Below the pieces are notes generated by a model that was not told where the DNA came from, made no database searches, and saw only the letters and a program-made list of their open reading frames with translations. Positions 1-64,000 of a stretch of 64,000 bases of DNA are shown one piece after another (the stretch's first letter is position 1; every line of letters starts with the position of its first letter). The stretch comes from an uncultured Pelagibacteraceae bacterium (lineage in GTDB: Bacteria > Pseudomonadota > Alphaproteobacteria > Pelagibacterales > Pelagibacteraceae), in the NCBI GenBank assembly GCA_902555065.1, contig CACDQQ010000001.1:1-64000 (forward strand), written 5' to 3'. The translations under genes and the position numbers were made by a program.

Positions 1-149
1 ATTCTTAAATCTTTAAGCTCTACATTTTTAAAACTGATCCAAATATTGGAAAATATTGGAAATAAAATTATAGAAAAAACTAAAAGAACCGATGGTAATA
101 TTAAAAGATAAGCTGTTCTTTTTTCAATTTTTGCAAGTTTTGTACTCAT
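1..149 (-). CDS. ABC transporter permease, MalF/UgpA-like (partial, cut by window edge)
   Basis: This is the first 49 codons of a gene that runs off the left edge. The peptide opens MSTKLAKIEKRTAYLLILPS and continues into a long hydrophobic segment (about residues 14-37), the usual short cytoplasmic tail and first membrane helix of family-1 sugar/glycerol-phosphate permeases. It lies 51 bp downstream of the binding-protein gene on the same strand, with a hairpin between them, so it should be the inner-membrane channel subunit of that system. The ATG at 147-149 is the first in frame. Only the N-terminus is visible, so the subfamily and substrate are inferred from context. Confidence 0.72.
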   Translation of the reverse strand, partial: MSTKLAKIEKRTAYLLILPSVLLVFSIILFPIFSNIWISFKNVELKDLR

Positions 150-156
150 AAAAAAA

Positions 157-180
157 AGCGGATAATTAATATTACCCGCT
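157..180 (-). terminator. Hairpin/terminator between binding-protein and permease genes
   Basis: A 10-bp stem (one G-U pair) with a 4-nt ATTA loop is flanked by an A-run on one side and a T-run on the other, so it looks like a bidirectional intrinsic terminator. It sits 20 bp after the stop of the binding-protein gene and 8 bp before the permease start. A partial terminator or 3'-stabilising hairpin here would give more binding protein than permease. Confidence 0.75.
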
Positions 181-200
181 TTTTTTAATTATTTAAATTA

Positions 201-1529
201 CTAGAAACTAGCTAGTACAGTATTAATTTCATCTACTGCTTCATCTAGCGTCAATTGATCGTCTATGTATTGTCTAGTGATTCTATTTATAAATTTATTG
301 TTAATGATCTTAGATGCTCTTGATAATTCACCTTCTTTAACACCCCATCTATTAGCAGTGTCTAAACCAGCAACAATATTATTTATTACATCTGCTGAAT
401 ATAGATCTGTTAAAGGAGCTTTTCTATCAACTCCAACAGGAAGTTTACTCCAAGCAGTTGTAAATGCATTTGGATCACTTGCATTACCTCTTCTTACAGG
501 GAACTTACCTTCTGGCGCTATAGATAAAGTACTTGTGTATCCTTCATCCATTGAATAAAGAATAAACTGTTTAGCTTCATCGGTATCTGCATCTGCAGTT
601 ACACCAAAGTATCTAACATCTGCCCAAGCTGCACCCTTTACATTATTTGGTCCACTAAAATTAGTTATAAAACCAGTTTTAGATGCTAATTCTGGTGATG
701 TAGGATCACTATTAATTGTTGGTGGAGCTGAGTCTCTTAAACCAGCTAATTCATCCATGATAAATGGTGACCATATTATCATTGGTGTTTTACCAGCAAA
801 ATAAAGTTCTCGTGATTGTTTCCAATAAAGTTCTCCTGGAGGGCTAGCCTTAGCTAATTTTTTATAAAACTGTAAAGAATTTTTTAAAGCTCTTCCTTGT
901 TTTTTCGTTCCACCTTTTTTTACAATGTTTACCCCATTTGCTAGCAGAACATGTTCCAAAACCTGACTCATAAAGTTTTCATCAGTTTTAGTTGCTGCAA
1001 CAAAACCGAACATATCGTTACTAGATAAAGCGTCTATTGCTTTCTCTATATTTGCATAAGTTGTTGGTGGTTCTAAACCAGCGGCTTTAAATAAATCTTT
1101 TCTGTAAACGACCATTTGCGTCCAGCCATCGACAGGAACAGCAGCAATTTTGCCACCTTTTTTTGCCATCTTTAAAGCGCCTGGAGCAAAAGTATCTTTT
1201 CCAAGTGTTTTAATTATATCATTATTTGCGTCAACGTCTAAAATTCCAGCTTCAGCCCATGGCAATACATATTGCAATGTATGATAAATTACATCTGGAA
1301 GGTCACCAGCTGCCGCTGCTGCAGTAGCTCTTGTTCCTAAATCTTTTTCATCAATCGGAATAACTTCAACTCCAATTCCAGTTTTAGCTTCAAACGCTTT
1401 AGCCATCTCTTCTTGCTTAGCCATTCTTGCTGGTTGAGTTTCTGTAGTCCAGAATTTGATATCTGCAAATGCAATTGAATTAAAAACAAAAGCTATTGCA
1501 GAGATAGTTATTAATATATTTTTAAACAT
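201..1529 (-). CDS. ABC transporter solute-binding protein, family 1 (sugar/glycerol-phosphate type)
   Basis: A periplasmic binding protein of 442 residues that captures a small carbon substrate and hands it to the adjacent permeases. The ATG at 1529 is preferred over upstream ATGs because it follows a strong AGAGGGGA ribosome site and opens directly with a signal peptide (about 22 residues, ending AFA before DIKFWTTET). The body matches family-1 binding proteins (a GDLPDVIYHTLQYVLPWAEAG-type hinge region around residue 90, pocket segment DGWTQMVVYRK). It lies 115 bp downstream of a UgpC/MalK-type ATPase gene and gpsA on the same strand, which hints at sugar, glycerol or glycerol-3-phosphate. 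The ligand cannot be fixed from sequence alone. Confidence 0.85.
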   Translation of the reverse strand: MFKNILITISAIAFVFNSIAFADIKFWTTETQPARMAKQEEMAKAFEAKTGIGVEVIPIDEKDLGTRATAAAAAGDLPDVIYHTLQYVLPWAEAGILDVDANNDIIKTLGKDTFAPGALKMAKKGGKIAAVPVDGWTQMVVYRKDLFKAAGLEPPTTYANIEKAIDALSSNDMFGFVAATKTDENFMSQVLEHVLLANGVNIVKKGGTKKQGRALKNSLQFYKKLAKASPPGELYWKQSRELYFAGKTPMIIWSPFIMDELAGLRDSAPPTINSDPTSPELASKTGFITNFSGPNNVKGAAWADVRYFGVTADADTDEAKQFILYSMDEGYTSTLSIAPEGKFPVRRGNASDPNAFTTAWSKLPVGVDRKAPLTDLYSADVINNIVAGLDTANRWGVKEGELSRASKIINNKFINRITRQYIDDQLTLDEAVDEINTVLASF

Positions 1530-1644
1530 ATATTCCCCTCTTGTTTCATGTTTCTTAAAGATATTAAAAATGTACACTAAATGAAAGTTTAAATTTAAAT
1601 GAAGAACCTTAGGTATTTAAAATAAAATACTACCTGAGATTGAT

Positions 1645-2730
1645 TTACGAATTTTTAAAAGAAATACCTTTATTATCAAATAAATGACAACGAAATGGAT
1701 CAAAACCTATTTTAACAGTATCTCCTACTTTAATATCTGTATCTCCATCTGTTTGTACAACAAGAGGATCTCCCTCTTTCTCTAAATATAAATAAGTTCC
1801 TGAACCTAATTTTTCTACAACAAAAACCTTGCTTTCCCATAATGAGTCTGATTCTGCGTTTAATATTAAATGCTCTGGTCTTATTCCAATTTTTATACTG
1901 TCACCTTCCTGAATATTTTCGGAAATTTTTGGTACATTTAACTTTCCCGTCCCCATTACATCTACTTCAGAACTCTTTGAACTTTTGCTTAAAACTTTAC
2001 TATCTATAAAATTCATTTTTGGAGATCCAATAAAACCGCCAACAAATAAATTGTCAGGGTTATTATATAAATTCATAGGTGATCCCTTTTGTGAAACTAT
2101 ACCTTGATCCAATACAACAATATCGTTAGCAAGTGTCATGGCTTCAGTTTGATCATGGGTTACGTATATCATGGTTGCACTTAGTTGGTCGTGTAATTTT
2201 GCCAATTCTACTCGCATTTGTACTCTGAGAGCCGCATCTAAGTTAGATAATGGTTCATCAAATAAGAAAACTTTTGGTTTTCTTGTAATTGCCCTACCTA
2301 TTGCCACCCTTTGACGTTGTCCGCCAGATAATTGTTTGGGTTTTCTCTCTAGATACTCTTCTATTTGTAAAATTTTAGCAGCCTCCATTACTCTTTGCTC
2401 TATTTCCTCTTTTGATTTTTTTTCAATCTTTAAACCAAAAGCCATATTATCAAATACTGTCATATGTGGGTAAAGGGCATAAGATTGAAATACCATTGCA
2501 ATATTTCTTTCTTTAGGCGGTAGGTCATTAACAATTTTATCGTCAATAGAAATTGTTCCAGAGTTTATTTCTTCTAGACCGGCAATCATCCTTAAAATTG
2601 TTGATTTACCACAACCACTTGGTCCTACCAGAACAGTAAAAGATTCACTTTTTATATCAAGCGAAACATCTTTGATAACATGTGTATTACCAAAAAATTT
2701 ATTTACTTTATTTATATTAATACTCGCCAT
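1645..2730 (-). CDS. ABC transporter ATPase, MalK/UgpC type
   Basis: The cytoplasmic ATPase (361 residues) that powers the family-1 uptake system downstream. Walker A GPSGCGKST is at about residues 36-44, signature LSGGQRQRV at about 134-142, Walker B VFLFDEP at about 154-160, and a C-terminal TOBE/regulatory part spans about 240-361, the normal length for MalK/UgpC. The start ATG lies 2 bp after the gpsA-like stop, so the two are surely co-transcribed. UgpC and MalK cannot be told apart by eye, and such ATPases are often shared between several systems. Confidence 0.9.
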   Translation of the reverse strand: MASININKVNKFFGNTHVIKDVSLDIKSESFTVLVGPSGCGKSTILRMIAGLEEINSGTISIDDKIVNDLPPKERNIAMVFQSYALYPHMTVFDNMAFGLKIEKKSKEEIEQRVMEAAKILQIEEYLERKPKQLSGGQRQRVAIGRAITRKPKVFLFDEPLSNLDAALRVQMRVELAKLHDQLSATMIYVTHDQTEAMTLANDIVVLDQGIVSQKGSPMNLYNNPDNLFVGGFIGSPKMNFIDSKVLSKSSKSSEVDVMGTGKLNVPKISENIQEGDSIKIGIRPEHLILNAESDSLWESKVFVVEKLGSGTYLYLEKEGDPLVVQTDGDTDIKVGDTVKIGFDPFRCHLFDNKGISFKNS

Positions 2731-2732
2731 TT

Positions 2733-3692
2733 TTAATTTAAAACTAATTTTTTATTATTAATTATAGATTTAATTAATTTTGTCATCAAAGGTATTTTTT
2801 TTTGTTGAATTTTATTTAAAACAAAAGGAGCAATTTCTCTTGCAAGTTGCTCTCCCTCTACAGTTTCATTGGGCATAAATTTTCTTTTAGCATTTTTAAA
2901 TGTATAACCTTGCCCTAAGTAACTCCCCATTTTACTATTTCTACCTCCAGCAGCACTAACATAAAGATCTCCAACTCCAGCCAATCCAAGAGCAGTTTCA
3001 ATTTTTCCTTTAAAATATTTAGTAATGTATATCATCTCATTTATAGATTTTTTAAATAAACTTGACGACATATTTAAACTATCACCAGCACCTATAATCA
3101 TTGAATAAATATTTTTAATTGAGGAACAGATCTCAACTCCAATAACATCTTTCGAAGTTTCGGTTAAATAGTATTTTGTAGTTATCATATTGCAAATTTT
3201 TTTTGCAGTTTTGATATTTTTATTAGCAACAATTACACTTGTTTGTTTTTTATCTGAAAGTTCTTTTGCTAAGCAAGGGCCTTTTAGAACTGAAACATTT
3301 ATATTTTTATTAGTTTTCTTTATATCCTCTGAGATAGTAAAAATTTGCTGTTTTTTTTTCTCATACTTCAAACCTTTAGTAAGAATAAGAATTGGACTTT
3401 TGATACTTGATTTTTTAAATTCTTCACTAATAAAATTTATTCCCGATAAGCTTAACGCAACAACGACTAAATCATATTTATTCTTTAACAAATCAGTTGA
3501 ATATTTTTTATATTTTAGTTTATTGGGCAAATTTATTTTCAAACTAGAATGATATTTCTTTTTTGAAGATAAATTTTCAATAAAAGTTTTATTATAAGGC
3601 TCTGTAATAGTTACCTCATTTTTATTATCTATGCATGGAAAAGTAAAAGCAGATCCCATTGCGCCACCGCCAATTATTAAAATTTTTTTCAT
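2733..3692 (-). CDS. gpsA: NAD(P)-dependent glycerol-3-phosphate dehydrogenase, GpsA-like
   Basis: A 319-residue cytoplasmic dehydrogenase interconverting dihydroxyacetone phosphate and glycerol-3-phosphate. The N-terminal Rossmann motif GGGAMGSAF (residues 8-16), the KGP.LA segment in mid-protein, the VEICSSIKN segment with the catalytic-type lysine (about 190) and the C-terminal AGVGDLYVSAAGGRNS stretch are all GpsA hallmarks; length is close to the usual 320-340. The gene is wedged between the betaine permease (6 bp upstream) and a sugar-type ATPase (2 bp downstream). It may be the cell's lipid-precursor enzyme or may oxidise imported glycerol-3-phosphate; it is more divergent than a typical housekeeping copy. 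Confidence 0.82.
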   Translation of the reverse strand: MKKILIIGGGAMGSAFTFPCIDNKNEVTITEPYNKTFIENLSSKKKYHSSLKINLPNKLKYKKYSTDLLKNKYDLVVVALSLSGINFISEEFKKSSIKSPILILTKGLKYEKKKQQIFTISEDIKKTNKNINVSVLKGPCLAKELSDKKQTSVIVANKNIKTAKKICNMITTKYYLTETSKDVIGVEICSSIKNIYSMIIGAGDSLNMSSSLFKKSINEMIYITKYFKGKIETALGLAGVGDLYVSAAGGRNSKMGSYLGQGYTFKNAKRKFMPNETVEGEQLAREIAPFVLNKIQQKKIPLMTKLIKSIINNKKLVLN

Positions 3693-3698
3693 TTGAGT

Positions 3699-5852
3699 TT
3701 AAGCAATTCCTAGATGTTTTTTTCTTTTTTCAACCCAAGTTCTTATCAAATTATCAAAGATTAAACCTATAAAAGCTACACAAATACCCAAAGTTAAACC
3801 AATACCAGCACCATTTTTATCTGATAAAGCTTTTAAAATATATTGCCCTAAATCTTCAGTGCCAATAAATGCCCCTATAATTACCATAAATAATGCAAAC
3901 ACTATTGTTTGATTTATACCAAGCATCATATGAGGGAATGCTAAAGGAAATTCTATTTTTGTTAATCTTTGAAATTTATTTACACCTGACATTGTAGCTG
4001 CATCATGTAAACCGGCCGGAACACTTCTAAGGCCTTCAATTGTGTATCTAGTTGCTGGTATGGTTGCATAAACAATTACTGCAATAAGAACAGAAGTGTC
4101 AGTTATACCAAAAAGCATCATCACAGGAATAAGATAAACAAATGATGGGAATGTTTGGAAAATATCACAGACACCTAACATAAATTTTGCAGAATGTTTA
4201 TTTTGAAAACACAATGTGCCAACTGTAAAACCAATAATACAAGAAACTATTACCCCAAAAGTTGCCATGTAAGCTGTTACCAAAGCTCTATCCCACCAGG
4301 GACTTAAGGCTATGAATAATGTCAAACCACAAACTACTAATGCAGATCTAATTCCACCAATTAAGTAGCCAGCACCAACTACTAAAACTAATGTGGCAAC
4401 AGCTGGCATCCTTAAATACAAAGCCCTCATTGGTTGTAAAACTTCTTGAATTAACCAAGTGTTAAAAGCTTTTATATAAACAAAGAAGGTATCAAAAATC
4501 CAATCAACGCCTTTATTCCAAAAATCAGCAGTTGATATTCCTTTGTTGTGAGGCACTTCAAATAAATAATTGTAACCACCTTTAAAATAAACAGATCCAA
4601 AGTAAGCAAGTAAAATTCCAATTATGAATGTGACACTAAAAAATAATAAATTTTTATTTCTTTGAAAAAAATTTAAGTTGCCAAAATAATCAACTTGTTT
4701 GTTTGCCCACGCTAATGACATTTTATCTAATAAAATTGCAATTAAACTAATACAAAGACCTGCTTCTAACGCTAATCCGATATTAAGCTGATTTAGTGCT
4801 AACAATAAATTAAAACCTAGACCTTTCGCTCCAATGAAGGCTGAAATAACAGCCATAGAAAAGCACACCATGATAACCTGGTTTACGCCAATTAAAATAT
4901 CTCGTCTGGCCGTTGGAATTAGCACTTTAGACATTAGTTGCCAATTATTACAACCACTCATTCTTCCAGCTTCAATCACTTCTGGAGGAATAGCTCTTAA
5001 TCCTAATAAAGTAAGCAATATCATAGGTGGAACAGCAACAACCATAGTTATAATTACTGCAGCATGGTCACCGACTCCAAAAAGAACAAGTGCAGGAACT
5101 AATACTGCATATTGTGGCATTGTTTGCATAACTAAAAGAATTGGATATAAAGCTTTTTCTACACGTTTACTTTTATAAGCTGCAATACCTAAACTTAAAC
5201 CAAATATAAAAGATAGAGGCGCAGCAACTAAAATAAAAGAGAGTGTTTGCATTGATGGTTTCCATTGTCCAAATATAGAAATGTAAACCATGGTTAAACC
5301 AGCAAATAAAGCAAGTCCAATGCCACTTAATTTATAAGCAAGTATTGCAAAACCAGCTGCAACTATAGTCCAAGGTAGACCCGGTAACTCCGCCCAAGGG
5401 TTCGCATCGATCCAGTCCCAACTTGTAAAGGCAACAATTGTTTCAAGTCCACCTAATAGAATTTCTCTAATTAATTCTATTAAAAAGGTCATAAAAGCCG
5501 TTAAATTTCTGCTAATTTGTAAAACTATTGGTCTAGTTTTAAACTCTTGAGTGTCCTCATTCCAAAACTCCATTGGCATCCACTCATTCATTAAGAAAAA
5601 CAAAGAGTCATTTATCCATATTGGTAACCATCCAAGTAATGGTGGAAGCCTCCAGAAAACATCAAAAGCATAATATCTTACTTCTTTACCTAAAAATATG
5701 TAACTACTTTGATTAGGGTCTTTGACGAATTCAGCTTGGCCTCTAATGAATTTATATGTTTCTGGAACATCAATAGCAAAACAAAGAGCAAAGAAAACAA
5801 TTAATAGAAATAACCACTGAAATATTTTTGGATATTTTTTTAGAAATTTCAT
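3699..5852 (-). CDS. Glycine betaine/proline-type ABC permease with two fused permease domains
   Basis: A 717-residue inner-membrane protein with two complete ProW/OpuAB-type permease domains in tandem. Each has its own EAA-type coupling loop, EAGRMSGCNNWQLMSKVLIP in the first half and DAATMSGVNKFQRLTKIEFP in the second, separated by extra membrane segments around residues 400-500. A single chain therefore replaces the usual homodimer. It follows the ProV-like ATPase by 3 bp and precedes gpsA by 6 bp. The family imports quaternary ammonium compounds such as glycine betaine, proline betaine or DMSP; which one applies here is not shown by the sequence. Confidence 0.9.
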   Translation of the reverse strand: MKFLKKYPKIFQWLFLLIVFFALCFAIDVPETYKFIRGQAEFVKDPNQSSYIFLGKEVRYYAFDVFWRLPPLLGWLPIWINDSLFFLMNEWMPMEFWNEDTQEFKTRPIVLQISRNLTAFMTFLIELIREILLGGLETIVAFTSWDWIDANPWAELPGLPWTIVAAGFAILAYKLSGIGLALFAGLTMVYISIFGQWKPSMQTLSFILVAAPLSFIFGLSLGIAAYKSKRVEKALYPILLVMQTMPQYAVLVPALVLFGVGDHAAVIITMVVAVPPMILLTLLGLRAIPPEVIEAGRMSGCNNWQLMSKVLIPTARRDILIGVNQVIMVCFSMAVISAFIGAKGLGFNLLLALNQLNIGLALEAGLCISLIAILLDKMSLAWANKQVDYFGNLNFFQRNKNLLFFSVTFIIGILLAYFGSVYFKGGYNYLFEVPHNKGISTADFWNKGVDWIFDTFFVYIKAFNTWLIQEVLQPMRALYLRMPAVATLVLVVGAGYLIGGIRSALVVCGLTLFIALSPWWDRALVTAYMATFGVIVSCIIGFTVGTLCFQNKHSAKFMLGVCDIFQTFPSFVYLIPVMMLFGITDTSVLIAVIVYATIPATRYTIEGLRSVPAGLHDAATMSGVNKFQRLTKIEFPLAFPHMMLGINQTIVFALFMVIIGAFIGTEDLGQYILKALSDKNGAGIGLTLGICVAFIGLIFDNLIRTWVEKRKKHLGIA

Positions 5853-5855
5853 AAT

Positions 5856-6887
5856 TTATTTCCCATTCTTTCTTCCGCCAAAGACAGTATTTATTATTTT
5901 TGTCGGGTTAATTGACCCCACAGTTTTGTTATTTTCATCTATAACTGCTACAGATTTTTCTTGCGTTAATATTTTTTCAGCAACATTCTCTATAATTTCA
6001 TTTTTTAAAACTTTAACATCTCCTAAATTATTAGATATAGATTTGTCCATTACATCTTTAATTAATAAAACTTTTTCTCTAGGGACTTCTTCTGTGAATT
6101 TTCTTACATATTCCGTAGCTGGGTTTAAAACTATATTTGCAGGTGTATCCAGTTGTTCAATTATTCCGTCTTTCATAATTGCAATTCGATCAGCAAGTTT
6201 TAATGCTTCATCAAAATCATGAGTAATAAACATAATTGTTTTTTGTAATTTTTCTTGAAGTCTTAAGAATTCATCTTGCATTTCTTTTCTAATCAAAGGG
6301 TCTAAAGCAGAAAAAGGTTCATCTAAAAACCATATATCAGGTTCAACTGCAAGAGATCTAGCAATTCCAACTCTCTGTTGTTGTCCGCCTGAAAGTTCTC
6401 TTGGAAAATAATTTTCTCTCCCATCAAGTCCAACTAATTTAACCATCTCCATTGCTTTATTAATACTTTCCTCAGTTTTGATACCTTTGATTTGAAGAGG
6501 AAATGCTATATTTTCTACAACAGTTTTGTGTGGAAGAAGAGCAAAGCTTTGGAAAACCATCCCCATTTTATTTCTTCTAAGCTCTATTAATTCTTTATTA
6601 TTTAAATTTAATAAATCTTGACCCTCAATGAAAATTTTTCCACCCGTTGCATCTGTTAATCTGGATATACACCTTAGTAAAGTTGACTTACCCGATCCAG
6701 ATAAACCCATCACAACAAGCATTTCTCCTTTTTCTACCTCAAAGGAAGCGTTGTTAACACCTACTATACAACCATTTTCTTGAAATGTTTTAGCATCAAC
6801 ATTGCCATTCGAGTCTTGAAGCATTTTTTTAGCATTTTCACCAAAAATTTTATAAACTCCATCGCACTTAATCACTGCTTCAGACAT
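5856..6887 (-). CDS. Glycine betaine/proline-type ABC ATPase (ProV/OpuAA-like)
   Basis: A 343-residue cytoplasmic ATPase for the betaine-type importer. Walker A GLSGSGKST, the Q-loop in MVFQSFALLPH, signature LSGGQQQRV and Walker B IWFLDEPFSALDP are intact. The C-terminus after about residue 280 contains a short CBS-like part (SVAVIDENNKTVGSINPTKI), the region that senses ionic strength in OpuA-type transporters, but it seems too short for two full CBS repeats. The gene starts 64 bp downstream of the membrane protein of unknown function and runs directly into the permease gene. Confidence 0.92.
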   Translation of the reverse strand: MSEAVIKCDGVYKIFGENAKKMLQDSNGNVDAKTFQENGCIVGVNNASFEVEKGEMLVVMGLSGSGKSTLLRCISRLTDATGGKIFIEGQDLLNLNNKELIELRRNKMGMVFQSFALLPHKTVVENIAFPLQIKGIKTEESINKAMEMVKLVGLDGRENYFPRELSGGQQQRVGIARSLAVEPDIWFLDEPFSALDPLIRKEMQDEFLRLQEKLQKTIMFITHDFDEALKLADRIAIMKDGIIEQLDTPANIVLNPATEYVRKFTEEVPREKVLLIKDVMDKSISNNLGDVKVLKNEIIENVAEKILTQEKSVAVIDENNKTVGSINPTKIINTVFGGRKNGK

Positions 6888-6951
6888 AATTATTAAGAAG
6901 GTATACGAAAATTAATTAAATTAAAATCAATATAATTGATGCTATTTTTCA

Positions 6952-7503
6952 TCAGAAATTTTTAATAAAATAAACCCTTGTATCTATTCCAGTGCTTAAA
7001 AAACTTAATGCTTCACCGCTTATTGTAATTGTTTCATCCACTCCTACGTTATTTCCACTAACAGTAAAACCTGCATAACATTTTTTTTTTTCAGCATCCC
7101 ATTTTACATATGTATCATCAATCTTGTTTCCATTAATTGTGTAAAGCTCATGAGCTCTAAAATTGAGAAAATTAGCACCCATTATAGCTCTTTGAGGAAT
7201 AAGTTTTGTAGCATTACATACACCTTCATAAAGTTCATCAGATAATTTGTAATGCTCAGTACCATCAAAGGTGACCAGTATACCTGATGGGAGTTTTGAA
7301 ATTAATGCGCTTAGCTTTCTTTCGTTCGCAATTCTTTCTTCTTCTAATTTCATTTTCCTGACTAATTCATCTCCCTCTCCAAATATTTTATTTAAAATTG
7401 CAAAAGATAAAATGATAACTAATGTTAAAAATATAAGTCCAATAAATTGTTTTGCTGTTTCTGGTAGTTTTTTAATTGTTTTAATTGAATTATCGCTAGA
7501 CAT
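6952..7503 (-). CDS. Membrane-anchored protein of unknown function in the betaine-transporter operon
   Basis: I do not recognise this 183-residue protein. A single hydrophobic helix at about residues 20-42 (FIGLIFLTLVIILSFAILNK) is followed by a charged, probably coiled-coil segment (about 47-65, rich in E, K and R) and a beta-rich C-terminal domain with two cysteines (ELYEGVCNAT and KKKCYAGF). The topology suggests an anchored periplasmic domain. Its ATG overlaps the stop of the MORN-protein gene in a TAATG junction, so the pair is probably translationally coupled. Both sit between the binding-protein gene and the ATPase gene of the importer, which suggests but does not prove a link to transport or envelope stress. 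Confidence 0.75.
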   Translation of the reverse strand: MSSDNSIKTIKKLPETAKQFIGLIFLTLVIILSFAILNKIFGEGDELVRKMKLEEERIANERKLSALISKLPSGILVTFDGTEHYKLSDELYEGVCNATKLIPQRAIMGANFLNFRAHELYTINGNKIDDTYVKWDAEKKKCYAGFTVSGNNVGVDETITISGEALSFLSTGIDTRVYFIKNF

Positions 7504-7880
7504 TAATCTTGTAATTTACCATTTTGCCAAATTCCTTTTTTTTGCTCTCCATTTGCCCAAGTAAATGTTCCTTCGCCATTCATAAATCCATTTAACCACT
7601 CACCCTCATATGTAGAGCCATCCGGAAAAGTTAAAGTTCCCATTCCACTCCAAACGCTGTTTTTAAATTCACCTTTATATATATATCCATTAGGCCATGT
7701 TTCTACACCTTGGCCATTTTTTTTTGTATCAACCCATTCACCTTCATAAGTTGTTTTATCTGTATAAACCCATTTGCCATAACCATTTTCGCAATTACCT
7801 TCTTTGCATCCTGTGCTTCTTGCGTTTGCATTTGTAATTAAAAATAAACTAAAAAATATTAAAACAAGGTATTTTATCAT
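7503..7880 (-). CDS. Secreted MORN-repeat protein
   Basis: A 125-residue protein with an N-terminal signal peptide (about 20 residues ending NANA) followed by at least three, possibly four, MORN repeats: units of the form YEGEW..NGQG, YKGEF..SGMG and YEGEW..NGEG at roughly 23-residue spacing. MORN repeats form extended beta-hairpin rods; in bacteria they are often envelope-associated or of unknown role. The gene lies 86 bp after the betaine-type binding-protein gene, past a hairpin, and overlaps the next gene by 1 bp. The repeat assignment is firm; the function is not known. Confidence 0.82.
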   Translation of the reverse strand: MIKYLVLIFFSLFLITNANARSTGCKEGNCENGYGKWVYTDKTTYEGEWVDTKKNGQGVETWPNGYIYKGEFKNSVWSGMGTLTFPDGSTYEGEWLNGFMNGEGTFTWANGEQKKGIWQNGKLQD

Positions 7881-7918
7881 TAATGTATTCTACACAATTT
7901 CTTTTAAAAAAAAATCCC

Positions 7919-7937
7919 CCCCCAACAGAGTTGGGGG
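7919..7937 (-). terminator. GC-rich hairpin behind the betaine binding-protein gene
   Basis: An 8-bp stem CCCCCAAC/GTTGGGGG with a 3-nt loop lies 30 bp after the binding-protein stop and is followed, on the minus strand, by extra Gs and then a T-run. It stands out in this AT-rich sequence and is a likely attenuating terminator or mRNA-stabilising element. Confidence 0.75.
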
Positions 7938-7966
7938 AGATTTATATAAGTTGTTAATTATTAGCC

Positions 7967-8920
7967 TTAATGATCGTGTGTAAATTCTTCCCACACTTTT
8001 TTGTTATCGGCTAACCATTTTTTAGCTGCATCCTCATGAGTCATTTTATCAACGTCAACCAATGCCGCCATTGCACCAATTTGACTTGTAGAAAATGAAA
8101 GTTTTTTGAATACCTTAGCAGCTTTTGGATGGGTTTTTGGAAAATCCTCGTGAACTGCTTTTTTCAAATAACCATCTGGAGAACCACATTTTCCATCACC
8201 GCCATCAGCTGGTCTACAGCCTGCTGTGTATGGAGGAAAATCGATAAATGTAAAACCTGCACCATCAGTAAAATTTGGTGTCCAGTTGAAAATTATAGTT
8301 CCTCTTCCTTCTTTTTCAGCAGCTGCTAACTCTGCCCAAAGTGCATCTGCACCTCCTGCAAATTTAACCCACCATAAATCACCTAAGCCAAGAGCATCAA
8401 TCCTTTGAGGGATTAAGTCACCATGCCAAGTCTGTGGTCCTTCCAACATTCTTCCTTTTCCATCTGGAGAGTCAGGTGTTGTAAAGTTTTTTGCACAGTC
8501 TGGATTTTTTAAAGCTGTCCAATCTGGTAGACCAGGGCATAGACCTTTTTCAACAACCCAGTTTGGGTATCCCATATCCTCAAGTGTTCTTGCTTCATGA
8601 TCACCCCAGTCTAACAAACCACCTTTGTCTAAAGCTGTTGTAAATGACTTACCGAAAGCAGACTCCCACACTTCATGAGATAAAGTCACGTCACCTATTC
8701 TTATAGACTCGTAAACTGCTTGTGAATCAGCATTTACATATTTAACATTATTACCCATACTTTCAAAAATCCCACCAATAACATAAGCCATAACAATTTG
8801 GCTTGACCAGTTGTGAGTTGGGATTACTATAGGTTTTTTACTATCTGCTGCGTTTGAAATTCCTGCAAAACTTACTAATGAAATTACTATAGCTGATAGT
8901 AATGATAGTATTTTCTTCAT
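7967..8920 (-). CDS. Glycine betaine/proline-type ABC substrate-binding protein (ProX/OpuAC-like)
   Basis: A 317-residue periplasmic binding protein, first gene of the operon. The signal peptide covers about residues 1-24 (ending ISNA). The mature part opens with PIVIPTHNWSSQIVMAYVIG, typical of OpuAC-type proteins, and has several tryptophans of the kind that cage quaternary ammonium groups (HEVWESAFGK, GDLWWVKF, IFNWTPNF). Four or more cysteines (GLCPGL, NPDCAK, GCRPAD, GKCGSP) suggest disulphides. A strong AGAGGAGA ribosome site precedes the ATG. The upstream 140 bp is shared with the divergent methylated-amine cluster. Ligand may be glycine betaine, proline betaine, choline or DMSP. Confidence 0.88.
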   Translation of the reverse strand: MKKILSLLSAIVISLVSFAGISNAADSKKPIVIPTHNWSSQIVMAYVIGGIFESMGNNVKYVNADSQAVYESIRIGDVTLSHEVWESAFGKSFTTALDKGGLLDWGDHEARTLEDMGYPNWVVEKGLCPGLPDWTALKNPDCAKNFTTPDSPDGKGRMLEGPQTWHGDLIPQRIDALGLGDLWWVKFAGGADALWAELAAAEKEGRGTIIFNWTPNFTDGAGFTFIDFPPYTAGCRPADGGDGKCGSPDGYLKKAVHEDFPKTHPKAAKVFKKLSFSTSQIGAMAALVDVDKMTHEDAAKKWLADNKKVWEEFTHDH

Positions 8921-8953
8921 TTATTTCTCCTCTCTTAATATATTAAGTTTTTA

Positions 8954-8982
8954 AGTATCCTTAAAATTAATAGAACAGTCAA
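8954..8982 (-). promoter_or_regulatory. Putative sigma-70 promoter of the betaine-transporter operon
   Basis: On the minus strand a TTGACT -35 box (8977-8982) and a GATACT -10 box (8954-8959) are separated by exactly 17 bp, about 35 bp before the binding-protein ATG. An inverted repeat TCAAC-N4-GTTGA (8979-8992) overlaps the -35 box and could be an operator. Confidence 0.5.
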
Positions 8983-9015
8983 CAAAAGTTGATACTAAAA
9001 TTTATATATACAATT

Positions 9016-9029
9016 AATCAGTACTGATT
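9016..9029. promoter_or_regulatory. 14-bp perfect palindrome between divergent operons (possible operator)
   Basis: AATCAGTACTGATT is a perfect 14-bp palindrome about 30 bp upstream of the DUF1989-GcvT start and about 95 bp upstream of the betaine binding-protein start. It includes central G/C pairs, so it is less likely than plain AT palindromes to be chance. A dimeric repressor or activator could bind here; none is identified. Confidence 0.35.
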
Positions 9030-9060
9030 TATTCTTAAAACTAATTATCACTAATTTAAA

Positions 9061-11400
9061 ATGTTGGAAGAGAATTTAAGAATAAATGAACCTGGTTTAA
9101 ATGTTTTGCCACCTGGAGTTGAAAGATATGTAATTAATGGTGGTGGACTTACAGGAGTTCAGATTTTTCCAGATGATGAAATTGAAATTATTAATAATGA
9201 AGGAAATCAAATTTGCGAAATAGTTGTTTTTAATTCTGATGGAAATTCAGATCCATCGATTTTAAATTTAAAATCTTCTAAATCAGAAAATGATATAATC
9301 AAAATTTTAAATAGAAAAGAAGAAAGTTCAAAAATTGCATTGCGTCAATTAGAAAAAAGAAATCTTAAAATTGCAAAGTCTAAATCTTCAATCCTTTTTG
9401 ATAAAGAAACTCCACCAGGAGAAAAAATTAAAATTAGTTCAAAAGATAAATGTTATTGTATTTTTTCTGCCCCTGGGAATGATATGTTGGTTCATGAACA
9501 AAATCCTCCTACAGAATTAACTTTATTTATTAAAAGAAATAATATTGTTGACTATAAAGAACATAGAATAATTCCAGATCCAATTTTTGATCCTCTAGAT
9601 GAAAAAAATATTGCAAAACAATCTGCGATTTCTTTTGAAGTTAAAGAAGGAGATTATATTCAAATAATTTGTCCAACTGGTAGACAATGTTCAGATTTTG
9701 TTGCTTTTGATACAGCTAAATTGGGTAAAGGTATTGAGAAAGGTTTAGATTGGCAAACAACTAGGACCTTTATGGGAAATACATTTCCAGGACCAGGATT
9801 GTATTCAAAATTTTATGATACAGACCATGAACCTTTGGTAGAAGTAATAAGAGATACTGTTGGTAGACATGATACTTTTAATCTTGCTTGTACATCGAAG
9901 TATTACGAAGATGCTGGTTATTTTGGGCATCCAAATTGCTCAGATAACTTAAGTGGTGCTATGGAAAATTTTGGGGTTAATAGACAAAAGGGATGGCACG
10001 CTATAAATTTATTTTTTAATACATCAGCAGGAGGCTTAAATACCGTACTTTCTGATGAGTCATTTGCTAGACCTGGAGATTATGTAATATTAAGAGCTTT
10101 AAAAGATTTAACCTGCGGAACATCAGCCTGTCCAAGTGATATAGATCCATGTAATTCATGGAACCCTACAGATATTTTTGTTAGAACTTACGAAAAAAAA
10201 AGAGAATTTACAAAATCTTTTGCATTTAGAATGAAACCAGACTCAGAATTAAAACTAACAAAAAATACAGGATTTTATGAAAGAACTTCTAAGTTAACAA
10301 GAAACTTTGTTGATGCTAGAGGATATTGGCTACCCAATGATTACACTAAACACGGAGTAATAAATGAATATACAGCGTGTAGAGAAAAAGCAGTTTTAAT
10401 TGATTTATCTTCTTTAAGAAAATTTGAAATATTAGGTCCAGATGCAGAAGAATTAATGGACTATACTTTAACTAGAAATGTTAAAAAATTGTCAGTTGGA
10501 CAAATTGTTTATTCTTCGATGTGTTATGAAAATGGTTCTATGTTTGATGATGGAACATTGTTAAAAATGAGTGATCATGGATTTAGATGGGTATGTGGTG
10601 ATGAATACGCAGGTGAATGGTTAAAAGAACAAGCAAAAAAGAAAAAATTTAATGTTTTAGTTAAAAACTCTACTGATCAAATAAATAATATTTCTCTACA
10701 AGGACCAAACAGTAGAAAAATTTTAGAAAAGTTTATTTTTACTCCACCAACACAACCTTCTATTTCAGAATTACAATGGTTTAGGTTTACAATCTGTAGA
10801 GTAAAAGAACTTAGTGGAATTCCATTAATGGTTTCTAGAACTGGATACACAGGCGAGTTAGGATACGAAATATGGTGTCACCCTTCAGATGCACCAGCGG
10901 TTTGGGATGTGCTTATGGAAGCTGGCAAAGATGAAGGAATAATACCTGCTGGTTTTGGAGCATTAGATTTATTAAGAATTGAAGCTGGACTAATATTATT
11001 TGGTAATGAATTTGACGGCCAAGTTGACCCTTTTGAAGCTGGTGTTGGATTTACGGTTCCTTTAAAAACAAAAACAGCAGATTTCATTGGTAAAGAAGCA
11101 TTAATAAAGAGAAAAGAAAATCCGCAAAAGAAATTAGTTGGATTAGAACTTGTAGGCAAAGAAAAAGCTAATCACGGTGATTGCGTTCACATTGGAAGAT
11201 CCCAAGTTGGCGTAGTTACAAGCGGATGTCTATCTCCTACTTTGAATAAAAATATTGCTTTGTGCAGAATTGATGTGGGTCATTCAGAAATAGGTATGAA
11301 CGTTGAAGTCGGTAAAATTGATGGACATCAAAAAAGAATACCTGCTAAAATTGTTGGTTTCCCGCATTACGATCCTCAAAAAACACGTGTAAAATCTTAA
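9061..11400 (+). CDS. DUF1989 - GcvT fusion protein (folate-dependent aminomethyltransferase-like)
   Basis: A 779-residue cytoplasmic protein with an unusual order. Residues 1-180 form a beta-rich region that may be a degenerate DUF1989 copy. Residues about 186-378 are a full DUF1989 domain with QCSDFVAFD, GHPNCSDNL and ACPSDIDPCNSWNPTD, whose cysteines (about 293, 352, 357, 364) match the conserved metal-site type of that family. Residues about 400-779 are a complete GcvT/aminomethyltransferase fold (SRTGYTGELGYEIW, LDLLRIEAGLILFGNEF, FIGKEAL). DUF1989 includes the carboxyguanidine deiminase subunits (former urea carboxylase-associated proteins), while GcvT folds pass one-carbon units to tetrahydrofolate. 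First gene of the methylated-amine cluster. Substrate unknown; demethylation of an N-methyl compound is my inference. Confidence 0.83.
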   Translation: MLEENLRINEPGLNVLPPGVERYVINGGGLTGVQIFPDDEIEIINNEGNQICEIVVFNSDGNSDPSILNLKSSKSENDIIKILNRKEESSKIALRQLEKRNLKIAKSKSSILFDKETPPGEKIKISSKDKCYCIFSAPGNDMLVHEQNPPTELTLFIKRNNIVDYKEHRIIPDPIFDPLDEKNIAKQSAISFEVKEGDYIQIICPTGRQCSDFVAFDTAKLGKGIEKGLDWQTTRTFMGNTFPGPGLYSKFYDTDHEPLVEVIRDTVGRHDTFNLACTSKYYEDAGYFGHPNCSDNLSGAMENFGVNRQKGWHAINLFFNTSAGGLNTVLSDESFARPGDYVILRALKDLTCGTSACPSDIDPCNSWNPTDIFVRTYEKKREFTKSFAFRMKPDSELKLTKNTGFYERTSKLTRNFVDARGYWLPNDYTKHGVINEYTACREKAVLIDLSSLRKFEILGPDAEELMDYTLTRNVKKLSVGQIVYSSMCYENGSMFDDGTLLKMSDHGFRWVCGDEYAGEWLKEQAKKKKFNVLVKNSTDQINNISLQGPNSRKILEKFIFTPPTQPSISELQWFRFTICRVKELSGIPLMVSRTGYTGELGYEIWCHPSDAPAVWDVLMEAGKDEGIIPAGFGALDLLRIEAGLILFGNEFDGQVDPFEAGVGFTVPLKTKTADFIGKEALIKRKENPQKKLVGLELVGKEKANHGDCVHIGRSQVGVVTSGCLSPTLNKNIALCRIDVGHSEIGMNVEVGKIDGHQKRIPAKIVGFPHYDPQKTRVKS

Positions 11401-11750
11401 TGTCAAAATCATCAAAGGATTTACTGGAATTTTGGGAAGATCAAATGAAACTGTCCCATACATCCAGTAATTACTTTTTCAGAAAGTCTCCTTCACATTA
11501 TCACATGATGTTGATTGTGATGAATTCCTATAAATTAAATGAAAACCTATCTGTCGAAGAACTTAAGACTAGACTTTTCAAAACCTCTAGACCCAAATCT
11601 GCACTCATGATCAAAGAAGCTTGTGATAAAGAATTTTTTTACCTCAAGAAAACCGGAAATGACCATAGAAAAAAGTACGTTTTACCCACACAGAATTTTG
11701 TTAATGAATTTAACGAATATTTGAAAACTCTCAAAAATTTGAGTTTTTAA
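11400..11750 (+). CDS. Small winged-helix-like protein (possible MarR-type regulator)
   Basis: A 116-residue protein whose ATG overlaps the preceding stop (TAATG), so it is translationally coupled to the fusion gene. The middle (about 48-105) reads like a winged helix: a helical segment LSVEELKTRLFKTSRPKS, a second helix with KEACDKEFFYLKK, then a basic turn NDHRKKYVLP resembling the wing of MarR-type regulators. The N-terminal 45 residues would be the dimerisation helix. Codon use is a little richer in C-ending codons than its neighbours. A local regulator of the methylated-amine cluster is plausible; the family call is tentative. A weak AT-rich hairpin covers its last codons (11724-11747). 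Confidence 0.6.
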   Translation: MSKSSKDLLEFWEDQMKLSHTSSNYFFRKSPSHYHMMLIVMNSYKLNENLSVEELKTRLFKTSRPKSALMIKEACDKEFFYLKKTGNDHRKKYVLPTQNFVNEFNEYLKTLKNLSF

Positions 11751-11839
11751 TTAAAAATCTAATAAATATTTAGAATTTATATAAATTATATATAAAAATT
11801 ATTATATTCTTTCTTTTGCTAAAAAATTAAAGTTGATCC

Positions 11840-13168
11840 ATGTCGTTACCGACAAAAGCAAAAGTTGTAATAATTGGTGGAGGAATTCACGGGTTAAGTA
11901 CTGCTTGGAAACTTTCCGAAAAATATAAAAATCCAAACGATGTAGTTGTCCTAGAAAAAAAAGACACTGCTGCAGGTGCAAGTGGAATTGCATGTGGAGT
12001 TGTTAGAAATAATTATTTTCAACCAGCAATGAGAGAATTAATGGCTCATTCAGTTAGTGTTTGGGAAAGTGATCCAGAGGCATTTAAATATAATGCTGTT
12101 GGCTATATGCAAATTTCTCCAGAAGTAATGCATAAAGATGTTGCAAGTATTTATGAACAACAAAAAGCTATTGGATATGAATCAGAATTTATAGAAGGTG
12201 AAAAAGATTGCATGAAATATATGCAAGGAATTTTTAGTGATTGGCAAGCAAAAGGTATTACATCAGTCTTGCATGAAAAAAAAGGTGGATATGCATTTAA
12301 TAAGGACTCAATTAAAGCACTAGAGAAAAAAGCAAATTCAAACGGTGTAAACGTTCATAAAGGAGTAAAGGTTACAGGTTTTAAAAGAGGGAGCAACAGC
12401 AATGCAATTACTGGCGTGGTTACAGATAAAGGTACAATTGATTGTGATCAGGTAGTTATTGGAGCAGGACCATGGGTAAGAGATTTTTGGAATATGTTGG
12501 AGTTACCAAAAACTACTAACATAAAAGATGCTAAAAATGGAAAAATGCATGAAGTTGAAATGTGGAAGTACTGGTTTTTACAAGAAGGTGTATTGGGTGT
12601 AGATGCAGATTATTTAAAAACTAATGAAGGTAAACCGCCTCCAGTAATTCATGTTGATACAGATGCACCACTTTATTCTGACAAAGATGGTAAAATAATT
12701 ACAGAAGACTTATGGGGTATATATTATAAACCTGATATTGAAGGATTGGGAGTTCAAGGTGGAACATCACCTTACATTGTTCAAAAACATTTTGATGAAG
12801 TTAATGTTGACCCATATGGAATTGACTCTCCTGAATATCAAACTACTGATAAATTTTCTGATATGTGGACTTCAGCACTTGCACATATTCAGAAACGTTT
12901 TGTTGGTAAATCTCATTTGTATAGAAAGGGACCATCAGGAGGATTGGGTTGTTTAACTCCAGATTCATTCCCGATATTCGATAGATTTTTTGAAAATGTT
13001 TACATGATTGCAGATGCAAATCATGGTTATAAAATGATAGGTGTTGGGCACCTTGTTGCACAAGAAATTTTAGGTCAAGAAAGTGAATTACTAAAACCGT
13101 TCAGGTTCGATAGATATGAGAAAGGCAAACTTCATCCGACATCGAACAGTCCGTTTCCTTGGAGTTAA
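11840..13168 (+). CDS. FAD-dependent amine oxidase/dehydrogenase, sarcosine oxidase beta subunit-like
   Basis: A 442-residue DAO-superfamily flavoprotein. The dinucleotide-binding motif VVIIGGGIHGLSTAWKL sits at residues 9-25, a VVLEK acidic end of the second strand follows, and GPSGGLGCLTPDSFPI plus DANHGYKMIGVGHL near the C-terminus are typical of sarcosine oxidase beta/N-methylglutamate dehydrogenase-type subunits. It would oxidise a secondary amine, releasing formaldehyde or methylene-tetrahydrofolate with a GcvT partner. It lies directly upstream of gmaS and mgsABC, which points to N-methylglutamate as substrate. No alpha, gamma or delta subunit genes of a heterotetrameric enzyme are nearby; dimethylglycine or sarcosine remain alternatives. 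Confidence 0.82.
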   Translation: MSLPTKAKVVIIGGGIHGLSTAWKLSEKYKNPNDVVVLEKKDTAAGASGIACGVVRNNYFQPAMRELMAHSVSVWESDPEAFKYNAVGYMQISPEVMHKDVASIYEQQKAIGYESEFIEGEKDCMKYMQGIFSDWQAKGITSVLHEKKGGYAFNKDSIKALEKKANSNGVNVHKGVKVTGFKRGSNSNAITGVVTDKGTIDCDQVVIGAGPWVRDFWNMLELPKTTNIKDAKNGKMHEVEMWKYWFLQEGVLGVDADYLKTNEGKPPPVIHVDTDAPLYSDKDGKIITEDLWGIYYKPDIEGLGVQGGTSPYIVQKHFDEVNVDPYGIDSPEYQTTDKFSDMWTSALAHIQKRFVGKSHLYRKGPSGGLGCLTPDSFPIFDRFFENVYMIADANHGYKMIGVGHLVAQEILGQESELLKPFRFDRYEKGKLHPTSNSPFPWS

Positions 13169-13193
13169 TTTATCTAAGTAGACAAACGTTTTT

Positions 13194-13230
13194 TTTTCAG
13201 TTACCTTTTTGATCTGAAAATTCAAAGGGG
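13194..13230 (+). promoter_or_regulatory. Candidate H-type pseudoknot/riboswitch-like leader of gmaS
   Basis: A 7-bp stem TTTTCAG (13194-13200) with CTGAAAA (13214-13220) encloses a 13-nt loop. Loop bases CCTTT (13204-13208) are complementary to AAAGG (13224-13228), the start of the ribosome site that leads into the gmaS ATG at 13236. Folding as a pseudoknot would hide the ribosome site, the logic used by small translational riboswitches. Connecting loops are 3, 5 and 3 nt; the last is tight for a 7-bp stem. It does not match SAM-II, SAM-V, preQ1 or glutamine riboswitch cores that I know. Confidence 0.4.
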
Positions 13231-13235
13231 GAAGA

Positions 13236-14705
13236 ATGACGGATCTTGAAAAACACGTAAACCAACCAGGTAGAGCTAAACTCGTCAAAAAGGTTAGAGA
13301 AAAAATAAACGAATTAGGAATTACTTATATCTATTATCAATTTATTTCAGTAACTGGAAGAGTTGTTGGAAAAGGAATACCAGCAGACCACTGGGAAAGA
13401 ACTGCAGAAAAAGGTTTTCAATTAGTTTATGGAGCAACAGCAAATTTATTTTTAGATCGTCATAATAATTATATTGGATATGGTCCAGAAGCTATGGAAT
13501 TGGTAGGAATACCTGATCCAGAAACTTTTGTTCAATTGCCTTGGGATAAGAGAGTTGGAAGAGTTTTTGTTACTTGTTTTAGAAATAGAGAAGAAAGAAA
13601 AAATCCAGGTGGTCATTTAACAAGTGACTGCAGAGGTAATCTTAGAATTTTCATGAATGAGTTCAAAAAGAAACATGGATTAGAATTAAGAGTTGGAACA
13701 GAGCCTGAAATGATGTGGTTAACAAAAAATCCTGACGGAACTCCAACTGGACAAGGTTTCTCAAAACCTTTCTGTTATCATATTGATCAATTTGAATCAT
13801 TAAGACCTGTGTTTATGAAGGTTATTGAATACGCAAAAGCGATGGGTCTTGATATGATCCAAGGTGACCATGAAGATGCTCCTGGTCAATTAGAGCTTAA
13901 CTGGACATTTGATAATGTTTTAAGAAATGCTGATAGATTATCTACGTATAGACAAATTTGTGCTCAAGTAGCAAGAGAACATAATCTTATAGCTTGCTTT
14001 ATGACTAAACCATTTATGGGAGTTTCAGCAAGTGGATGTCACACCAACATGTCTTTGTGGAAAGGTGGAAAAGTATCAGTAAACAAATTGGGTAACAAAA
14101 AACTTCCAGGAGTAGAAGAAGTCTTTAGCTATGTATCCGGTGGAACTAATACTTTCATGCCAGATACTAAGGATATGCAATTGCCTGGAAAGATTGGATT
14201 ACAATCAATTGCAGGGATAATGAAACACTTACCAGCTTTAACAGCAATTGGTTCTTCGACAGTGAACTCATATAGAAGATTATGGGATCAAGGTTTTTGG
14301 GCACCAGTATATGCTGACTGGGGTTATCAAAATAGAACATGTGGTCTAAGAGTATCTGCTCCAGGTAGATTTGAGTACAGATCAGTTGACTCTATGCATA
14401 ATCCATATTTATTAGGTGCAGCATTACTTAAAGCTTGTGATGAAGGAATATCTAAAAAAATGAAACCAGCCAAACCTGAGTCTAGAAATATATATGAAGC
14501 TCAAAAAGCTGGTAAAGATGTTAAAAAACTTCCACTAAGTTTAGGTGAAGCTTTAGATAGATTGGCGGAAGATGAGGTAATAAAATCATCAATGCCAGAT
14601 GAAATGTATAAAGTATTTAATTGGTACAAACGAGATGAGTGGGAAAAATTCTTGGGTGCAACAACACAATGGGATCTTGATACTTATCTGGATTGTTTAC
14701 CATAA
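13236..14705 (+). CDS. gmaS: Gamma-glutamylmethylamide synthetase-like (glutamine synthetase family)
   Basis: A 489-residue glutamine-synthetase-fold ligase. Family features include the glutamate/metal motif VGTEPEMMW, the GDHEDAPGQLELNW segment, the SASGCHTNMSLW ATP/metal segment and GRFEYRSVDSMHNPYLLGA near the C-terminus. In this genomic setting, just ahead of mgsABC, the reaction is most likely ATP-dependent joining of glutamate and methylamine to gamma-glutamylmethylamide rather than glutamine synthesis. A strong AAAGGGGGAAG ribosome site precedes the ATG and a candidate regulatory fold overlaps it. It starts 67 bp after the flavoprotein stop. A plain type III glutamine synthetase is the alternative. 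Confidence 0.87.
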   Translation: MTDLEKHVNQPGRAKLVKKVREKINELGITYIYYQFISVTGRVVGKGIPADHWERTAEKGFQLVYGATANLFLDRHNNYIGYGPEAMELVGIPDPETFVQLPWDKRVGRVFVTCFRNREERKNPGGHLTSDCRGNLRIFMNEFKKKHGLELRVGTEPEMMWLTKNPDGTPTGQGFSKPFCYHIDQFESLRPVFMKVIEYAKAMGLDMIQGDHEDAPGQLELNWTFDNVLRNADRLSTYRQICAQVAREHNLIACFMTKPFMGVSASGCHTNMSLWKGGKVSVNKLGNKKLPGVEEVFSYVSGGTNTFMPDTKDMQLPGKIGLQSIAGIMKHLPALTAIGSSTVNSYRRLWDQGFWAPVYADWGYQNRTCGLRVSAPGRFEYRSVDSMHNPYLLGAALLKACDEGISKKMKPAKPESRNIYEAQKAGKDVKKLPLSLGEALDRLAEDEVIKSSMPDEMYKVFNWYKRDEWEKFLGATTQWDLDTYLDCLP

Positions 14706-14722
14706 TTTAATAAGGAAATTAT

Positions 14723-15664
14723 ATGTGCGGGATTGCAGGATTAATTCATAGAGGAAATACTTCAAACGTTGGTTTTGAACTTCAAGGTATGCTTCAAGCA
14801 TTAAAGCATAGAGGAGAAGATTCAACTGGATACGCTCTATACGGAAAAACTGACGGTCAAAATTTCATCATGCGATTTAAGGTTGGTGAAAATGTTGCAG
14901 AGGGAAGTTCTTCAGTAAAAGAAGATGTATCAGTTTATGACGAAAGAAAAAAAATTGTTGATTCTTATCTTTCTGAGCTAGGCGCTAAAGTAATAAAAGA
15001 AGATAGAATTCTTCCTTATTCATTACGATATGAAATTCAGTATGACAAAGATTTAATGGAATTTTCTCAAAAAATAGAAAGTGTTGAAGGTGTAGAAATA
15101 TTATCTATGGGAAAATCTCTAGAAGTAATTAAAGATCTAGGAAACGCTGAAGTTGTTTGTAACAGATATAATTTAGATAAAGTTGTCGGGACACATGCAA
15201 TTGGTCATGCTAGGATGGCAACAGAGTCGGGAGTGGATATTAAATCTGCTCACCCATTTTGGGGTTATCCTTTTAGCGATGTGTCAGTCGTTCATAATGG
15301 ACAATTAACAAACTATTGGAACAATAGAAGAGTATTGGAAAACAAGGGCATGAGATTTATGTCAGAATGTGACTCTGAATTAATCGCTGTATATCTTGCA
15401 GAAAAAATGAGAAATGGAGCTACATTAGAAGAGGGAATGAAAGAGTCTCTCGTCGGTTTAGATGGGGTATTTACTTATTTTGTTGCTACAAAAGATAGCT
15501 TAGGAATGGCGAAAGATACAATGGCTGCAAAACCACTAGTATTGTATGAGTCAGATGATTTAGTTGCAATGGGGTCAGAGGAAATTGCAATAAGATCAAT
15601 ATTACCACAAGAAATCGAAACTTATGATCCTTTTGATGGAGAAGTTAAAGTATGGCAAATTTAA
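14723..15664 (+). CDS. mgsA: N-methylglutamate synthase subunit A (class-II glutamine amidotransferase)
   Basis: A 313-residue amidotransferase domain equivalent to the N-terminal domain of glutamate synthase. The protein begins MCGIAGLIHRG, so Cys2 becomes the N-terminal nucleophile after methionine removal; HARMATESG and VVHNGQLTNYW complete the Ntn-hydrolase site. In the N-methylglutamate pathway this subunit handles gamma-glutamylmethylamide and delivers methylamine. It starts 17 bp after gmaS with an AAGGA ribosome site and its end overlaps mgsB by 13 bp, so the subunits should be made together. Confidence 0.9.
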   Translation: MCGIAGLIHRGNTSNVGFELQGMLQALKHRGEDSTGYALYGKTDGQNFIMRFKVGENVAEGSSSVKEDVSVYDERKKIVDSYLSELGAKVIKEDRILPYSLRYEIQYDKDLMEFSQKIESVEGVEILSMGKSLEVIKDLGNAEVVCNRYNLDKVVGTHAIGHARMATESGVDIKSAHPFWGYPFSDVSVVHNGQLTNYWNNRRVLENKGMRFMSECDSELIAVYLAEKMRNGATLEEGMKESLVGLDGVFTYFVATKDSLGMAKDTMAAKPLVLYESDDLVAMGSEEIAIRSILPQEIETYDPFDGEVKVWQI

Positions 15665-16506
15665 AAACATCAGAAAAAAAAAGTAAAGCTCAATCAATGG
15701 GACTTCATACAGAAGTCTTAACTGGAAAAACACAACAAAAATTTTTTAATCCAGATGAGGCAGAGAATTTTTATTACTTTGGGACATATGATGTAGATTT
15801 TAATAAAAGAACTGAGATTGACGTTAAGAACATGGATTGTCGTGAAGCAAATAAAAAAATTGATGAATTAATGAAAGATGGATACGGAACTATTGTAATA
15901 AAGAACCCACAGGGAAAACATAGCTTGGGAGTTGGAATTCTCAATAAATTAAATTTAATATTTGAAGGTAGTTTGGGTTACTTTGGGTGTGGATCAATGG
16001 ATGGTCCTATTGTTAGAATTAATGGAAGAGTGGGATGGTCATGTGCAGAAAATATGATGGCGGGAAAAGTAGTAATTGAAAAAAATGCAGGGTCTTGTTT
16101 TGGTGCGGCAATTAGAGGTGGAGATCTGATATGCAAAGGAAGCGTAGGTGCCAGAACAGGAATTGATCAAAAAGGTGGGACAATAATTATTGGCGGAGAT
16201 GCTGGTGCTTTTACAGGTTTTATGATGCAGAGAGGGCGAATTATTATTCTTGGAGATGTTGGAATAAATTTAGGAGATTCTATGTATGATGGGACAATTT
16301 TTGTAGGTGGAAAAATTGGATCATTTGGTAGTGATGCTGTCGAAGCTAAATTAACTGATTCAGATCAAGATTGGCTTAAAAGAAAATTAAAGGTTGCGGA
16401 GATCGGAGAAAACTTCGATGTTTCTAAGATGACCAAAGTTGTAGCAGGAAAAAAACTTTGGAATTACGATGCTCTTGAACCTACAGAAAAAAAAGGAGCA
16501 ATTTAA
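15652..16506 (+). CDS. mgsB: N-methylglutamate synthase subunit B (GXGXG domain)
   Basis: A 284-residue protein matching the C-terminal GXGXG beta-helix of the large subunit of glutamate synthase. Repeated turns such as GSLGYFGCGSMDG, GRVGWSCAENMMAG, GGTIIIGGDAGAFTG and GGKIGSFGSDAVEA build the right-handed helix; it is structural rather than catalytic. The start overlaps the end of mgsA by 13 bp and the stop abuts mgsC. A stand-alone GXGXG protein between an amidotransferase and an FMN domain is the diagnostic order of the mgsABC operon. Confidence 0.9.
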   Translation: MANLKTSEKKSKAQSMGLHTEVLTGKTQQKFFNPDEAENFYYFGTYDVDFNKRTEIDVKNMDCREANKKIDELMKDGYGTIVIKNPQGKHSLGVGILNKLNLIFEGSLGYFGCGSMDGPIVRINGRVGWSCAENMMAGKVVIEKNAGSCFGAAIRGGDLICKGSVGARTGIDQKGGTIIIGGDAGAFTGFMMQRGRIIILGDVGINLGDSMYDGTIFVGGKIGSFGSDAVEAKLTDSDQDWLKRKLKVAEIGENFDVSKMTKVVAGKKLWNYDALEPTEKKGAI

Positions 16507-17898
16507 ATGGCAAAGAAAAAAAATGGTAATGGAAAATCAAACGGACATTCTAATGGTAATGGAATAGCTTCAAGAAACAAAAGTTTGTTGGGACACAACG
16601 CTATTTTTACCCCAGAAGTTATGGACGACATTCATATCAAAGCCGAATTAGGAAGATACAGAATGAGAGGAATGGCTTTGATGAAAAAGATACCTACTTT
16701 TGATGATCTAGTTTTCTTGCCAGGTACATTAACAAGATTTGTTATTGAAGGTTACAGAGAAAAATGTGAGACCAAAACTATTATTGGTCCAAGATGTGAA
16801 AATCCAATAGAGCTTGATATTCCAGTTTACATTACGGGAATGAGTTTTGGAGCTTTATCTTATGAAGCAAAGACTGCATTAGCTAGAGGTGCTACAATGG
16901 CTGGTAGCGCAACATGTTCTGGTGAAGGTGGAATGATACCAGATGAGAGAAGATATTCAGAAAAATGGTTTTATCAGTGCATACAATCAAGATACGGTTT
17001 TAACCCACACCATGCACAATTAGCTGATGGAATTGAGGTATTTATTGGACAAGGACAAAAAGTTGGAATGGGTGGTCATTTGATGGGTCAAAAAGTTACT
17101 GACCAAGTGGCAGAAATGAGATCGCTACCTGCAGGTATTGATCAAAGATCTCCAGCAAGACATCCTGATTGGCTGGGTCCAGATGATTTAGCTTTAAAAG
17201 TTCAAGAGCTTAGAGAATTAACAAAAAATAAAGTGCCAATTCAATTAAAACTTGGAGCAGCTAAAGTGTATGATGATGTAAGGATGGCAGCGAAATGCGA
17301 TCCAGATTCAATTTATCTTGATGGAATGGAGGGTTCAACAGGTGCTGGGCCACACATTGCAGCGGCAAACACAGGTATCCCAGGAATTGCTGGAATTAGA
17401 GAAGCAAGAAGAGCTTTGGATGATGTAGGTAAAACTGGAAAAGTAACTTTAATTTATGCCGGTGGTGTTAGAGATGGAGCAGATATGGCTAAAGCTTTAG
17501 CACTTGGTGCAGACGCAATTGCAATCGGAACAGGCGCAATGGTGGCTTTAAATTGCAATAAAGAAATACCAGAATCTAACTTTGAAAAAGAAATGGGTGT
17601 TCCCGCAGGTCATTGCTACCACTGTCACACGGGTAGATGTCCGGTAGGAGTTGCTACTCAAGATCCTAAATTAAGGAAAAGATTAAATCCTGATGATGCA
17701 GCATTAAGAGTGTATAATTACTTGCATGCGATGACATTGGAGGCTCAATTGTTGGCTAGAGCATGTGGAAAAACAAATATTCACTCACTAGAACCAGAAG
17801 ATATGGCTGCATTAACAATGGAGGCTTCTGCTTTAGCTAAAGTGCCTCTTGCAGGAACAAATCATACAGTAGGAGTTAAAGATTTCCATAAAATCTAA
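16507..17898 (+). CDS. mgsC: N-methylglutamate synthase subunit C (FMN and Fe-S domain)
   Basis: A 463-residue homologue of the FMN-binding synthase domain of glutamate synthase. It has the GMSFGALSYEAK segment, QLKLGAAKVYDDVRMAAKCDPDSIYLDG barrel strands (core QLKLGAAK), the AGGVRDGADMAKALALGADA phosphate-binding region, and the CYHCHTGRCPVGVATQ cysteine motif for the 3Fe-4S cluster. It would combine 2-oxoglutarate with methylamine from subunit A to give N-methylglutamate. The first 25 residues are a low-complexity Lys/Asn/Gly tail. The gene abuts mgsB with no gap and has an AGGAG ribosome site inside the mgsB end. Confidence 0.92.
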   Translation: MAKKKNGNGKSNGHSNGNGIASRNKSLLGHNAIFTPEVMDDIHIKAELGRYRMRGMALMKKIPTFDDLVFLPGTLTRFVIEGYREKCETKTIIGPRCENPIELDIPVYITGMSFGALSYEAKTALARGATMAGSATCSGEGGMIPDERRYSEKWFYQCIQSRYGFNPHHAQLADGIEVFIGQGQKVGMGGHLMGQKVTDQVAEMRSLPAGIDQRSPARHPDWLGPDDLALKVQELRELTKNKVPIQLKLGAAKVYDDVRMAAKCDPDSIYLDGMEGSTGAGPHIAAANTGIPGIAGIREARRALDDVGKTGKVTLIYAGGVRDGADMAKALALGADAIAIGTGAMVALNCNKEIPESNFEKEMGVPAGHCYHCHTGRCPVGVATQDPKLRKRLNPDDAALRVYNYLHAMTLEAQLLARACGKTNIHSLEPEDMAALTMEASALAKVPLAGTNHTVGVKDFHKI

Positions 17899-17906
17899 TA
17901 GCAAAT

Positions 17907-18317
17907 ATGCCAAAGAAAAAAGGTAAGAAAAAAGTCAAATCAAAAGAGATCAAAGGTCAATTAGGTAAGAAAAAAGAGACTGCTAGAGAAAAAATGATTG
18001 GCCAAACAATTGGCTATCGATATGACGTTAATCTTTTGCCTGACTATAGTCGACTCACTCCATTTTTAAAAAAATATATAGAAGCTATGGGTTGGGATGA
18101 TCTTAATTGGTTAGAAGATGTTCATATGGGATATGAAGAAAATAGACCTGCTGTATTCGATAGAAATGCTAACGGTTGGGTAACGATACCAAGTAAAATA
18201 AAATTACCTAATAATCAGCAGGATAGAGATATGATAGCTAGAGAATTATTGGTAAAGTTTCAAATGTCCCCGAATCATCCTCTGGTTGACCTTAAAAAAG
18301 CATATTTAAAATTCTAA
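17907..18317 (+). CDS. Unknown protein downstream of mgsC
   Basis: I do not recognise this 136-residue protein. The first 30 residues are extremely lysine-rich (MPKKKGKKKVKSKEIKGQ), then comes a folded-looking part with RYDVNLLPDYSRL, AMGWDDLNWLEDVHMGYEENRP and RDMIARELLVKFQ. There is no membrane segment. It follows mgsC by 8 bp and precedes the transporter gene by 116 bp, so it belongs to the N-methylglutamate synthase transcription unit. It may be an accessory or stabilising subunit of the synthase; the basic tail resembles the low-complexity tail of MgsC. The function is an open guess. Confidence 0.75.
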   Translation: MPKKKGKKKVKSKEIKGQLGKKKETAREKMIGQTIGYRYDVNLLPDYSRLTPFLKKYIEAMGWDDLNWLEDVHMGYEENRPAVFDRNANGWVTIPSKIKLPNNQQDRDMIARELLVKFQMSPNHPLVDLKKAYLKF

Positions 18318-18433
18318 TTTCAATTTCAAGTTGATAAAATAATTATTAACTTCTACTTTTTATAAATAAAATAAAATTGTCAGCGTAAAAAAAATTTCAT
18401 AGAGTCTGTTAACTATTAATAGGAGAGAGAAAT

Positions 18434-19834
18434 ATGACTGATCAATTAGGTGCTCTCACAACCTTATTTACAGAATTTTACTATTGGGTAACTGTGGTTC
18501 TTATGTTTTTGATCCACGTGGGTTTCTGTATGTATGAAGTTGGGGCATCTCGTTACAAACATCACCAACACACTCTTATGAAAAATACAATGCTGATACC
18601 ACTGGTAACAGTCACATGGTTTTTCTTTGGTTGGTGGATATACTGGGCATTTCCAACAGGACCCGGATTAGCTCCCTCGATTATGACCGAAAGTACTGGT
18701 CTAGTTCTTGGAGGTGGATTTGGTGGAAATGATCTTGCTAATCCTACAAATGCATTGATGGCCGTAAATCTTAATGATCATATAATGGGTGTCTTCTGGG
18801 CAGCCTTTTTATTATTTTCATGGACTGCAGCTTCAATTGTATCTGGAGCGGTTATTGAAAGGATAACTACTTTTGCATTTGGAATACTTGCAATTGCAAT
18901 TGGATCTGTTTTCTGGACAATAGATGCTTCATGGGGATGGCATTTTGATGGATGGATGTTAAAAATATTAGGATATCACGATGCTTATGCTTCCGGAGTA
19001 ATTCACGCAATTGCCGGAGGTTTTGCCTTAGGTGTTCTAATTGTTTTAGGACCAAGAATTGGAAAATTTTCATCTAGCGGAGAACCAAGAAACATTGGAC
19101 CAAGAAATCCTTGGTTAGTGACTGTTGGATTATTCTTAATCTATACAGGTTTTTGGGGCTTTTACGCTGCATGTAATGTTCCGATTTATGATCTTGGACC
19201 TGAATATGGTATGGAAGGTGTAACTTTCTTTACTGCAACGAACATCTACCTAACTCCCACCACACTTAGTGGAATAACGATGAACTTTTTAATGTCGTTA
19301 TCTGGAGGGTTGTTAGCAGGGTATGTGGTCTCGAAGGGAGATCCTTTCTGGACTTATTCATCAGGACTTGCGGGAATAATATGTGCATCTGCAGGTAATG
19401 ATTTATATCATCCAATACAATCAATGATAATCGGTATGATCGGAGTAGTTATAGCTTACAAAATGCATTACTGGGTCGAGAAAAAATATAAAATCGACGA
19501 TGCAGTTGGAGCAGTAGCTGTTCATGGTTATGCTGGATTTGTTGGTCTTGTAATATGTGGTTTCGTTTTAAATGGTTATCCTTCATCTGGATACAGTGTT
19601 GGAGCAATGTGGGACGGAACTAATTATGCAGCAATTAATCCACTAGGAATGTTTATCGGAGCAATAATAATGTTTTTTGTTTTAGGTATGCTTCCTGGAT
19701 ATATAATTGCAAAAGTTCTTCACGGAATGGGTAAATTAAGAATACCAAGAGAAGTAGAACTTGCAGGACTTGACTATACAATTATGGAAGAGGCTAAAGA
19801 AGACGAAAAAGCTGTAGTCTCGGCCAGTAGATAA
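18434..19834 (+). CDS. amtB: Ammonium/methylammonium transporter, Amt family
   Basis: A 466-residue inner-membrane channel with about 11 helices. The two pore histidines are in ASGVIHAIAGG and GAVAVHGYAG, and SGAVIERI marks the conserved fifth-helix region. Sequence is divergent from enteric AmtB, for example at the segment preceding the ER pair. It is preceded by an AGGAGAG ribosome site and by the methylated-amine genes, so it may carry methylammonium as well as ammonium. The 116 bp upstream hold no clear promoter or riboswitch that I can name. No glnK gene sits next to it. Confidence 0.92.
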   Translation: MTDQLGALTTLFTEFYYWVTVVLMFLIHVGFCMYEVGASRYKHHQHTLMKNTMLIPLVTVTWFFFGWWIYWAFPTGPGLAPSIMTESTGLVLGGGFGGNDLANPTNALMAVNLNDHIMGVFWAAFLLFSWTAASIVSGAVIERITTFAFGILAIAIGSVFWTIDASWGWHFDGWMLKILGYHDAYASGVIHAIAGGFALGVLIVLGPRIGKFSSSGEPRNIGPRNPWLVTVGLFLIYTGFWGFYAACNVPIYDLGPEYGMEGVTFFTATNIYLTPTTLSGITMNFLMSLSGGLLAGYVVSKGDPFWTYSSGLAGIICASAGNDLYHPIQSMIIGMIGVVIAYKMHYWVEKKYKIDDAVGAVAVHGYAGFVGLVICGFVLNGYPSSGYSVGAMWDGTNYAAINPLGMFIGAIIMFFVLGMLPGYIIAKVLHGMGKLRIPREVELAGLDYTIMEEAKEDEKAVVSASR

Positions 19835-19847
19835 AGGAGGTATGTAA

Positions 19848-20069
19848 ATGGCAACAGTATCAAATTGGATAGATCATTTAAGTGCCTCTGAGGTACAAGG
19901 ATCTGTCTATCCAGGTGTTGGTTCGGAAGGAGTGCTAGTTATAATAGCAATTCTTATTTGGGTTGGCTGGCATGTTATTTCATCTAAACAAGAAGATGGT
20001 AAAATGAATGCAATTGTCAGAAAAAAACCAAGTGCTAACGACTGGAAAAGCAATATAACAGACGGTTAA
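19848..20069 (+). CDS. Small membrane protein downstream of amtB
   Basis: A 73-residue protein with one hydrophobic segment (GVLVIIAILIWVGWHVI, about residues 28-44), an N-terminal polar part and a basic C-terminal tail. An AAAGGAGGT ribosome site 7 bp upstream is one of the strongest in the window, which argues for real and abundant translation. It starts 13 bp after amtB and ends just before a terminator, so it is the last gene of that unit. It may be a small Amt-associated subunit; no family is recognised. Confidence 0.75.
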   Translation: MATVSNWIDHLSASEVQGSVYPGVGSEGVLVIIAILIWVGWHVISSKQEDGKMNAIVRKKPSANDWKSNITDG

Positions 20070-20077
20070 AACTTTTA

Positions 20078-20112
20078 AGAGGGCGCATGAAATACTGTGC
20101 CCTCTTTTTTTT
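20078..20112 (+). terminator. Intrinsic terminator after the amtB unit
   Basis: AGAGGGC (20078-20084) pairs with GCCCTCT (20099-20105), extended by three more pairs (one G-U) to a 10-bp stem with an 8-nt loop, followed by a run of seven or more T. It lies 9 bp after the small membrane-protein stop and ends the methylamine/amtB transcription unit. Confidence 0.9.
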
Positions 20113-20114
20113 TA

Positions 20115-20279
20115 ATGCAAAATTCTGAAGAAAATAATCAAAATGAAAATAAAACTCCTAGCAAAATGGCACGTCTTGCATGGCCAAAAGCAAAGTATGG
20201 AGTAATTATAGCGATATTAATTATTATCGGTGTAAATTTAATTTATTACAAAGATTTCTTTTTATCATTTTTTAAATAA
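20115..20279 (+). CDS. Tiny single-helix membrane protein
   Basis: A probable 54-residue protein beginning MQNSEENNQNENKTPSKMAR. I place the start at 20115 because an earlier in-frame ATG lies inside the terminator stem. After a polar Asn/Glu-rich tail, one hydrophobic helix (VIIAILIIIGVNLIYY) spans about residues 30-45. No ribosome site is visible and the start lies 3 bp past the terminator T-run, so it may be translated from a leaderless or read-through message. It precedes the second glutamine-synthetase-family gene by 17 bp. Its reality rests on the intact frame and typical membrane-peptide composition. Confidence 0.5.
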   Translation: MQNSEENNQNENKTPSKMARLAWPKAKYGVIIAILIIIGVNLIYYKDFFLSFFK

Positions 20280-20296
20280 TTGTGTTACGTTATTAG

Positions 20297-21622
20297 ATGG
20301 CTAAAAATTTATTTAAAATTTCAAAACAAAAAAAAATTAAATATTTTTTGATAAGTTTTGTAGATTTATTTGGTGTCTTAAGATCAAAATTGGTTCCTGC
20401 TCATGCAATAAAAGATATGCAAGTAAATGGTGCTGGATTTGCTGGATTTGCAGCCTGGCTAGATATGACACCAGCTGATTCTGATATGTTTGCAATACCT
20501 GATCCTGACAGTTTAATTCAACTACCATGGAATAAAGAAGTTGGTTGGTTGGCTTCAGATTTATGGATGAATGGTAAACCAGTCGATGCTTCACCAAGGG
20601 TGATGTTAAAAAAACAAATAAAAAAATTATCTGCATTGGGATATAGCATGAAGTCAGGTGTGGAGTGTGAGTATTTTTTGATTTCTCCTGATGGGAACGC
20701 AATTGCAGATAACAGAGATACTCAATCTAAACCTTGTTATGACCAGTCTTCATTAATGAGAAGATATGAGCTTATAAAAGAAATATGTGATTGTATGATT
20801 GAAATGGGATGGGGTCCTTATCAAAATGACCACGAAGATGCTAATGGGCAATTTGAAATGAATTGGGATTATTCAGATTGTTTAAAAACTGCTGATAGAC
20901 ACACTTTTTTTAAATTTATGGTTAAAACTATTGCAGAAAAGCATGATTTGAGAGCAACATTTATGCCAAAACCTTTTGAAAATTTGACTGGTAATGGATG
21001 TCATGCACATATTTCTTTATGGAAAGGAAAGAAAAATATCTTTCTTGATAAACATGATAAGCTTGGGCTAAGCAAGACAGCTTATAACTTTTTAGGAGGC
21101 ATCATGAAACATGCTTCATCCTTATCTACTTTTTTTAATCCAACAATAAATAGTTACAGACGAATAAATGCTGCACCAACAAAATCAGGTGCCACATGGT
21201 CTCCAAGCAGTATATCATATACAGGAAATAACCGTACACATATGATAAGGGTTCCTGATCCGGGAAGATTTGAATTAAGACTTATGGATGGATCCGCAAA
21301 TCCTTATTTACTTCAAGCTAGTGTAATAGCTGCAGGAATAGAGGGATTAAGTAAAAGAATTAATCCTGGCAAACCTCTTTTTTGTAATATGTATGAGGAT
21401 TATAAAAAATATCCAAACCTTTCTAAATTACCAAATGAACTAAAAGATTCTCTTGATAAAATTGAAAATAATAAAGAAATGAATAAAGCATTTGGAAAAG
21501 AAGTAATTAAAAGTTATGTCAAGTTAAGGACTTCGGAATTAAAAGATTTTAATGATAACGAAAAATTTGATAAGTCCAAACCAATTACAAAATGGGAAAG
21601 ACAGAATACTCTAGACTGTTAA
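20297..21622 (+). CDS. Glutamine synthetase family protein (second copy, substrate uncertain)
   Basis: A 441-residue ligase of the glutamine-synthetase fold: GVECEYFLI (glutamate/metal site), QNDHEDANGQFEMNWDYSD, TGNGCHAHISLWKG and GRFELRLMDGSANPYLLQAS are all in place. It differs clearly from the gmaS product upstream, being shorter and with different loops, so the two are not a recent duplication. Related GlnT-type proteins act on ammonia or other small amines. It overlaps nothing but is followed after 1 bp by a PLP-enzyme gene with a GTG start. No housekeeping GlnA features were checked in detail; substrate assignment is open. Confidence 0.85.
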   Translation: MAKNLFKISKQKKIKYFLISFVDLFGVLRSKLVPAHAIKDMQVNGAGFAGFAAWLDMTPADSDMFAIPDPDSLIQLPWNKEVGWLASDLWMNGKPVDASPRVMLKKQIKKLSALGYSMKSGVECEYFLISPDGNAIADNRDTQSKPCYDQSSLMRRYELIKEICDCMIEMGWGPYQNDHEDANGQFEMNWDYSDCLKTADRHTFFKFMVKTIAEKHDLRATFMPKPFENLTGNGCHAHISLWKGKKNIFLDKHDKLGLSKTAYNFLGGIMKHASSLSTFFNPTINSYRRINAAPTKSGATWSPSSISYTGNNRTHMIRVPDPGRFELRLMDGSANPYLLQASVIAAGIEGLSKRINPGKPLFCNMYEDYKKYPNLSKLPNELKDSLDKIENNKEMNKAFGKEVIKSYVKLRTSELKDFNDNEKFDKSKPITKWERQNTLDC

Positions 21623-21623
21623 A

Positions 21624-22757
21624 GTGAAAAGCTTTGATAGTTATAGAAAATGGAAATATACAAAATTTTTATCGAATAAAAATTATAGTTTTAATCGAAA
21701 TTATATTTTAAATATTATTTCGTCAAAAATAATCACTGATGCTTTTAATTCTATATCTAAGTGGAAATACTATAAAAAAACACCATTATTAAAATTAGAG
21801 AAACTAAACAAAAATTTAAAACTTAATAATATTTTTTACAAAGATGAGTCGAAAAGATTTCATTTAAAATCATTTAAAGCTTTAGGTGGTGCATATGCCG
21901 TAGAAAAAATATCTAAAAAGAAAAAAAATATAATAATATCATCTGCAACAGCTGGAAATCACGGTAGATCAGTTGCTTGGGGTGCTCAAAGATTGGGTTT
22001 ACAATGTAAAATTTTTGTTAGTCAATATGTAAGTGAAGAGAGAGTAAAAGAAATTGAAAAATTTGGAGCCGATGTAATTCGAGTAAAAGGTAATTACGAA
22101 AATTCATTAAACGAGTGTAAAAAATTATCAAAAAAGAATAATTGGAATATTGTTCAGGATGTATCTACGAAGAATTATAGTTATGTTCCTTTGTTAACTA
22201 TGGCTGGTTATTCAATTATGATTAAAGAAATTTCAAAACAAACTACGCATTATATTACGCATATATTCCTTCAAGCTGGCGTTGGTGGCATGGCAGCAGG
22301 TGTAGTTGCAGGAGTTGCAAAATATTTCAAGAGAGTTCCTAAAATAATAATAGTTGAACCAGATGGAGCTGATTGTGTACTTCAAAGCATAAAAAGCAAA
22401 AGTTTAAAAAAAATTAAAATAAAAAAAGAAAGTATAATGGGTGGTATGTCATGCAATGAAATGTCTCTCATTCCTTGGCATGTATTAAAAAAGGCTAGTG
22501 ATTGTTGTGTCACTGTAAATGACTCAAAAGTTCCTAAAACTGTTGCAATGCTTAAAGACAAGAAACTCAGTAAAAGATCAATAATAGGTGGTGAATGTGC
22601 TACACCAGGAATTATCAGTCTTATTAGTCTCTGTAATAATCCTAAAACAAAGAAATTAATAAATCTTAACGAAAAATCTAATGTTTTAGTTATTGGATGC
22701 GAAGGTAATGCAGATGTAAAACTTTACAAACAATTGCTATCTAAAGGCAGAAAGTAA
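21624..22757 (+). CDS. PLP-dependent lyase, diaminopropionate ammonia-lyase-like
   Basis: A 377-residue fold-type II PLP enzyme. The PLP lysine lies in KDESKRFHLKSFKALGGAYA, a segment characteristic of diaminopropionate ammonia-lyase (DpaL); ATAGNHGRSVAWGAQRLG binds the phosphate and FLQAGVGGMAAGVVAG is the glycine loop. DpaL converts 2,3-diaminopropionate to pyruvate and two ammonia. A threonine/serine dehydratase or hydroxyectoine-type dehydratase is possible. It starts at a GTG 1 bp after the glutamine-synthetase-family stop, so the two genes are co-translated and their reactions may be linked through released ammonia. The N-terminal 60 residues are Asn/Lys-rich and poorly conserved-looking. 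Confidence 0.78.
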   Translation: MKSFDSYRKWKYTKFLSNKNYSFNRNYILNIISSKIITDAFNSISKWKYYKKTPLLKLEKLNKNLKLNNIFYKDESKRFHLKSFKALGGAYAVEKISKKKKNIIISSATAGNHGRSVAWGAQRLGLQCKIFVSQYVSEERVKEIEKFGADVIRVKGNYENSLNECKKLSKKNNWNIVQDVSTKNYSYVPLLTMAGYSIMIKEISKQTTHYITHIFLQAGVGGMAAGVVAGVAKYFKRVPKIIIVEPDGADCVLQSIKSKSLKKIKIKKESIMGGMSCNEMSLIPWHVLKKASDCCVTVNDSKVPKTVAMLKDKKLSKRSIIGGECATPGIISLISLCNNPKTKKLINLNEKSNVLVIGCEGNADVKLYKQLLSKGRK

Positions 22758-22762
22758 ATTAT

Positions 22763-24181
22763 ATGTCAAAAAAAGCTGTTGTTTGGATAAGAGACGATTT
22801 TAGAATAAAAAATAATTCTGCGTTATCTTATGCAACAAATAATTACGATACTGTCACGGCATTGTATATTTATAACAAGAAAAATTTTGATGATGTTAGA
22901 GAAGCACAAAAATGGTGGATAAGTAAATCATTAATAAATTTTAAAGATGAATTAATTAAATATAATATTGAATTAGAGTTAGTATTTTCTGATGAGATAA
23001 CTTTTTTTAGTAAAATCAAAGACAAACATAAAATTTCTATTTTTTGGAATAAAATATATGAGCCATCTCAATTAAAGTTAGATGATGAGCTCATTAAAAT
23101 TTTTGAAAAAAACAAAATACTCTCAAAATGCTTTAAAGGAAATGTTCTTAATGAATATAACCATGTTACTAAAGATGATGGAAGCCCTTATAAAGTTTAT
23201 AGTCCATTTTGGAGAGTTGGAGAGCAAATTTACTTAGATAGTATCCCAAGCAAATCTTTAAACGTAAAAAAAGTTAAGAGCAAAATAAAATTATTCAAGA
23301 ATAATAACATTCCAGATCAAATTTTACCAAAGAAAAATTGGTATAAAAAATTTGAAAAATATTGGGATCCATCTGAAAAACAATCTGAAAAATATTTAAA
23401 TGATTTTGTCGAAAATAGAATGTTGAAATATGGAGTTGATAGAGATTATCCAGCAATAAATGGTTCATCAAAACTTTCTCCATTTATAAGAAATGGACAA
23501 ATACATGTAAGTAATATTTGGGACAAATGTTATAAATATAAATCAAAAAATATTAGTGTTAAAAAATATCTAAATGAATTAGGCTGGAGAGAATTTTCAC
23601 ATAGTTTAATTAATTATTTCCCTCAAATGCTAAAAGGTAATTTAAGAAAAGAATTTGATAAATTTCCATGGGATAAAAATGCAAAAAATTTGAAAGCTTG
23701 GAAAAATGGTATGACTGGATACCCAATTGTTGATGCTGGGATGAGACAACTTTATGAAACAGGTTGGATGCATAATAGAATTAGAATGGTAGTTGGTTCT
23801 TTTCTTGTAAAACATTTAAGAATTAATTGGAAAGAGGGTGAAAAACATTTTAGAAATTGTTTGTTAGATTTTAACGAAGCAAACAATGTTGCACAATGGC
23901 AATGGGTTGCTGGCTGTGGTGCAGATGCAGCCCCTTATTTTAGAATTTTTAATCCTATATTGCAGGGTGAAAAATTTGATAAACAAGGTATGTATGTAAA
24001 AAAATGGGTACCTGAATTAGAGAGAGTTCCAAATAAATTTATTCACAAACCATGGGAAATGGAAACTAAATATCAAGAAGCTATAAAAACTAAAATTGGT
24101 TCTGATTACCCTTCCCCAATAGTCGTGCATGAAGAAGCTAGAAACGCAGCTCTAAAAGCATTTCAAACATTAAAAAATTAA
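22763..24181 (+). CDS. phrB: Deoxyribodipyrimidine photolyase
   Basis: A 472-residue blue-light DNA-repair flavoprotein of the class I photolyase/cryptochrome family. The N-terminal Rossmann domain starts AVVWIRDDFRIKNNSAL; the FAD-binding helical domain has GWREFSHSLINYFPQML, AWKNGMTGYPIVDAGMRQL, WMHNRIRMVVGSFLVKHL and the C-terminal WQWVAGCGADAAPYFRIFNP. Full length, no missing block seen. It starts 5 bp after the PLP lyase gene, so it probably shares its message, and ends tail-to-tail with yjbQ with no spacer. Surface-ocean bacteria often keep this gene. Confidence 0.93.
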   Translation: MSKKAVVWIRDDFRIKNNSALSYATNNYDTVTALYIYNKKNFDDVREAQKWWISKSLINFKDELIKYNIELELVFSDEITFFSKIKDKHKISIFWNKIYEPSQLKLDDELIKIFEKNKILSKCFKGNVLNEYNHVTKDDGSPYKVYSPFWRVGEQIYLDSIPSKSLNVKKVKSKIKLFKNNNIPDQILPKKNWYKKFEKYWDPSEKQSEKYLNDFVENRMLKYGVDRDYPAINGSSKLSPFIRNGQIHVSNIWDKCYKYKSKNISVKKYLNELGWREFSHSLINYFPQMLKGNLRKEFDKFPWDKNAKNLKAWKNGMTGYPIVDAGMRQLYETGWMHNRIRMVVGSFLVKHLRINWKEGEKHFRNCLLDFNEANNVAQWQWVAGCGADAAPYFRIFNPILQGEKFDKQGMYVKKWVPELERVPNKFIHKPWEMETKYQEAIKTKIGSDYPSPIVVHEEARNAALKAFQTLKN

Positions 24182-24601
24182 TTAATCTCCAATAAAATGA
24201 TGAATAATAAGCCTTTTCGTAGAAGCTAACCTATGTTCAAAAAGGTAAATTCCTTGCCAAGTTCCTAACAAAAGTTGTTTGTTTTTTATACTGAGGGATA
24301 TTTGATTGTTAGTTAAAGCAGACTTTATATGAGCTGGCATATCGTCCTTACCTTCTATTGTATGAATATATAATTTATTATCCATTGGAGCAATTTTATC
24401 AAAATAATTAATCAAATCTGATTGAACATCAGGATCAGCATTTTCTTGAACAATTAAAGATGCACTAGTGTGCTGAATGCTTAAATTTAAAATACCATTA
24501 TTAAAATTATTTTTATTTATCCAGTCTATCGTTTGATCGGTAAATTCATATAATTTTTGACCATTTGTTTTAAGTTCAAGATTAAAAAATTCTTGTCTCA
24601 T
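24182..24601 (-). CDS. yjbQ: YjbQ/UPF0047 family protein
   Basis: A 139-residue protein of the YjbQ family. The signature segments LNLSIQHTSASLIVQENADP and LLLGTWQGIYLFEHR are present, as is the conserved DMPAHIKSAL. Members have weak thiamine-phosphate synthase activity in vitro, but the role in the cell is unsettled. The start overlaps the zapE stop by 4 bp (ATGA), so translation is coupled. It is the last gene of an eight-gene minus-strand housekeeping operon. Confidence 0.9.
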   Translation of the reverse strand: MRQEFFNLELKTNGQKLYEFTDQTIDWINKNNFNNGILNLSIQHTSASLIVQENADPDVQSDLINYFDKIAPMDNKLYIHTIEGKDDMPAHIKSALTNNQISLSIKNKQLLLGTWQGIYLFEHRLASTKRLIIHHFIGD

Positions 24602-25653
24602 AAATGCTTTTTAGATGTTAGTTCATATAATCGGCTAATGGTTCGCTTAAATGGTTTTTCCAATAATCTTGATGATGTGAGTTTATCAATATTTTGTTCT
24701 GCACTAATGGCCATAGGTATATTTTGATCATACACGATATCTAAAAAAGTAATAAATCTTTGTTGTTGATTTGAATTTAAATCATTAAATGCTGGCACAT
24801 TTTCCATAACTATAAAAAAACAATTTTTTACTATTTTAATATAATCTTCCGATCCTAAATTTTTATCACATACTTCTTTAAAAGTTAATCGAACAATTCC
24901 ATCATAAAAATTTTTTAAAATAAATTTTCTCCCTTTGATGTTTAAAATCTTTTCTTTTAAAATCTTATCTTTAGTCATCACTCTAAATAATTTGTTTATT
25001 TTAAAATTGTTTTCTTGATTTAAAGGTGAGTAATATCTTTGAGTTTTATTGCCTTTGGACTTTCTATAATCATCATCTATATTTAATTGATATTCAAATG
25101 ATTGCTTTTGCATTATTTTTATAAAAGGTTTGAATTGATCTCTTTGCAACCCATCTTTGTACAAATTTTCTATTTTTATATTAGAAGTTACAATAATTTT
25201 TAAATCTTCTTTAAATATTTCGTCAAATAATTTTCCAAGTATCATTGCATCTACTATATTTGTAACTTGAAACTCGTCAAAATATATTAATTTTGCTTTC
25301 GATTTTAATTTTTTAACAAATTTACTTAATTTATTTTCATCATTTTTATCTTTGGATTGATGTACAAAGTCGTGAAAGCTAAGCATAAATTCATTGAAGT
25401 GAAGTTTTAATTTTTTACCCTCTACTAAGTTGAAAAAAAAATCCAATATCATGGTTTTACCCACACCAATATCTCCATAAAGATAAAAGCCTTTTTTATA
25501 ATTTTTTTTTGATAAAATATTTGAGATAAATGATTTGTAGTTTAATTTATAATATTCTTCTAATGTTTTTATGAGTTTTATCTGGTGAGAATTAACATCT
25601 AAATTTTTTTTTTTGCAGTAAAGTTTAAATTCTTTAACAAAACTTTTTTGCAT
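24598..25653 (-). CDS. zapE: Cell division ATPase ZapE (AFG1-like)
   Basis: A 351-residue AAA+-type P-loop ATPase. Walker A is in GDIGVGKTMILDFFF (about residue 60) and the Walker B equivalent in KLIYFDEFQVTNIVDAM; VTSNIKIENLYKDGLQRDQF is the typical sensor region. ZapE acts on the Z-ring in proteobacteria, and the mitochondrial relative AFG1 has roles in protein turnover. Length and motif order are normal. It shares 1 bp with the upstream cupin-like gene and 4 bp with yjbQ. In many alphaproteobacteria zapE lies near TCA-cycle genes; here aconitase is in the same operon. Confidence 0.9.
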   Translation of the reverse strand: MQKSFVKEFKLYCKKKNLDVNSHQIKLIKTLEEYYKLNYKSFISNILSKKNYKKGFYLYGDIGVGKTMILDFFFNLVEGKKLKLHFNEFMLSFHDFVHQSKDKNDENKLSKFVKKLKSKAKLIYFDEFQVTNIVDAMILGKLFDEIFKEDLKIIVTSNIKIENLYKDGLQRDQFKPFIKIMQKQSFEYQLNIDDDYRKSKGNKTQRYYSPLNQENNFKINKLFRVMTKDKILKEKILNIKGRKFILKNFYDGIVRLTFKEVCDKNLGSEDYIKIVKNCFFIVMENVPAFNDLNSNQQQRFITFLDIVYDQNIPMAISAEQNIDKLTSSRLLEKPFKRTISRLYELTSKKHL

Positions 25654-26084
25654 TAATTCTTTTTTGAATTAAAATCGATACCATATTCTGATCTTGGTCC
25701 TTTTCTTAATCCAAAAGGTCCAGAGATAAAAATTGTCATTGGCCTTGTTCTTGGCTCAAGGTCTACTCTATGATATGCATTGGCTGATCTAAATCCAATA
25801 TATCCAGGTTTTCTCCAGAACTTGCCTTTTTTAGTAGTTTCCCAATAACCGTCTCTCAAAATTATTGTAATATAAGGGAATAGATGATTATGAACTCCAT
25901 CCCCATGATCGTCATCCAACATTTCATGAATTAATATATTAAATGGAAACCATTTTGGTCTATTCCTAAATAATAAATAATATCTATTCATCCATGGTTT
26001 GGCTTCATTAAATTTTGGGTGAGACGGCCCCCTATCTAAAACTACCTTTTTTCTTCCAATTTTTTCTAAAAATTTTAATAACAT
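25653..26084 (-). CDS. Cupin-like protein of unknown function
   Basis: A 143-residue protein without a signal peptide. The arrangement DDHGDGVHNHLFPYITIILR followed about 30 residues later by RSANAYHRVDL resembles the two metal-binding motifs of a cupin barrel (His/His ... His). Length is right for a single cupin domain. It overlaps the BamB-like gene and zapE by 1 bp each, so it is embedded in the operon. Substrate and family are not recognised; the fold call is an inference from spacing of His and Gly residues. Confidence 0.72.
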   Translation of the reverse strand: MLLKFLEKIGRKKVVLDRGPSHPKFNEAKPWMNRYYLLFRNRPKWFPFNILIHEMLDDDHGDGVHNHLFPYITIILRDGYWETTKKGKFWRKPGYIGFRSANAYHRVDLEPRTRPMTIFISGPFGLRKGPRSEYGIDFNSKKN

Positions 26085-27352
26085 TAATTTGATCTTATAA
26101 TTCCATTATTTTTAATTAAAAAAATATTAGCATTATTAATAAATGGCCTCGATATTTTTTCATTATTAAATTTAATTACTTTCTCTGTTTCAGAATTAAT
26201 TAAATTAATAATCAAAATTCGTCCATTATTAGTAGACAAATAAATTTTATTTTTAGCAATAACAAAACCTACTGGTGTGATTTTTTCTCTTTTTTTAAAT
26301 GTTGAGAAAACATCAGTGATCCTGATTATATTTCCAGTCTCAGTATCAATTACAAATAAATATCCTTCCTCAGAAATATTAAAAATATAATTTTCAGAAA
26401 CCGTAGGCTTTAAACTGGAATTTACAGTTTGTTTCCATTTTAATATGCCAGTTCTTGTGTCAATTGAGAATAACTCATTTTTATTATTTGAAAAATATAT
26501 TGTTTCATTATTTAAAATCATTTCTGAATTTTTTAGACTAAATGCATTTAAGAATATTTCGTTACTCTGAGTAGGTGTTTGCCAAACTAAACTCCCATCA
26601 TTAATATTTAATGCTGTAAGATCACCTAAATTATTAATTGAATAAACAATGTCATCTTTAATAATAACAGATAATTTTTTTTGAGATTTAATGAATGTGT
26701 TTTCTGTTTTAAAATTCCATAGTTCATTTCCATCTACTATTGAAAAACATCTAATTACATTATCAAAATCAACAGTGACAAATTTATCATTTTTTATAGC
26801 AATATTTGAATTAAATGGAGATAGACTGTCCTTCTTCCAGTTTAGTTCCCCATTATCTAAATTTAATGAAAAAATATTTGAAAGAGTATCAACAGCAATA
26901 ATTTTATTATCTATATAATTAAAATATAATATTGGATTAAGTTTTCTCTCTTTCTTTGAGTAATGATTTACTTTCCACAAAGTTTCAAAATTTTCATTAA
27001 TTCTGAATATTGTGCCTTTGTTATCAAAATAAATAAGATCATTATTTTTGATAAATAAAATATCTGTGTCGATTGAATTAAACTGTCTAATCTTTGAAAA
27101 TTTAAACGTTTTCTTTTTTTCAAATGTTGGCTCAAAGTTTATATTTCCATTATTATTTGTATTATTATTTATAAAACTATTATCTTTAACAAATTTAGAT
27201 AGATTTATTTTTATATTGGGATTTAATTGTTGTTGAATTGGTTTAATTTCTTTAAACAAAATTTTAGAATTAGTATTTTCTACAGATTTATCACTTTGAC
27301 CACAACTTGATAATAAAAGTAAAAAGACGAAATATAATACTATCCTACTCAC
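26084..27352 (-). CDS. BamB-like outer-membrane assembly lipoprotein (PQQ-type beta-propeller)
   Basis: A 422-residue lipoprotein: signal peptide ending in lipobox LLSSC (Cys about 17), a polar linker of about 60 residues rich in Asn, then repeated propeller blades containing ALNINDGSLVWQTP, SIDTRTGILKWKQT and VIDTETGNIIR-type motifs. This matches BamB, the beta-propeller partner of the BAM complex that folds outer-membrane proteins. The upstream YfgM-like gene overlaps by 8 bp, and a yfgM-bamB pair is a common proteobacterial arrangement, which supports the call despite low sequence conservation. Confidence 0.8.
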   Translation of the reverse strand: MSRIVLYFVFLLLLSSCGQSDKSVENTNSKILFKEIKPIQQQLNPNIKINLSKFVKDNSFINNNTNNNGNINFEPTFEKKKTFKFSKIRQFNSIDTDILFIKNNDLIYFDNKGTIFRINENFETLWKVNHYSKKERKLNPILYFNYIDNKIIAVDTLSNIFSLNLDNGELNWKKDSLSPFNSNIAIKNDKFVTVDFDNVIRCFSIVDGNELWNFKTENTFIKSQKKLSVIIKDDIVYSINNLGDLTALNINDGSLVWQTPTQSNEIFLNAFSLKNSEMILNNETIYFSNNKNELFSIDTRTGILKWKQTVNSSLKPTVSENYIFNISEEGYLFVIDTETGNIIRITDVFSTFKKREKITPVGFVIAKNKIYLSTNNGRILIINLINSETEKVIKFNNEKISRPFINNANIFLIKNNGIIRSN

Positions 27353-27989
27353 TGAAACTAGATCTTAGCCTTTTTTGAGCTTTGGCTTTTATTTTAGAGT
27401 TATTATTTTCAAGACTAACTATTTGCTCAAAAAATTCTTTAGATTTTTGCATTTGATTTTTTGATAAATAATATTCTGCCATAATATAAAGGCTATGTGG
27501 TTTCCATATACTATCTGCTTTAATTAAAGGATTAAAAATAGCTAACAATTCATTTTCATCAGAAAAATCTGAGTTATATAGGCCTTTTTTAAAGATTGTT
27601 AGCTCTTTAAACTTTTTATCCAAGCCAATATCATTAATTAAAATATCAAAATAATTGTTAATTTCATCTTTTGAATTTATCAAATCGTTATCTAGCAAAA
27701 AATAAAAAGCTAGAGGAGAATATGTTTTGTCTTTAGCATTAATCACCTCTTTAAGATCTGGGATCACATTATATTTATTATCAGCCTCATATCTTATTAC
27801 AGCTAAATCGTATTTATCAGCTAATTTTTCTCTTTTGCTAGATTGATATTCTTCAAAAGAAAAGTAGCCAATTAAAGCTAAAATAATTAGTACTAATATC
27901 GAAATTAAAGAATTTTTATTATTTATGAAAAAGTTTTTAATTTTTTCATTACGTGTTTGGGTATTTATTATTTCAATATCTTCATCCAT
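27345..27989 (-). CDS. YfgM-like membrane-anchored TPR protein
   Basis: A 214-residue protein with an N-terminal cytoplasmic tail, a single membrane helix (NSLISILVLIILALIGYFSF, about residues 29-48) and a helical C-terminal region with TPR-like pairs (KPHSLYIMAEYYLSKNQMQK and SKEFFEQIVSLENNNSKIKA). This is the architecture of YfgM, an ancillary factor of the SecYEG translocon and periplasmic chaperone network. It shares 1 bp with the aconitase stop and 8 bp with the bamB-like gene. Confidence 0.8.
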   Translation of the reverse strand: MDEDIEIINTQTRNEKIKNFFINNKNSLISILVLIILALIGYFSFEEYQSSKREKLADKYDLAVIRYEADNKYNVIPDLKEVINAKDKTYSPLAFYFLLDNDLINSKDEINNYFDILINDIGLDKKFKELTIFKKGLYNSDFSDENELLAIFNPLIKADSIWKPHSLYIMAEYYLSKNQMQKSKEFFEQIVSLENNNSKIKAKAQKRLRSSFSE

Positions 27990-30658
27990 TACATCATGTT
28001 CCTAAGTACATATTGTAAAATTCCACCATTTTTGTAATACTCTAATTCGTTCTTAGTATCTATTCTACTTAACATTTTAATTCTCTTGATGTCTCCAGAG
28101 ACATACTTGATTTCAACATCAACTTCGTCTCTAGGATCTATACCTTTTTCTAAGTCAATAATAGAAAATAGTTCTGAGCCATCTAATTTTAGATTCGTTC
28201 TATTTATTCCATCTTTAAATTGTAATGGCAGTATACCCATTCCTATAAGATTTGATCTATGAATTCTCTCAAAACTTTCTGCAAAAACAGCTTTTATACC
28301 TAAAAGTTTAGTTCCTTTGGCCGCCCAATCTCTTGAGGAACCAGTTCCATACTCTTTACCACCAATTACAACTAAATCAGTGCCTCTTTTTTTATATTCA
28401 ACAACTGCATCATATACTGGCATTACTTTTTCCTCAGGGTGCAACTTTGTAAAACCACCTTCAGTACCAGGTGCCATTTCATTTCTAATTCTTATATTAG
28501 CAAATGTCCCTCTCATCATAACCTCATGATTGCCTCTTCTTGCTCCATAGGAATTATAGTCTTTAGGAAGTATTTGATGTTTCATAAAATATTCTCCAGT
28601 CGGACTATCTTTTTGAATTGATCCAGCAGGTGAAATATGATCGGTGGTAATGCTATCACCTAATATTAATAGTGGTCTTGCATCCTTAATTTCTTTAAAT
28701 CCTTCAGGTTTATCAGGAAGATTATCAAAAAATGGAGGTTTTTTTACATATGTTGAATTATCTTCCCAATTATAAATATTCGTTTCTTCTGTTTTAATTT
28801 TTTGCCATTGTTCTGGTCCTTGGGAAACATTTGAGTATCTTTTTATAAACATTTCTGCATTTAACGAATTTCTCAATGTTTCTTCTATTTCTTTGTTAGA
28901 TGGCCATATATCTTTTAAAAAAACATCTTTACCATCTTTATCTTTACCCAACGGATCCTTATACAAATCAAATCTCATAGTTCCTGCTATTGCATAAGCA
29001 ACAACTAATGGCGGAGACGCTAAATAGTTTGCTTTTATTAGAGGTGAAATTCTTCCTTCAAAGTTTCTGTTTCCAGATAAAACTGAAACAGCATAAATAT
29101 TATTATTTTTTATGGAGTCTGATATGTTATCAGCTAATGGACCTGAATTACCAATACAAGTAGTGCATCCATAACCAACTAAATTAAATCCTAACTTATC
29201 TAAATAAATATTTAGCCCAGCTTTTTCTAGATAATCTGTAACTACTTGTGATCCAGGTGCTAAAGATGTTTTCACCCAGGGCTTAGTCATTAAACCTTTT
29301 TCAATTGCATTTTTTGCAAGTAAACCTGCTCCAATTAGTACACTTGGATTTGAAGTATTAGTGCAAGAAGTGATTGCAGCAATTAAAACATCGCCATCAG
29401 TTATTTTAAATTCTTCTTTTTCAACATTATAAATATTTGGTTCTTCTTTTTTTGTAACTTCTGAAAACACTTTTTTAAAATTTGATGATGCATTAGTTAG
29501 CAACACTTTATCTTGAGGACGTTTTGGTCCTGAAATAGTCGGCACTATAGTTGACATATCTAAAGATAGAGTATCTGTAAATTCTACATCTAAACTTGCC
29601 CAAAGTCCTTGTTCTTGAGCATACTGTTTTACAATTTCAACATTTTGATCATCTCTTCCTGAGAATTTTAAATATTTTAGAGTTTCATCATCAATTGGGA
29701 AAAAACCACAAGTTGCACCATACTCAGGTGCCATATTTGCTATAGTAGCTCTATCTGCTAAAGTCAGATTTTTTAGTCCTTCACCATAGAATTCAACAAA
29801 CTTTCCAACAACTCCTTTGTCTCTCAACATTTTAACTACGGTTAAAACAAGATCAGTTGCTGTTGTACCTTCTGGCATTTTTGATTTCATTTCAAACCCA
29901 ATAACTTCAGGTATTAACATCGAAATAGGTTGACCTAACATTCCAGCTTCAGCTTCAATTCCGCCTACACCCCAGCCCAAAACCGATAGACCGTTTACCA
30001 TAGTTGTATGACTATCTGTTCCAACTAAAGTATCTGGAAATATATATTCTTCATCTTTATATTTTTCATTCCAAACAACTTTTGAAAGGTATTCCAGATT
30101 GACTTGATGACATATTCCAGTTCCCGGTGGAACTATTCTAAAATTATTGAATGCTTGCTGTCCCCATTTAAGAAAAGAATATCTTTCAGCATTCCGGTTA
30201 AATTCCATATCAACATTTTCTTTTAATGAATTTTTATTTGCAAATTTATCTACTTGTACAGAGTGATCAATTACCAAATCAACTGATGATAATGGATTAA
30301 TGGTGCTTGGATCTTTATTTTTTTCTTTTACAGCCTCTCTCATTGCAGCTAAATCTGCAACTGCGGGAATTCCAGTGTAGTCTTGAAGTAAAACTCTCGC
30401 AGGCCTATATGCAATTTCTGTATTAGAACTTTTAGATTTTAACCAATCTTTAATAGCTTCAATTTGATTTTTATTAACCGTTATATCGTCTTCAAATCTT
30501 AACAAATTCTCAAGTAAGACCTTCAATGATTTTGGAAGCTTTGATATACCTGCTAAACCATTTTTCTCAGCCTCTTTCAGTGAGTAAAAATTATAACTTT
30601 TGCCGTTAACTGAAATTTTAGTTAACGAATTGAACGAGTTTTTATCTCCTGGTTTCAT
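27989..30658 (-). CDS. acnA: Aconitate hydratase
   Basis: An 889-residue TCA-cycle enzyme (citrate to isocitrate). I start it at the ATG at 30656-30658 (MKPGDKNSFNSLTKISVNGK), because a longer reading adds 21 hydrophobic residues that lie inside the LysE gene. The 4Fe-4S ligands are in TSCTNTSNP and GYGCTTCIGNSGPL; the AcnA-type IVGTDSHTTMVNGLSVLGWGVGGIEAE region (core DSHTTMVNGLSVLGWGVGG) and the C-terminal swivel domain with GSSRDWAAKGT are present. It is 2 bp after the LysE stop and overlaps the next gene by 1 bp. Confidence 0.95.
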   Translation of the reverse strand: MKPGDKNSFNSLTKISVNGKSYNFYSLKEAEKNGLAGISKLPKSLKVLLENLLRFEDDITVNKNQIEAIKDWLKSKSSNTEIAYRPARVLLQDYTGIPAVADLAAMREAVKEKNKDPSTINPLSSVDLVIDHSVQVDKFANKNSLKENVDMEFNRNAERYSFLKWGQQAFNNFRIVPPGTGICHQVNLEYLSKVVWNEKYKDEEYIFPDTLVGTDSHTTMVNGLSVLGWGVGGIEAEAGMLGQPISMLIPEVIGFEMKSKMPEGTTATDLVLTVVKMLRDKGVVGKFVEFYGEGLKNLTLADRATIANMAPEYGATCGFFPIDDETLKYLKFSGRDDQNVEIVKQYAQEQGLWASLDVEFTDTLSLDMSTIVPTISGPKRPQDKVLLTNASSNFKKVFSEVTKKEEPNIYNVEKEEFKITDGDVLIAAITSCTNTSNPSVLIGAGLLAKNAIEKGLMTKPWVKTSLAPGSQVVTDYLEKAGLNIYLDKLGFNLVGYGCTTCIGNSGPLADNISDSIKNNNIYAVSVLSGNRNFEGRISPLIKANYLASPPLVVAYAIAGTMRFDLYKDPLGKDKDGKDVFLKDIWPSNKEIEETLRNSLNAEMFIKRYSNVSQGPEQWQKIKTEETNIYNWEDNSTYVKKPPFFDNLPDKPEGFKEIKDARPLLILGDSITTDHISPAGSIQKDSPTGEYFMKHQILPKDYNSYGARRGNHEVMMRGTFANIRIRNEMAPGTEGGFTKLHPEEKVMPVYDAVVEYKKRGTDLVVIGGKEYGTGSSRDWAAKGTKLLGIKAVFAESFERIHRSNLIGMGILPLQFKDGINRTNLKLDGSELFSIIDLEKGIDPRDEVDVEIKYVSGDIKRIKMLSRIDTKNELEYYKNGGILQYVLRNMM

Positions 30659-30660
30659 AT

Positions 30661-31251
30661 TTAATAATAAAATGTAGCTATGCAGCCTAATAAAAGCGCT
30701 GACATAACATAATTGAACCATTTAATAAATTTCTCATTTGTCGCGAATTTTCTCATAAATTTACCAATTAAAGTCCAGAATAAGATACTAAATATAGCAA
30801 AGAAAAAGGCAGAAGTTAGGAGCCAGAAAGAATAAGTAAAAAAGTTATCTCCAGATTCGATATAAGTTGATACTGCAATAATAGCAACGATTACTCCTTT
30901 AGGATTTAAGAATTGAAAAAGAAATGTTTCTATAAATTTAACAGGTTCTAATTTTTCTTTTTGATTTGATGATTTAGAAAATGAAATTCTGTAAGCCAAA
31001 TAGACTAAAAATGCAGACCCTGTAAAAACTAAAATCTTTTGAATTATTGGATATAATTTAAAAACATTAATTAGACCAAAATTGACTAAAGATAGCATTG
31101 AGGTAAAACCAAATATAACACCTAACATTAGAGGTATAGTTTTTTTTACTCCATGATTAAAACCTGAATGAGATGCAACAATATTATTTGGGCCAGGTGA
31201 ACAACTGGTAACAAAAAAAAATAAACTTAATGATAATAGTTCTGGATGCAT
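30661..31251 (-). CDS. LysE/RhtB family amino-acid exporter
   Basis: A 196-residue inner-membrane protein with about six hydrophobic helices. The N-terminal signature PGPNNIVASHSGFNHGVKKT corresponds to the conserved GPN motif of the LysE/RhtB family, and LNPKGVIVAIIAVSTY matches its second conserved block. Such proteins export amino acids or related metabolites. It abuts csaA without a gap and is followed 2 bp later by acnA. The exported substrate is not evident. Confidence 0.87.
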   Translation of the reverse strand: MHPELLSLSLFFFVTSCSPGPNNIVASHSGFNHGVKKTIPLMLGVIFGFTSMLSLVNFGLINVFKLYPIIQKILVFTGSAFLVYLAYRISFSKSSNQKEKLEPVKFIETFLFQFLNPKGVIVAIIAVSTYIESGDNFFTYSFWLLTSAFFFAIFSILFWTLIGKFMRKFATNEKFIKWFNYVMSALLLGCIATFYY

Positions 31252-31593
31252 TTAAGCAATTGGTAATCCATTCTCTGCTTCTTGAGATGGATGAACTAAA
31301 GTTACTCTACCTTCTGCATCTATAGCTCCGAGAATTAATACTTGTGATACAACTCCTGCAATATTTTTTTCTGCAAAATTACAAACACCAATTACTTGTT
31401 TTCCTTTAAGATTCTCTTCATTGTAATAATGGGTAATTTGAGCTGAAGATTGTTTTATCCCTATCTTTTCTCCAAAATCAACTTCTACAACTAATGAAGG
31501 TTTTCTTGCTTTTTCATTTTTTCTTACAGAAATAATTGTACCCAATCTAATATCGACTTTATCAAAGTCTTCATACGTAATTTGTTCTTTCAT
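31252..31593 (-). CDS. csaA: CsaA-like tRNA-binding domain protein
   Basis: A 113-residue protein consisting of a single EMAP/tRNA-binding OB-fold. DFDKVDIRLGTIISVRKNEKA is the family's opening, and KQSSAQITHYYNEENLKGKQ plus VIGVCNFAEKNIAGVVSQVL match CsaA. It binds tRNA and has been described as a secretion-linked chaperone in Bacillus. First gene of the minus-strand operon ending with yjbQ; its start lies only 25 bp from the divergent argE-like gene. Confidence 0.92.
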   Translation of the reverse strand: MKEQITYEDFDKVDIRLGTIISVRKNEKARKPSLVVEVDFGEKIGIKQSSAQITHYYNEENLKGKQVIGVCNFAEKNIAGVVSQVLILGAIDAEGRVTLVHPSQEAENGLPIA

Positions 31594-31603
31594 AAATTTA
31601 ATA

Positions 31604-31609
31604 TATAAT
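31604..31609 (+). promoter_or_regulatory. Putative -10 box for the argE-like gene (leaderless message)
   Basis: A perfect TATAAT stands 9 bp before the ATG at 31619, inside the 25-bp gap to divergent csaA. Transcription starting about 7 bp downstream would begin at or next to the start codon, giving a leaderless or nearly leaderless mRNA. Any -35 box would fall inside csaA, where only a weak TTTGTT is seen. Confidence 0.45.
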
Positions 31610-31618
31610 GATTTGTAA

Positions 31619-32806
31619 ATGAGTACAGAAAATAATCCTGATAAAATTTATAATAATTCGATACGAATATTGACAGATTTGATTGCTTTCAAAACTATTT
31701 CTGGAAACGACAATAATAGTCTTATTAATTATTGTGATGATATTTTGAAAAATTTAGGAGCAACTTCATTTAGAATTTTTGATGGTGATAAAAAAAGAGT
31801 TAATCTTTTTGCTTCTTTAAAATCTAAAAATGGAAATGGTAAAAAACCTATTATTCTTTCAGGTCATACAGATGTAGTCCCGGTTTCAAAAGGCTGGTCT
31901 ACTGATCCATTTGTTGCAACTATAAAAAATGAGAAATTATTTGGGAGAGGTTCTTGTGATATGAAAGGTTTTATTGCATGTGCTCTAGCATATGCTCCTG
32001 TATTTAAAGAAAATAATTTAGATAGAGACATTCACTTTTCATTTACATTCGATGAAGAAACCGCATGCATCGGCGCACCATTATTAATAAAAGAATTAAA
32101 AAAAAGAGATATTAAAGATGGAATTTGCATTATTGGTGAACCAACCAATATGAAAATCATTGATGCCCATAAAGGTATGAATGAATATACAGTTCACTTT
32201 GGAGGTTTAGCTGGTCATAGTTCTAAACCAGGCCAAGGTGTTAATGCAGTTGAATATGCATCGAGGTATGTAAACAAACTACTAGAAATTAGATCAAAAC
32301 TAAAAGATAGAGCTCCTAAAGATTGTATATTTAATCCACCATATTCTACATTATCGGTTGGTGGAGTTTCAGGTGGTATAGCTCATAATGTTATCGCTGA
32401 TAAGTGTAAAGTTGAATGGGAAACTAGACCAGTGGTCAGAGAAGATGGAGATTTTGTAAATCAAATAATAGACGATTATGTTGATAAAGAATTATTGCCA
32501 GAAATGAAAAAAGTTTTTTCAGATGCTTATATTAAAAAAGAAATTATAGGCGAAGTAGTTGGATTTAATAGATTGAACGATTCTGAGGCTTGTGAATTTG
32601 TTTCTAGTATAACTGGTGACAATTCAAGAGAAGCTGTTTCATTTGGAACAGAGGCTGGACTCTTTCAAGAAATTGGTATTAGCACTGTAGTTTGTGGGCC
32701 CGGTTCGATTGAGCAGGCTCATAAAATTGATGAATATATAGAACTTAGTGAATTAAAGAAATGTCTAGACTTTTTAAAAGGTGTAAAAGATAAATCTATA
32801 AATTAA
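31619..32806 (+). CDS. argE: M20 family deacetylase, acetylornithine deacetylase-like
   Basis: A 395-residue zinc amidohydrolase. Metal and catalytic motifs are complete: SGHTDVVPV (first His-Asp), GRGSCDMKGFIACAL (bridging Asp), TFDEETACIGA (catalytic Glu then ligand), and late AHKIDEYIEL (last His). The middle GLAGHSSKPGQGVNAVEYAS forms the lid domain. Sequence is most like ArgE, which turns N-acetylornithine into ornithine, although a catabolic N-acyl deacetylase is possible because neighbours are catabolic. It ends tail-to-tail with an aldehyde dehydrogenase gene, overlapping by 4 bp. Confidence 0.85.
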   Translation: MSTENNPDKIYNNSIRILTDLIAFKTISGNDNNSLINYCDDILKNLGATSFRIFDGDKKRVNLFASLKSKNGNGKKPIILSGHTDVVPVSKGWSTDPFVATIKNEKLFGRGSCDMKGFIACALAYAPVFKENNLDRDIHFSFTFDEETACIGAPLLIKELKKRDIKDGICIIGEPTNMKIIDAHKGMNEYTVHFGGLAGHSSKPGQGVNAVEYASRYVNKLLEIRSKLKDRAPKDCIFNPPYSTLSVGGVSGGIAHNVIADKCKVEWETRPVVREDGDFVNQIIDDYVDKELLPEMKKVFSDAYIKKEIIGEVVGFNRLNDSEACEFVSSITGDNSREAVSFGTEAGLFQEIGISTVVCGPGSIEQAHKIDEYIELSELKKCLDFLKGVKDKSIN

Positions 32807-34236
32807 TTCCAACCACCTACAGATTTAACTTCTAGAAATTCAAGCAATCCTTCTTTACCTGCTTCCCTTCCAATTCCAGAATGTTTGAAACCTCCAAAAG
32901 GTGCATCAACTGCAATACCAGCACCATTTACATCAACCATTCCAGATCTAAGTTTTCTGGCAACTCTTTGTACCTTTTCCTTATCTTGAGTTTGAATATA
33001 GTTTGTTAATCCATAATCAGTATCATTTGCAATTTTAATTGCCTCTTCTTCAGTTTCAAATGGAATAACAGATAAAACAGGACCAAATATTTCTGTTCTT
33101 GCAATTTCCATTTCATTTTTTACATCTGCAAAAACTGTCGGTTTTACATAATAACCATCATTTAATCCGTATGGCTTTCCAACTCCACCTGCAACTAATT
33201 TTGCTCCTTCATCTATTCCTTTTTGAATTAAACCTTGAATTTTATTGAATTGAGTTTCAGAAATTACAGGACCAATATGCTCTCCATTTTTATTTGGATC
33301 ATCTACTTTAAATTCATTTGCGTATTTTCTCAGTCTTTCTATTGCTTCATTATATATTGATTTTTCAACAAGCATTCTTGTAGGGGCATTACATGATTGT
33401 CCTGAATTTCTAAAACATCTAAATGCACCTCTTTCAATTGCTTCAGCATCAGCATCTTCAAATATAATATTTGCACCTTTTCCTCCGAGCTCCAAACTCA
33501 CTCTTTTAAAGTCCTTTGCAGCATTTTGAGAAATTAAAGCCCCTGCTCTTGTAGAGCCAGTGAATGAAATCATATTTACATCTGGATGACTTGTTAATGC
33601 ATCTCCAGTTATTTCCCCATCTCCATTTACCAAATTAAAAACACCTTTCGGAAATTTTGCTTCATCTATTAACTCAGCTATGATCATTGCCGATAAAGGT
33701 GCTAGTTCTGAAGGTTTTAAAATCATAGTACAACCAGAGGCCAATGCAGGAATGACTTTTAAAGTAACTTGATTTATTGGCCAGTTCCACGGTGTTATTA
33801 ATGCACACACACCTTTAGGCTCGTATATTATTCTTTGATTTTTTGCATGATCTCCCAACGGTTTTTCGAATTCAAATTCTTTTAAATAACGAATAAATGA
33901 TTTTGTATGACTCGCACCAGTTCCTGTTTGTAGTTTTGACGCAAAGTCTTTTGGCGCTCCCATCTCTTGAATAATTGCATCTGTAATATCATTCCATCTT
34001 TTTTTATATAATGAATAAAATACTTCTAATAATGACAATCTTTCTTCTTTAGACGTAAATCCCCACGTTTTAAAAGCTTCTTTAGCTGCTAAAACCGCAT
34101 CATTGATATCCTCCTTGCTGCCTAAAGAAATTACTGCACAATTTTTTTCTGTTGCTGGATTTATGACCTCAATATCTTTTGGGTTTTTTGGGGGAACCCA
34201 TGAACCATTAATATAAAAATTTTTCTTTTCAATCAT
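32803..34236 (-). CDS. NAD(P)-dependent aldehyde dehydrogenase
   Basis: A 477-residue oxidoreductase with the ALDH catalytic glutamate in LELGGKGANI and cysteine in NSGQSCNAPTR; ITPWNWPINQVTLKVIPALA and GFKHSGIGREAGKEG are further signatures. It lies 20 bp downstream of a ureohydrolase gene, so it may oxidise an aminoaldehyde or guanidinoaldehyde made in the same pathway. A clear paralogue of identical length sits at 58654-60087, sharing the unusual SGASH, EFEFE and APTRMLVEKSIY stretches. The exact aldehyde is not determinable by eye. Confidence 0.9.
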   Translation of the reverse strand: MIEKKNFYINGSWVPPKNPKDIEVINPATEKNCAVISLGSKEDINDAVLAAKEAFKTWGFTSKEERLSLLEVFYSLYKKRWNDITDAIIQEMGAPKDFASKLQTGTGASHTKSFIRYLKEFEFEKPLGDHAKNQRIIYEPKGVCALITPWNWPINQVTLKVIPALASGCTMILKPSELAPLSAMIIAELIDEAKFPKGVFNLVNGDGEITGDALTSHPDVNMISFTGSTRAGALISQNAAKDFKRVSLELGGKGANIIFEDADAEAIERGAFRCFRNSGQSCNAPTRMLVEKSIYNEAIERLRKYANEFKVDDPNKNGEHIGPVISETQFNKIQGLIQKGIDEGAKLVAGGVGKPYGLNDGYYVKPTVFADVKNEMEIARTEIFGPVLSVIPFETEEEAIKIANDTDYGLTNYIQTQDKEKVQRVARKLRSGMVDVNGAGIAVDAPFGGFKHSGIGREAGKEGLLEFLEVKSVGGWN

Positions 34237-34256
34237 GCGCGCAAATTATCCTTTCT

Positions 34257-35210
34257 TCATGATTTTGCAAATAAATTAGTTAATTCATAAACAATTGTTG
34301 CTGCAGCTAGAGAGGTTACTTCTGCATGGTCATAAGCAGGCGCAACTTCAACTACATCAGCAGAAATCAAATTTAAACCTGATAAACCTCTGAGGACATT
34401 TACCATTTCTCTTGTGGTCATTCCTGCAATTTCAGGTGTTCCTGTGCCTGGTGCAAATGCTGGATCTAATACATCAATATCAATGGACAAATATAATGCA
34501 TTATCACCTACTCTATTTTTTATTCTTTCAACAATTTTATCAATTCCTTCTGTTTGAAATTCATCACAATGAATAATTTTAAATCCAAAGCTTTCATCAT
34601 TTTTTATATCATCTCTGCTATAAAGTGGACCTCTTATACCTACATGCATAGAGGCGTCATCTAAAAATAAATTTTCCTCACGAGCTCTTCTAAATGGAGT
34701 GCCATGCGTATATGGTGCTCCAAAGTAGGTATCCCAGGTGTCTAAATGGGCATCAAAATGAACAAGTGATACGGGTCCATTATTCTTTTTATTAGATGCT
34801 CTTAGTAAAGGCACAGCAATAGTGTGATCTCCTCCAAGGCTAATTATTCCTCCAACTTTATTTAATAAATCGGTTGCTCCTACTTCAATTTGTTTGATGG
34901 CTTCATCAATATTAAACGGATTGCAAGTAATATCACCCGCATCTGCAACTTGTTGTACTTTGAATGGTTCTACATCATAATTAGGATGATAATTAGTCCT
35001 TAAATGTCTAGATGCTTGTCTAATACTTTGTGGGCCAAATCTTGCACCTGGTCTATAACTTGTTCCTGAATCAAATGGAACTCCGACAATAGCAACATCA
35101 CAATTTTCTACATCTTTTAGCTCAGGTAATCTTGCAAATGTAGAAGGGCCCGCATATCTTGGCACTTCTGTACCACTAATAGGCTGAATAGGTTTTTTAG
35201 ACTTTGTCAT
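34257..35210 (-). CDS. Ureohydrolase, agmatinase-like
   Basis: A 317-residue binuclear-manganese hydrolase that removes urea from a guanidino compound. Metal-ligand motifs are intact: GGDHTI, HFDAHLDTWD and SIDIDVLDPAFAPGTGTPE. Agmatinase (giving putrescine) is the usual reading, but guanidinobutyrase, guanidinopropionase and guanidine hydrolases share these motifs. Its ATG overlaps by 4 bp the stop of a 44-codon membrane-peptide gene, and an aldehyde dehydrogenase follows 20 bp later. No urease or nickel-chaperone gene is seen in the window. Confidence 0.85.
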   Translation of the reverse strand: MTKSKKPIQPISGTEVPRYAGPSTFARLPELKDVENCDVAIVGVPFDSGTSYRPGARFGPQSIRQASRHLRTNYHPNYDVEPFKVQQVADAGDITCNPFNIDEAIKQIEVGATDLLNKVGGIISLGGDHTIAVPLLRASNKKNNGPVSLVHFDAHLDTWDTYFGAPYTHGTPFRRAREENLFLDDASMHVGIRGPLYSRDDIKNDESFGFKIIHCDEFQTEGIDKIVERIKNRVGDNALYLSIDIDVLDPAFAPGTGTPEIAGMTTREMVNVLRGLSGLNLISADVVEVAPAYDHAEVTSLAAATIVYELTNLFAKS

Positions 35211-35341
35211 TTTAGTAATAAGAATATTATTAGAATGATCCAGAAAAAGGGATAATAGAAATATATGTATTTTTTTGCAAACATCTTGGGCACTGACTCA
35301 TGATCTCTATTAATATTTTTTTTTCTTTTTCTTTTTTTCAT
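35207..35341 (-). CDS. 44-residue membrane peptide coupled to the ureohydrolase gene
   Basis: A short frame beginning MKKRKRKKNINRDHESVPKM and ending in one strongly hydrophobic helix (about residues 27-43, FYYPFFWIILIIFLLLK at the end). Its TGA stop overlaps the ureohydrolase ATG in an ATGA junction, the usual sign of translational coupling. The strongly basic N-terminus and a single C-terminal helix predict a cytoplasm-in anchored peptide. No family is recognised. Reality rests on the overlap geometry and the composition; a chance frame is the alternative. Confidence 0.5.
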   Translation of the reverse strand: MKKRKRKKNINRDHESVPKMFAKKYIYFYYPFFWIILIIFLLLK

Positions 35342-35393
35342 TAAATAAATCCTATCACATTCATATTATATCTAATATCATCAAATTATTAAA

Positions 35394-36125
35394 ATGAGAT
35401 ACATTATATTAATATTTATATTATTTTTTAATTTTTCTTTTGTAAATGCAGATGCAATATATAATTTGATTAAAATTCCTAATTTAGAAGTTCATAAGGT
35501 TGATAATTTAAATGGTATTAAATATTTGGTATCGAAGAAAGGTTTTGTAATAGGTGATACAAATAATATTAAATGTAACGGCATAAATAATAGTGATTTA
35601 GATCGTGAATTTAATACAATTCAAAATAATCTAAGGGATTATAACTCAAATTTCTTAAGGAAAATAAATTTGAAATTTGTAGTTCTATGCAAAAACTTAG
35701 AAATTTCAGGCATTAATACAGGAGGTATACCAGATAATAAATTCAGGACTTTAATCTTAGACCTAACATTTAACCAAAACTATTTCGAAAGAATGATCCA
35801 TCATGAAATATTTCATATGATTGATAACAGTTTTCCTGAGCTTTTTGAAAAAAATAAGTGGAGCGAACTTAATAATAAAGATTTTTCATACGCAGAATGT
35901 TCTACATGTACTGACTTATTAGGTTTAGATTTAGATATTACAAAAGGATTTTTAACAGAATATTCAATGAGCACAGCTGAAGAAGATATGGCTGAAATTT
36001 ATTCATTATTAAAAACCAATTTTAGTGAAGTAGATTTATTAATTAAAAAAGATAATATTTTATCTAAGAAGAAAAATTTCTTAATTAATGGCCTTAAAGA
36101 AATCGATGAAAAATTTATTTTTTGA
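35394..36125 (+). CDS. Secreted zincin-like protein of unknown family
   Basis: A 243-residue protein with a signal peptide (about 20 residues, FFNFSFVNADA). The segment MIHHEIFHMIDNSF (about residue 140) contains HEIFH, the HExxH zinc motif, and the later ECSTCTDLLGLD and MSTAEEDMAEIYSLL carry an acidic residue suitable as third ligand (TAEEDMAE). Taken together this suggests an exported metallopeptidase, but I cannot name a family. It is followed directly by a cyclophilin gene (stop TGA next to ATG), and the preceding 180 bp contain the divergent membrane-peptide gene. Confidence 0.7.
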   Translation: MRYIILIFILFFNFSFVNADAIYNLIKIPNLEVHKVDNLNGIKYLVSKKGFVIGDTNNIKCNGINNSDLDREFNTIQNNLRDYNSNFLRKINLKFVVLCKNLEISGINTGGIPDNKFRTLILDLTFNQNYFERMIHHEIFHMIDNSFPELFEKNKWSELNNKDFSYAECSTCTDLLGLDLDITKGFLTEYSMSTAEEDMAEIYSLLKTNFSEVDLLIKKDNILSKKKNFLINGLKEIDEKFIF

Positions 36126-36773
36126 ATGATAAAAAAAATTAAACCATCGCTATCTGAAAAAATATTATTTATTTTTCTAATTCTGCTTATTATTTTAACT
36201 TTAGGCTCATTTTATCTATTAAATAATAAATGTCTTTTTGTAAAAAAAATTGATTTAAAAAACTTTAAATTTAAAGATAAACAGAATATTGCAATCATGG
36301 AAGTTGAATGTGGTAATGTTCTAATAGAATTAGATTCAAACATTTCACCAAAAGCTGTAAATCGATTTAAGAAGTTAATAAATAGAGGTTCCTATAATGG
36401 TTCAGCTTTTTATCGAGTAATTGAAAATACTTTAATACAAGCTGGGGATATTGAATATGGAAATGTATCTAATCTAAATTATTCTAAAGTTGGAACTGGT
36501 AAGTCTGGTTTAGGAACAATTAAATCTGAGCTAAGTGATAATTTTTTATTTAATGCTGGTTCTGTTGCTTTTGCTAGAAAAGAAAAGTTTGATACTGAAG
36601 ATAGTGAATTTTTTATTACTTTAATAGATATACCAATATATCAAGGTGAATATACTCCAATTGGAAGGGTGATTGCTGGGATAGACTCTTTAAAAAAAAT
36701 TAAAGTAGGAAACAAATCAACTTATGTATTAAAACCTGATTATATTAAAAGTCTGAAGTTATTAGTTAACTAG
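36126..36773 (+). CDS. Membrane-anchored peptidyl-prolyl isomerase, cyclophilin type
   Basis: A 215-residue protein with an N-terminal membrane anchor (ILFIFLILLIILTLGSFYLL, about residues 13-32) and a cyclophilin domain: GNVLIELDSNISPKAVNRFK, GSAFYRVIENTLIQAGD and FFITLIDIPIYQGEYTPIGR correspond to the conserved core. The catalytic-arginine region FYRVI is kept; the usual PNTNGSQFFI is replaced by DTEDSEFFI. It should fold proteins in the periplasm. It shares an operon with the zincin-like gene and ends overlapping the convergent fatty-acid gene by 12 bp. Confidence 0.85.
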   Translation: MIKKIKPSLSEKILFIFLILLIILTLGSFYLLNNKCLFVKKIDLKNFKFKDKQNIAIMEVECGNVLIELDSNISPKAVNRFKKLINRGSYNGSAFYRVIENTLIQAGDIEYGNVSNLNYSKVGTGKSGLGTIKSELSDNFLFNAGSVAFARKEKFDTEDSEFFITLIDIPIYQGEYTPIGRVIAGIDSLKKIKVGNKSTYVLKPDYIKSLKLLVN

Positions 36774-38984
36774 TGGTTTTCCAGTAGATAATGTGTGTTT
36801 AATTCTATCTTGAGTTTTACTTGTCTCAATTAATTTCATGAAAGCATCTAACTCTAATTTAAACAACTGATCTTCTGAAAGAGTTTTATCTATAGTTGTA
36901 TCACCACCACTTAAAACATTTGCTAGCTCTGTTCCAACCATCATCCCATGATCTAATATAATTTTATCATTATACAGTTTTTCTAACATACCAACCATTT
37001 TGTCTTTTAAAGATTTACCAGATAAATTAAATGTGCATTCTTTTGGAGGAGTAAATTCTTTATTTTGATCCAAAATTTTTCTTGCTTCATTTAATAGACT
37101 ATTTCTGCTCATAACTTTTTTATTTTCAGGGATTAAATACTTTAGAGGTTCGGCTTCTACTGGAGATGTTGCGGTTTTTGCATAACCAATAATGTCAAAA
37201 ACCTTTAAAGGTGCAAAATCTGGGTCATTTTTTGCCTCTTCTGTTTGAGACCATCTCCATAACATTTCTTTACATCCTCCTCCGGCTGGAACTAAACCAA
37301 CCAATGTTTCAACTAATCCAACAACAATATTTGTATGCGAAGCAACAAAGTTACTTTGAACTAAAACTTCAAAACCTCCTCCAAGCGTAAGACCTGATGG
37401 AGCAGAAACTACTGGAAATTTTGAGTATTTTAAGTGTTTACATGTTTCTTGAAAATATCCGACAAATTTTTCTATTGATTTAAAGTCACCTTTATCTGCA
37501 AAATTCATAGTATATGTTAAATTAACACCGGCAGAAAACTGCATACTTTCATTAATAATTATCAATGGCTTATCTGTAGCATTTTTTAAAGAATCCATTG
37601 AATCGTAATCCAAAGCGTTTGCTTTAGTTGTAAATTCGACAATGTTAAATTCAGGAAATCTATAAATTTCAGCAGAATTATTTTTATCAAGTTTAAGGGC
37701 TCTTGGTTTAATTTTTCCTAAAGTTTCAATTTCAGTATATTGTTGTCTCTCACCATAAAAATTTTCATCTTTAGATTTTGATAAATTTTCTAAAAATTTA
37801 TTTCCTTCAAAATTATCAATTTTTTGAAAAAAATTATTTACTCCAATTTCTTTTAACATTTCAAAAGGACCTCTAGACCAATTGAAGCCAAGTCTCATTG
37901 CTTCATCAATGTCGTTAAACTTATCTGTAATACCTGGAACCAATGAGGAAGAATATTTTATTATTTTAGAAATTACCGACCAAGCATAATCTCCATATTT
38001 ATCTTCACGATTAATTAATTTTTTTAAATCAACTTTTTCAGATTTAATATCTATTTTTTTTGAGGGAGAATATTCCCCAGTTTCAAGATTGATGGCCTCT
38101 AAAATTTTCTTACCACCCTCCTTATTGATTCTATAAAATCCACCTTTTCCTTTTCGACCAGTATATCCGGTCTCTATTAATTTTTTTACAAGTGGCATTT
38201 CTCTTGCTACAGGTTGAAATGGATCGCTTTCAGGTAATTCTTTAATAAAACTTTTTAATACATCTGCCATTAAATCAATACCAATTAGGTCATACAATCC
38301 AAATACTCCGGTTTTAGGTATGCCCATTGGTCTACCAAAGACAGCATCAGCTTCTTCTACGCTAAGTTTCATATTAAAAGCTTCAGTCATTGCAATTTGC
38401 ATTGCATAAACTCCAATTCTATTACCTAAAAAACCTGGAGTGTCATTACAGATAATTGCACCTTTGCCTAAGTCTATTTCACAAAATTCTTTTAAAAGTT
38501 TAACTTTATCTAAATCACTTTCATTACTTTTTACTATTTCTAGTAAATCCATGTATCTAACAGGATTGAAGAAGTGAGTTATGCAGAAATCCTTTTTGTC
38601 TTGGTCAGATAATTTTTCTGATAGAACGCTTATTGGAATAGATGAGGTATTAGATGAAACAACAGATTCTTTTTTTCTATGCTTAAAAATTTTTTCGTAA
38701 ATATTATGTTTTATATCTATTCTTTCTACAACAGCTTCTACAATCCAATCCGCATTCGAAACTACATCAAAGTTTTCCTCAATATTTCCTACATGTATAT
38801 TATCTAATTTTGATCTATCAATTAACAAAGGAGGTCTAGATTTTCCTATTCTCTCTTTAGCCTTTTGACTAATTTCTGTAGTTAAATCTAATAAAGTGAC
38901 GGGAATATTTGCGTTACACAAATGTGCAGCTATTCCGCTACCCATTGTTCCAGAGCCTATTACAACTACATTATTTATTTTCAT
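36762..38984 (-). CDS. 3-hydroxyacyl-CoA dehydrogenase / enoyl-CoA hydratase fusion
   Basis: A 740-residue beta-oxidation enzyme with the dehydrogenase first. VVIGSGTMGSGIAAHLCNAN (residues 6-25) binds NAD, ITHFFNPVRYMDLLEIV holds the catalytic His, and NDTPGFLGNRIG follows. The C-terminal third (about 430-700) is a crotonase fold with MQFSAGVNL, LTLGGGFEVLVQSNF and LVGLVPAGGGCKEML. This order is the reverse of FadB/FadJ, in which the hydratase is N-terminal; such reversed fusions occur in other bacteria. The gene stands alone between divergent and convergent neighbours. Confidence 0.9.
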   Translation of the reverse strand: MKINNVVVIGSGTMGSGIAAHLCNANIPVTLLDLTTEISQKAKERIGKSRPPLLIDRSKLDNIHVGNIEENFDVVSNADWIVEAVVERIDIKHNIYEKIFKHRKKESVVSSNTSSIPISVLSEKLSDQDKKDFCITHFFNPVRYMDLLEIVKSNESDLDKVKLLKEFCEIDLGKGAIICNDTPGFLGNRIGVYAMQIAMTEAFNMKLSVEEADAVFGRPMGIPKTGVFGLYDLIGIDLMADVLKSFIKELPESDPFQPVAREMPLVKKLIETGYTGRKGKGGFYRINKEGGKKILEAINLETGEYSPSKKIDIKSEKVDLKKLINREDKYGDYAWSVISKIIKYSSSLVPGITDKFNDIDEAMRLGFNWSRGPFEMLKEIGVNNFFQKIDNFEGNKFLENLSKSKDENFYGERQQYTEIETLGKIKPRALKLDKNNSAEIYRFPEFNIVEFTTKANALDYDSMDSLKNATDKPLIIINESMQFSAGVNLTYTMNFADKGDFKSIEKFVGYFQETCKHLKYSKFPVVSAPSGLTLGGGFEVLVQSNFVASHTNIVVGLVETLVGLVPAGGGCKEMLWRWSQTEEAKNDPDFAPLKVFDIIGYAKTATSPVEAEPLKYLIPENKKVMSRNSLLNEARKILDQNKEFTPPKECTFNLSGKSLKDKMVGMLEKLYNDKIILDHGMMVGTELANVLSGGDTTIDKTLSEDQLFKLELDAFMKLIETSKTQDRIKHTLSTGKPLVN

Positions 38985-39041
38985 AAGGAAGGATTCTTAT
39001 ATTAAATTGAGACTGAGTAGGAAATAAAATAAATGTCATAA

Positions 39042-41069
39042 CTATTGCTGTGAATTTGCTAATTCATCAATATTAATATGACATCTAATAGCGTTACCAT
39101 TTTCACCTATTTGCCATGGTGGAACCTCTGTATTACAAATATCACCTATTTTCCTAGGGCATCTTCCTTGAAAAGAACAGCCTTTCTCAGGAGGTTTTTC
39201 CTCTACTATATCCTCGGCAACTAATTTTGGTTTTATATCTGGATCTGGTTCCAAAACAGCACCTAATAATACTTCAGTATAAGGATGTGATGGAAATTTG
39301 TAGACATTTTGAGAAGGACCAATTTCACATAATCTTCCTTGATATAAAACTGCAACTCTATCACTAATTGCTCTAACAACAGCCAAATCATGAGAGACAA
39401 ATACATAGGTTGTTCCTAGATCTTCTTTTAATTGTTGTAATAAGTTTAAAACAGCTGCTTGAACAGAAACATCTAAAGCTGATGTAACCTCATCACACAA
39501 AATTATATCTGGTTTAGCAGCAAATGCTCTTGCAACTGCAACTCTTTGTTTTTCACCACCTGATAGTTGTCTAGGATATCTTGACATATAAAACTCTCCC
39601 AACCTTACTTTTTTTAGTAGATCGATTATATTTTTTTTTAATTCTTCTCCTGATAAATTAAAATACAACTTTAGAGGTTGAGAAAGTATTTGCTCAACTG
39701 TGTGGTTTGGATTTAATGACTCGTCTGGATTTTGAAATATAAGTTGTATCGCTCGCAGATCATTCGGGTTTCTCATTTTTAAATCAGAAGATAATATACG
39801 ATCATTTTCAAATTTAATTTGACCATCTTTTGTTTTAAGTAAACCAGCAATTGATTTTAAGATAGTGGACTTACCACTTCCAGACTCTCCAACCAGGGCA
39901 ATAGTCTCACCTTTTTTTATATCTATATTTATATCTTTAACTGTTGGGTTTTGATCAGAGATTTTATTTAATAATTGATCAAAAAATTTCTGCTTTGCGT
40001 AACTAATTGAAACATCCTTTAATTTTAAAACTTCAATTGCTTCACTATTATTTGATTTTTTTGTTATTGAAGTTTGTAAATTATTATTTTGGTTTATTAA
40101 TTCTTTATGATTAAAACATCTGACATTGGTATCTAATTCTTTAATATATTCAAGATCTGGTGAATTTTTTTTACAATGATCAGTTGCTAAGTTACATCTG
40201 TCATAAAAACTACAACCTTCACTTATGCTTCCAGGTTGAGGTTGGCTTCCTGGCATAGAAGCTGGAAGTCCAGCTAGTGAGAGTTTAGGTATCGATTTTA
40301 ACAATCCATAAGTATAAGGATGAATAGGCTCCTTTAATATTTTTCTTGCTGGTCCTTCTAAAACAATTTCTCCCGCATACATTACAACTATTCTATCACT
40401 GACTTGTGCTATAGCTCCAAGGTCATGACTAACATAGATCATTGATGTTCCAGTATCTTTTGCTATAAATCTTAATAGCTCTAATACATGTGCTTGTGTT
40501 GTAACATCTAATCCAGTTGTTGGTTCATCTAATAAAAGTAAATCTGGTTTGCCAGCCAATGCCATTGCAACAGCCACTCTTTGTTGCTGTCCTCCAGAAA
40601 GTTCGTGAGGATAACGAAAAGCCATAGTTTCTGGTGAAGGAAGTCTAACTTTATTTAGTAACTCTGAAATTTTTTTATCTCTTTCTGTTTTGTTTAGATC
40701 TGTATGCAATCTTAAAGCTTCATCAATTTGGTATCCAATTTTTAAATTCGGTGTTAATGCTTGTCCTGCATTTTGAGGTATCATGGCTATTTTTCTACCT
40801 CTAATTTTTTCTAGCTGTCTACTACTCATCTTCAATAAATCCTCAGATTTAAAGAGGCATTCACCCTTAAGAGGAAATAAGCCTTGTTTTATATAGCCCA
40901 TCATAGCAAGTGCTAATGTGCTTTTTCCAGAACCCGACTCCCCTACTATCCCTACAGTCTCTCCTTTTTTTATATTGGTTGAAACATTTCTAAGTATTGA
41001 AATTTTTTTGCCCTTCTGACTGTTAAATCCAATTGATAAATTTTTAATACTTTCAATTATTTTATTCAT
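39042..41069 (-). CDS. Dipeptide/oligopeptide ABC ATPase, two fused ATPase domains (DppD-DppF type)
   Basis: A 675-residue cytoplasmic protein with two complete ATPase halves. Each has a GESGSGKST Walker A, and the signatures are LSGGQQQRVAVAMA in the first and LSGGEKQRVAVARA in the second; each half ends in a Cys-rich oligopeptide-type motif (GCSFYDRCNLATDHC and GCSFQGRCPRKIGDIC) that can hold a Fe-S cluster in this family. It replaces the separate DppD and DppF subunits. Its ATG follows the DppC-like stop directly. Confidence 0.92.
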   Translation of the reverse strand: MNKIIESIKNLSIGFNSQKGKKISILRNVSTNIKKGETVGIVGESGSGKSTLALAMMGYIKQGLFPLKGECLFKSEDLLKMSSRQLEKIRGRKIAMIPQNAGQALTPNLKIGYQIDEALRLHTDLNKTERDKKISELLNKVRLPSPETMAFRYPHELSGGQQQRVAVAMALAGKPDLLLLDEPTTGLDVTTQAHVLELLRFIAKDTGTSMIYVSHDLGAIAQVSDRIVVMYAGEIVLEGPARKILKEPIHPYTYGLLKSIPKLSLAGLPASMPGSQPQPGSISEGCSFYDRCNLATDHCKKNSPDLEYIKELDTNVRCFNHKELINQNNNLQTSITKKSNNSEAIEVLKLKDVSISYAKQKFFDQLLNKISDQNPTVKDINIDIKKGETIALVGESGSGKSTILKSIAGLLKTKDGQIKFENDRILSSDLKMRNPNDLRAIQLIFQNPDESLNPNHTVEQILSQPLKLYFNLSGEELKKNIIDLLKKVRLGEFYMSRYPRQLSGGEKQRVAVARAFAAKPDIILCDEVTSALDVSVQAAVLNLLQQLKEDLGTTYVFVSHDLAVVRAISDRVAVLYQGRLCEIGPSQNVYKFPSHPYTEVLLGAVLEPDPDIKPKLVAEDIVEEKPPEKGCSFQGRCPRKIGDICNTEVPPWQIGENGNAIRCHINIDELANSQQ

Positions 41070-41963
41070 TTAAACAGGCGCCTTGGTTGAACGATCAATT
41101 CCTAAAGCTTTTGCAAATGCATCAGCAGTTAAATTTATTCCAATAATTAATGAACTTAATCCTACTATTGGAGCAATTACAGACCAGTATGCAAACGACA
41201 TCAATCCTCTAGCATTGGATATCATCAAACCCCAATCAGGCGTTGGTGGACTTACACCAAAACCTAAGAATGACAATGAACTAAATCCTAATAACATCCA
41301 AGACCATCTCATTGCTCCTTCTACTAATATAGCATCTCTAACATTTGGAATAATTTCATTCCAAATAATAGACATGTTGCTATGACCTCTAGCCCTGGCT
41401 GAAACTATAAAGTCTTTAGCAATAACATCATGAGTAGCAGCTCTAGCAACTCTTACTATTCCTTTGCCATAAAAAAAACCTAGCGCAGGAATTAAAACCT
41501 CTGTTGATGTTCCTAAAAGAGAAACAATTAATAGCATTGCAAGTATCCAAGGGATTGAAAGAAACGCATCAACAACTCTCATTACAACATCGTCAATTTT
41601 ACCTCCAACTAAACCACAAAAAATTCCAAGTAAACCTCCCCATAGAAGAGCTATAAGTGATCCAAAGAAAGTTACTGTAAGAGCTGTTCGCCCTCCAAGT
41701 ATTGTTCTTGTGAAAACATCTCTACCCAAGCTATCTGTTCCAAACCAGTGTTCAGCTGAAGGAGCAAGTAACATGGTATTTGGGCTAATCGCTTTATAAT
41801 CGTATGGTGCAATGTAAGGGCTTATTAATGCTAAGACTACATGAAATAAAACAATTGCAAGCCCAATTAATCCAGAAGGCTTGGAGGCCATAGTTTTTAA
41901 AATCTCAAAAGCCTTTTCTAGCTTATTTTTTTGTTTATCTTCTGTAATTAAATTACTCTCCAT
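41070..41963 (-). CDS. Dipeptide/oligopeptide ABC permease, DppC type
   Basis: A 297-residue inner-membrane permease with about six helices. GTDSLGRDVFTRTILGGRTAL is the family's N-terminal signature, and ARARGHSNMSIIWNEIIPN is the coupling loop. It lies 1 bp downstream of the DppB-like gene and directly precedes the fused ATPase gene. It forms the transmembrane channel with the DppB-like subunit. The substrate of the system could be di- or oligopeptides, but family-5 systems also carry opines, nickel and other small molecules. Confidence 0.92.
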   Translation of the reverse strand: MESNLITEDKQKNKLEKAFEILKTMASKPSGLIGLAIVLFHVVLALISPYIAPYDYKAISPNTMLLAPSAEHWFGTDSLGRDVFTRTILGGRTALTVTFFGSLIALLWGGLLGIFCGLVGGKIDDVVMRVVDAFLSIPWILAMLLIVSLLGTSTEVLIPALGFFYGKGIVRVARAATHDVIAKDFIVSARARGHSNMSIIWNEIIPNVRDAILVEGAMRWSWMLLGFSSLSFLGFGVSPPTPDWGLMISNARGLMSFAYWSVIAPIVGLSSLIIGINLTADAFAKALGIDRSTKAPV

Positions 41964-41964
41964 T

Positions 41965-42921
41965 TTATTTTCTTATCTGTAAACTTTTTAATCTTGGATT
42001 GAGCATGAGCGTCATTAAATCTGCTATTAAATTTATTCCAACATAGATTGATGCCAATATTATTGCTAATGCTTGAACAACAGGTAAATCTCTATTTGAT
42101 ATAGACTCAATTACTAGTCTGCCTAAACCTGGATAATTAAAAACAACTTCTGTAACAACAACACCACCTAGCAACCAAGCAATTGTTAACGCCACTACAT
42201 TTATTGCTGGCAATAATGCATTTGGCAATACGTGTCTAAATACCATTTTCCAATATGGAACACCTTTTAAAATTGCCATTTGTACATAATCACTAGCCAT
42301 TACTTGAATTACACTTGAACGTACCATTCTTGCCATGTGTGCAGTCATAATCATTGAAATTGCAACAACAGGTAAAATTATATTTGAGAGTAATTCATAA
42401 AAAGTAGCATCCGATGGTATAATCACAATACCTGGTAGCCAACCAAGCCAAATTGCAACAATTAAAATAAGTAAAGTAGCACTAATAAACTCAGGAATAG
42501 TCATTGAAAAAATTGTGATAGTTGAGATCATAATATCTGGAAGCTTATCTCTCCAAAGAGCAGTTATTATTCCTAATACGATTGCTAGAGGAATTCCTAT
42601 AAGTATTGAAACAGAGGCTAAAACTAAAGAGTTTTTAACTCTTGGACCTAGTACTTCATTAATTGGCATTTCACCACTTAAAGAATAACCAAAATCACCT
42701 CGTGCAACATTTGATGCCCAGTCCAAATATCTTTCATAAGCAGGAACATCTAGACCAAGTCTTTTTATGCAAGCATCAAGAGCTGCTCCATAAGCTTCTC
42801 TCTCTAAATATGTTGTGCATGCATCTCCAGGTAAAACTTCAACACCTACAAATGTGATCAATGAAACTATAAATAAGGTGATAAGCCCTAGTCCAATTCT
42901 TTTTAAAATTAATAATAGCAT
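41965..42921 (-). CDS. Dipeptide/oligopeptide ABC permease, DppB type
   Basis: A 318-residue inner-membrane permease. The start LLLILKRIGLGLITLFIVSL and the short periplasmic segment containing two cysteines (DACTTYLEREAYGAALDACIKRLG, within a loop longer than in enteric DppB) are followed by five further helices and the coupling loop MAILKGVPYWKMVFRHVLPN. It lies 85 bp downstream of the binding-protein gene, past a strong hairpin. Confidence 0.92.
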   Translation of the reverse strand: MLLLILKRIGLGLITLFIVSLITFVGVEVLPGDACTTYLEREAYGAALDACIKRLGLDVPAYERYLDWASNVARGDFGYSLSGEMPINEVLGPRVKNSLVLASVSILIGIPLAIVLGIITALWRDKLPDIMISTITIFSMTIPEFISATLLILIVAIWLGWLPGIVIIPSDATFYELLSNIILPVVAISMIMTAHMARMVRSSVIQVMASDYVQMAILKGVPYWKMVFRHVLPNALLPAINVVALTIAWLLGGVVVTEVVFNYPGLGRLVIESISNRDLPVVQALAIILASIYVGINLIADLMTLMLNPRLKSLQIRK

Positions 42922-42968
42922 AAGATTAACTAGAACTTTTTAACAAAAATAAATTAAATAGAAATAAA

Positions 42969-42996
42969 ATAAAGGCCGCTAGTATGCGGCCTTTAT
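42969..42996 (-). terminator. Strong hairpin behind the peptide binding-protein gene
   Basis: An 11-bp perfect stem ATAAAGGCCGC/GCGGCCTTTAT with a 6-nt loop starts 11 bp after the binding-protein stop. On the minus strand it is followed by a T-rich stretch (TTTTATTTCTATTTAA) rather than a pure T-run, so it is either a partial terminator or a 3'-end stabiliser of the binding-protein message. Confidence 0.8.
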
Positions 42997-43006
42997 CTAA
43001 ATACTT

Positions 43007-44494
43007 TTAGTCAACTTTAACTTTATGCCACTGTATAGAAAAGTGGTCTACAGCATCAAGGTTTTTAACTTTTGATGAAGTAACTACAAGTCTAGATACA
43101 TGGTATGGGATCATTGTTCCACTTTGTTCCCATAAAGTCATTTGAGCATTTTGATATGCTTTCTTTCTTTTATTGAAATCTAACTCACTTCTAGCATCAG
43201 CTAAATTTTTATCAAAGTCAGCATTTTTGAAATAAGACTCATTCCATTTGGCTCCACTATGATATGCTTCATGCAAGATTGTATCTGCTGGTCTTTGGTT
43301 CCAACGTGTCATTGAAACTGGTTTTTTCATCCATACTTCATTCCAATAACCTTTAGATGGTACCATTTCAATGTTAACTTTAATTCCAGCTTTTGCAACT
43401 TGCTGCTGAACGACTTCTGCAATTGTAGGCCAAGTTGGTTCTAATGTTGCTGGGTAAACAGTCAATTCAATTCCATTTGGATATCCTGCTTCTCTTAATA
43501 AATTTTTTGCTTTACTAATATTTTGAGGACAATCCATTTGTAAACGATATTGATCAGATGGCATTACAGGTGTATCACAAGATACAGTTGCTGCACCACC
43601 CATAACTAGATCTACAAGTTCTTGTCTATCAACTGCTAACCTAAAAGCTTTTCTCACTTTAGGATTATCAAATGGAGCAGTATCAGTTCTCATAACCACA
43701 CCTCTCCAGTTTCCAGTAGGAATTACAGTTGTTGTAAATTTAGAATTACTGTCAAATATCTTTTTTTGATTGAAAGGAACATATCTATTCATATCAATTT
43801 GACCCGTTAAAAGAGCTTGAATTCTTGCTTGAGCATCTGGTATCGCAATGACATGAACTTCTGCAACTCCTGGTGCACCTTCCCAATAATCTGGGTTAGC
43901 TTTTAGAATTGTAGTTCCTTCTGGATCAAATTTATCAACCATGAATGGTCCGGTACCAACTCCAGTTTGTCCAATAGTATCTCCTGATCCTTCAGGTATC
44001 ATTCTTAGTCTGTAGTCTGTTAATAATAACGGAAAGTCAGCAAATGAAGTTGATAACTTCATTTTAACAGTATGCTGATCAACTACCTCAATATCTTCAA
44101 CTACATTTAAACTTTTTCTTACCGGAGATCCGATATCAGGATCTTTAGCTCTCATTAGAGAATATTTTACATCCGGAGCATCAAAAGCTGACCCATCATG
44201 GAAATATATTCCTTTTCTTAAATTAAATGTCCATTCAGTTGCATCAGAATTAGCACTCCAATCTGTTGATAATGAAGGTGATGGAACACCGTTCATATCA
44301 GGTCTTACTAATCTATTTTGTGTTTTGATGACAACTTGAAATAAACGCCCTTTTGTTATGGCATCTAAGTTAGTATCTTTTCCAAATCCAAGATCATGTG
44401 ATACTTTAAATACTCCACTTGATGCATTGGCAATAGAAAAAGATAATATCAGTGACATAAAAGTCGCTAAAAAAACTTTAAGTATGTATTTCAT
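43007..44494 (-). CDS. Dipeptide/oligopeptide-type ABC substrate-binding protein (family 5)
   Basis: A 495-residue periplasmic binding protein. The signal peptide is about 24 residues (ending IANA). Typical family-5 stretches are EWTFNLRKGIYFHDGSAFDA, GTGPFMVDKFDPEG, PDYWEG and KVRKAFRLAVDRQELVDLVM. A GAGGGA ribosome site precedes the ATG. First gene of the peptide-type operon and divergent from the GcvT-like operon, with a 141-bp shared upstream region. Peptides are the default ligand; none is proven. Confidence 0.92.
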   Translation of the reverse strand: MKYILKVFLATFMSLILSFSIANASSGVFKVSHDLGFGKDTNLDAITKGRLFQVVIKTQNRLVRPDMNGVPSPSLSTDWSANSDATEWTFNLRKGIYFHDGSAFDAPDVKYSLMRAKDPDIGSPVRKSLNVVEDIEVVDQHTVKMKLSTSFADFPLLLTDYRLRMIPEGSGDTIGQTGVGTGPFMVDKFDPEGTTILKANPDYWEGAPGVAEVHVIAIPDAQARIQALLTGQIDMNRYVPFNQKKIFDSNSKFTTTVIPTGNWRGVVMRTDTAPFDNPKVRKAFRLAVDRQELVDLVMGGAATVSCDTPVMPSDQYRLQMDCPQNISKAKNLLREAGYPNGIELTVYPATLEPTWPTIAEVVQQQVAKAGIKVNIEMVPSKGYWNEVWMKKPVSMTRWNQRPADTILHEAYHSGAKWNESYFKNADFDKNLADARSELDFNKRKKAYQNAQMTLWEQSGTMIPYHVSRLVVTSSKVKNLDAVDHFSIQWHKVKVD

Positions 44495-44533
44495 AAGTTC
44501 CCTCTTTTTCTTTCGTTGTTTAAATAATCAAAA

Positions 44534-44561
44534 AGATAACAATTCCAGAACTAGATAACAA
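44534..44561. repeat. Direct repeat AGATAACAA x2 in a divergent promoter region
   Basis: Two exact copies of AGATAACAA (44534-44542 and 44553-44561) stand 19 bp apart, start to start, between the peptide binding-protein gene and the divergent GcvT-like operon. Tandem half-sites of this kind could bind a regulator, or the minus-strand TTGTTATCT could be parts of a promoter. No protein is assigned. Confidence 0.4.
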
Positions 44562-44635
44562 CATGCAAAATGTAGTGATTCATCTACTAATTGAATAGAT
44601 ATTTTAATTAATATACACTTTTTCTAAATTTATAA

Positions 44636-45859
44636 ATGCAAAACGAATTAAACAAAGTCAGATTTTCTGTAAAACCTTTAAAATCCAATGGTAATAAAGT
44701 TGTTGAGCTTGCACGAACTGTCGGAATACATCCTCTAGCGTATCAAGAACTTCCTTACGATCCTGAGTATTCATTTTATGCAGGAAGATTAAATCCAGAA
44801 GTACTTTCACACGCTACCGCTGATGAAATGTATTGGAAAGTAAGACAAGAAGTAATATTTCGTCATACTGGTGAACATCCGTATGAAATATCTGGTCCTG
44901 ATGCAGAAAAACTTTTACAAAAAATATTCACTAGAGACATTTCAAAAGTAAAAGTAGGAAGATGCTCATATCAATTTGCTTGTTACAATGATGGAGGTAT
45001 GCTGACAGATGGAGTTTTACTAAGACTTGAAGAAAATAAATTTTGGTTTGTTCAAGCTGATGGAGATCTTTTTTCATGGTACAAAGCTCACACTGATAAT
45101 CTTAATGTAAAAATTACTGACCCAGATGTTTGGGTTAGTCAAATTCAGGGGCCAAAATCTATGGATCTTTTAAAAGTTTTAAGTAAAGAAACTTTTCCTG
45201 AGAATTGGAAATATTTTGATTGGAAAGAAATAACTATACTAAATGAAAAGATAATCATAAGTAGATCGGGTTTTAGTAATGAACTTGGTTGGGAAATTTA
45301 TTTTAGAAAAAATAATAATACTGAAAAAGTTGGGGATTACATACTTGACGAAGGAAAAAAAATGGGAATGATACTTACAGGGACCCCTGGTTTCAGATGT
45401 AAAAGAATAGAATCTGGATTATTATCAGCTGGGCAAGACTTTAACCATCAAACAAATCCATATGATGTCGGGTTAGGTAAGTATGTCGATTTAAAAAAAA
45501 ATTATTTTATTGGAAAATCAGCATTGATGACTGCTGATAAAGAAAAAAGATGTTGGGGAATACGAGTAGAAAATGGAACAGGTTTAAAAGGAACTTACAT
45601 AAAATTTAATAATGAAATAATTGGAAAAATTACATCAAGCACTTGGTCACCTTTTCAAAAATGTGGTGTTGGAATAGTTTTAATGAATTCTACAAAACAT
45701 AAACCAGGATTAATAGTGGATGTTAGTTGCAATGATAATAAAATTCATAAAGGTGAGATATGCACCTTGCCAATGTATGACTTTAAAAATGAAATTGTAA
45801 GAGGTTTAAAAATTGATATTCCAACAGGTCCTTCTCCGTGGTCAGGAATAAAAAAATAA
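44636..45859 (+). CDS. GcvT/DmdA-superfamily folate-dependent methyltransferase-like protein
   Basis: A 407-residue protein of the aminomethyltransferase fold: VIFRHTGEHPYEISGPDAEKL (shortened GPDAEKL), RCSYQFACYNDGGMLTDGVL, ISRSGFSNELGWEIYF and FIGKSAL correspond to the folate-binding domains. It lacks any FAD or DUF1989 partner domain. It differs from the DmdA-like protein five genes downstream, so the operon has two non-identical GcvT-fold enzymes. Its end overlaps the next gene by 22 bp. It should accept a methyl or one-carbon group onto tetrahydrofolate; the methyl donor is unknown. Confidence 0.85.
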   Translation: MQNELNKVRFSVKPLKSNGNKVVELARTVGIHPLAYQELPYDPEYSFYAGRLNPEVLSHATADEMYWKVRQEVIFRHTGEHPYEISGPDAEKLLQKIFTRDISKVKVGRCSYQFACYNDGGMLTDGVLLRLEENKFWFVQADGDLFSWYKAHTDNLNVKITDPDVWVSQIQGPKSMDLLKVLSKETFPENWKYFDWKEITILNEKIIISRSGFSNELGWEIYFRKNNNTEKVGDYILDEGKKMGMILTGTPGFRCKRIESGLLSAGQDFNHQTNPYDVGLGKYVDLKKNYFIGKSALMTADKEKRCWGIRVENGTGLKGTYIKFNNEIIGKITSSTWSPFQKCGVGIVLMNSTKHKPGLIVDVSCNDNKIHKGEICTLPMYDFKNEIVRGLKIDIPTGPSPWSGIKK

Positions 45860-46533
45860 TAATAGCAATTGGTGGTGGTGGATTTACACATTCTTCTGAT
45901 GAGGACTTGGATGAATATGTTATAAATCAAGTTAATAAATCAAAAATCAATATCGGTTTTTTACCTACGGCTAGCAATGATAATCAAGAAAAAACCGATC
46001 TTTTTTATAAAAGATTTAAATCACAAAAATTTAAATTATCTCATTTTAATCTCTGTTCAAGTGTGGAAGGTTTTAATGAATGGATGTTAAACAAAGATAT
46101 AATTTATGTAGGGGGTGGCAATACCTCTGAAATGATTAATATTTGGAAGAGACATGATCTTATCAAAGTATTTAAAGATGCATATGAAAAAGGAATAATT
46201 CTGAGTGGAATAAGTGCAGGTGCTGTCTGTTGGTTTGATTGGATATTGTCAGATTCAGTCAATGATGAGCTAAGTCCATTAAAAGGAATAAATTTTTTAG
46301 ATGGGAGCTGCACTCCGCATTCTTCTGATAAAAATCGACTTCGACAATTTATTTCAGAAATTCAAGATGGGAATTTGCCGGATGGAATAGCAATTGATGA
46401 TGGTGTAGCTGTGCTTTTTATTGACGGAGTTCCTTCAGAGGTTTATTCTTCGAGAATTAATCATGATGCTTATTATGTGACTAGACATGATAAGATAAGT
46501 TTAAAAACATATATAAAGAAATTAAATGGATAA
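45838..46533 (+). CDS. Peptidase E-like (S51) serine hydrolase
   Basis: A 231-residue protein with the class-I-glutamine-amidotransferase-like S51 fold. GISAGAVCWFD carries the nucleophilic Ser, DIIYVGGGNTSEMINIWK is the preceding strand-loop, and SCTPHSSDKNRLRQF provides the His region. Peptidase E cleaves Asp-X dipeptides. The start is a GTG 22 bp before the stop of the upstream gene, and its end overlaps the FMN oxidase gene by 8 bp, so it is firmly inside the operon. In this catabolic setting it may hydrolyse an N-acyl or aspartyl conjugate; that is a guess. Confidence 0.83.
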   Translation: MVRNKKIIIAIGGGGFTHSSDEDLDEYVINQVNKSKINIGFLPTASNDNQEKTDLFYKRFKSQKFKLSHFNLCSSVEGFNEWMLNKDIIYVGGGNTSEMINIWKRHDLIKVFKDAYEKGIILSGISAGAVCWFDWILSDSVNDELSPLKGINFLDGSCTPHSSDKNRLRQFISEIQDGNLPDGIAIDDGVAVLFIDGVPSEVYSSRINHDAYYVTRHDKISLKTYIKKLNG

Positions 46534-47686
46534 TATTAAAGCCAGTAATAAAATTTTTAGCATTGAAGACGCAAAAAAACTATCGAAAAAAAGATTACCA
46601 AAGCTAGTTTATGATTTTATTGACGGTGCATCTGGAGATGAAAAGTTATCAGAAATTAATAGTTTTGCTTTAGATCAAATACGTCTTGAGCCAAGAGTTC
46701 TAAGAAATGTAGAGGAAAGAAAACTAAAAAAAAATATTCTTGGATTTAACTATGACTATCCTTTTGGTTTTGCCCCAATGGGTATGACAAATCTTTCATG
46801 GCCAGGTGCAGACTCAATGCTGGCAAAAGAGAGTGCAAGAAATAATATACCAACTTGTGTATCAATGGCTTCCACAACTACCTTAGAAAAAATGTATGAG
46901 CTTTCAGAGGGTCATTCGTGGCTTCAACTTTATATTTTTCAGGATGAAGCTTTTGTCATGGAATTGCTCGATAGAGCAGAAAAAACTGGTTATGAAGTTG
47001 CTATACTTACAGTTGATGTTCCAGTTTTATCTAGGAGAACTAGAGATGATAAGAATGGATTTTCATATCCATTTAAAATTGGACCTAAACAATTTTTTGA
47101 TTTTGCAACTCATCCAGTTTGGTCAATATCTACATTACTTAATGGAATACCAAAGCCAATGAATTACGAAACTTCAAAAAGTGGAAAAGGTATTTTTAAA
47201 AGAAAAGAAAGTAGAGGAAGAACAGACTGGGAAACCTTAAAAAGAGTAAGAAATAAATGGAAAGGCAAATTAATTGTAAAAGGTGTCATGTCATCTGATG
47301 ATGCAGTTAAAATTAAAGAAATGGGCGCTGATGCTATTCAAGTTTCAAATCATGGAGGTAGACAATTAGATAGTGCCTCAGCAGCAATAAATATTCTACC
47401 TTTTATTAGAGAGGCAGTAGGAAATAATTTTCCAATTATATTTGATAGTGGAATAAGAAGCGGTAGTGATATTGTAAGATCATTAGCTTTAGGAGCAGAT
47501 TTTTCAATGATTGGAAGACCTGTAATGTATGCGATGGGTGCTGACGGAGCTAGTGGGCTAAGAAGAATTGTAGACATAATTAAAGAAGAAACTAGCACAA
47601 CACTAGGTTTGGTTGGATTAAATGATATTAATGAAGTTTCTTCTGATATAATTGAACAGAAACTTTTTATGAATACAACTTACTGA
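46526..47686 (+). CDS. FMN-dependent 2-hydroxyacid oxidase/dehydrogenase
   Basis: A 386-residue TIM-barrel flavoenzyme of the lactate dehydrogenase (LldD)/glycolate oxidase family. KRLPKLVYDFIDGASGDE and PFGFAPMGMTNLSWPG start the barrel; AIQVSNHGGRQLDSA has the catalytic His and Arg, and FDSGIRSGSDIVRSLALGAD binds phosphate. It oxidises an (S)-2-hydroxyacid to a 2-oxoacid. The next gene, 1 bp later, encodes a thiamine-diphosphate enzyme that could act on that oxoacid. Lactate, glycolate or a larger hydroxyacid are possible. Confidence 0.9.
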   Translation: MDNIKASNKIFSIEDAKKLSKKRLPKLVYDFIDGASGDEKLSEINSFALDQIRLEPRVLRNVEERKLKKNILGFNYDYPFGFAPMGMTNLSWPGADSMLAKESARNNIPTCVSMASTTTLEKMYELSEGHSWLQLYIFQDEAFVMELLDRAEKTGYEVAILTVDVPVLSRRTRDDKNGFSYPFKIGPKQFFDFATHPVWSISTLLNGIPKPMNYETSKSGKGIFKRKESRGRTDWETLKRVRNKWKGKLIVKGVMSSDDAVKIKEMGADAIQVSNHGGRQLDSASAAINILPFIREAVGNNFPIIFDSGIRSGSDIVRSLALGADFSMIGRPVMYAMGADGASGLRRIVDIIKEETSTTLGLVGLNDINEVSSDIIEQKLFMNTTY

Positions 47687-47687
47687 T

Positions 47688-49427
47688 ATGGAAAAAAAAA
47701 TAAGAGGCGGAGCATTAATTGCAAGAGCATTAAAAGATAAAGGTATTAATAAAGTTTTTACGCTATCAGGTGGATTTTGTAATCCTGCAATTGAAGGTTT
47801 CATGGAATGTCAAATTGATGTAGTTAATTGTCCTCATGAACAAATAGCTGGACACTTAGCAGATGGACACACAAGAATTACAAGAAAACCATCTGTATGT
47901 TTAGTTGGGCCAGAAGGTTTTGCAAATGCAGTACCATCCATGATGGAAGCATGGGGAGAAAGAACACCGATAATTTATATAACTGGATCAAGTAGTTTAA
48001 AAAGACAAGGCTCAGGTGGCTTTAAAGAAATTGATGATGTTTCAATAGCTGCTCCTCTTACAAAATATAGTGCAAGCATTACAGATGGAACAAGAATTAG
48101 AGAATTTGTTGATAAAGCTTACAGAATTGCAACGAATGGATATCCTGGAGCTGTTCATCTAAGTTTACCAGTAGATATAATGTTTTCTTCATTTGAAGAA
48201 AATGTTGGACTGGAAGAAAGACCATTTTCACATAAAGCAAAGCCAGTTGCTAAGGCATGGCCAGATCCAAATGCTCTATCAAAAATACTTGAGCTAGCAT
48301 GTAATGCAAAAAAACCTGTCATAATTGGAGGACATGGTGTTTGGTGGTCAAACTCAGAAAAAAATTTAGAGACTGCGGGTGAAAGTTTAAATATTCCAGT
48401 TTTTAATGTGCCATATCATCAAAAACTTTTGGGAGAAGAAGCAAATGCATATATGGGTTTAGCAGATATTCACCAATATCCACCCTCAGAATTTGCATTA
48501 CATAACTCAGACTTGGTTTTAATGATTGGTGCAAGGTTAGATAACCAAATGAATTTTGGTAACCCTCCTTTCATTCCAAAAACAACAACTTTAGTTTGTA
48601 TTAACGGCTCCCATGAGGAAATTGAGTTTAATAGAGCAGCTGATCATAACCTATTATGTGATCCAGGAGTATTTTTAGATACTCTATGTAATTTAAAGAA
48701 AAATAATAAATGGAATTTAGGAAATAGTTGGTTTCAAGATAATAAAAATAGAAAAAAAGATTGGGTGGATAAATCTTTAAATGAGTTAAAAATTGAAGCG
48801 GATAAGGCCAAAAAAAATGGTGGAAAAATTCATCCGCTGCAACTAGCGTTAGATGTTCAAGACGCAATGGATGAGAAAGATTGGCTTGTAATTGATGGAG
48901 GAAATACTCATTTCTGGTCGGAGATAGCAATAAATTTAGCTGGTGCTCAAGGAAAAAAATTGGGTGGAATTTTACATCCAGGTACATTTAGTATGCTGGG
49001 TGTTGGTGTATCATTTGCATTATCTGCAAAAAATAATAACCCTAAATCGAATGTAATTTTAATTAGTGGAGATGGTGCATTTTTATCTGGAGGCATGTCA
49101 ATAGAAACTGCATTTTTTGAAAAGAAACCAATCGTTGTTGTTATTGACAATAATGGTGGCTTAGCATCAATTGGTCAACAACAAGAAAGACTATTTGAAA
49201 GCGGAAATAGAGTTGCAACAGACTTTAGAGATATACCTTTCCACAGTATATTTGAAGGTTTTGGGGGTCATGGAGAATTAGTAACGAAAAGAGAAGAATT
49301 GGGTCCAGCACTAAAAAGAGCTATTGCAAGCGGTAAAACTGCATGTGTAAATGTAAAAGCTAAGCCAGTATTAAGTCCAATTGTTGCTGCTGTGGCCAGC
49401 AAGAGAGAGAAATCGTCAATAGAGTAA
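47688..49427 (+). CDS. Thiamine-diphosphate-dependent enzyme (acetolactate synthase/2-hydroxyacyl-CoA lyase type)
   Basis: A 579-residue ThDP enzyme with the three usual domains. The cofactor-activating Glu is present in CPHEQIAGHLADGHTR (about residue 50), which rules out the glyoxylate carboligase type that lacks it. The diphosphate motif is in ISGDGAFLSGGMSIETAFF with DNNGG following. GSGGFKEIDDV in the N-domain recalls oxalyl-CoA decarboxylase and hydroxyacyl-CoA lyases. No small regulatory subunit gene is nearby, arguing against biosynthetic acetolactate synthase. It is tightly packed between the FMN oxidase and HIUase-like genes. Confidence 0.87.
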   Translation: MEKKIRGGALIARALKDKGINKVFTLSGGFCNPAIEGFMECQIDVVNCPHEQIAGHLADGHTRITRKPSVCLVGPEGFANAVPSMMEAWGERTPIIYITGSSSLKRQGSGGFKEIDDVSIAAPLTKYSASITDGTRIREFVDKAYRIATNGYPGAVHLSLPVDIMFSSFEENVGLEERPFSHKAKPVAKAWPDPNALSKILELACNAKKPVIIGGHGVWWSNSEKNLETAGESLNIPVFNVPYHQKLLGEEANAYMGLADIHQYPPSEFALHNSDLVLMIGARLDNQMNFGNPPFIPKTTTLVCINGSHEEIEFNRAADHNLLCDPGVFLDTLCNLKKNNKWNLGNSWFQDNKNRKKDWVDKSLNELKIEADKAKKNGGKIHPLQLALDVQDAMDEKDWLVIDGGNTHFWSEIAINLAGAQGKKLGGILHPGTFSMLGVGVSFALSAKNNNPKSNVILISGDGAFLSGGMSIETAFFEKKPIVVVIDNNGGLASIGQQQERLFESGNRVATDFRDIPFHSIFEGFGGHGELVTKREELGPALKRAIASGKTACVNVKAKPVLSPIVAAVASKREKSSIE

Positions 49428-49428
49428 A

Positions 49429-49764
49429 ATGGCAAAATTTAGCTCACATTTATTGAATGGTTCTGATGGAACTCATGCAAGTAACGTCAAAGTAAAGATT
49501 TATCAAATACAATCCTCAAAATTAAAAAAGCTTTTTTTGAATACAAAGACTGATGGAAATGGTAGGATTAATAAGCATTTCAATCTTAGCAAAAAAGATT
49601 ATAAATGCGATTATGAAATGATTTGTGATATTAAAAAATACTTTAAAAAAAATAAAATTGTGGGTGAAATAGTTGTAAAATTTAAAATGACTGATAATAA
49701 AAAAAATTACCACTTGCCAATAATAATTTCTCCTAACAGCTATACAGTTTGGTGGTCAAAATAA
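49429..49764 (+). CDS. Transthyretin/5-hydroxyisourate hydrolase-like protein with altered C-terminus
   Basis: A 111-residue protein with the HIUase fold pattern: FSSHLLNGSDGTHASNVKV at the start, TDGNGRINK in the middle and YHLPIIISPNSYTVW at the end. The His7, Arg46 and His95 positions match the catalytic His/Arg/His of HIUase, but the invariant C-terminal YRGS is replaced by a Tyr-Thr-Val-Trp-Trp-Ser-Lys ending. It may act on another cyclic ureide or imide, or serve as a binding protein. It starts 1 bp after the ThDP-enzyme gene and ends 3 bp before the DmdA-like gene. No other urate-pathway gene is in the window. Confidence 0.8.
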   Translation: MAKFSSHLLNGSDGTHASNVKVKIYQIQSSKLKKLFLNTKTDGNGRINKHFNLSKKDYKCDYEMICDIKKYFKKNKIVGEIVVKFKMTDNKKNYHLPIIISPNSYTVWWSK

Positions 49765-49767
49765 TAT

Positions 49768-50931
49768 ATGGCTTCGTTGATACAAAGCAAAATTAGCACA
49801 AAACTAAATATGTCTAGGAGAATAAGAAGAACTCCTTACACCAAGAGAGTTGAAGAATGTGGTGTAACTGATTTTACTGTTGTAAATCATATGCTCTTAC
49901 CAAAAAGATTTCAGAAATCTGTTGAGGATGATTATTGGCATTTAAATGAGCATGTTCAGCTATGGGATGTTTCTTGTCAAAGACAAGTTCAGATATCAGG
50001 TCCAGACGCTAGTTTATTAGTACAAAAAATGACGCCAAGATCATTAAAAAATATGCAGACTGGAAAATGTTTTTATATTCCTATGATAGATGAAAATGCT
50101 GGAATGATAAATGATCCAGTGTTGTTAAAGTTAGATGATGATATGTTTTGGATTTCAATAGCAGATTCTGATGTATTACTTTGGGCAAAAGGTATTGCAG
50201 TTGGTTTAAATCTAAATGTGAGCATAACAGAACCAGATGTATATCCTCTTGCAGTACAAGGTCCAAAGTCTGAAGATTTGATGGCATCAATATTCGGAGA
50301 AGATATTAGAAAATTAAAATTTTTTAATTTTCGAATATTTGATTTTTTAGGAACTAAACAAGTTATTGCGAGATCGGGGTATAGCAAACAAGATGGATTT
50401 GAAATATATTTTAAATGCTTTGAAGATTACTTTGACAAAAATGAAATGGGAGAAAGAATTTGGGATATAATATGGAAAGCGGGGAAAGAATTTAACATTG
50501 CTCCAGGATGCCCAAATTTAATTGACAGAATAGAAGCAGGATTAATGTCATATGGAAACGATTTTACAAAAGAAAATAATCCAATTGAATGTAACTTAGA
50601 AAAATATTGTAGTGACAAAAGCGATCATGATTTCATTGGAAAAAATGCTTTAGAGAAGATTAAAAAACAAGGTGTAAAACAAAAATTAAAAGGAGTAATA
50701 TTTGATGGTGTAGATTGTCCTCCATGTTCAATTCCTTTTCCACTATATTCAAAAGATAAGAAATTAATTGGTAAAATTACCTCAGGGATTTATTCTCCAA
50801 AATTCAAAAAAAATATTGGTTTATCCATGATTTTAAATGAATTTTGTAAAATAGGGTCAGAAGTTTTAGTGCACACTCCAGATAACAAATTAAGAAAAGG
50901 AATTGTGTCCTCTTTACCATTTTCAAAATAA
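49768..50931 (+). CDS. DmdA-like folate-dependent demethylase
   Basis: A 387-residue GcvT-fold protein that closely resembles DMSP demethylase DmdA. The N-terminal RRIRRTPYTKRVEECGV, the NHMLLPKRF segment, LWDVSCQRQVQISGPDA, NDPVLLKLDDDMFWISIADSD (shortened LADSD-type block) and IARSGYSKQDGFEIYF all follow the DmdA pattern as I know it from SAR11 proteins, and length is the same. DmdA moves a methyl group from DMSP to tetrahydrofolate. None of the later DMSP genes (dmdBCD) is in the window, and the operon context differs, so a related substrate is possible. Assigning a DmdA clade needs a tree. Confidence 0.75.
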   Translation: MASLIQSKISTKLNMSRRIRRTPYTKRVEECGVTDFTVVNHMLLPKRFQKSVEDDYWHLNEHVQLWDVSCQRQVQISGPDASLLVQKMTPRSLKNMQTGKCFYIPMIDENAGMINDPVLLKLDDDMFWISIADSDVLLWAKGIAVGLNLNVSITEPDVYPLAVQGPKSEDLMASIFGEDIRKLKFFNFRIFDFLGTKQVIARSGYSKQDGFEIYFKCFEDYFDKNEMGERIWDIIWKAGKEFNIAPGCPNLIDRIEAGLMSYGNDFTKENNPIECNLEKYCSDKSDHDFIGKNALEKIKKQGVKQKLKGVIFDGVDCPPCSIPFPLYSKDKKLIGKITSGIYSPKFKKNIGLSMILNEFCKIGSEVLVHTPDNKLRKGIVSSLPFSK

Positions 50932-50954
50932 TAATTAGTGGGTATAAGACTTAT

Positions 50955-52079
50955 ATGAAAAGAGCAGTTATAGCAGGATATTCAAGATCACCTTTTACAA
51001 TGGCAAGAAAAGGTGAATTAATTGACGTTAAGCCAGTAAATATGTTTGCAGAAGTAGTTAAAAATCTTGTATCTACAACAAAAGTAAATCCTGCTGATAT
51101 AGAAGATATTGTTGTTGGTTGTGCTTTTCAAGTTGGAGAGCAGAGTTTTAATATTGGGAAACTCACAACATTTTTATCTGGAATGGAAATACATACATCT
51201 GGAATGACTGTCGATAGATGGTGCGGTTCATCTATGGAAGCTATTCATGTTGCAGCCGGTAAAATAGCAATGGGCGCAGGTAAAGTTTTTGTGTGCGGAG
51301 GTGTTGAAAGTATGACTAGAGTTACAACTGGCTTTGAACCAATACCTTATCCTTACACAGATAAAGAAAATCCAAATGTTTATTTTTCAATGGGTATAAC
51401 TGCTGAAAATGTTGCCAAGAGATATAAAATTTCAAGAACTGAACAACAAGAGTTTGCAATTCAAAGTCATCAAAAAGCTAATGAAGCTGAAGTTAATGGT
51501 AAATTTAAAAATGAAATAGTTGAAATCGCTGGCTGCACAAAAGATGGAAACATACGTCCAAAAAGTAATCAAGAAACTTTAGATGGTTTAAAACTTGCAT
51601 TTGATCAAGAAGGAACTGTTACAGCAGCAACATCCTCGCCTCTTACCGATGGAGCAGCAGCAACATTGATATGTGAAGAAAGCTATGCAAAAGAAAATGG
51701 ATTAGAGATTTTAGGTAGAATTGTTTCAACTGGAGTTAAAGGGTGTGAGCCTGATGTGATGGGGCTTGGACCTATAGGAGCAACTAAAAAAGCATTAGAG
51801 AGAGCAAATTTATCAATTAATGATATTGATATTGTAGAAATTAATGAAGCTTTCGCTTCTCAATCAATAGCATGTTTAAAAGATCTTGGTATCGATCAAA
51901 AGAAAGCTAATTTAGATGGTGGAGCCTTAGCACTTGGTCATCCTCTAGGAGCAACAGGAGCTAGAATTACCGGCAAAGCTGCGGATTTGCTTAGACGTGA
52001 AAATAAGAAATACGCTTTATCTACTCAATGCATTGGTTTAGGTATGGGTATTGCGACTGTAATCGAGTCGGTAAATTAA
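50955..52079 (+). CDS. Thiolase family protein (acetyl-CoA acyltransferase-like)
   Basis: A 374-residue thiolase. The nucleophilic Cys is in TVDRWCGSSMEAIHVAA (an unusual Arg-Trp before the Cys; the common form is NRQCGSG), followed by EINEAFASQS, GGALALGHPLGATGARI and the late STQCIGLGMG with the second Cys. It would cleave a 3-oxoacyl-CoA or condense acyl-CoAs. It is the last gene of the seven-gene operon, 23 bp after the DmdA-like gene, and meets the Pot-type permease gene tail-to-tail. Confidence 0.9.
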   Translation: MKRAVIAGYSRSPFTMARKGELIDVKPVNMFAEVVKNLVSTTKVNPADIEDIVVGCAFQVGEQSFNIGKLTTFLSGMEIHTSGMTVDRWCGSSMEAIHVAAGKIAMGAGKVFVCGGVESMTRVTTGFEPIPYPYTDKENPNVYFSMGITAENVAKRYKISRTEQQEFAIQSHQKANEAEVNGKFKNEIVEIAGCTKDGNIRPKSNQETLDGLKLAFDQEGTVTAATSSPLTDGAAATLICEESYAKENGLEILGRIVSTGVKGCEPDVMGLGPIGATKKALERANLSINDIDIVEINEAFASQSIACLKDLGIDQKKANLDGGALALGHPLGATGARITGKAADLLRRENKKYALSTQCIGLGMGIATVIESVN

Positions 52080-52934
52080 TTATCTATTAATTCCTCTTAA
52101 ACGTTCTGATCTTCTTCTTAATAATTCAGCACTTATCAATATTAAGGTCGATAAAACTATTAAACATGTAGCAACTGCTAGAATTGTAGGACTTAATTGT
52201 TCTCTTAAACCTGTCCACATTTGAATTGGAATAGTTGTATTTTCAAGACCAGCTAAAAATAAAACGACTACAACTTCATCAAAAGAAGTTACAAAAGCAA
52301 ACAAACCTCCTGATATTACTCCAGGTAAAATCAACGGAAGGGTTACTTTCATAAATGTATTTACTGGGTTACTACCTAAACTAGCTGCCGCTCTTGTTAC
52401 ACTATGATCGAAACCTGATAATGTTGCAGTAACAGTAATTACAACAAAAGGTGTTCCCAAAATTATATGAGCTAAAACTATTCCTGTATGAGTTGCCGCT
52501 AAACCTGCCTTTGCCATAAAAAAGAATATTGCAACACCAGATATAATAAGTGGAACTATCATTGGTGAAATCAAAGTTGCCATTATTATTCCTTTAAAAG
52601 GCATGTGTCTGCTGCTCAAACCTAATGCAGCAACCGTTCCTAAAATTACTGAGCCTAAAGTTGCAAATATAGCAATGATAAAACTATTCTTTGCAGCAAG
52701 ACCCCATGGGTTTTTTGTGCCGTAAACCATATCTTTGTACCATCTTAAGGAAAAAGCATCTGGGTCTAAATTCTTCATTCCTTCTGAAAAAACAAGAAAC
52801 TCTTCTGCATTAAATGATAATGGAAATATTACAAACAAAGGTGCTATTAAAAAAACAAAAACAAAAGTACATATAGCAATGTAAAAGTAGTGCCAAATTC
52901 TATATCTAGTTTCTGTATACTTTGGTAATGCCAT
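52080..52934 (-). CDS. Polyamine-type ABC permease, PotC-like
   Basis: A 284-residue inner-membrane permease with about six helices. The N-terminus YRIWHYFYIAICTFVFVFLI is the first helix, and RAAASLGSNPVNTFMKVTLP is the coupling loop. Family members import spermidine, putrescine or other amines. It overlaps nothing but follows the PotB-like gene by 1 bp, and ends head-on against the thiolase gene. Confidence 0.9.
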   Translation of the reverse strand: MALPKYTETRYRIWHYFYIAICTFVFVFLIAPLFVIFPLSFNAEEFLVFSEGMKNLDPDAFSLRWYKDMVYGTKNPWGLAAKNSFIIAIFATLGSVILGTVAALGLSSRHMPFKGIIMATLISPMIVPLIISGVAIFFFMAKAGLAATHTGIVLAHIILGTPFVVITVTATLSGFDHSVTRAAASLGSNPVNTFMKVTLPLILPGVISGGLFAFVTSFDEVVVVLFLAGLENTTIPIQMWTGLREQLSPTILAVATCLIVLSTLILISAELLRRRSERLRGINR

Positions 52935-52935
52935 A

Positions 52936-54198
52936 CTAACCTAACTTAATATTATCAACTCCAACTAATTTATTATAAAGCCAATAGATAACCAAAACTC
53001 CTCCAAGCAACATAAGCCCCATCGCTGAAGCAAAACTCCAATCTAAAGTAGTTTTCATATGATATGCAATTTGGTTACTAATTAAGGTTCCTGATGCTCC
53101 CCCAACTAAAGCGGGTGTGATGTAGTATCCAATTGCTAAAATAAAAACTAAAAGACACCCTGCCCCGATACCTGGTATGGTTAATGGAAAATATACTTTC
53201 CAAAAAGCCACAAAAGGTGTTCCGCCAAGAGATTTACCTGCTCTCATTAAACTTGGCGAGATAGTTTTCATCACACTGTAAAGTGGTAAAACCATAAATG
53301 GTAATAGAATTTGTGTCATAGCAACATAAGTTCCGACTTTGTTGTACATCATTTCTGGCCTATTATCGTCTGACACAAGGCCAATCAATACAAAGAAATC
53401 ATTAACTACTCCTTGCTGTTGAAGCAAAATCATCCAGCTAGCTGTTCTAACTAATAACGACGTCCAAAACGGAAGAAGAACACAAATCATTAATAAATTA
53501 CTATACTTCATTGGAAGTGTTGCTAGTAAATGGGCTATTGGGTAACCCATTAAGAAACAGAATACAGTAACAAAGAAAGCAACCTCTACAGTTCTCAACC
53601 ATAAAATTCTATGTATTCTTCTATCTTCACTAACTTGAGTAATTTTGTTATCTTCATTCAAATACATATCCATAGCTTTTAAATATTTAGCTGAAGTGTA
53701 AGGAGGTGCAGTCCTTTTAATAGCTTGCCAATATTCTACATTTCTCCATCTCTTATGAACTTTCATTATTTGTTCTTTAATACTTTGTGTCTCGTCAATT
53801 TTATTTCTTTTTACCTGTCTGAATAATTTTTTTGTGATGGTGTTGAACCCATTTTTTTCTTTATTAAGTCTTTGAGCTAGTTTTCCATGTTCTTTTTTTT
53901 CTACAAGAATTTTAAAATCAGATAAAAATGAAGCAAATACTTCTTCAGATGGAAGTTCTTTACCATCCCATGTCTCCATAGACTTAAATGTTTTTGGAAG
54001 CATGTTTGTAATCATTTTATCATCAATACTTCTTGTAAACATTTCTCCGATTGGAAAAATATAAGTAATAATCAAAAAAAGTAGTAATGGCGCAACAAGT
54101 AAAAATGCTTTAATTTTGTTTTTTCTTTCAGCTTTTTTTAAACTTATCTCTAAAGGAATTCCGTCAGTTGTAAGTATTTGTTTTGTTTCGCTGCTCAT
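52936..54198 (-). CDS. Polyamine-type ABC permease, PotB-like, with large periplasmic insertion
   Basis: A 420-residue permease, about 135 residues longer than enteric PotB. The first helix lies at about residues 30-50, then a long charged, helical insertion (about 55-200, rich in Lys, Glu and Arg) precedes the second helix near 203. The core then follows the family pattern, with AGKSLGGTPFVAFWKVYFPL as coupling loop. Long-insert PotB proteins exist in other alphaproteobacteria. It begins 67 bp after the binding-protein gene and immediately after a hairpin. Confidence 0.88.
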   Translation of the reverse strand: MSSETKQILTTDGIPLEISLKKAERKNKIKAFLLVAPLLLFLIITYIFPIGEMFTRSIDDKMITNMLPKTFKSMETWDGKELPSEEVFASFLSDFKILVEKKEHGKLAQRLNKEKNGFNTITKKLFRQVKRNKIDETQSIKEQIMKVHKRWRNVEYWQAIKRTAPPYTSAKYLKAMDMYLNEDNKITQVSEDRRIHRILWLRTVEVAFFVTVFCFLMGYPIAHLLATLPMKYSNLLMICVLLPFWTSLLVRTASWMILLQQQGVVNDFFVLIGLVSDDNRPEMMYNKVGTYVAMTQILLPFMVLPLYSVMKTISPSLMRAGKSLGGTPFVAFWKVYFPLTIPGIGAGCLLVFILAIGYYITPALVGGASGTLISNQIAYHMKTTLDWSFASAMGLMLLGGVLVIYWLYNKLVGVDNIKLG

Positions 54199-54206
54199 AA
54201 ATAAAA

Positions 54207-54230
54207 AGGGCGACTTAAAAAAGTCGCCCT
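54207..54230 (-). terminator. Hairpin/terminator between Pot-type binding-protein and permease genes
   Basis: A perfect 10-bp stem AGGGCGACTT/AAGTCGCCCT with an AAAA loop is followed on the minus strand by TTTTTATTT, an intrinsic-terminator pattern. It ends only 8 bp before the permease ATG, so read-through is needed to express the permeases. Confidence 0.85.
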
Positions 54231-54265
54231 ATATATATTATATTATTCTAGTCTTTTATACTCTT

Positions 54266-55381
54266 TTATAGACCAGCTTTCATAGCTTCCCACTTCTCAC
54301 CAAGTTCTGTACCGTTATCAGCCCAGAAAAATGGATCAACTAAAAAGTATTTTTTAGTGTTTGAAGGAGCAGTTGGCATTTGTGGCATCATTTCAGTTTT
54401 ACCATCTTTGTACCAAGGCTCATTTGCTTTGATAATCTCTAAAGATGATAATCTGTATGGAGCATATGCAATATATTTAGCACTTCCAGCTAACATTTCA
54501 GTGTTAGTCATCATTGCTAAAGCTTTTTTAGCATTTGCTTCATCTGGTCCACCTTTAACAAGTGCGAAATATTCATAGTCAAGACCTTGTCCATCCCATA
54601 CTTGTTTAATTGGAGCACCTTCACCGATTTCAGCATTAAAGAATCTTCCATTCCAACCAGTTGCCATAACAACTTCACCAGATACTAATAATTCTGGTGG
54701 TTGAGCACCTGCAGACCAGAATACACATCCACCATTTGGATCTGTACAAAGCTCTTTAATTTTATTCATAGCTCTATTAACACCAGCTTCAGTTTCTAGT
54801 AATTTGTAGATCTCTGATCCACCTTTACCCATATAAACACCGTCACCAGCTAATGCTATTTCTAGGTTTGTTAGAGCAGATTTGTAAATTGCTCTTTTTC
54901 CTGGAAATTTTTTAGTGTTAAAGAAATCTTTTATAGTCGATGGTGTGCCGTCAACATTGTTTACGTTGTAAGCATAGTTCCAAGAATATAAAATGTTTCC
55001 TACAGCACATTTACTCGGCATTGGAGCAAAGAAATCTTCACTTGCAGGAGTTCCATCTGGAGCTGCAGGGAAGTCTTTGTCAAAATCGAATTCGACAAAA
55101 ATTCCTTCGTCACATCCGTTGATAGTATCAAATGCGAATACATCGATAATATCCCAAGTAATTGCACCTGCTTCTTTTTGAGCTTTAATCTCAGATAATC
55201 CACCTGAATAGTCTACCCAGTTGATATCAACACCAAGAGCTTGTGCAGTTGGATCACCATACCCTAGCTTTTGAGACTCTGTATAAGCTCCACCCCAAGA
55301 TGCTACTGTAACCGCAAATGCAGATGAAGTTATTGAAAGAGCAAAAGAAAGAGCAAGTAATAATTTACTTAATTTTTTCAT
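54266..55381 (-). CDS. Polyamine-type ABC substrate-binding protein, PotD/PotF-like
   Basis: A 371-residue periplasmic binding protein. The signal peptide covers about residues 1-23 (ending SSAFA). VTVASWGGAYTESQKLGYGD begins the mature protein, as in family-1 amine-binding proteins, and the hinge region WDIIDVFAFD, SWNYAYNVN and ATGWNGRFFN contribute pocket residues, including the acidic and aromatic ones that bind amines. A GGAGGA ribosome site precedes the ATG. Alphaproteobacterial relatives bind polyamines, opines or betaines, so ligand is uncertain. Confidence 0.88.
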   Translation of the reverse strand: MKKLSKLLLALSFALSITSSAFAVTVASWGGAYTESQKLGYGDPTAQALGVDINWVDYSGGLSEIKAQKEAGAITWDIIDVFAFDTINGCDEGIFVEFDFDKDFPAAPDGTPASEDFFAPMPSKCAVGNILYSWNYAYNVNNVDGTPSTIKDFFNTKKFPGKRAIYKSALTNLEIALAGDGVYMGKGGSEIYKLLETEAGVNRAMNKIKELCTDPNGGCVFWSAGAQPPELLVSGEVVMATGWNGRFFNAEIGEGAPIKQVWDGQGLDYEYFALVKGGPDEANAKKALAMMTNTEMLAGSAKYIAYAPYRLSSLEIIKANEPWYKDGKTEMMPQMPTAPSNTKKYFLVDPFFWADNGTELGEKWEAMKAGL

Positions 55382-55403
55382 TTATCCTCCGTTTAAACGT
55401 TTA

Positions 55404-55421
55404 ATATAAATTAATTTATAT
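55404..55421. promoter_or_regulatory. 18-bp AT palindrome upstream of the Pot-type binding-protein gene
   Basis: ATATAAATTAATTTATAT is a perfect 18-bp palindrome 23 bp upstream of the binding-protein ATG; a second palindrome, CGTTTAAACG (55390-55399), lies next to the ribosome site. In such AT-rich DNA the first may be chance, but the pair sits in the 115-bp gap between the ATPase and binding-protein genes, where a separate promoter for the binding protein would be expected. Confidence 0.3.
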
Positions 55422-55496
55422 AAGCGAAGTACAACAAAAACGATATTCAGAGTCAACAGGCCATTTTGTTATAGGAATACTAGGATATTTAATAAA

Positions 55497-56582
55497 TTAT
55501 TTAGGATCTAGAGCTCTTGCGTCTTGACTGTTCCATCCTACTTTAATCTCATTACCCAATTTTAAATCTAGCTCATTTGAGCTGTTTGGAACTTTTAAAA
55601 TAAATTCTTTATTACCTAAAAGATCTAATCTTACTCTAGTATGATCACCATGGTAGATGACTTCTTCAATTTTTCCGGTTTGATTATTATCCATTTTATC
55701 TTTCGGATTTATTAATGCTCTCTCTGGTCTTATTGAAACTGTTGTTTTTTCACCTTTGGAACTAACTGAAATTGGATTAGCTAAGATTTCACCATTTAGT
55801 AGTTTAACTTTACAAACATCTTTTGAAATGTCTGTTACTTCTCCTCCAAATGTATTATTTTCACCTATAAACTCTGCGACGAAAGAATTAACTGGCTCTT
55901 CGTACAATTTATCAGGACTTGATAATTGTTGAACCTTACCATCATTAAACACTGCAATCCTATTTGACATTGTTAATGCTTCTCCTTGATCGTGTGTAAC
56001 GTAAACCACAGTAACACCAATATTTTCATGGATATGTTTAATTTCGTATTGCATGCTTTCTCTTAAGTTTTTATCTAAAGCTCCAAGAGGTTCATCCATT
56101 AGAACTACTGCTGGATCAAATACGAGAGCTCTTGCAACGGCTACCCTTTGTTGCTGACCACCAGATAATTGAGCTGGCATTCTACTTTCAAATCCTGAAA
56201 GAGAAACCATTGATAAAGCTTTATCTACTTTTTTATCAATCTCATCTTTTTGAACTTTTCTTACTCTTAAGGGAAATGCTAAATTTTCATAAACTGTCAT
56301 ATGAGGAAACAATGCATAATTTTGAAAAACCATCCCAATTCCTCTTTTGTGTGGTGGAATATTTGAAATAGGATTAGAGTCTAAATAAATTTCGCCATTA
56401 GTTGGGGTTTCAAATCCAGCCAACATCATCAGACAAGTTGTTTTTCCTGAACCAGATGGGCCAAGCATAGTAATAAACTCACCCTCGGAGATATTAAGAT
56501 TTAAATCTTTTACTACTAAGACCTTACCATCGTAACTTTTATCAACTTTATCGAACTTAACGAATTCTGTATTTTTAGACAT
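55497..56582 (-). CDS. Polyamine-type ABC ATPase, PotA-like
   Basis: A 361-residue cytoplasmic ATPase with Walker A GPSGSGKTT (about residues 39-47), signature LSGGQQQRVAVARAL and Walker B VVLMDEPLGALDK, then a C-terminal TOBE domain (about 285-361). It powers the two permeases encoded downstream and precedes the binding-protein gene by 115 bp. It lies 38 bp after the M24 hydrolase gene, so transporter and hydrolase form one unit. Confidence 0.92.
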   Translation of the reverse strand: MSKNTEFVKFDKVDKSYDGKVLVVKDLNLNISEGEFITMLGPSGSGKTTCLMMLAGFETPTNGEIYLDSNPISNIPPHKRGIGMVFQNYALFPHMTVYENLAFPLRVRKVQKDEIDKKVDKALSMVSLSGFESRMPAQLSGGQQQRVAVARALVFDPAVVLMDEPLGALDKNLRESMQYEIKHIHENIGVTVVYVTHDQGEALTMSNRIAVFNDGKVQQLSSPDKLYEEPVNSFVAEFIGENNTFGGEVTDISKDVCKVKLLNGEILANPISVSSKGEKTTVSIRPERALINPKDKMDNNQTGKIEEVIYHGDHTRVRLDLLGNKEFILKVPNSSNELDLKLGNEIKVGWNSQDARALDPK

Positions 56583-56620
56583 TGAGTGTTTAAAACATTT
56601 AAGAAGTTAATTATCAATAG

Positions 56621-57793
56621 CTAATAGTTCTTTATATGTAGCTCTTTTGGAAAATTACAGAATAATTCACAACCTTTGTCGGTAACTCGGATTGCTTCTG
56701 ATGCTTCTACTCCCCAATCACCAAACTGCATTACTGCAATCATATGAAAACAAACATTTGGTTCAAGTACTGTCATATCGCCTTTATAAATATTTAAAGT
56801 ATGCTCTCCCCAATCTGGTGGATATCCAATTCCTATCGAATAACCCGTTCTTGATTTCTTCTCGATACCATATTTATCTAAAATTTTCCAAAAAGCTTGG
56901 GCAACATCATTTGCTGTGTTTCCTGGTTTTGTAGCATCAATTCCAGCTTGTAAAGCTTCTATAGTTTTATTCATTGTATCTATTTTTAATTGATCAGGTT
57001 TACCTAATAAAATTGTTCGAGCCATAGGTGCGTGATATCTTTTATAAACACCTGAAAGTTCAATTATAGTTGCTTCACCTTCAATAAATTTATCTTGGGT
57101 TGCTGTTAAATGTGAAGCAGATGTACCTTTTCCAGTTGGAAGAAGCGTTGCGATACTAGAATATTCACCTCCAAATTCTTCTGTACCATAAAATAAAGAC
57201 TTTTGAATTTCTCCAACAGCATCGCATTGTCTTGTACCAGGTTTAATTACTTCCATTGCAGTTTGCATTCCTTTTTGAGAAATTAAAGCAGCAGACTTCA
57301 TATAATTTATCTCTGCATTAGATTTAATTAATCTAGCCCAATTAACTAGTCGATCAGAATCGATAATGTTTGCATTTGGTAACCCCTGTTTAATCTTTTC
57401 ATAACAAAAAGCTGTAAAATAATGAGCATCCATTTCAACTCCAATAGACAGTTTATCCCATTTTTTTTCTTTAATTACTTTGGTCAAGTAATCATAGGGA
57501 TGTTTTGGCCAAGTATGAATATAACTCTCATCATAAACAATAATATTGTCTTTATTTAAATAGGTCTTTATGTACGCCCCACCTGCATCCTGATCTCTAA
57601 CAAAGCAAATTGGCTCTTTTGAATCAACATGCACTAATACACATTGTGCATAATAAAAAGACCAAGCATCGTAGCCTGTAAGATAATTCATATTATTTGT
57701 GTCGTGAGAAATGATTAAATCAATTTTTTTCTCTCTCATCACAGATTGAACTTTTAATAGTCTTTGTTTGTATTCTTCTTTTGAAAAGGACAT
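56621..57793 (-). CDS. Metal-independent M24 hydrolase, ectoine hydrolase/creatinase-like
   Basis: A 390-residue pita-bread-fold hydrolase. Segments NMNYLTGYDAWSFYYAQ, GVEMDAHYF, LVNWARLIKS and SRTGYSIGIGYPPDWGE are like ectoine hydrolase (DoeA/EutD). The metal ligands of M24 aminopeptidases are mostly gone: the two aspartates are replaced in ELSGVYKRYHAPMART (about 245-260) and the GHG-type histidine is absent, whereas a creatinase-type catalytic His is kept in SASHLT (about residue 228). This means C-N bond hydrolysis without metal, as in creatinase. Co-transcribed with a Pot-type importer, so the substrate is probably imported. Ectoine, creatine or a similar cyclic/guanidino compound are candidates. 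Confidence 0.83.
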   Translation of the reverse strand: MSFSKEEYKQRLLKVQSVMREKKIDLIISHDTNNMNYLTGYDAWSFYYAQCVLVHVDSKEPICFVRDQDAGGAYIKTYLNKDNIIVYDESYIHTWPKHPYDYLTKVIKEKKWDKLSIGVEMDAHYFTAFCYEKIKQGLPNANIIDSDRLVNWARLIKSNAEINYMKSAALISQKGMQTAMEVIKPGTRQCDAVGEIQKSLFYGTEEFGGEYSSIATLLPTGKGTSASHLTATQDKFIEGEATIIELSGVYKRYHAPMARTILLGKPDQLKIDTMNKTIEALQAGIDATKPGNTANDVAQAFWKILDKYGIEKKSRTGYSIGIGYPPDWGEHTLNIYKGDMTVLEPNVCFHMIAVMQFGDWGVEASEAIRVTDKGCELFCNFPKELHIKNY

Positions 57794-57796
57794 AAA

Positions 57797-58537
57797 TTAA
57801 TCAAACAGTCTTCCAAATCCTTTTACAGATTTATTTTCACCTATGTTTTCTAAAGATTCCCAGATTAAAGCCTGATTGCTTGAAAGAACTGGTATTCCAA
57901 GTTTATCTTCTAATTTTTGTATTAGAGGAAGAACTGGTAAAGCGGTGCAAGATACAAATAAAGCATCTGCCTCACTTACATCTAAATTTATTAGCACATC
58001 AAACAGATAATTTTGATCTACTTTACCAATCTCCATGTCAGAATGAATATCAAAGTATGAATTTGAGGTGATTTCAAAACCAGATGATTTAAAATAATCA
58101 ACAACATCATCGTTAACTTTTTTACTATAAGGTGTGAATATAGAAAGTTTTTTAATATTTAATTTTTTCAATGCTTTCAAAGCTGCTGTACTTGGTGTTG
58201 AAAGTTTTGCCTCAGGTTTTGCTTCTTGTACTTTATTTTTAATATTATCGTACCCTGCTGCAATAGTTCCTGATGTACAAGCATATACAACACAGTCTAA
58301 TTTTTGCTCTGGCAAGATATCTCTTGTTACTTGAGTAATATTCTCTGACATTTTGATCAAATTCTCTTTGGTTAAGGGATTATAACTTTCTATTCTATTT
58401 ACAAAAAAATCTATTTTTTTATCTTTAATTACACTTATAAAATCTTTTTCAATCACTAGATCGGTTGCTAAAGCGATAAGTCCAATACGTGGATTTTGGT
58501 TATTTTCAAACTTTGGTTCTATTTTTTGTGATTTCAT
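57797..58537 (-). CDS. Asp/Glu racemase-fold protein (maleate isomerase/EutA-like)
   Basis: A 246-residue protein of the Asp/Glu racemase superfamily (arylmalonate decarboxylase/maleate isomerase branch). Two catalytic-type cysteines are in VVYACTSGTIAAG and ALFVSCTALPVLP. The ATG at 58535-58537 is preferred to one 21 bp upstream because MKSQKIEPKF precedes the conserved PRIGLIAL strand. It lies 3 bp before the M24 hydrolase gene. The same pair (EutA with EutD) occurs in ectoine-utilisation operons of rhizobia, where the role of EutA is unsettled. First gene of the Pot-type operon. Confidence 0.82.
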   Translation of the reverse strand: MKSQKIEPKFENNQNPRIGLIALATDLVIEKDFISVIKDKKIDFFVNRIESYNPLTKENLIKMSENITQVTRDILPEQKLDCVVYACTSGTIAAGYDNIKNKVQEAKPEAKLSTPSTAALKALKKLNIKKLSIFTPYSKKVNDDVVDYFKSSGFEITSNSYFDIHSDMEIGKVDQNYLFDVLINLDVSEADALFVSCTALPVLPLIQKLEDKLGIPVLSSNQALIWESLENIGENKSVKGFGRLFD

Positions 58538-58598
58538 AAATACAATATACCACCACATATTGATTAATCATTAAAATTTAAAAACTGTATCTAATTTC

Positions 58599-58628
58599 TT
58601 GAATGGTTATAATAAATAAACGTATAAT
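58599..58628 (+). promoter_or_regulatory. Putative sigma-70 promoter of the aldehyde dehydrogenase operon
   Basis: TTGAAT (58599-58604) and a consensus TATAAT (58623-58628) are 18 bp apart, 26 bp before the ATG at 58654. A 10-bp palindrome TGATTAATCA (58561-58570) stands upstream, between the divergent starts, as a possible operator. Confidence 0.6.
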
Positions 58629-58653
58629 AAGAAAAATTAATTTTGAAATATAA

Positions 58654-60087
58654 ATGCTCGATAAAAAAAAATTTTATATCAATGGCAAATGGGTTGAGCC
58701 AGTAAACAAGAATGAATGTGAAGTTATTAATCCATCAACAGAAGAAGTTTGTGCAATTATAAGTCTTGGAAGTTCTGATGATACAAATGCTGCAGTCAAA
58801 GCAGCAAAATCAGCATTTGAGACTTGGAAAGAAACCTCAAAAGAAGAAAGGTTAAATTTATTAGAAAAATTATTAAAAATTTATAATTCTAGATGGGATG
58901 ATATGACTGATGCTATTACTACAGAGCTTGGTTGTCCTAAAGATTGGTGTTCAGCTAATCAAACATCTTCTGGTGCAAGTCATATCGAAGACTTTATAAA
59001 AAGATTAAAAGAATTCGAATTCGAACCAGGTTTTGATAAAGGATCTACTAATCATATCGTATATGAGCCAATTGGAGTTTGCGGATTAATTACACCTTGG
59101 AATTGGCCTATAAATCAAATTGCTTTAAAAGTAATTCCAGCTTTTGCTACTGGGTGTACAATGGTACTTAAACCATCTGAAATTGCACCATTGTCAGGAA
59201 TGCTATTTGCAGAGATGATAGATGAGGCAGGATTTCCAGCTGGAGTGTTTAATCTAGTGAATGGTGATGGGCCTGGTGTTGGAACTGACCTTTCAGGACA
59301 TCCTGATGTTGATATGGTCTCATTTACAGGATCTACTAGAGCTGGAAAATTAATTACAAAGAATGCTGCTGAAACTATAAAAAGAGTTTGTCTTGAACTT
59401 GGTGGCAAAGGTGGAAATATTGTTTTTGCTGATGCATATCCTGAGGCAGTTAGAGATGGCATTAGAAACGTAATGAGTAATTCAGGTCAATCATGTGATG
59501 CTCCAACTAGAATGCTTGTTGAAAAATCAATTTATAAAAGAGCTGTTGAAGAAGCTGCAGATGAAGCAAATAAAATTAAAGTTGATCTTGCTTCAAAAGC
59601 TGGTGATCATATAGGACCTGTAATTTCAAAAACTCAATTTGATAAAATTCAGAGTTTAATAAATAGTGGAATTGAAGAAGGTGCTACTTTAGTAGCAGGT
59701 GGTCCTCACAAACCTGAAGATCTAAAGAAAGGTTATTTTATTAAGCCGACGGTATTCACTGATGTTAATAATAATATGAGAATTGCTAAAGAAGAAATAT
59801 TTGGACCAGTATTGTCAATAATTCCTTTTGAAAATGAAGAGGAAGCTATCCAAATTACAAATGATACAGAATATGGATTAGGAAACTATTTACAAACAGA
59901 GGATAAAGAAAAGGCAAAAAGAGTTTCAAAAAAATTAAGATCTGGAATTGTGTATGTAAATCATAAAGCAGCCGAATCTGGAACTCCTTTTGGTGGCTAT
60001 AGACAATCCGGAAATGGACGTGAGGGTGGAACTTGGGGATTGCATGAATATCTAGAGGTAAAAACTATTACTGAATGGAAAAATTAA
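58654..60087 (+). CDS. NAD(P)-dependent aldehyde dehydrogenase (paralogue of the one at 34.2 kb)
   Basis: A 477-residue oxidoreductase with the catalytic Glu in LELGGKGGNI and Cys in NSGQSCDAPTR. ITPWNWPINQIALKVIPAFA and PFGGYRQSGNGREGG complete the fold. It is a clear paralogue of the protein at 32803-34236 (same length, shared GASH, KEFEFE and APTRMLVEKSIY). It is divergent from the racemase-fold/M24/Pot operon with a 116-bp gap, and heads a run of genes ending with a serine hydrolase. In ectoine degradation an aldehyde dehydrogenase (DoeC) oxidises aspartate semialdehyde; such a role here is an inference. Confidence 0.9.
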   Translation: MLDKKKFYINGKWVEPVNKNECEVINPSTEEVCAIISLGSSDDTNAAVKAAKSAFETWKETSKEERLNLLEKLLKIYNSRWDDMTDAITTELGCPKDWCSANQTSSGASHIEDFIKRLKEFEFEPGFDKGSTNHIVYEPIGVCGLITPWNWPINQIALKVIPAFATGCTMVLKPSEIAPLSGMLFAEMIDEAGFPAGVFNLVNGDGPGVGTDLSGHPDVDMVSFTGSTRAGKLITKNAAETIKRVCLELGGKGGNIVFADAYPEAVRDGIRNVMSNSGQSCDAPTRMLVEKSIYKRAVEEAADEANKIKVDLASKAGDHIGPVISKTQFDKIQSLINSGIEEGATLVAGGPHKPEDLKKGYFIKPTVFTDVNNNMRIAKEEIFGPVLSIIPFENEEEAIQITNDTEYGLGNYLQTEDKEKAKRVSKKLRSGIVYVNHKAAESGTPFGGYRQSGNGREGGTWGLHEYLEVKTITEWKN

Positions 60088-60088
60088 A

Positions 60089-60469
60089 ATGCTTGGTTAT
60101 GTAATGGTAGGAACCAATAACTTAGAAAAAGCAATAATTTTTTATGATGAAGTCTTAAAAGTTTTAAATCTAGAAAGAAATTATAAAGATGAAGTTTGCG
60201 CTGGTTACACAGAAAAAAATGGCGATGGAACTATAGAGTTTTACGTGACCAAACCTGTTAATATGAAAGAGGCAACTAATGGAAATGGAACGCAAGTTTC
60301 ATTTATTACATCATCTAGAGAGATAGTTGATAAGTTTCATGAGATTGGAATTAAGGCAGGTGGAAAAAGTGAAGGTGCTGGAGGTGAAAGACCAGAAGGT
60401 TCTGGAGTTTACTATTCTTATATTCGAGATCTTGATAATAATAAAATTTGTGCTTTCACAAACAATTAA
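60089..60469 (+). CDS. VOC family (glyoxalase/dioxygenase-fold) protein
   Basis: A 126-residue protein with the paired beta-alpha-beta-beta-beta modules of the vicinal oxygen chelate superfamily: MLGYVMVGTNNLEKAIIFYD at the start and the end YYSYIRDLDNNKICAFTNN. Expected metal ligands are only partly visible (Glu in IEFYVTKPV); the usual N-terminal ligand His is replaced by Gly/Tyr, so activity may be lost or altered. It starts 1 bp after the aldehyde dehydrogenase gene and shares 1 bp with the next gene (TAATG). Confidence 0.82.
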   Translation: MLGYVMVGTNNLEKAIIFYDEVLKVLNLERNYKDEVCAGYTEKNGDGTIEFYVTKPVNMKEATNGNGTQVSFITSSREIVDKFHEIGIKAGGKSEGAGGERPEGSGVYYSYIRDLDNNKICAFTNN

Positions 60470-61380
60470 TGTCTTACAATTTAATTCAAGAAAAAATCAA
60501 TAAAGGAAAAATTATTTTACTTGATGGAGGTATAGGTGCTGAGCTTGAAAAAAAAGGAGCTAAAATGGATCAAAACATCTGGTGTGGAAAATGTTCGGTA
60601 GATAGCCCAGAATTTCTAAAAGAAGTTCATGAAAATTATATTGATGCAGGTGCTGATGTTATTACAACAAATACTTATGCTACAACTCCAATTTCTCTTA
60701 GAAAACACGGATATGAAAACTCAATTGAATTATTTAATAAACAAGCAGTTCAAATTGCAAAACAAGCAATTAATAATTCAAAAAAGAACATCTGTTTAGC
60801 AGGAAGTGTTTCGAGTTATGGAAGTTTTCTTAAACTTGGAACAAAGAACATGAAACCATGTTTTAATGAACATATTAAAATTTTATCAAATGAGGGTGTT
60901 GATTTAATAATTTTAGAAGCAATGACATCTCAAGCAGAAATCGTGGAGACTATGCTTGAGTGTTCTTCAAATATAAAGTTGCCTGTTTGGCTTTCTATTT
61001 CCTGTGTAATAGATCAGAATACAAAAAATATTACACTTGGCTATGATGATGTGAAGAATAAAACTGAAATTTACGAGGATTTAGATGAATCGATAAAAAA
61101 TTTTAGTAAATTACATAAGGGGCCAATTTTAATTGCTCACTCAGATATTAAAACAACGAGTGCAGCTTTAGACACCGCATTAAGAAATTACAATGGAGTT
61201 ATTGGTGCTTACCCTAATAAAGGCTATTACGAAAAACCAAATTGGAAGTTTGTAGATAATTTCTCACCCGATGATTATTTGGAAGTTGCAAAAAAATGGG
61301 TTAGCAAAGGTGTAAAAATTGTTGGTGGTTGTTGTGGTATAGGAGTTGAAGAGATAAAAGCTGTTTCAATTTTGAAGTAA
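60469..61380 (+). CDS. Homocysteine S-methyltransferase-like protein (first copy)
   Basis: A 303-residue zinc methyltransferase of the betaine-homocysteine methyltransferase/MmuM family. I start it at ATG 60469 (MSYNLIQEKINKGKIILLDG), which shares an A with the stop of the VOC gene, rather than 7 codons upstream. ILLDGGIGAELEKKGA opens the barrel; zinc cysteines are in LSISCVID and KIVGGCCGIG. It would pass a methyl group from betaine, S-methylmethionine or another donor to homocysteine to give methionine. A second, different copy lies at the window's right end. Confidence 0.88.
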   Translation: MSYNLIQEKINKGKIILLDGGIGAELEKKGAKMDQNIWCGKCSVDSPEFLKEVHENYIDAGADVITTNTYATTPISLRKHGYENSIELFNKQAVQIAKQAINNSKKNICLAGSVSSYGSFLKLGTKNMKPCFNEHIKILSNEGVDLIILEAMTSQAEIVETMLECSSNIKLPVWLSISCVIDQNTKNITLGYDDVKNKTEIYEDLDESIKNFSKLHKGPILIAHSDIKTTSAALDTALRNYNGVIGAYPNKGYYEKPNWKFVDNFSPDDYLEVAKKWVSKGVKIVGGCCGIGVEEIKAVSILK

Positions 61381-61397
61381 TAATATATTGTAAAATT

Positions 61398-61853
61398 ATG
61401 AAAACTTTTATTGGTGGTATTGGTTGTTTTTGGGACGAAACTAAATACGATGGTATAAAAGGAATATTATCTACAGAATGTGGTTACTGCGGAGGTGATG
61501 ATCCTAATGTTACTTACAAAGCAGTTTGTGGTGGAGATACAGGTCACATAGAAGTAGTTAAAGTTCAATATGATGAAAATATTTTAAGCTATGAAGATAT
61601 GGTCAGATTATTTTTTAAACTCCATGACTCAACTCAAAAAAATAGACAAGGAACTTATGTAGGAATTCAATATCGCTCTGAGATATTTTATAATAATGAT
61701 AATGAAAAAAATACAGCAGAGAAAATTTTAAAAGAAATGAATGAGAAATTAGATGGAAAAGTTACTACAAAAATTTCCAAAGAAAAAAACTATTGTAAAG
61801 CAGAAGGCTATCATCAAAAGTACGAGAAAAATAAATCTCTTAAGTTTGGATAA
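61398..61853 (+). CDS. msrA: Peptide methionine sulfoxide reductase MsrA
   Basis: A 151-residue reductase that restores oxidised methionine. The catalytic Cys10 lies in GGIGCFWDETK, and ECGYCGGDDPNVTYKAVC, DTGHIEVVKVQYD and AEGYHQKYEKN are normal family blocks. Length is at the short end for MsrA. It starts 17 bp after the methyltransferase gene and ends 11 bp before the serine hydrolase gene, on the same strand. Confidence 0.93.
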   Translation: MKTFIGGIGCFWDETKYDGIKGILSTECGYCGGDDPNVTYKAVCGGDTGHIEVVKVQYDENILSYEDMVRLFFKLHDSTQKNRQGTYVGIQYRSEIFYNNDNEKNTAEKILKEMNEKLDGKVTTKISKEKNYCKAEGYHQKYEKNKSLKFG

Positions 61854-61864
61854 AAAGTACTAAT

Positions 61865-63022
61865 TTGAAAAAAATTATTTCAGAAAAAAATCCAGAATTA
61901 GTTACAAGAAAAGATAATAAAGCTCAATGGAATCTCCCAAATAAAAGGAGGTTGGGTTTTAGAAATTTATATAAAATTAATAGATATGGAATATACCTTA
62001 GATCAGATTTTGTTTTAAAATTAAAAAAAAAAATTAATAAGAGAATTGGTAAATTATCTTCTGTAAAAAAAATAACTAAAAATAAAGCTTTTTGCTCTTT
62101 AATAGTTGGTAAAGATCAGGATATTTTATTCGAACAGTACGCAAAGGACTTTTCTACAAATCAGCCTCAAACAATTATGTCAATTACAAAAATGTTTATA
62201 CATTTATTTGTGGGAGAACTGATAGACAGAAAACTAATTAATTTAAATAAGAAAATTTCATTTTACTTGCCAAAAATTGGCAGTGGTTATGCAAATGCAA
62301 AAGTAAAAGACGTTTTAGACATGAACATTGTAAATCTATATAGCGAAGATTATACAAAAGCTTATTCGTCTTCATTTTTACACGAGCCTGTGGGAGGATG
62401 GAGACTGCCGATTAAAGGCAAAAACATTCAAAGCCAGGAACAATATTTAAATTCAATTAAATCTTTAAAAAGTAGAGATTTAAAAAATTATACCGATCTG
62501 GCGCATTATAAATCAGCTAATACCGATGTTATTGGACTAATTGTAGAAAAAGTAAGTAAAAAAAGTTTAAGACAATGGCTGTTGGAAGCAGTTGAAGCAA
62601 CAGGATTTGAAGAAGGATTGTATATAGGAACAGATAGATTTGGAACACCGTGGATGTCTGGAGGCGGAAGTTTAATTACAAGAGATTTTTTAAGAATGGG
62701 TTTACTTTTTTCTAGGTTTGGAAAAGGTATAAATGGAAAAAATATTGGTTCTAAAACTTTTTTGAGTAAAACTATTAATAGTGAGGGACCCAAATACATT
62801 CAATTATCTAAAGATAAATTTGTCTGTTATGTTAATTCATTAATGAAATGCGGTAACTGGATTGGTCACTCTGGGTATGGGGGCCAATTTTTAGGAATAA
62901 ATTTGAAAACAAAAGTTGTTGCTGCGTTTTTTTCTGTCTTAGAGACTAAATCTGCAACAAATGAAAAATATAAAAAAGATATGGTAAATATGATAGACCA
63001 AATAATTAGTAAAGATTACTAA
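61865..63022 (+). CDS. Serine hydrolase of the beta-lactamase/penicillin-binding-like family
   Basis: A 385-residue class-C-type serine hydrolase. The SxxK motif is SITK (residues 106-109), the second motif is near YKSANTD, and the third, HSG, lies in IGHSGYGGQFLG near the C-terminus. I accept the TTG start at 61865, since no better in-frame ATG with a ribosome site lies before the fold. No signal peptide is obvious; the N-terminal 70 residues are Lys-rich. Family members include esterases and amide hydrolases as well as beta-lactamases, so resistance should not be assumed. It ends head-on with the last gene. Confidence 0.83.
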   Translation: MKKIISEKNPELVTRKDNKAQWNLPNKRRLGFRNLYKINRYGIYLRSDFVLKLKKKINKRIGKLSSVKKITKNKAFCSLIVGKDQDILFEQYAKDFSTNQPQTIMSITKMFIHLFVGELIDRKLINLNKKISFYLPKIGSGYANAKVKDVLDMNIVNLYSEDYTKAYSSSFLHEPVGGWRLPIKGKNIQSQEQYLNSIKSLKSRDLKNYTDLAHYKSANTDVIGLIVEKVSKKSLRQWLLEAVEATGFEEGLYIGTDRFGTPWMSGGGSLITRDFLRMGLLFSRFGKGINGKNIGSKTFLSKTINSEGPKYIQLSKDKFVCYVNSLMKCGNWIGHSGYGGQFLGINLKTKVVAAFFSVLETKSATNEKYKKDMVNMIDQIISKDY

Positions 63023-63023
63023 T

Positions 63024-63989
63024 TTAAGAAAATTTTGTTATCAAGGATTTTAAATGTTTATCTGTGACGCCACAACAACCCCCAATAATTTTTACCTGAT
63101 CGTCTATTAACTCAGAACACTTATCAACAAATTCAATTTCATTTTCAGTTATTAATGCTTGCATAGTACTCGTGTCAAATTTATGAATTTCTGGATAGAA
63201 CATAATTGGCCCATTCCAATTTGATTTTAAAACTTTCATTCCCTCTTTTGTATCAATAAACCAACTATGCATAATGCCATAAACATCTCCACCGATAGAT
63301 TTGAGTGAATTAATTATTTCAGCGAAATTTATAATTTTATCTTCAGGAAGGAATTTTGGCTCATCGGGATATTTTAAAGGGTCATATATAATAGATCTCT
63401 CTTTTTCAGCTCTAAAATTTCTACCTACTACGGTTTCATCAAACTTACTTATGCAGCAACTTAATCCAACCCAGACAGGTAAACCTGTTTCCAAAGCTGC
63501 ATTAAGCAAAATTTTAGCGTGATCAATATCTAAAAGCATTTCAAGAATAAGCACTTCGACTCCCTCTTCTTTTAATACCTTCGCTTGTTCTTTATAATTT
63601 TTTTCTTCTTTTGCAAATGATGGTACAAATTTTGTGTCAGGTCTAAATTCATTTTCAGCCAAAGCTAAATATGTTGACATGCTTCCAGCAATTTTAATTT
63701 TTTTTCCAGAATTTTTGACTGCTTGTCTTGCTAACTTAACTGTATCAATGTTAATTTTTATAGTCTGATCTCCTAAATTTGAAGGCTCAAGACAATGCCT
63801 GGCAGTTCCAAAAGTATTGGTTGTTATCATATCACATCCGGCGTTTATATGACTTTCGTGTACTTTGATAACTATTTCTGGTGAGAAAACATTTGCTAAA
63901 CCAGAAAAAGCTGGTCCCATAGTTCCACCAAGTCTCTGAATTTCTGAGCCTGTTCCACCATCTAAGAAGACTTTTTTTTTTGATTTCAA
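63024..63989 (-). CDS. Homocysteine S-methyltransferase-like protein (second copy, start possibly outside window)
   Basis: At least 321 residues of a zinc-dependent homocysteine methyltransferase. VFLDGGTGSEIQRLGG opens the barrel, zinc cysteines are in GLSCCISK and IIGGCCGVTDK. The visible start is a TTG at 63989, but the frame stays open for three more codons to the window edge (Asn-Glu-Leu), so the true ATG may lie just outside. It differs clearly from the copy at 60469-61380 in the pocket region (residues 130-260), suggesting a different methyl donor. It is convergent with the serine hydrolase gene, 1 bp apart. Confidence 0.88.
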   Translation of the reverse strand: MKSKKKVFLDGGTGSEIQRLGGTMGPAFSGLANVFSPEIVIKVHESHINAGCDMITTNTFGTARHCLEPSNLGDQTIKINIDTVKLARQAVKNSGKKIKIAGSMSTYLALAENEFRPDTKFVPSFAKEEKNYKEQAKVLKEEGVEVLILEMLLDIDHAKILLNAALETGLPVWVGLSCCISKFDETVVGRNFRAEKERSIIYDPLKYPDEPKFLPEDKIINFAEIINSLKSIGGDVYGIMHSWFIDTKEGMKVLKSNWNGPIMFYPEIHKFDTSTMQALITENEIEFVDKCSELIDDQVKIIGGCCGVTDKHLKSLITKFS

Positions 63990-64000
63990 TAATTCATTAA

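Follow-up and report, generated by a model that had tools for sequence, protein, structure and literature searches.

Trimethylamine N-oxide (TMAO) demethylase, Tdm, was reportedly described in Methylocella by Zhu et al. in 2014 and 2016. In a paper on the Methylocella silvestris enzyme, Zn is bound by C263, C279 and C343, with H276, D198 and D346 near the metals, and a third domain, which resembles DUF1989 but lacks the Zn cysteines, has already been published (PMC12560246). The same paper holds that two residues, R223 and Y101 in E. coli, are replaced in Tdm, which makes coordination of tetrahydrofolate (THF) impossible; that THF is unnecessary for TMAO demethylation and slightly lowers the release of formaldehyde; and that activity persists after denaturing of the more heat-labile unit, folate use being judged probably vestigial (PMC12560246). 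Papers on homologs also report that the separated Tdm domains are inactive. TMAO raises the expression of tmoX, tdm and gmaS in the SAR11 strain HTCC1062, which can grow on this compound as its sole nitrogen source (PMC8918994). SAR11_1303, an aminomethyltransferase gene whose substrate was unknown in 2011, lies beside SAR11_1302 and SAR11_1304 (PMC3160333); from this gene position we infer that SAR11_1303 is tdm1062.

We analysed a 64,000-nucleotide stretch of DNA from an uncultured Pelagibacteraceae bacterium, referred to here in its entirety as the window. We are highly confident that positions 9061-11400 of the window are the SAR11 tdm gene, the product of which would demethylate TMAO at a Zn/Fe site and would be fed by the TmoX transporter. 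The architecture, family membership, conserved residues, gene context and host group were observed directly at this locus, and the substrate, products and metals of the window's Tdm are carried over from the papers on homologs. By the same analogy, the window's own protein would have the same function.

Domain architecture and family membership

Positions 9061-11400 of the forward strand form a single open frame of 779 amino acids with an ATG start and no internal stop. Pfam matches above the gathering scores placed DUF1989 at residues 183-350 (136.7 bits, E 8.1e-40), GCV_T at residues 406-664 (226.2 bits, E 5.2e-67) and GCV_T_C at residues 690-771 (66.2 bits, E 2.4e-18), so that the DUF1989-GcvT architecture and its position, as given in an earlier note on this DNA, were borne out. 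The ACPSDIDPCN-type motif claimed there was also found, as SACPSDIDPC from residue 355. The product is dispersed into three components, all encoded on the forward strand: a diverged N-terminal DUF1989-like domain (residues 1-185; 9061-9615), a DUF1989 domain that carries the Zn site (residues 183-395; 9607-10245) and a GcvT domain (about residues 394-779; 10240-11397). A misassembly or chance fusion was ruled out, because near-full-length matches to NF053776, the NCBIfam equivalog model of TMAO demethylase, are present in 34 of the 385 sampled genomes of the class.

The window protein itself matched NF053776 from residue 16 to residue 778 at 1104 bits, just above the cut-off of 1100; this thin margin, and ten full-length relatives that fall short of the cut-off, weigh against the Tdm reading. 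The closest solved chains were 9q59, 9q5a and 9q5l, all bearing the name trimethylamine N-oxide demethylase (E 4.6e-247 for 9q59 and 4.3e-246). Alignment with 9q59 extended along the whole length, with 361 identical residues among 758 aligned positions (47.6%); the identity was lowest in the N-terminal part (45/162, 27.8%), compared with 107/218 in DUF1989 and 209/378 in GcvT. A further point against the Tdm reading is that the C-terminal half also narrowly clears the cut-off of TIGR00528, the gcvT equivalog (238.8 against 235.85 bits, residues 401-766 only); the cut-off of PRK00389 was not reached (277.9 against 300). The window protein shares with the published Tdm (PMC12560246) its domain order, its length, the residues of the Zn/Fe site and an N-terminal DUF1989-like domain that is poorly conserved and lacks the Zn cysteines. 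The C-terminal half is homologous to GcvT (T-protein) and to DmdA, but the GcvT of the window is fused behind two DUF1989-type domains and is changed at the R223 and Y101 positions. In the open-access literature searched, we found no published measurement on the window's SAR11 protein and no paper on the structure 9q59.

The DUF1989-GcvT fusion is thus already known and is the described enzyme Tdm. Of the combined reaction that the earlier note had put forward, the joining of a metal-site DUF1989 to GcvT stands, and, by family, the protein would perform N-demethylation with one-carbon release; the idea of a new way to demethylate is not supported, and a new demethylase was rejected on the NF053776 equivalog and the matches to the Tdm chains 9q59, 9q5a and 9q5l. 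The guanidino substrate suggested alongside it is likewise not supported by the models for UAAP1 and UAAP2, which we take to be the carboxyguanidine deiminase subunits. The window protein shares DUF1989 homology with these proteins of the carboxyguanidine deiminase or urea amidolyase associated type, but its scores were far below the cut-offs (UAAP1, 32.2 against 205.95 bits; UAAP2, 70.8 against 284.7 bits; TIGR03425 / TIGR03424), and carboxyguanidine deiminase was rejected as an identity. No urea amidolyase domain was found by Pfam among the other 19 window genes scanned. We therefore give almost no credence to a novel two-function enzyme acting on a C-N centre in a guanidino or N-methyl substrate and delivering the carbon to folate: both the DUF1989 and the GcvT parts are intact, as such an enzyme would need, but the enzyme has been described as Tdm, the UAAP1 and UAAP2 models are far from matched, and THF is not required for TMAO demethylation (PMC12560246).

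The N-terminal region had been suspected to be a decayed second DUF1989, and the profile and structural comparisons support this. Profile-profile comparison with hhalign, in which 40 homologs of residues 1-185 were set against 40 aligned rows of the DUF1989 domain of the same protein, gave a probability of 96.1% (E 3.1e-9), and the control, in which the alignment of residues 1-185 was set against one unrelated alignment, gave 0.04%. The predicted fold of residues 1-185 had a mean pLDDT of 82.5, and its three best Foldseek rows were the DUF1989 structures 3oru and 3siy (E 2.0e-4 and 2.5e-4). Upon superposition with VIA-align 2, the model matched 3siy with a Z-score of 11.1 and an rmsd of 3.0 over 132 residues, followed by 3oru (Z 11.0) and 3di4 (Z 9.6), while the best entry outside DUF1989 reached a Z-score of 7.8 in the same program. 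In the hhalign match, the Zn ligand C357 pairs with Ala in the N-terminal domain, and no invariant or nearly invariant cysteine was found in this domain among the 40 sequences.

The metal site and the GcvT domain

The residue labels of PMC12560246 were mapped to 9q59 by a single offset of +22, which placed eight of the nine on the correct letter. A344 of M. silvestris in that numbering aligned with Pro in 9q59, so 9q59 may derive from a species other than M. silvestris. At the published metal-site positions, the window protein has C277, C293 and C357 together with H290, D212 and D360. Across 109 loci (L009-L117, with L007 and L008 left out), which are mostly near relatives and include many near-copies, D212, C277, H290 and C293 were kept in 108, the exception being L112, a broken frame that is gapped at these four positions, and C357 and D360 were kept in all 109. 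In 44 more diverse homologs (29 from the class-wide sample and 15 from the window's order), all six residues were kept in 44/44, save D360 in 42/44. Loss of the metal residues in all homologues, which the earlier note had raised as a point against its reading, is therefore not what the family displays.

One position next to the metal site differs. The chain 9q5a is distinguished from 9q59 by two Asp-to-Ala changes, which align with D212 and S359 of the window; the second (chain residue 367) falls on S359, directly before D360, and the window has no Asp there. Asp at this position is not constant in the family: we found Asp in 24 and Cys in five of the 29 class-level homologs, and Ser in nine and Cys in six of the 15 from the window's order. 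As far as seen, this Asp is no published defining feature. Should this Asp take part in catalysis, the SAR11 enzyme would be different at that point, and since Ser359 replaces Asp, our confidence in the Tdm reading is slightly reduced.

By analogy with the homologs, Tdm would take one methyl group off TMAO to give dimethylamine and formaldehyde, and the second DUF1989 domain would host the chemistry at its Zn/Fe site, which comprises three Cys, a His and an Asp. The first, DUF1989-like domain has no metal site and would probably be structural. The GcvT domain would be required for an active enzyme and may pass part of the formaldehyde to THF.

The columns that correspond to the E. coli THF residues, and with them the E. 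coli numbering, were taken from an alignment. The E. coli THF residues are absent, as Leu occupies both the R223 position (L635) and the Y101 position (L501); Tdm differs from the window at the latter, where the window has Leu, not Phe. Among the 44 homologs, the R223 position is Leu in every sequence, and the Y101 position is Phe in 32, Leu in 11 and Tyr in one. The residue labelled L618 in PMC12560246 corresponds to F632 of the window, whereas the E. coli R223 column leads to L635; neither is Arg.

D497, which aligns with what is presumably the catalytic Asp of GcvT, and E603 were kept in 44/44 homologs. In the same 44 sequences, the GcvT part had the largest share of invariant residues (75/379), followed by DUF1989 (34/218) and the N-terminal part (3/166). 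The window also encodes a DmdA at 49768-50931 (532 bits against 410, NF009133), and Arg and Tyr are absent from the R223 and Y101 positions of this DmdA as well. Both are likewise absent in two GcvT-containing frames of about 1000 amino acids from the same genome (L004 and L006), which are SoxA-like by size only. DmdA and SoxA act with THF. Because the window's DmdA, L004 and L006 share the R223 and Y101 substitutions, these substitutions do not decide folate use. The published case against folate coordination in Tdm rests on two substitutions that are common to DmdA of the same genome.

A refinement compatible with the Tdm reading would see in the GcvT domain a functional formaldehyde trap that depends on folate, and no relic, and we consider this evenly balanced. 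The invariant D497 and E603, the large invariant share of GcvT, the loss of R223 and Y101 common to DmdA, L004 and L006, and the slight reduction of formaldehyde release by THF (PMC12560246) argue for it. The invariant Leu at the R223 position and the rarity of Tyr at the Y101 position (1/44) argue against it, as do, in PMC12560246, the judgement that folate use is probably vestigial and the activity that survives denaturing of the heat-labile unit.

Neighbouring TMAO genes and distribution of tdm

The genes upstream of tdm lie on the reverse strand. Divergent from tdm, at 7967-8920, is tmoX, encoding a TMAO-binding periplasmic protein whose best structural match was 4xz6 (E 5.4e-83), which is TmoX of R. 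pomeroyi (PMC8918994). The pocket residues W38, W85, F89 and E114 given there are found at identical numbers in the window protein, and W165, F211 and W213 are shifted one place onward (PMC8918994). The ATPase of an ABC transporter, which is of the betaine/proline/choline type and resembles TmoV or TmoW, is encoded at 5856-6887 (TIGR01186, 345.1 against 326.6 bits), and the permease of the TmoX-associated transporter, of 717 amino acids with two matched stretches, at 3699-5852 (BPD_transp_1, E 3e-41). This transporter of TmoX, ATPase and permease would import TMAO. On the other side of tdm, gmaS for gamma-glutamylmethylamide synthetase is located at 20297-21622 on the forward strand (7cql, E 8.7e-170); all 13 RhGmaS residues looked up agree between 7cql and the window gmaS. 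With tmoX and gmaS as neighbours, tdm lies in a TMAO/methylamine gene context.

This context bears on whether a Tdm-like enzyme with another N-oxide or N-methyl compound as its natural substrate is encoded here, which we regard as quite improbable. Such a substrate would fit the identity of merely 47.6% to 9q59 (27.8% in the N-terminal part), the NF053776 score close to the cut-off, and the Ser at a position where 9q59 has Asp and 9q5a has Ala. Against it stand the TMAO transporter genes directly upstream, the published metal-site residues, all of which are kept, and the up-regulation of SAR11 tdm by TMAO (PMC8918994). TMAO demethylase thus remains our reading of the gene.

In a scan of named genomes with 496 confirmed matches to the window protein, the best 80 were all titled Pelagibacteraceae, and the top two were 100% identical to it; the GC content of the window is 31.7%. 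Among the 385 genomes of the class, the 34 carriers matched NF053776 at E 1e-150 or better, 29 of them above the cut-off. In a set of 121 genomes, made up of 120 relatives and the one to which the window belongs, the cut-off was passed in 25, and the ten full-length matches below it were found in this set. We also compared the locus, by published description, with that of Candidatus Pelagibacter HTCC1062. Both have neighbours of the kinds represented by SAR11_1302 (opuAC/TmoX, GBT transporter type) and SAR11_1304 (sarcosine oxidase type) (PMC3160333) and by SAR11_1305 (glnT) (PMC5069961).

The downstream cassette and its possible role in the dimethylamine step

Between tdm and gmaS lie further genes, all on the forward strand. 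The first, orf116 (11400-11750), opens with a start codon that includes the final base of the tdm frame; it has no Pfam match above the cut-off, and 107 tblastn matches were found among the fetched loci. A six-gene cassette begins 440 bases behind tdm and consists of an FAD oxidase of the DAO family (11840-13168; PF01266, E 2.5e-35), a glutamine synthetase (GS)-like ligase (13236-14705; PF00120), three MgsA-, MgsB- and MgsC-like genes (14723-17898; class II amidotransferase, GXGXG and Glu_synthase), which form a paralogous set, and the conserved orf136 (17907-18317). The latter is without a Pfam, NCBIfam or fold match, and a Foldseek search with its model, of moderate quality (pLDDT 73.6), yielded nothing that reached E 0.001. 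The cassette is followed by an ammonium transporter gene, amt (18434-19834; PF00909, E 4.1e-51). The FAD oxidase is like SAR11_1304, annotated as 'monomeric sarcosine oxidase', by position and family. In many of the genomes another MgsC-like set is present, with 50-54% identity to that of the cassette.

We counted the FAD oxidase in 25 of the 34 tdm-carrying genomes and in 17 of the other 351 (42 of 385 in total), leaving out G148, G176, G268 and G367, with 37-42% identity. The family PF11927, which we take to be a marker for the DmmA-like family, was present in 46 of the 385 genomes at E 1e-30 and overlapped with the oxidase in one. Among the 34 tdm carriers, the oxidase was found in one of five with PF11927 and in 24 of 29 without it, and five carriers had neither by this strict count. 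The cut-off of E 1e-30 drops weak PF11927 matches (5.6e-14 to 2.8e-16) in the tdm carriers G150, G379 and G457, two of which have the oxidase; when these were counted, the oxidase was in three of eight carriers with PF11927 and in 22 of 26 without. Fisher's test gave 7e-21 for the oxidase with tdm, 0.043 for the oxidase versus PF11927 and 0.012 for the latter within tdm carriers, values that ignore shared ancestry and of which the last two are modest.

Gene order was read by eye in 40 loci, which came from 15 of the 17 oxidase genomes that lack tdm, from 16 of the 25 in which the two genes occur together, from three more relatives carrying the two, and from six tdm carriers lacking the oxidase. 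The complete six-gene order was present in nine of the 15 oxidase-only loci and in nine of the 19 (16 + 3) loci with oxidase and tdm; another three of the 19 (L200, L203 and L205) are cut by contig ends. Because the complete order also occurs in nine of 15 loci without tdm, the link of the cassette to tdm is not exclusive. Of the 34 tdm carriers, 26 had the GS-like gene, which lay no more than 20 kb from tdm in 15 of these 26, across six families.

The GS-like ligase formed a clade apart from gmaS (23 versus four rows, support 100/100) and did not group with GmaS. It is identical to the window gmaS at 130 of 428 positions and falls below the TIGR03105 cut-off (294.5 against 469.6). Many of the site residues of RhGmaS are general to glutamine synthetases. 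All 13 of those given in PMC7948447, E124 included, were kept in 23/23 GS-like rows of a 27-row alignment; in view of that generality, the kept residues support a ligase, not a given amine. The Km of RhGmaS for dimethylamine is 16.07 x 10^3, taken as micromolar (PMC7948447), which makes ordinary GmaS poorly suited to dimethylamine. Both the genome of the window (82% complete) and G327 (99% complete) have gmaS, yet possess only the mgsC of the cassette, which disfavours a simple division of labour.

The dimethylamine monooxygenase genes dmmDABC are absent from SAR11 according to PMC5520151 and PMC8918994. We tentatively propose, as a possibility that we hold to be less probable than its absence, that the cassette, by way of an N-methylated glutamate, performs the dimethylamine step for which SAR11 and other tdm carriers have no dmmDABC. 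The GS-like ligase and the MgsABC-like enzyme would couple dimethylamine to glutamate, after which the FAD oxidase would remove a methyl group from the N-methylated glutamate. No published description of the cassette was found in the open-access literature searched. The fusion itself is a known ocean enzyme, confirmed here in one more SAR11 genome, and the cassette supplies named candidate genes for the dimethylamine step of SAR11, the group in which HTCC1062 grows on TMAO nitrogen.

Residue 359 of Tdm and the other GcvT-family genes

Residue 359 of the trimethylamine N-oxide demethylase Tdm (positions 10135-10137) was found to be Ser or Cys in the SAR11 proteins, whereas Asp occupied this position in 24 of the 29 homologs from the class-wide alphaproteobacterial sample. 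The same position carries an Ala replacement in the solved demethylase chain 9q5a. Elsewhere in the window, the product of 49768-50931 is a DmdA that exceeds the cut-off of its model. Another GcvT-like gene (44636-45859) reached the cut-off of none of the eight NCBIfam models listed for it; it lies upstream of lactate dehydrogenase-like and acetolactate synthase-like genes.

The interval between tmoX and the transporter ATPase gene

Two small genes (6952-7880) separate tmoX from the transporter ATPase gene; the gene at 7503-7880 contains repeats that, judged by eye, resemble MORN repeats.

The genes downstream of tdm

There is a one-base overlap between the end of tdm and orf116 (11400-11750). 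In L189, the locus from one genome without tdm, orf116 adjoins the FAD oxidase gene. The region at 11840-18317 comprises six genes encoding an FAD oxidase, a GS-like ligase, three MgsABC-like proteins and orf136. The latter (17907-18317) was strongly conserved, with 65-90% identity across 20 other rows, and matched no Pfam family and no fold. In the sampled genome G012 (locus L210), a second mgsABC set directly follows amt, in contrast to the window, where no such set was present between amt and gmaS (19834-20297); the window's genome, which is 82% complete, yielded only one mgsC. The order of the six-gene cassette was kept across Alphaproteobacteria, both in tdm carriers and in genomes without tdm, and we consider this cassette a candidate for the dimethylamine step of SAR11.
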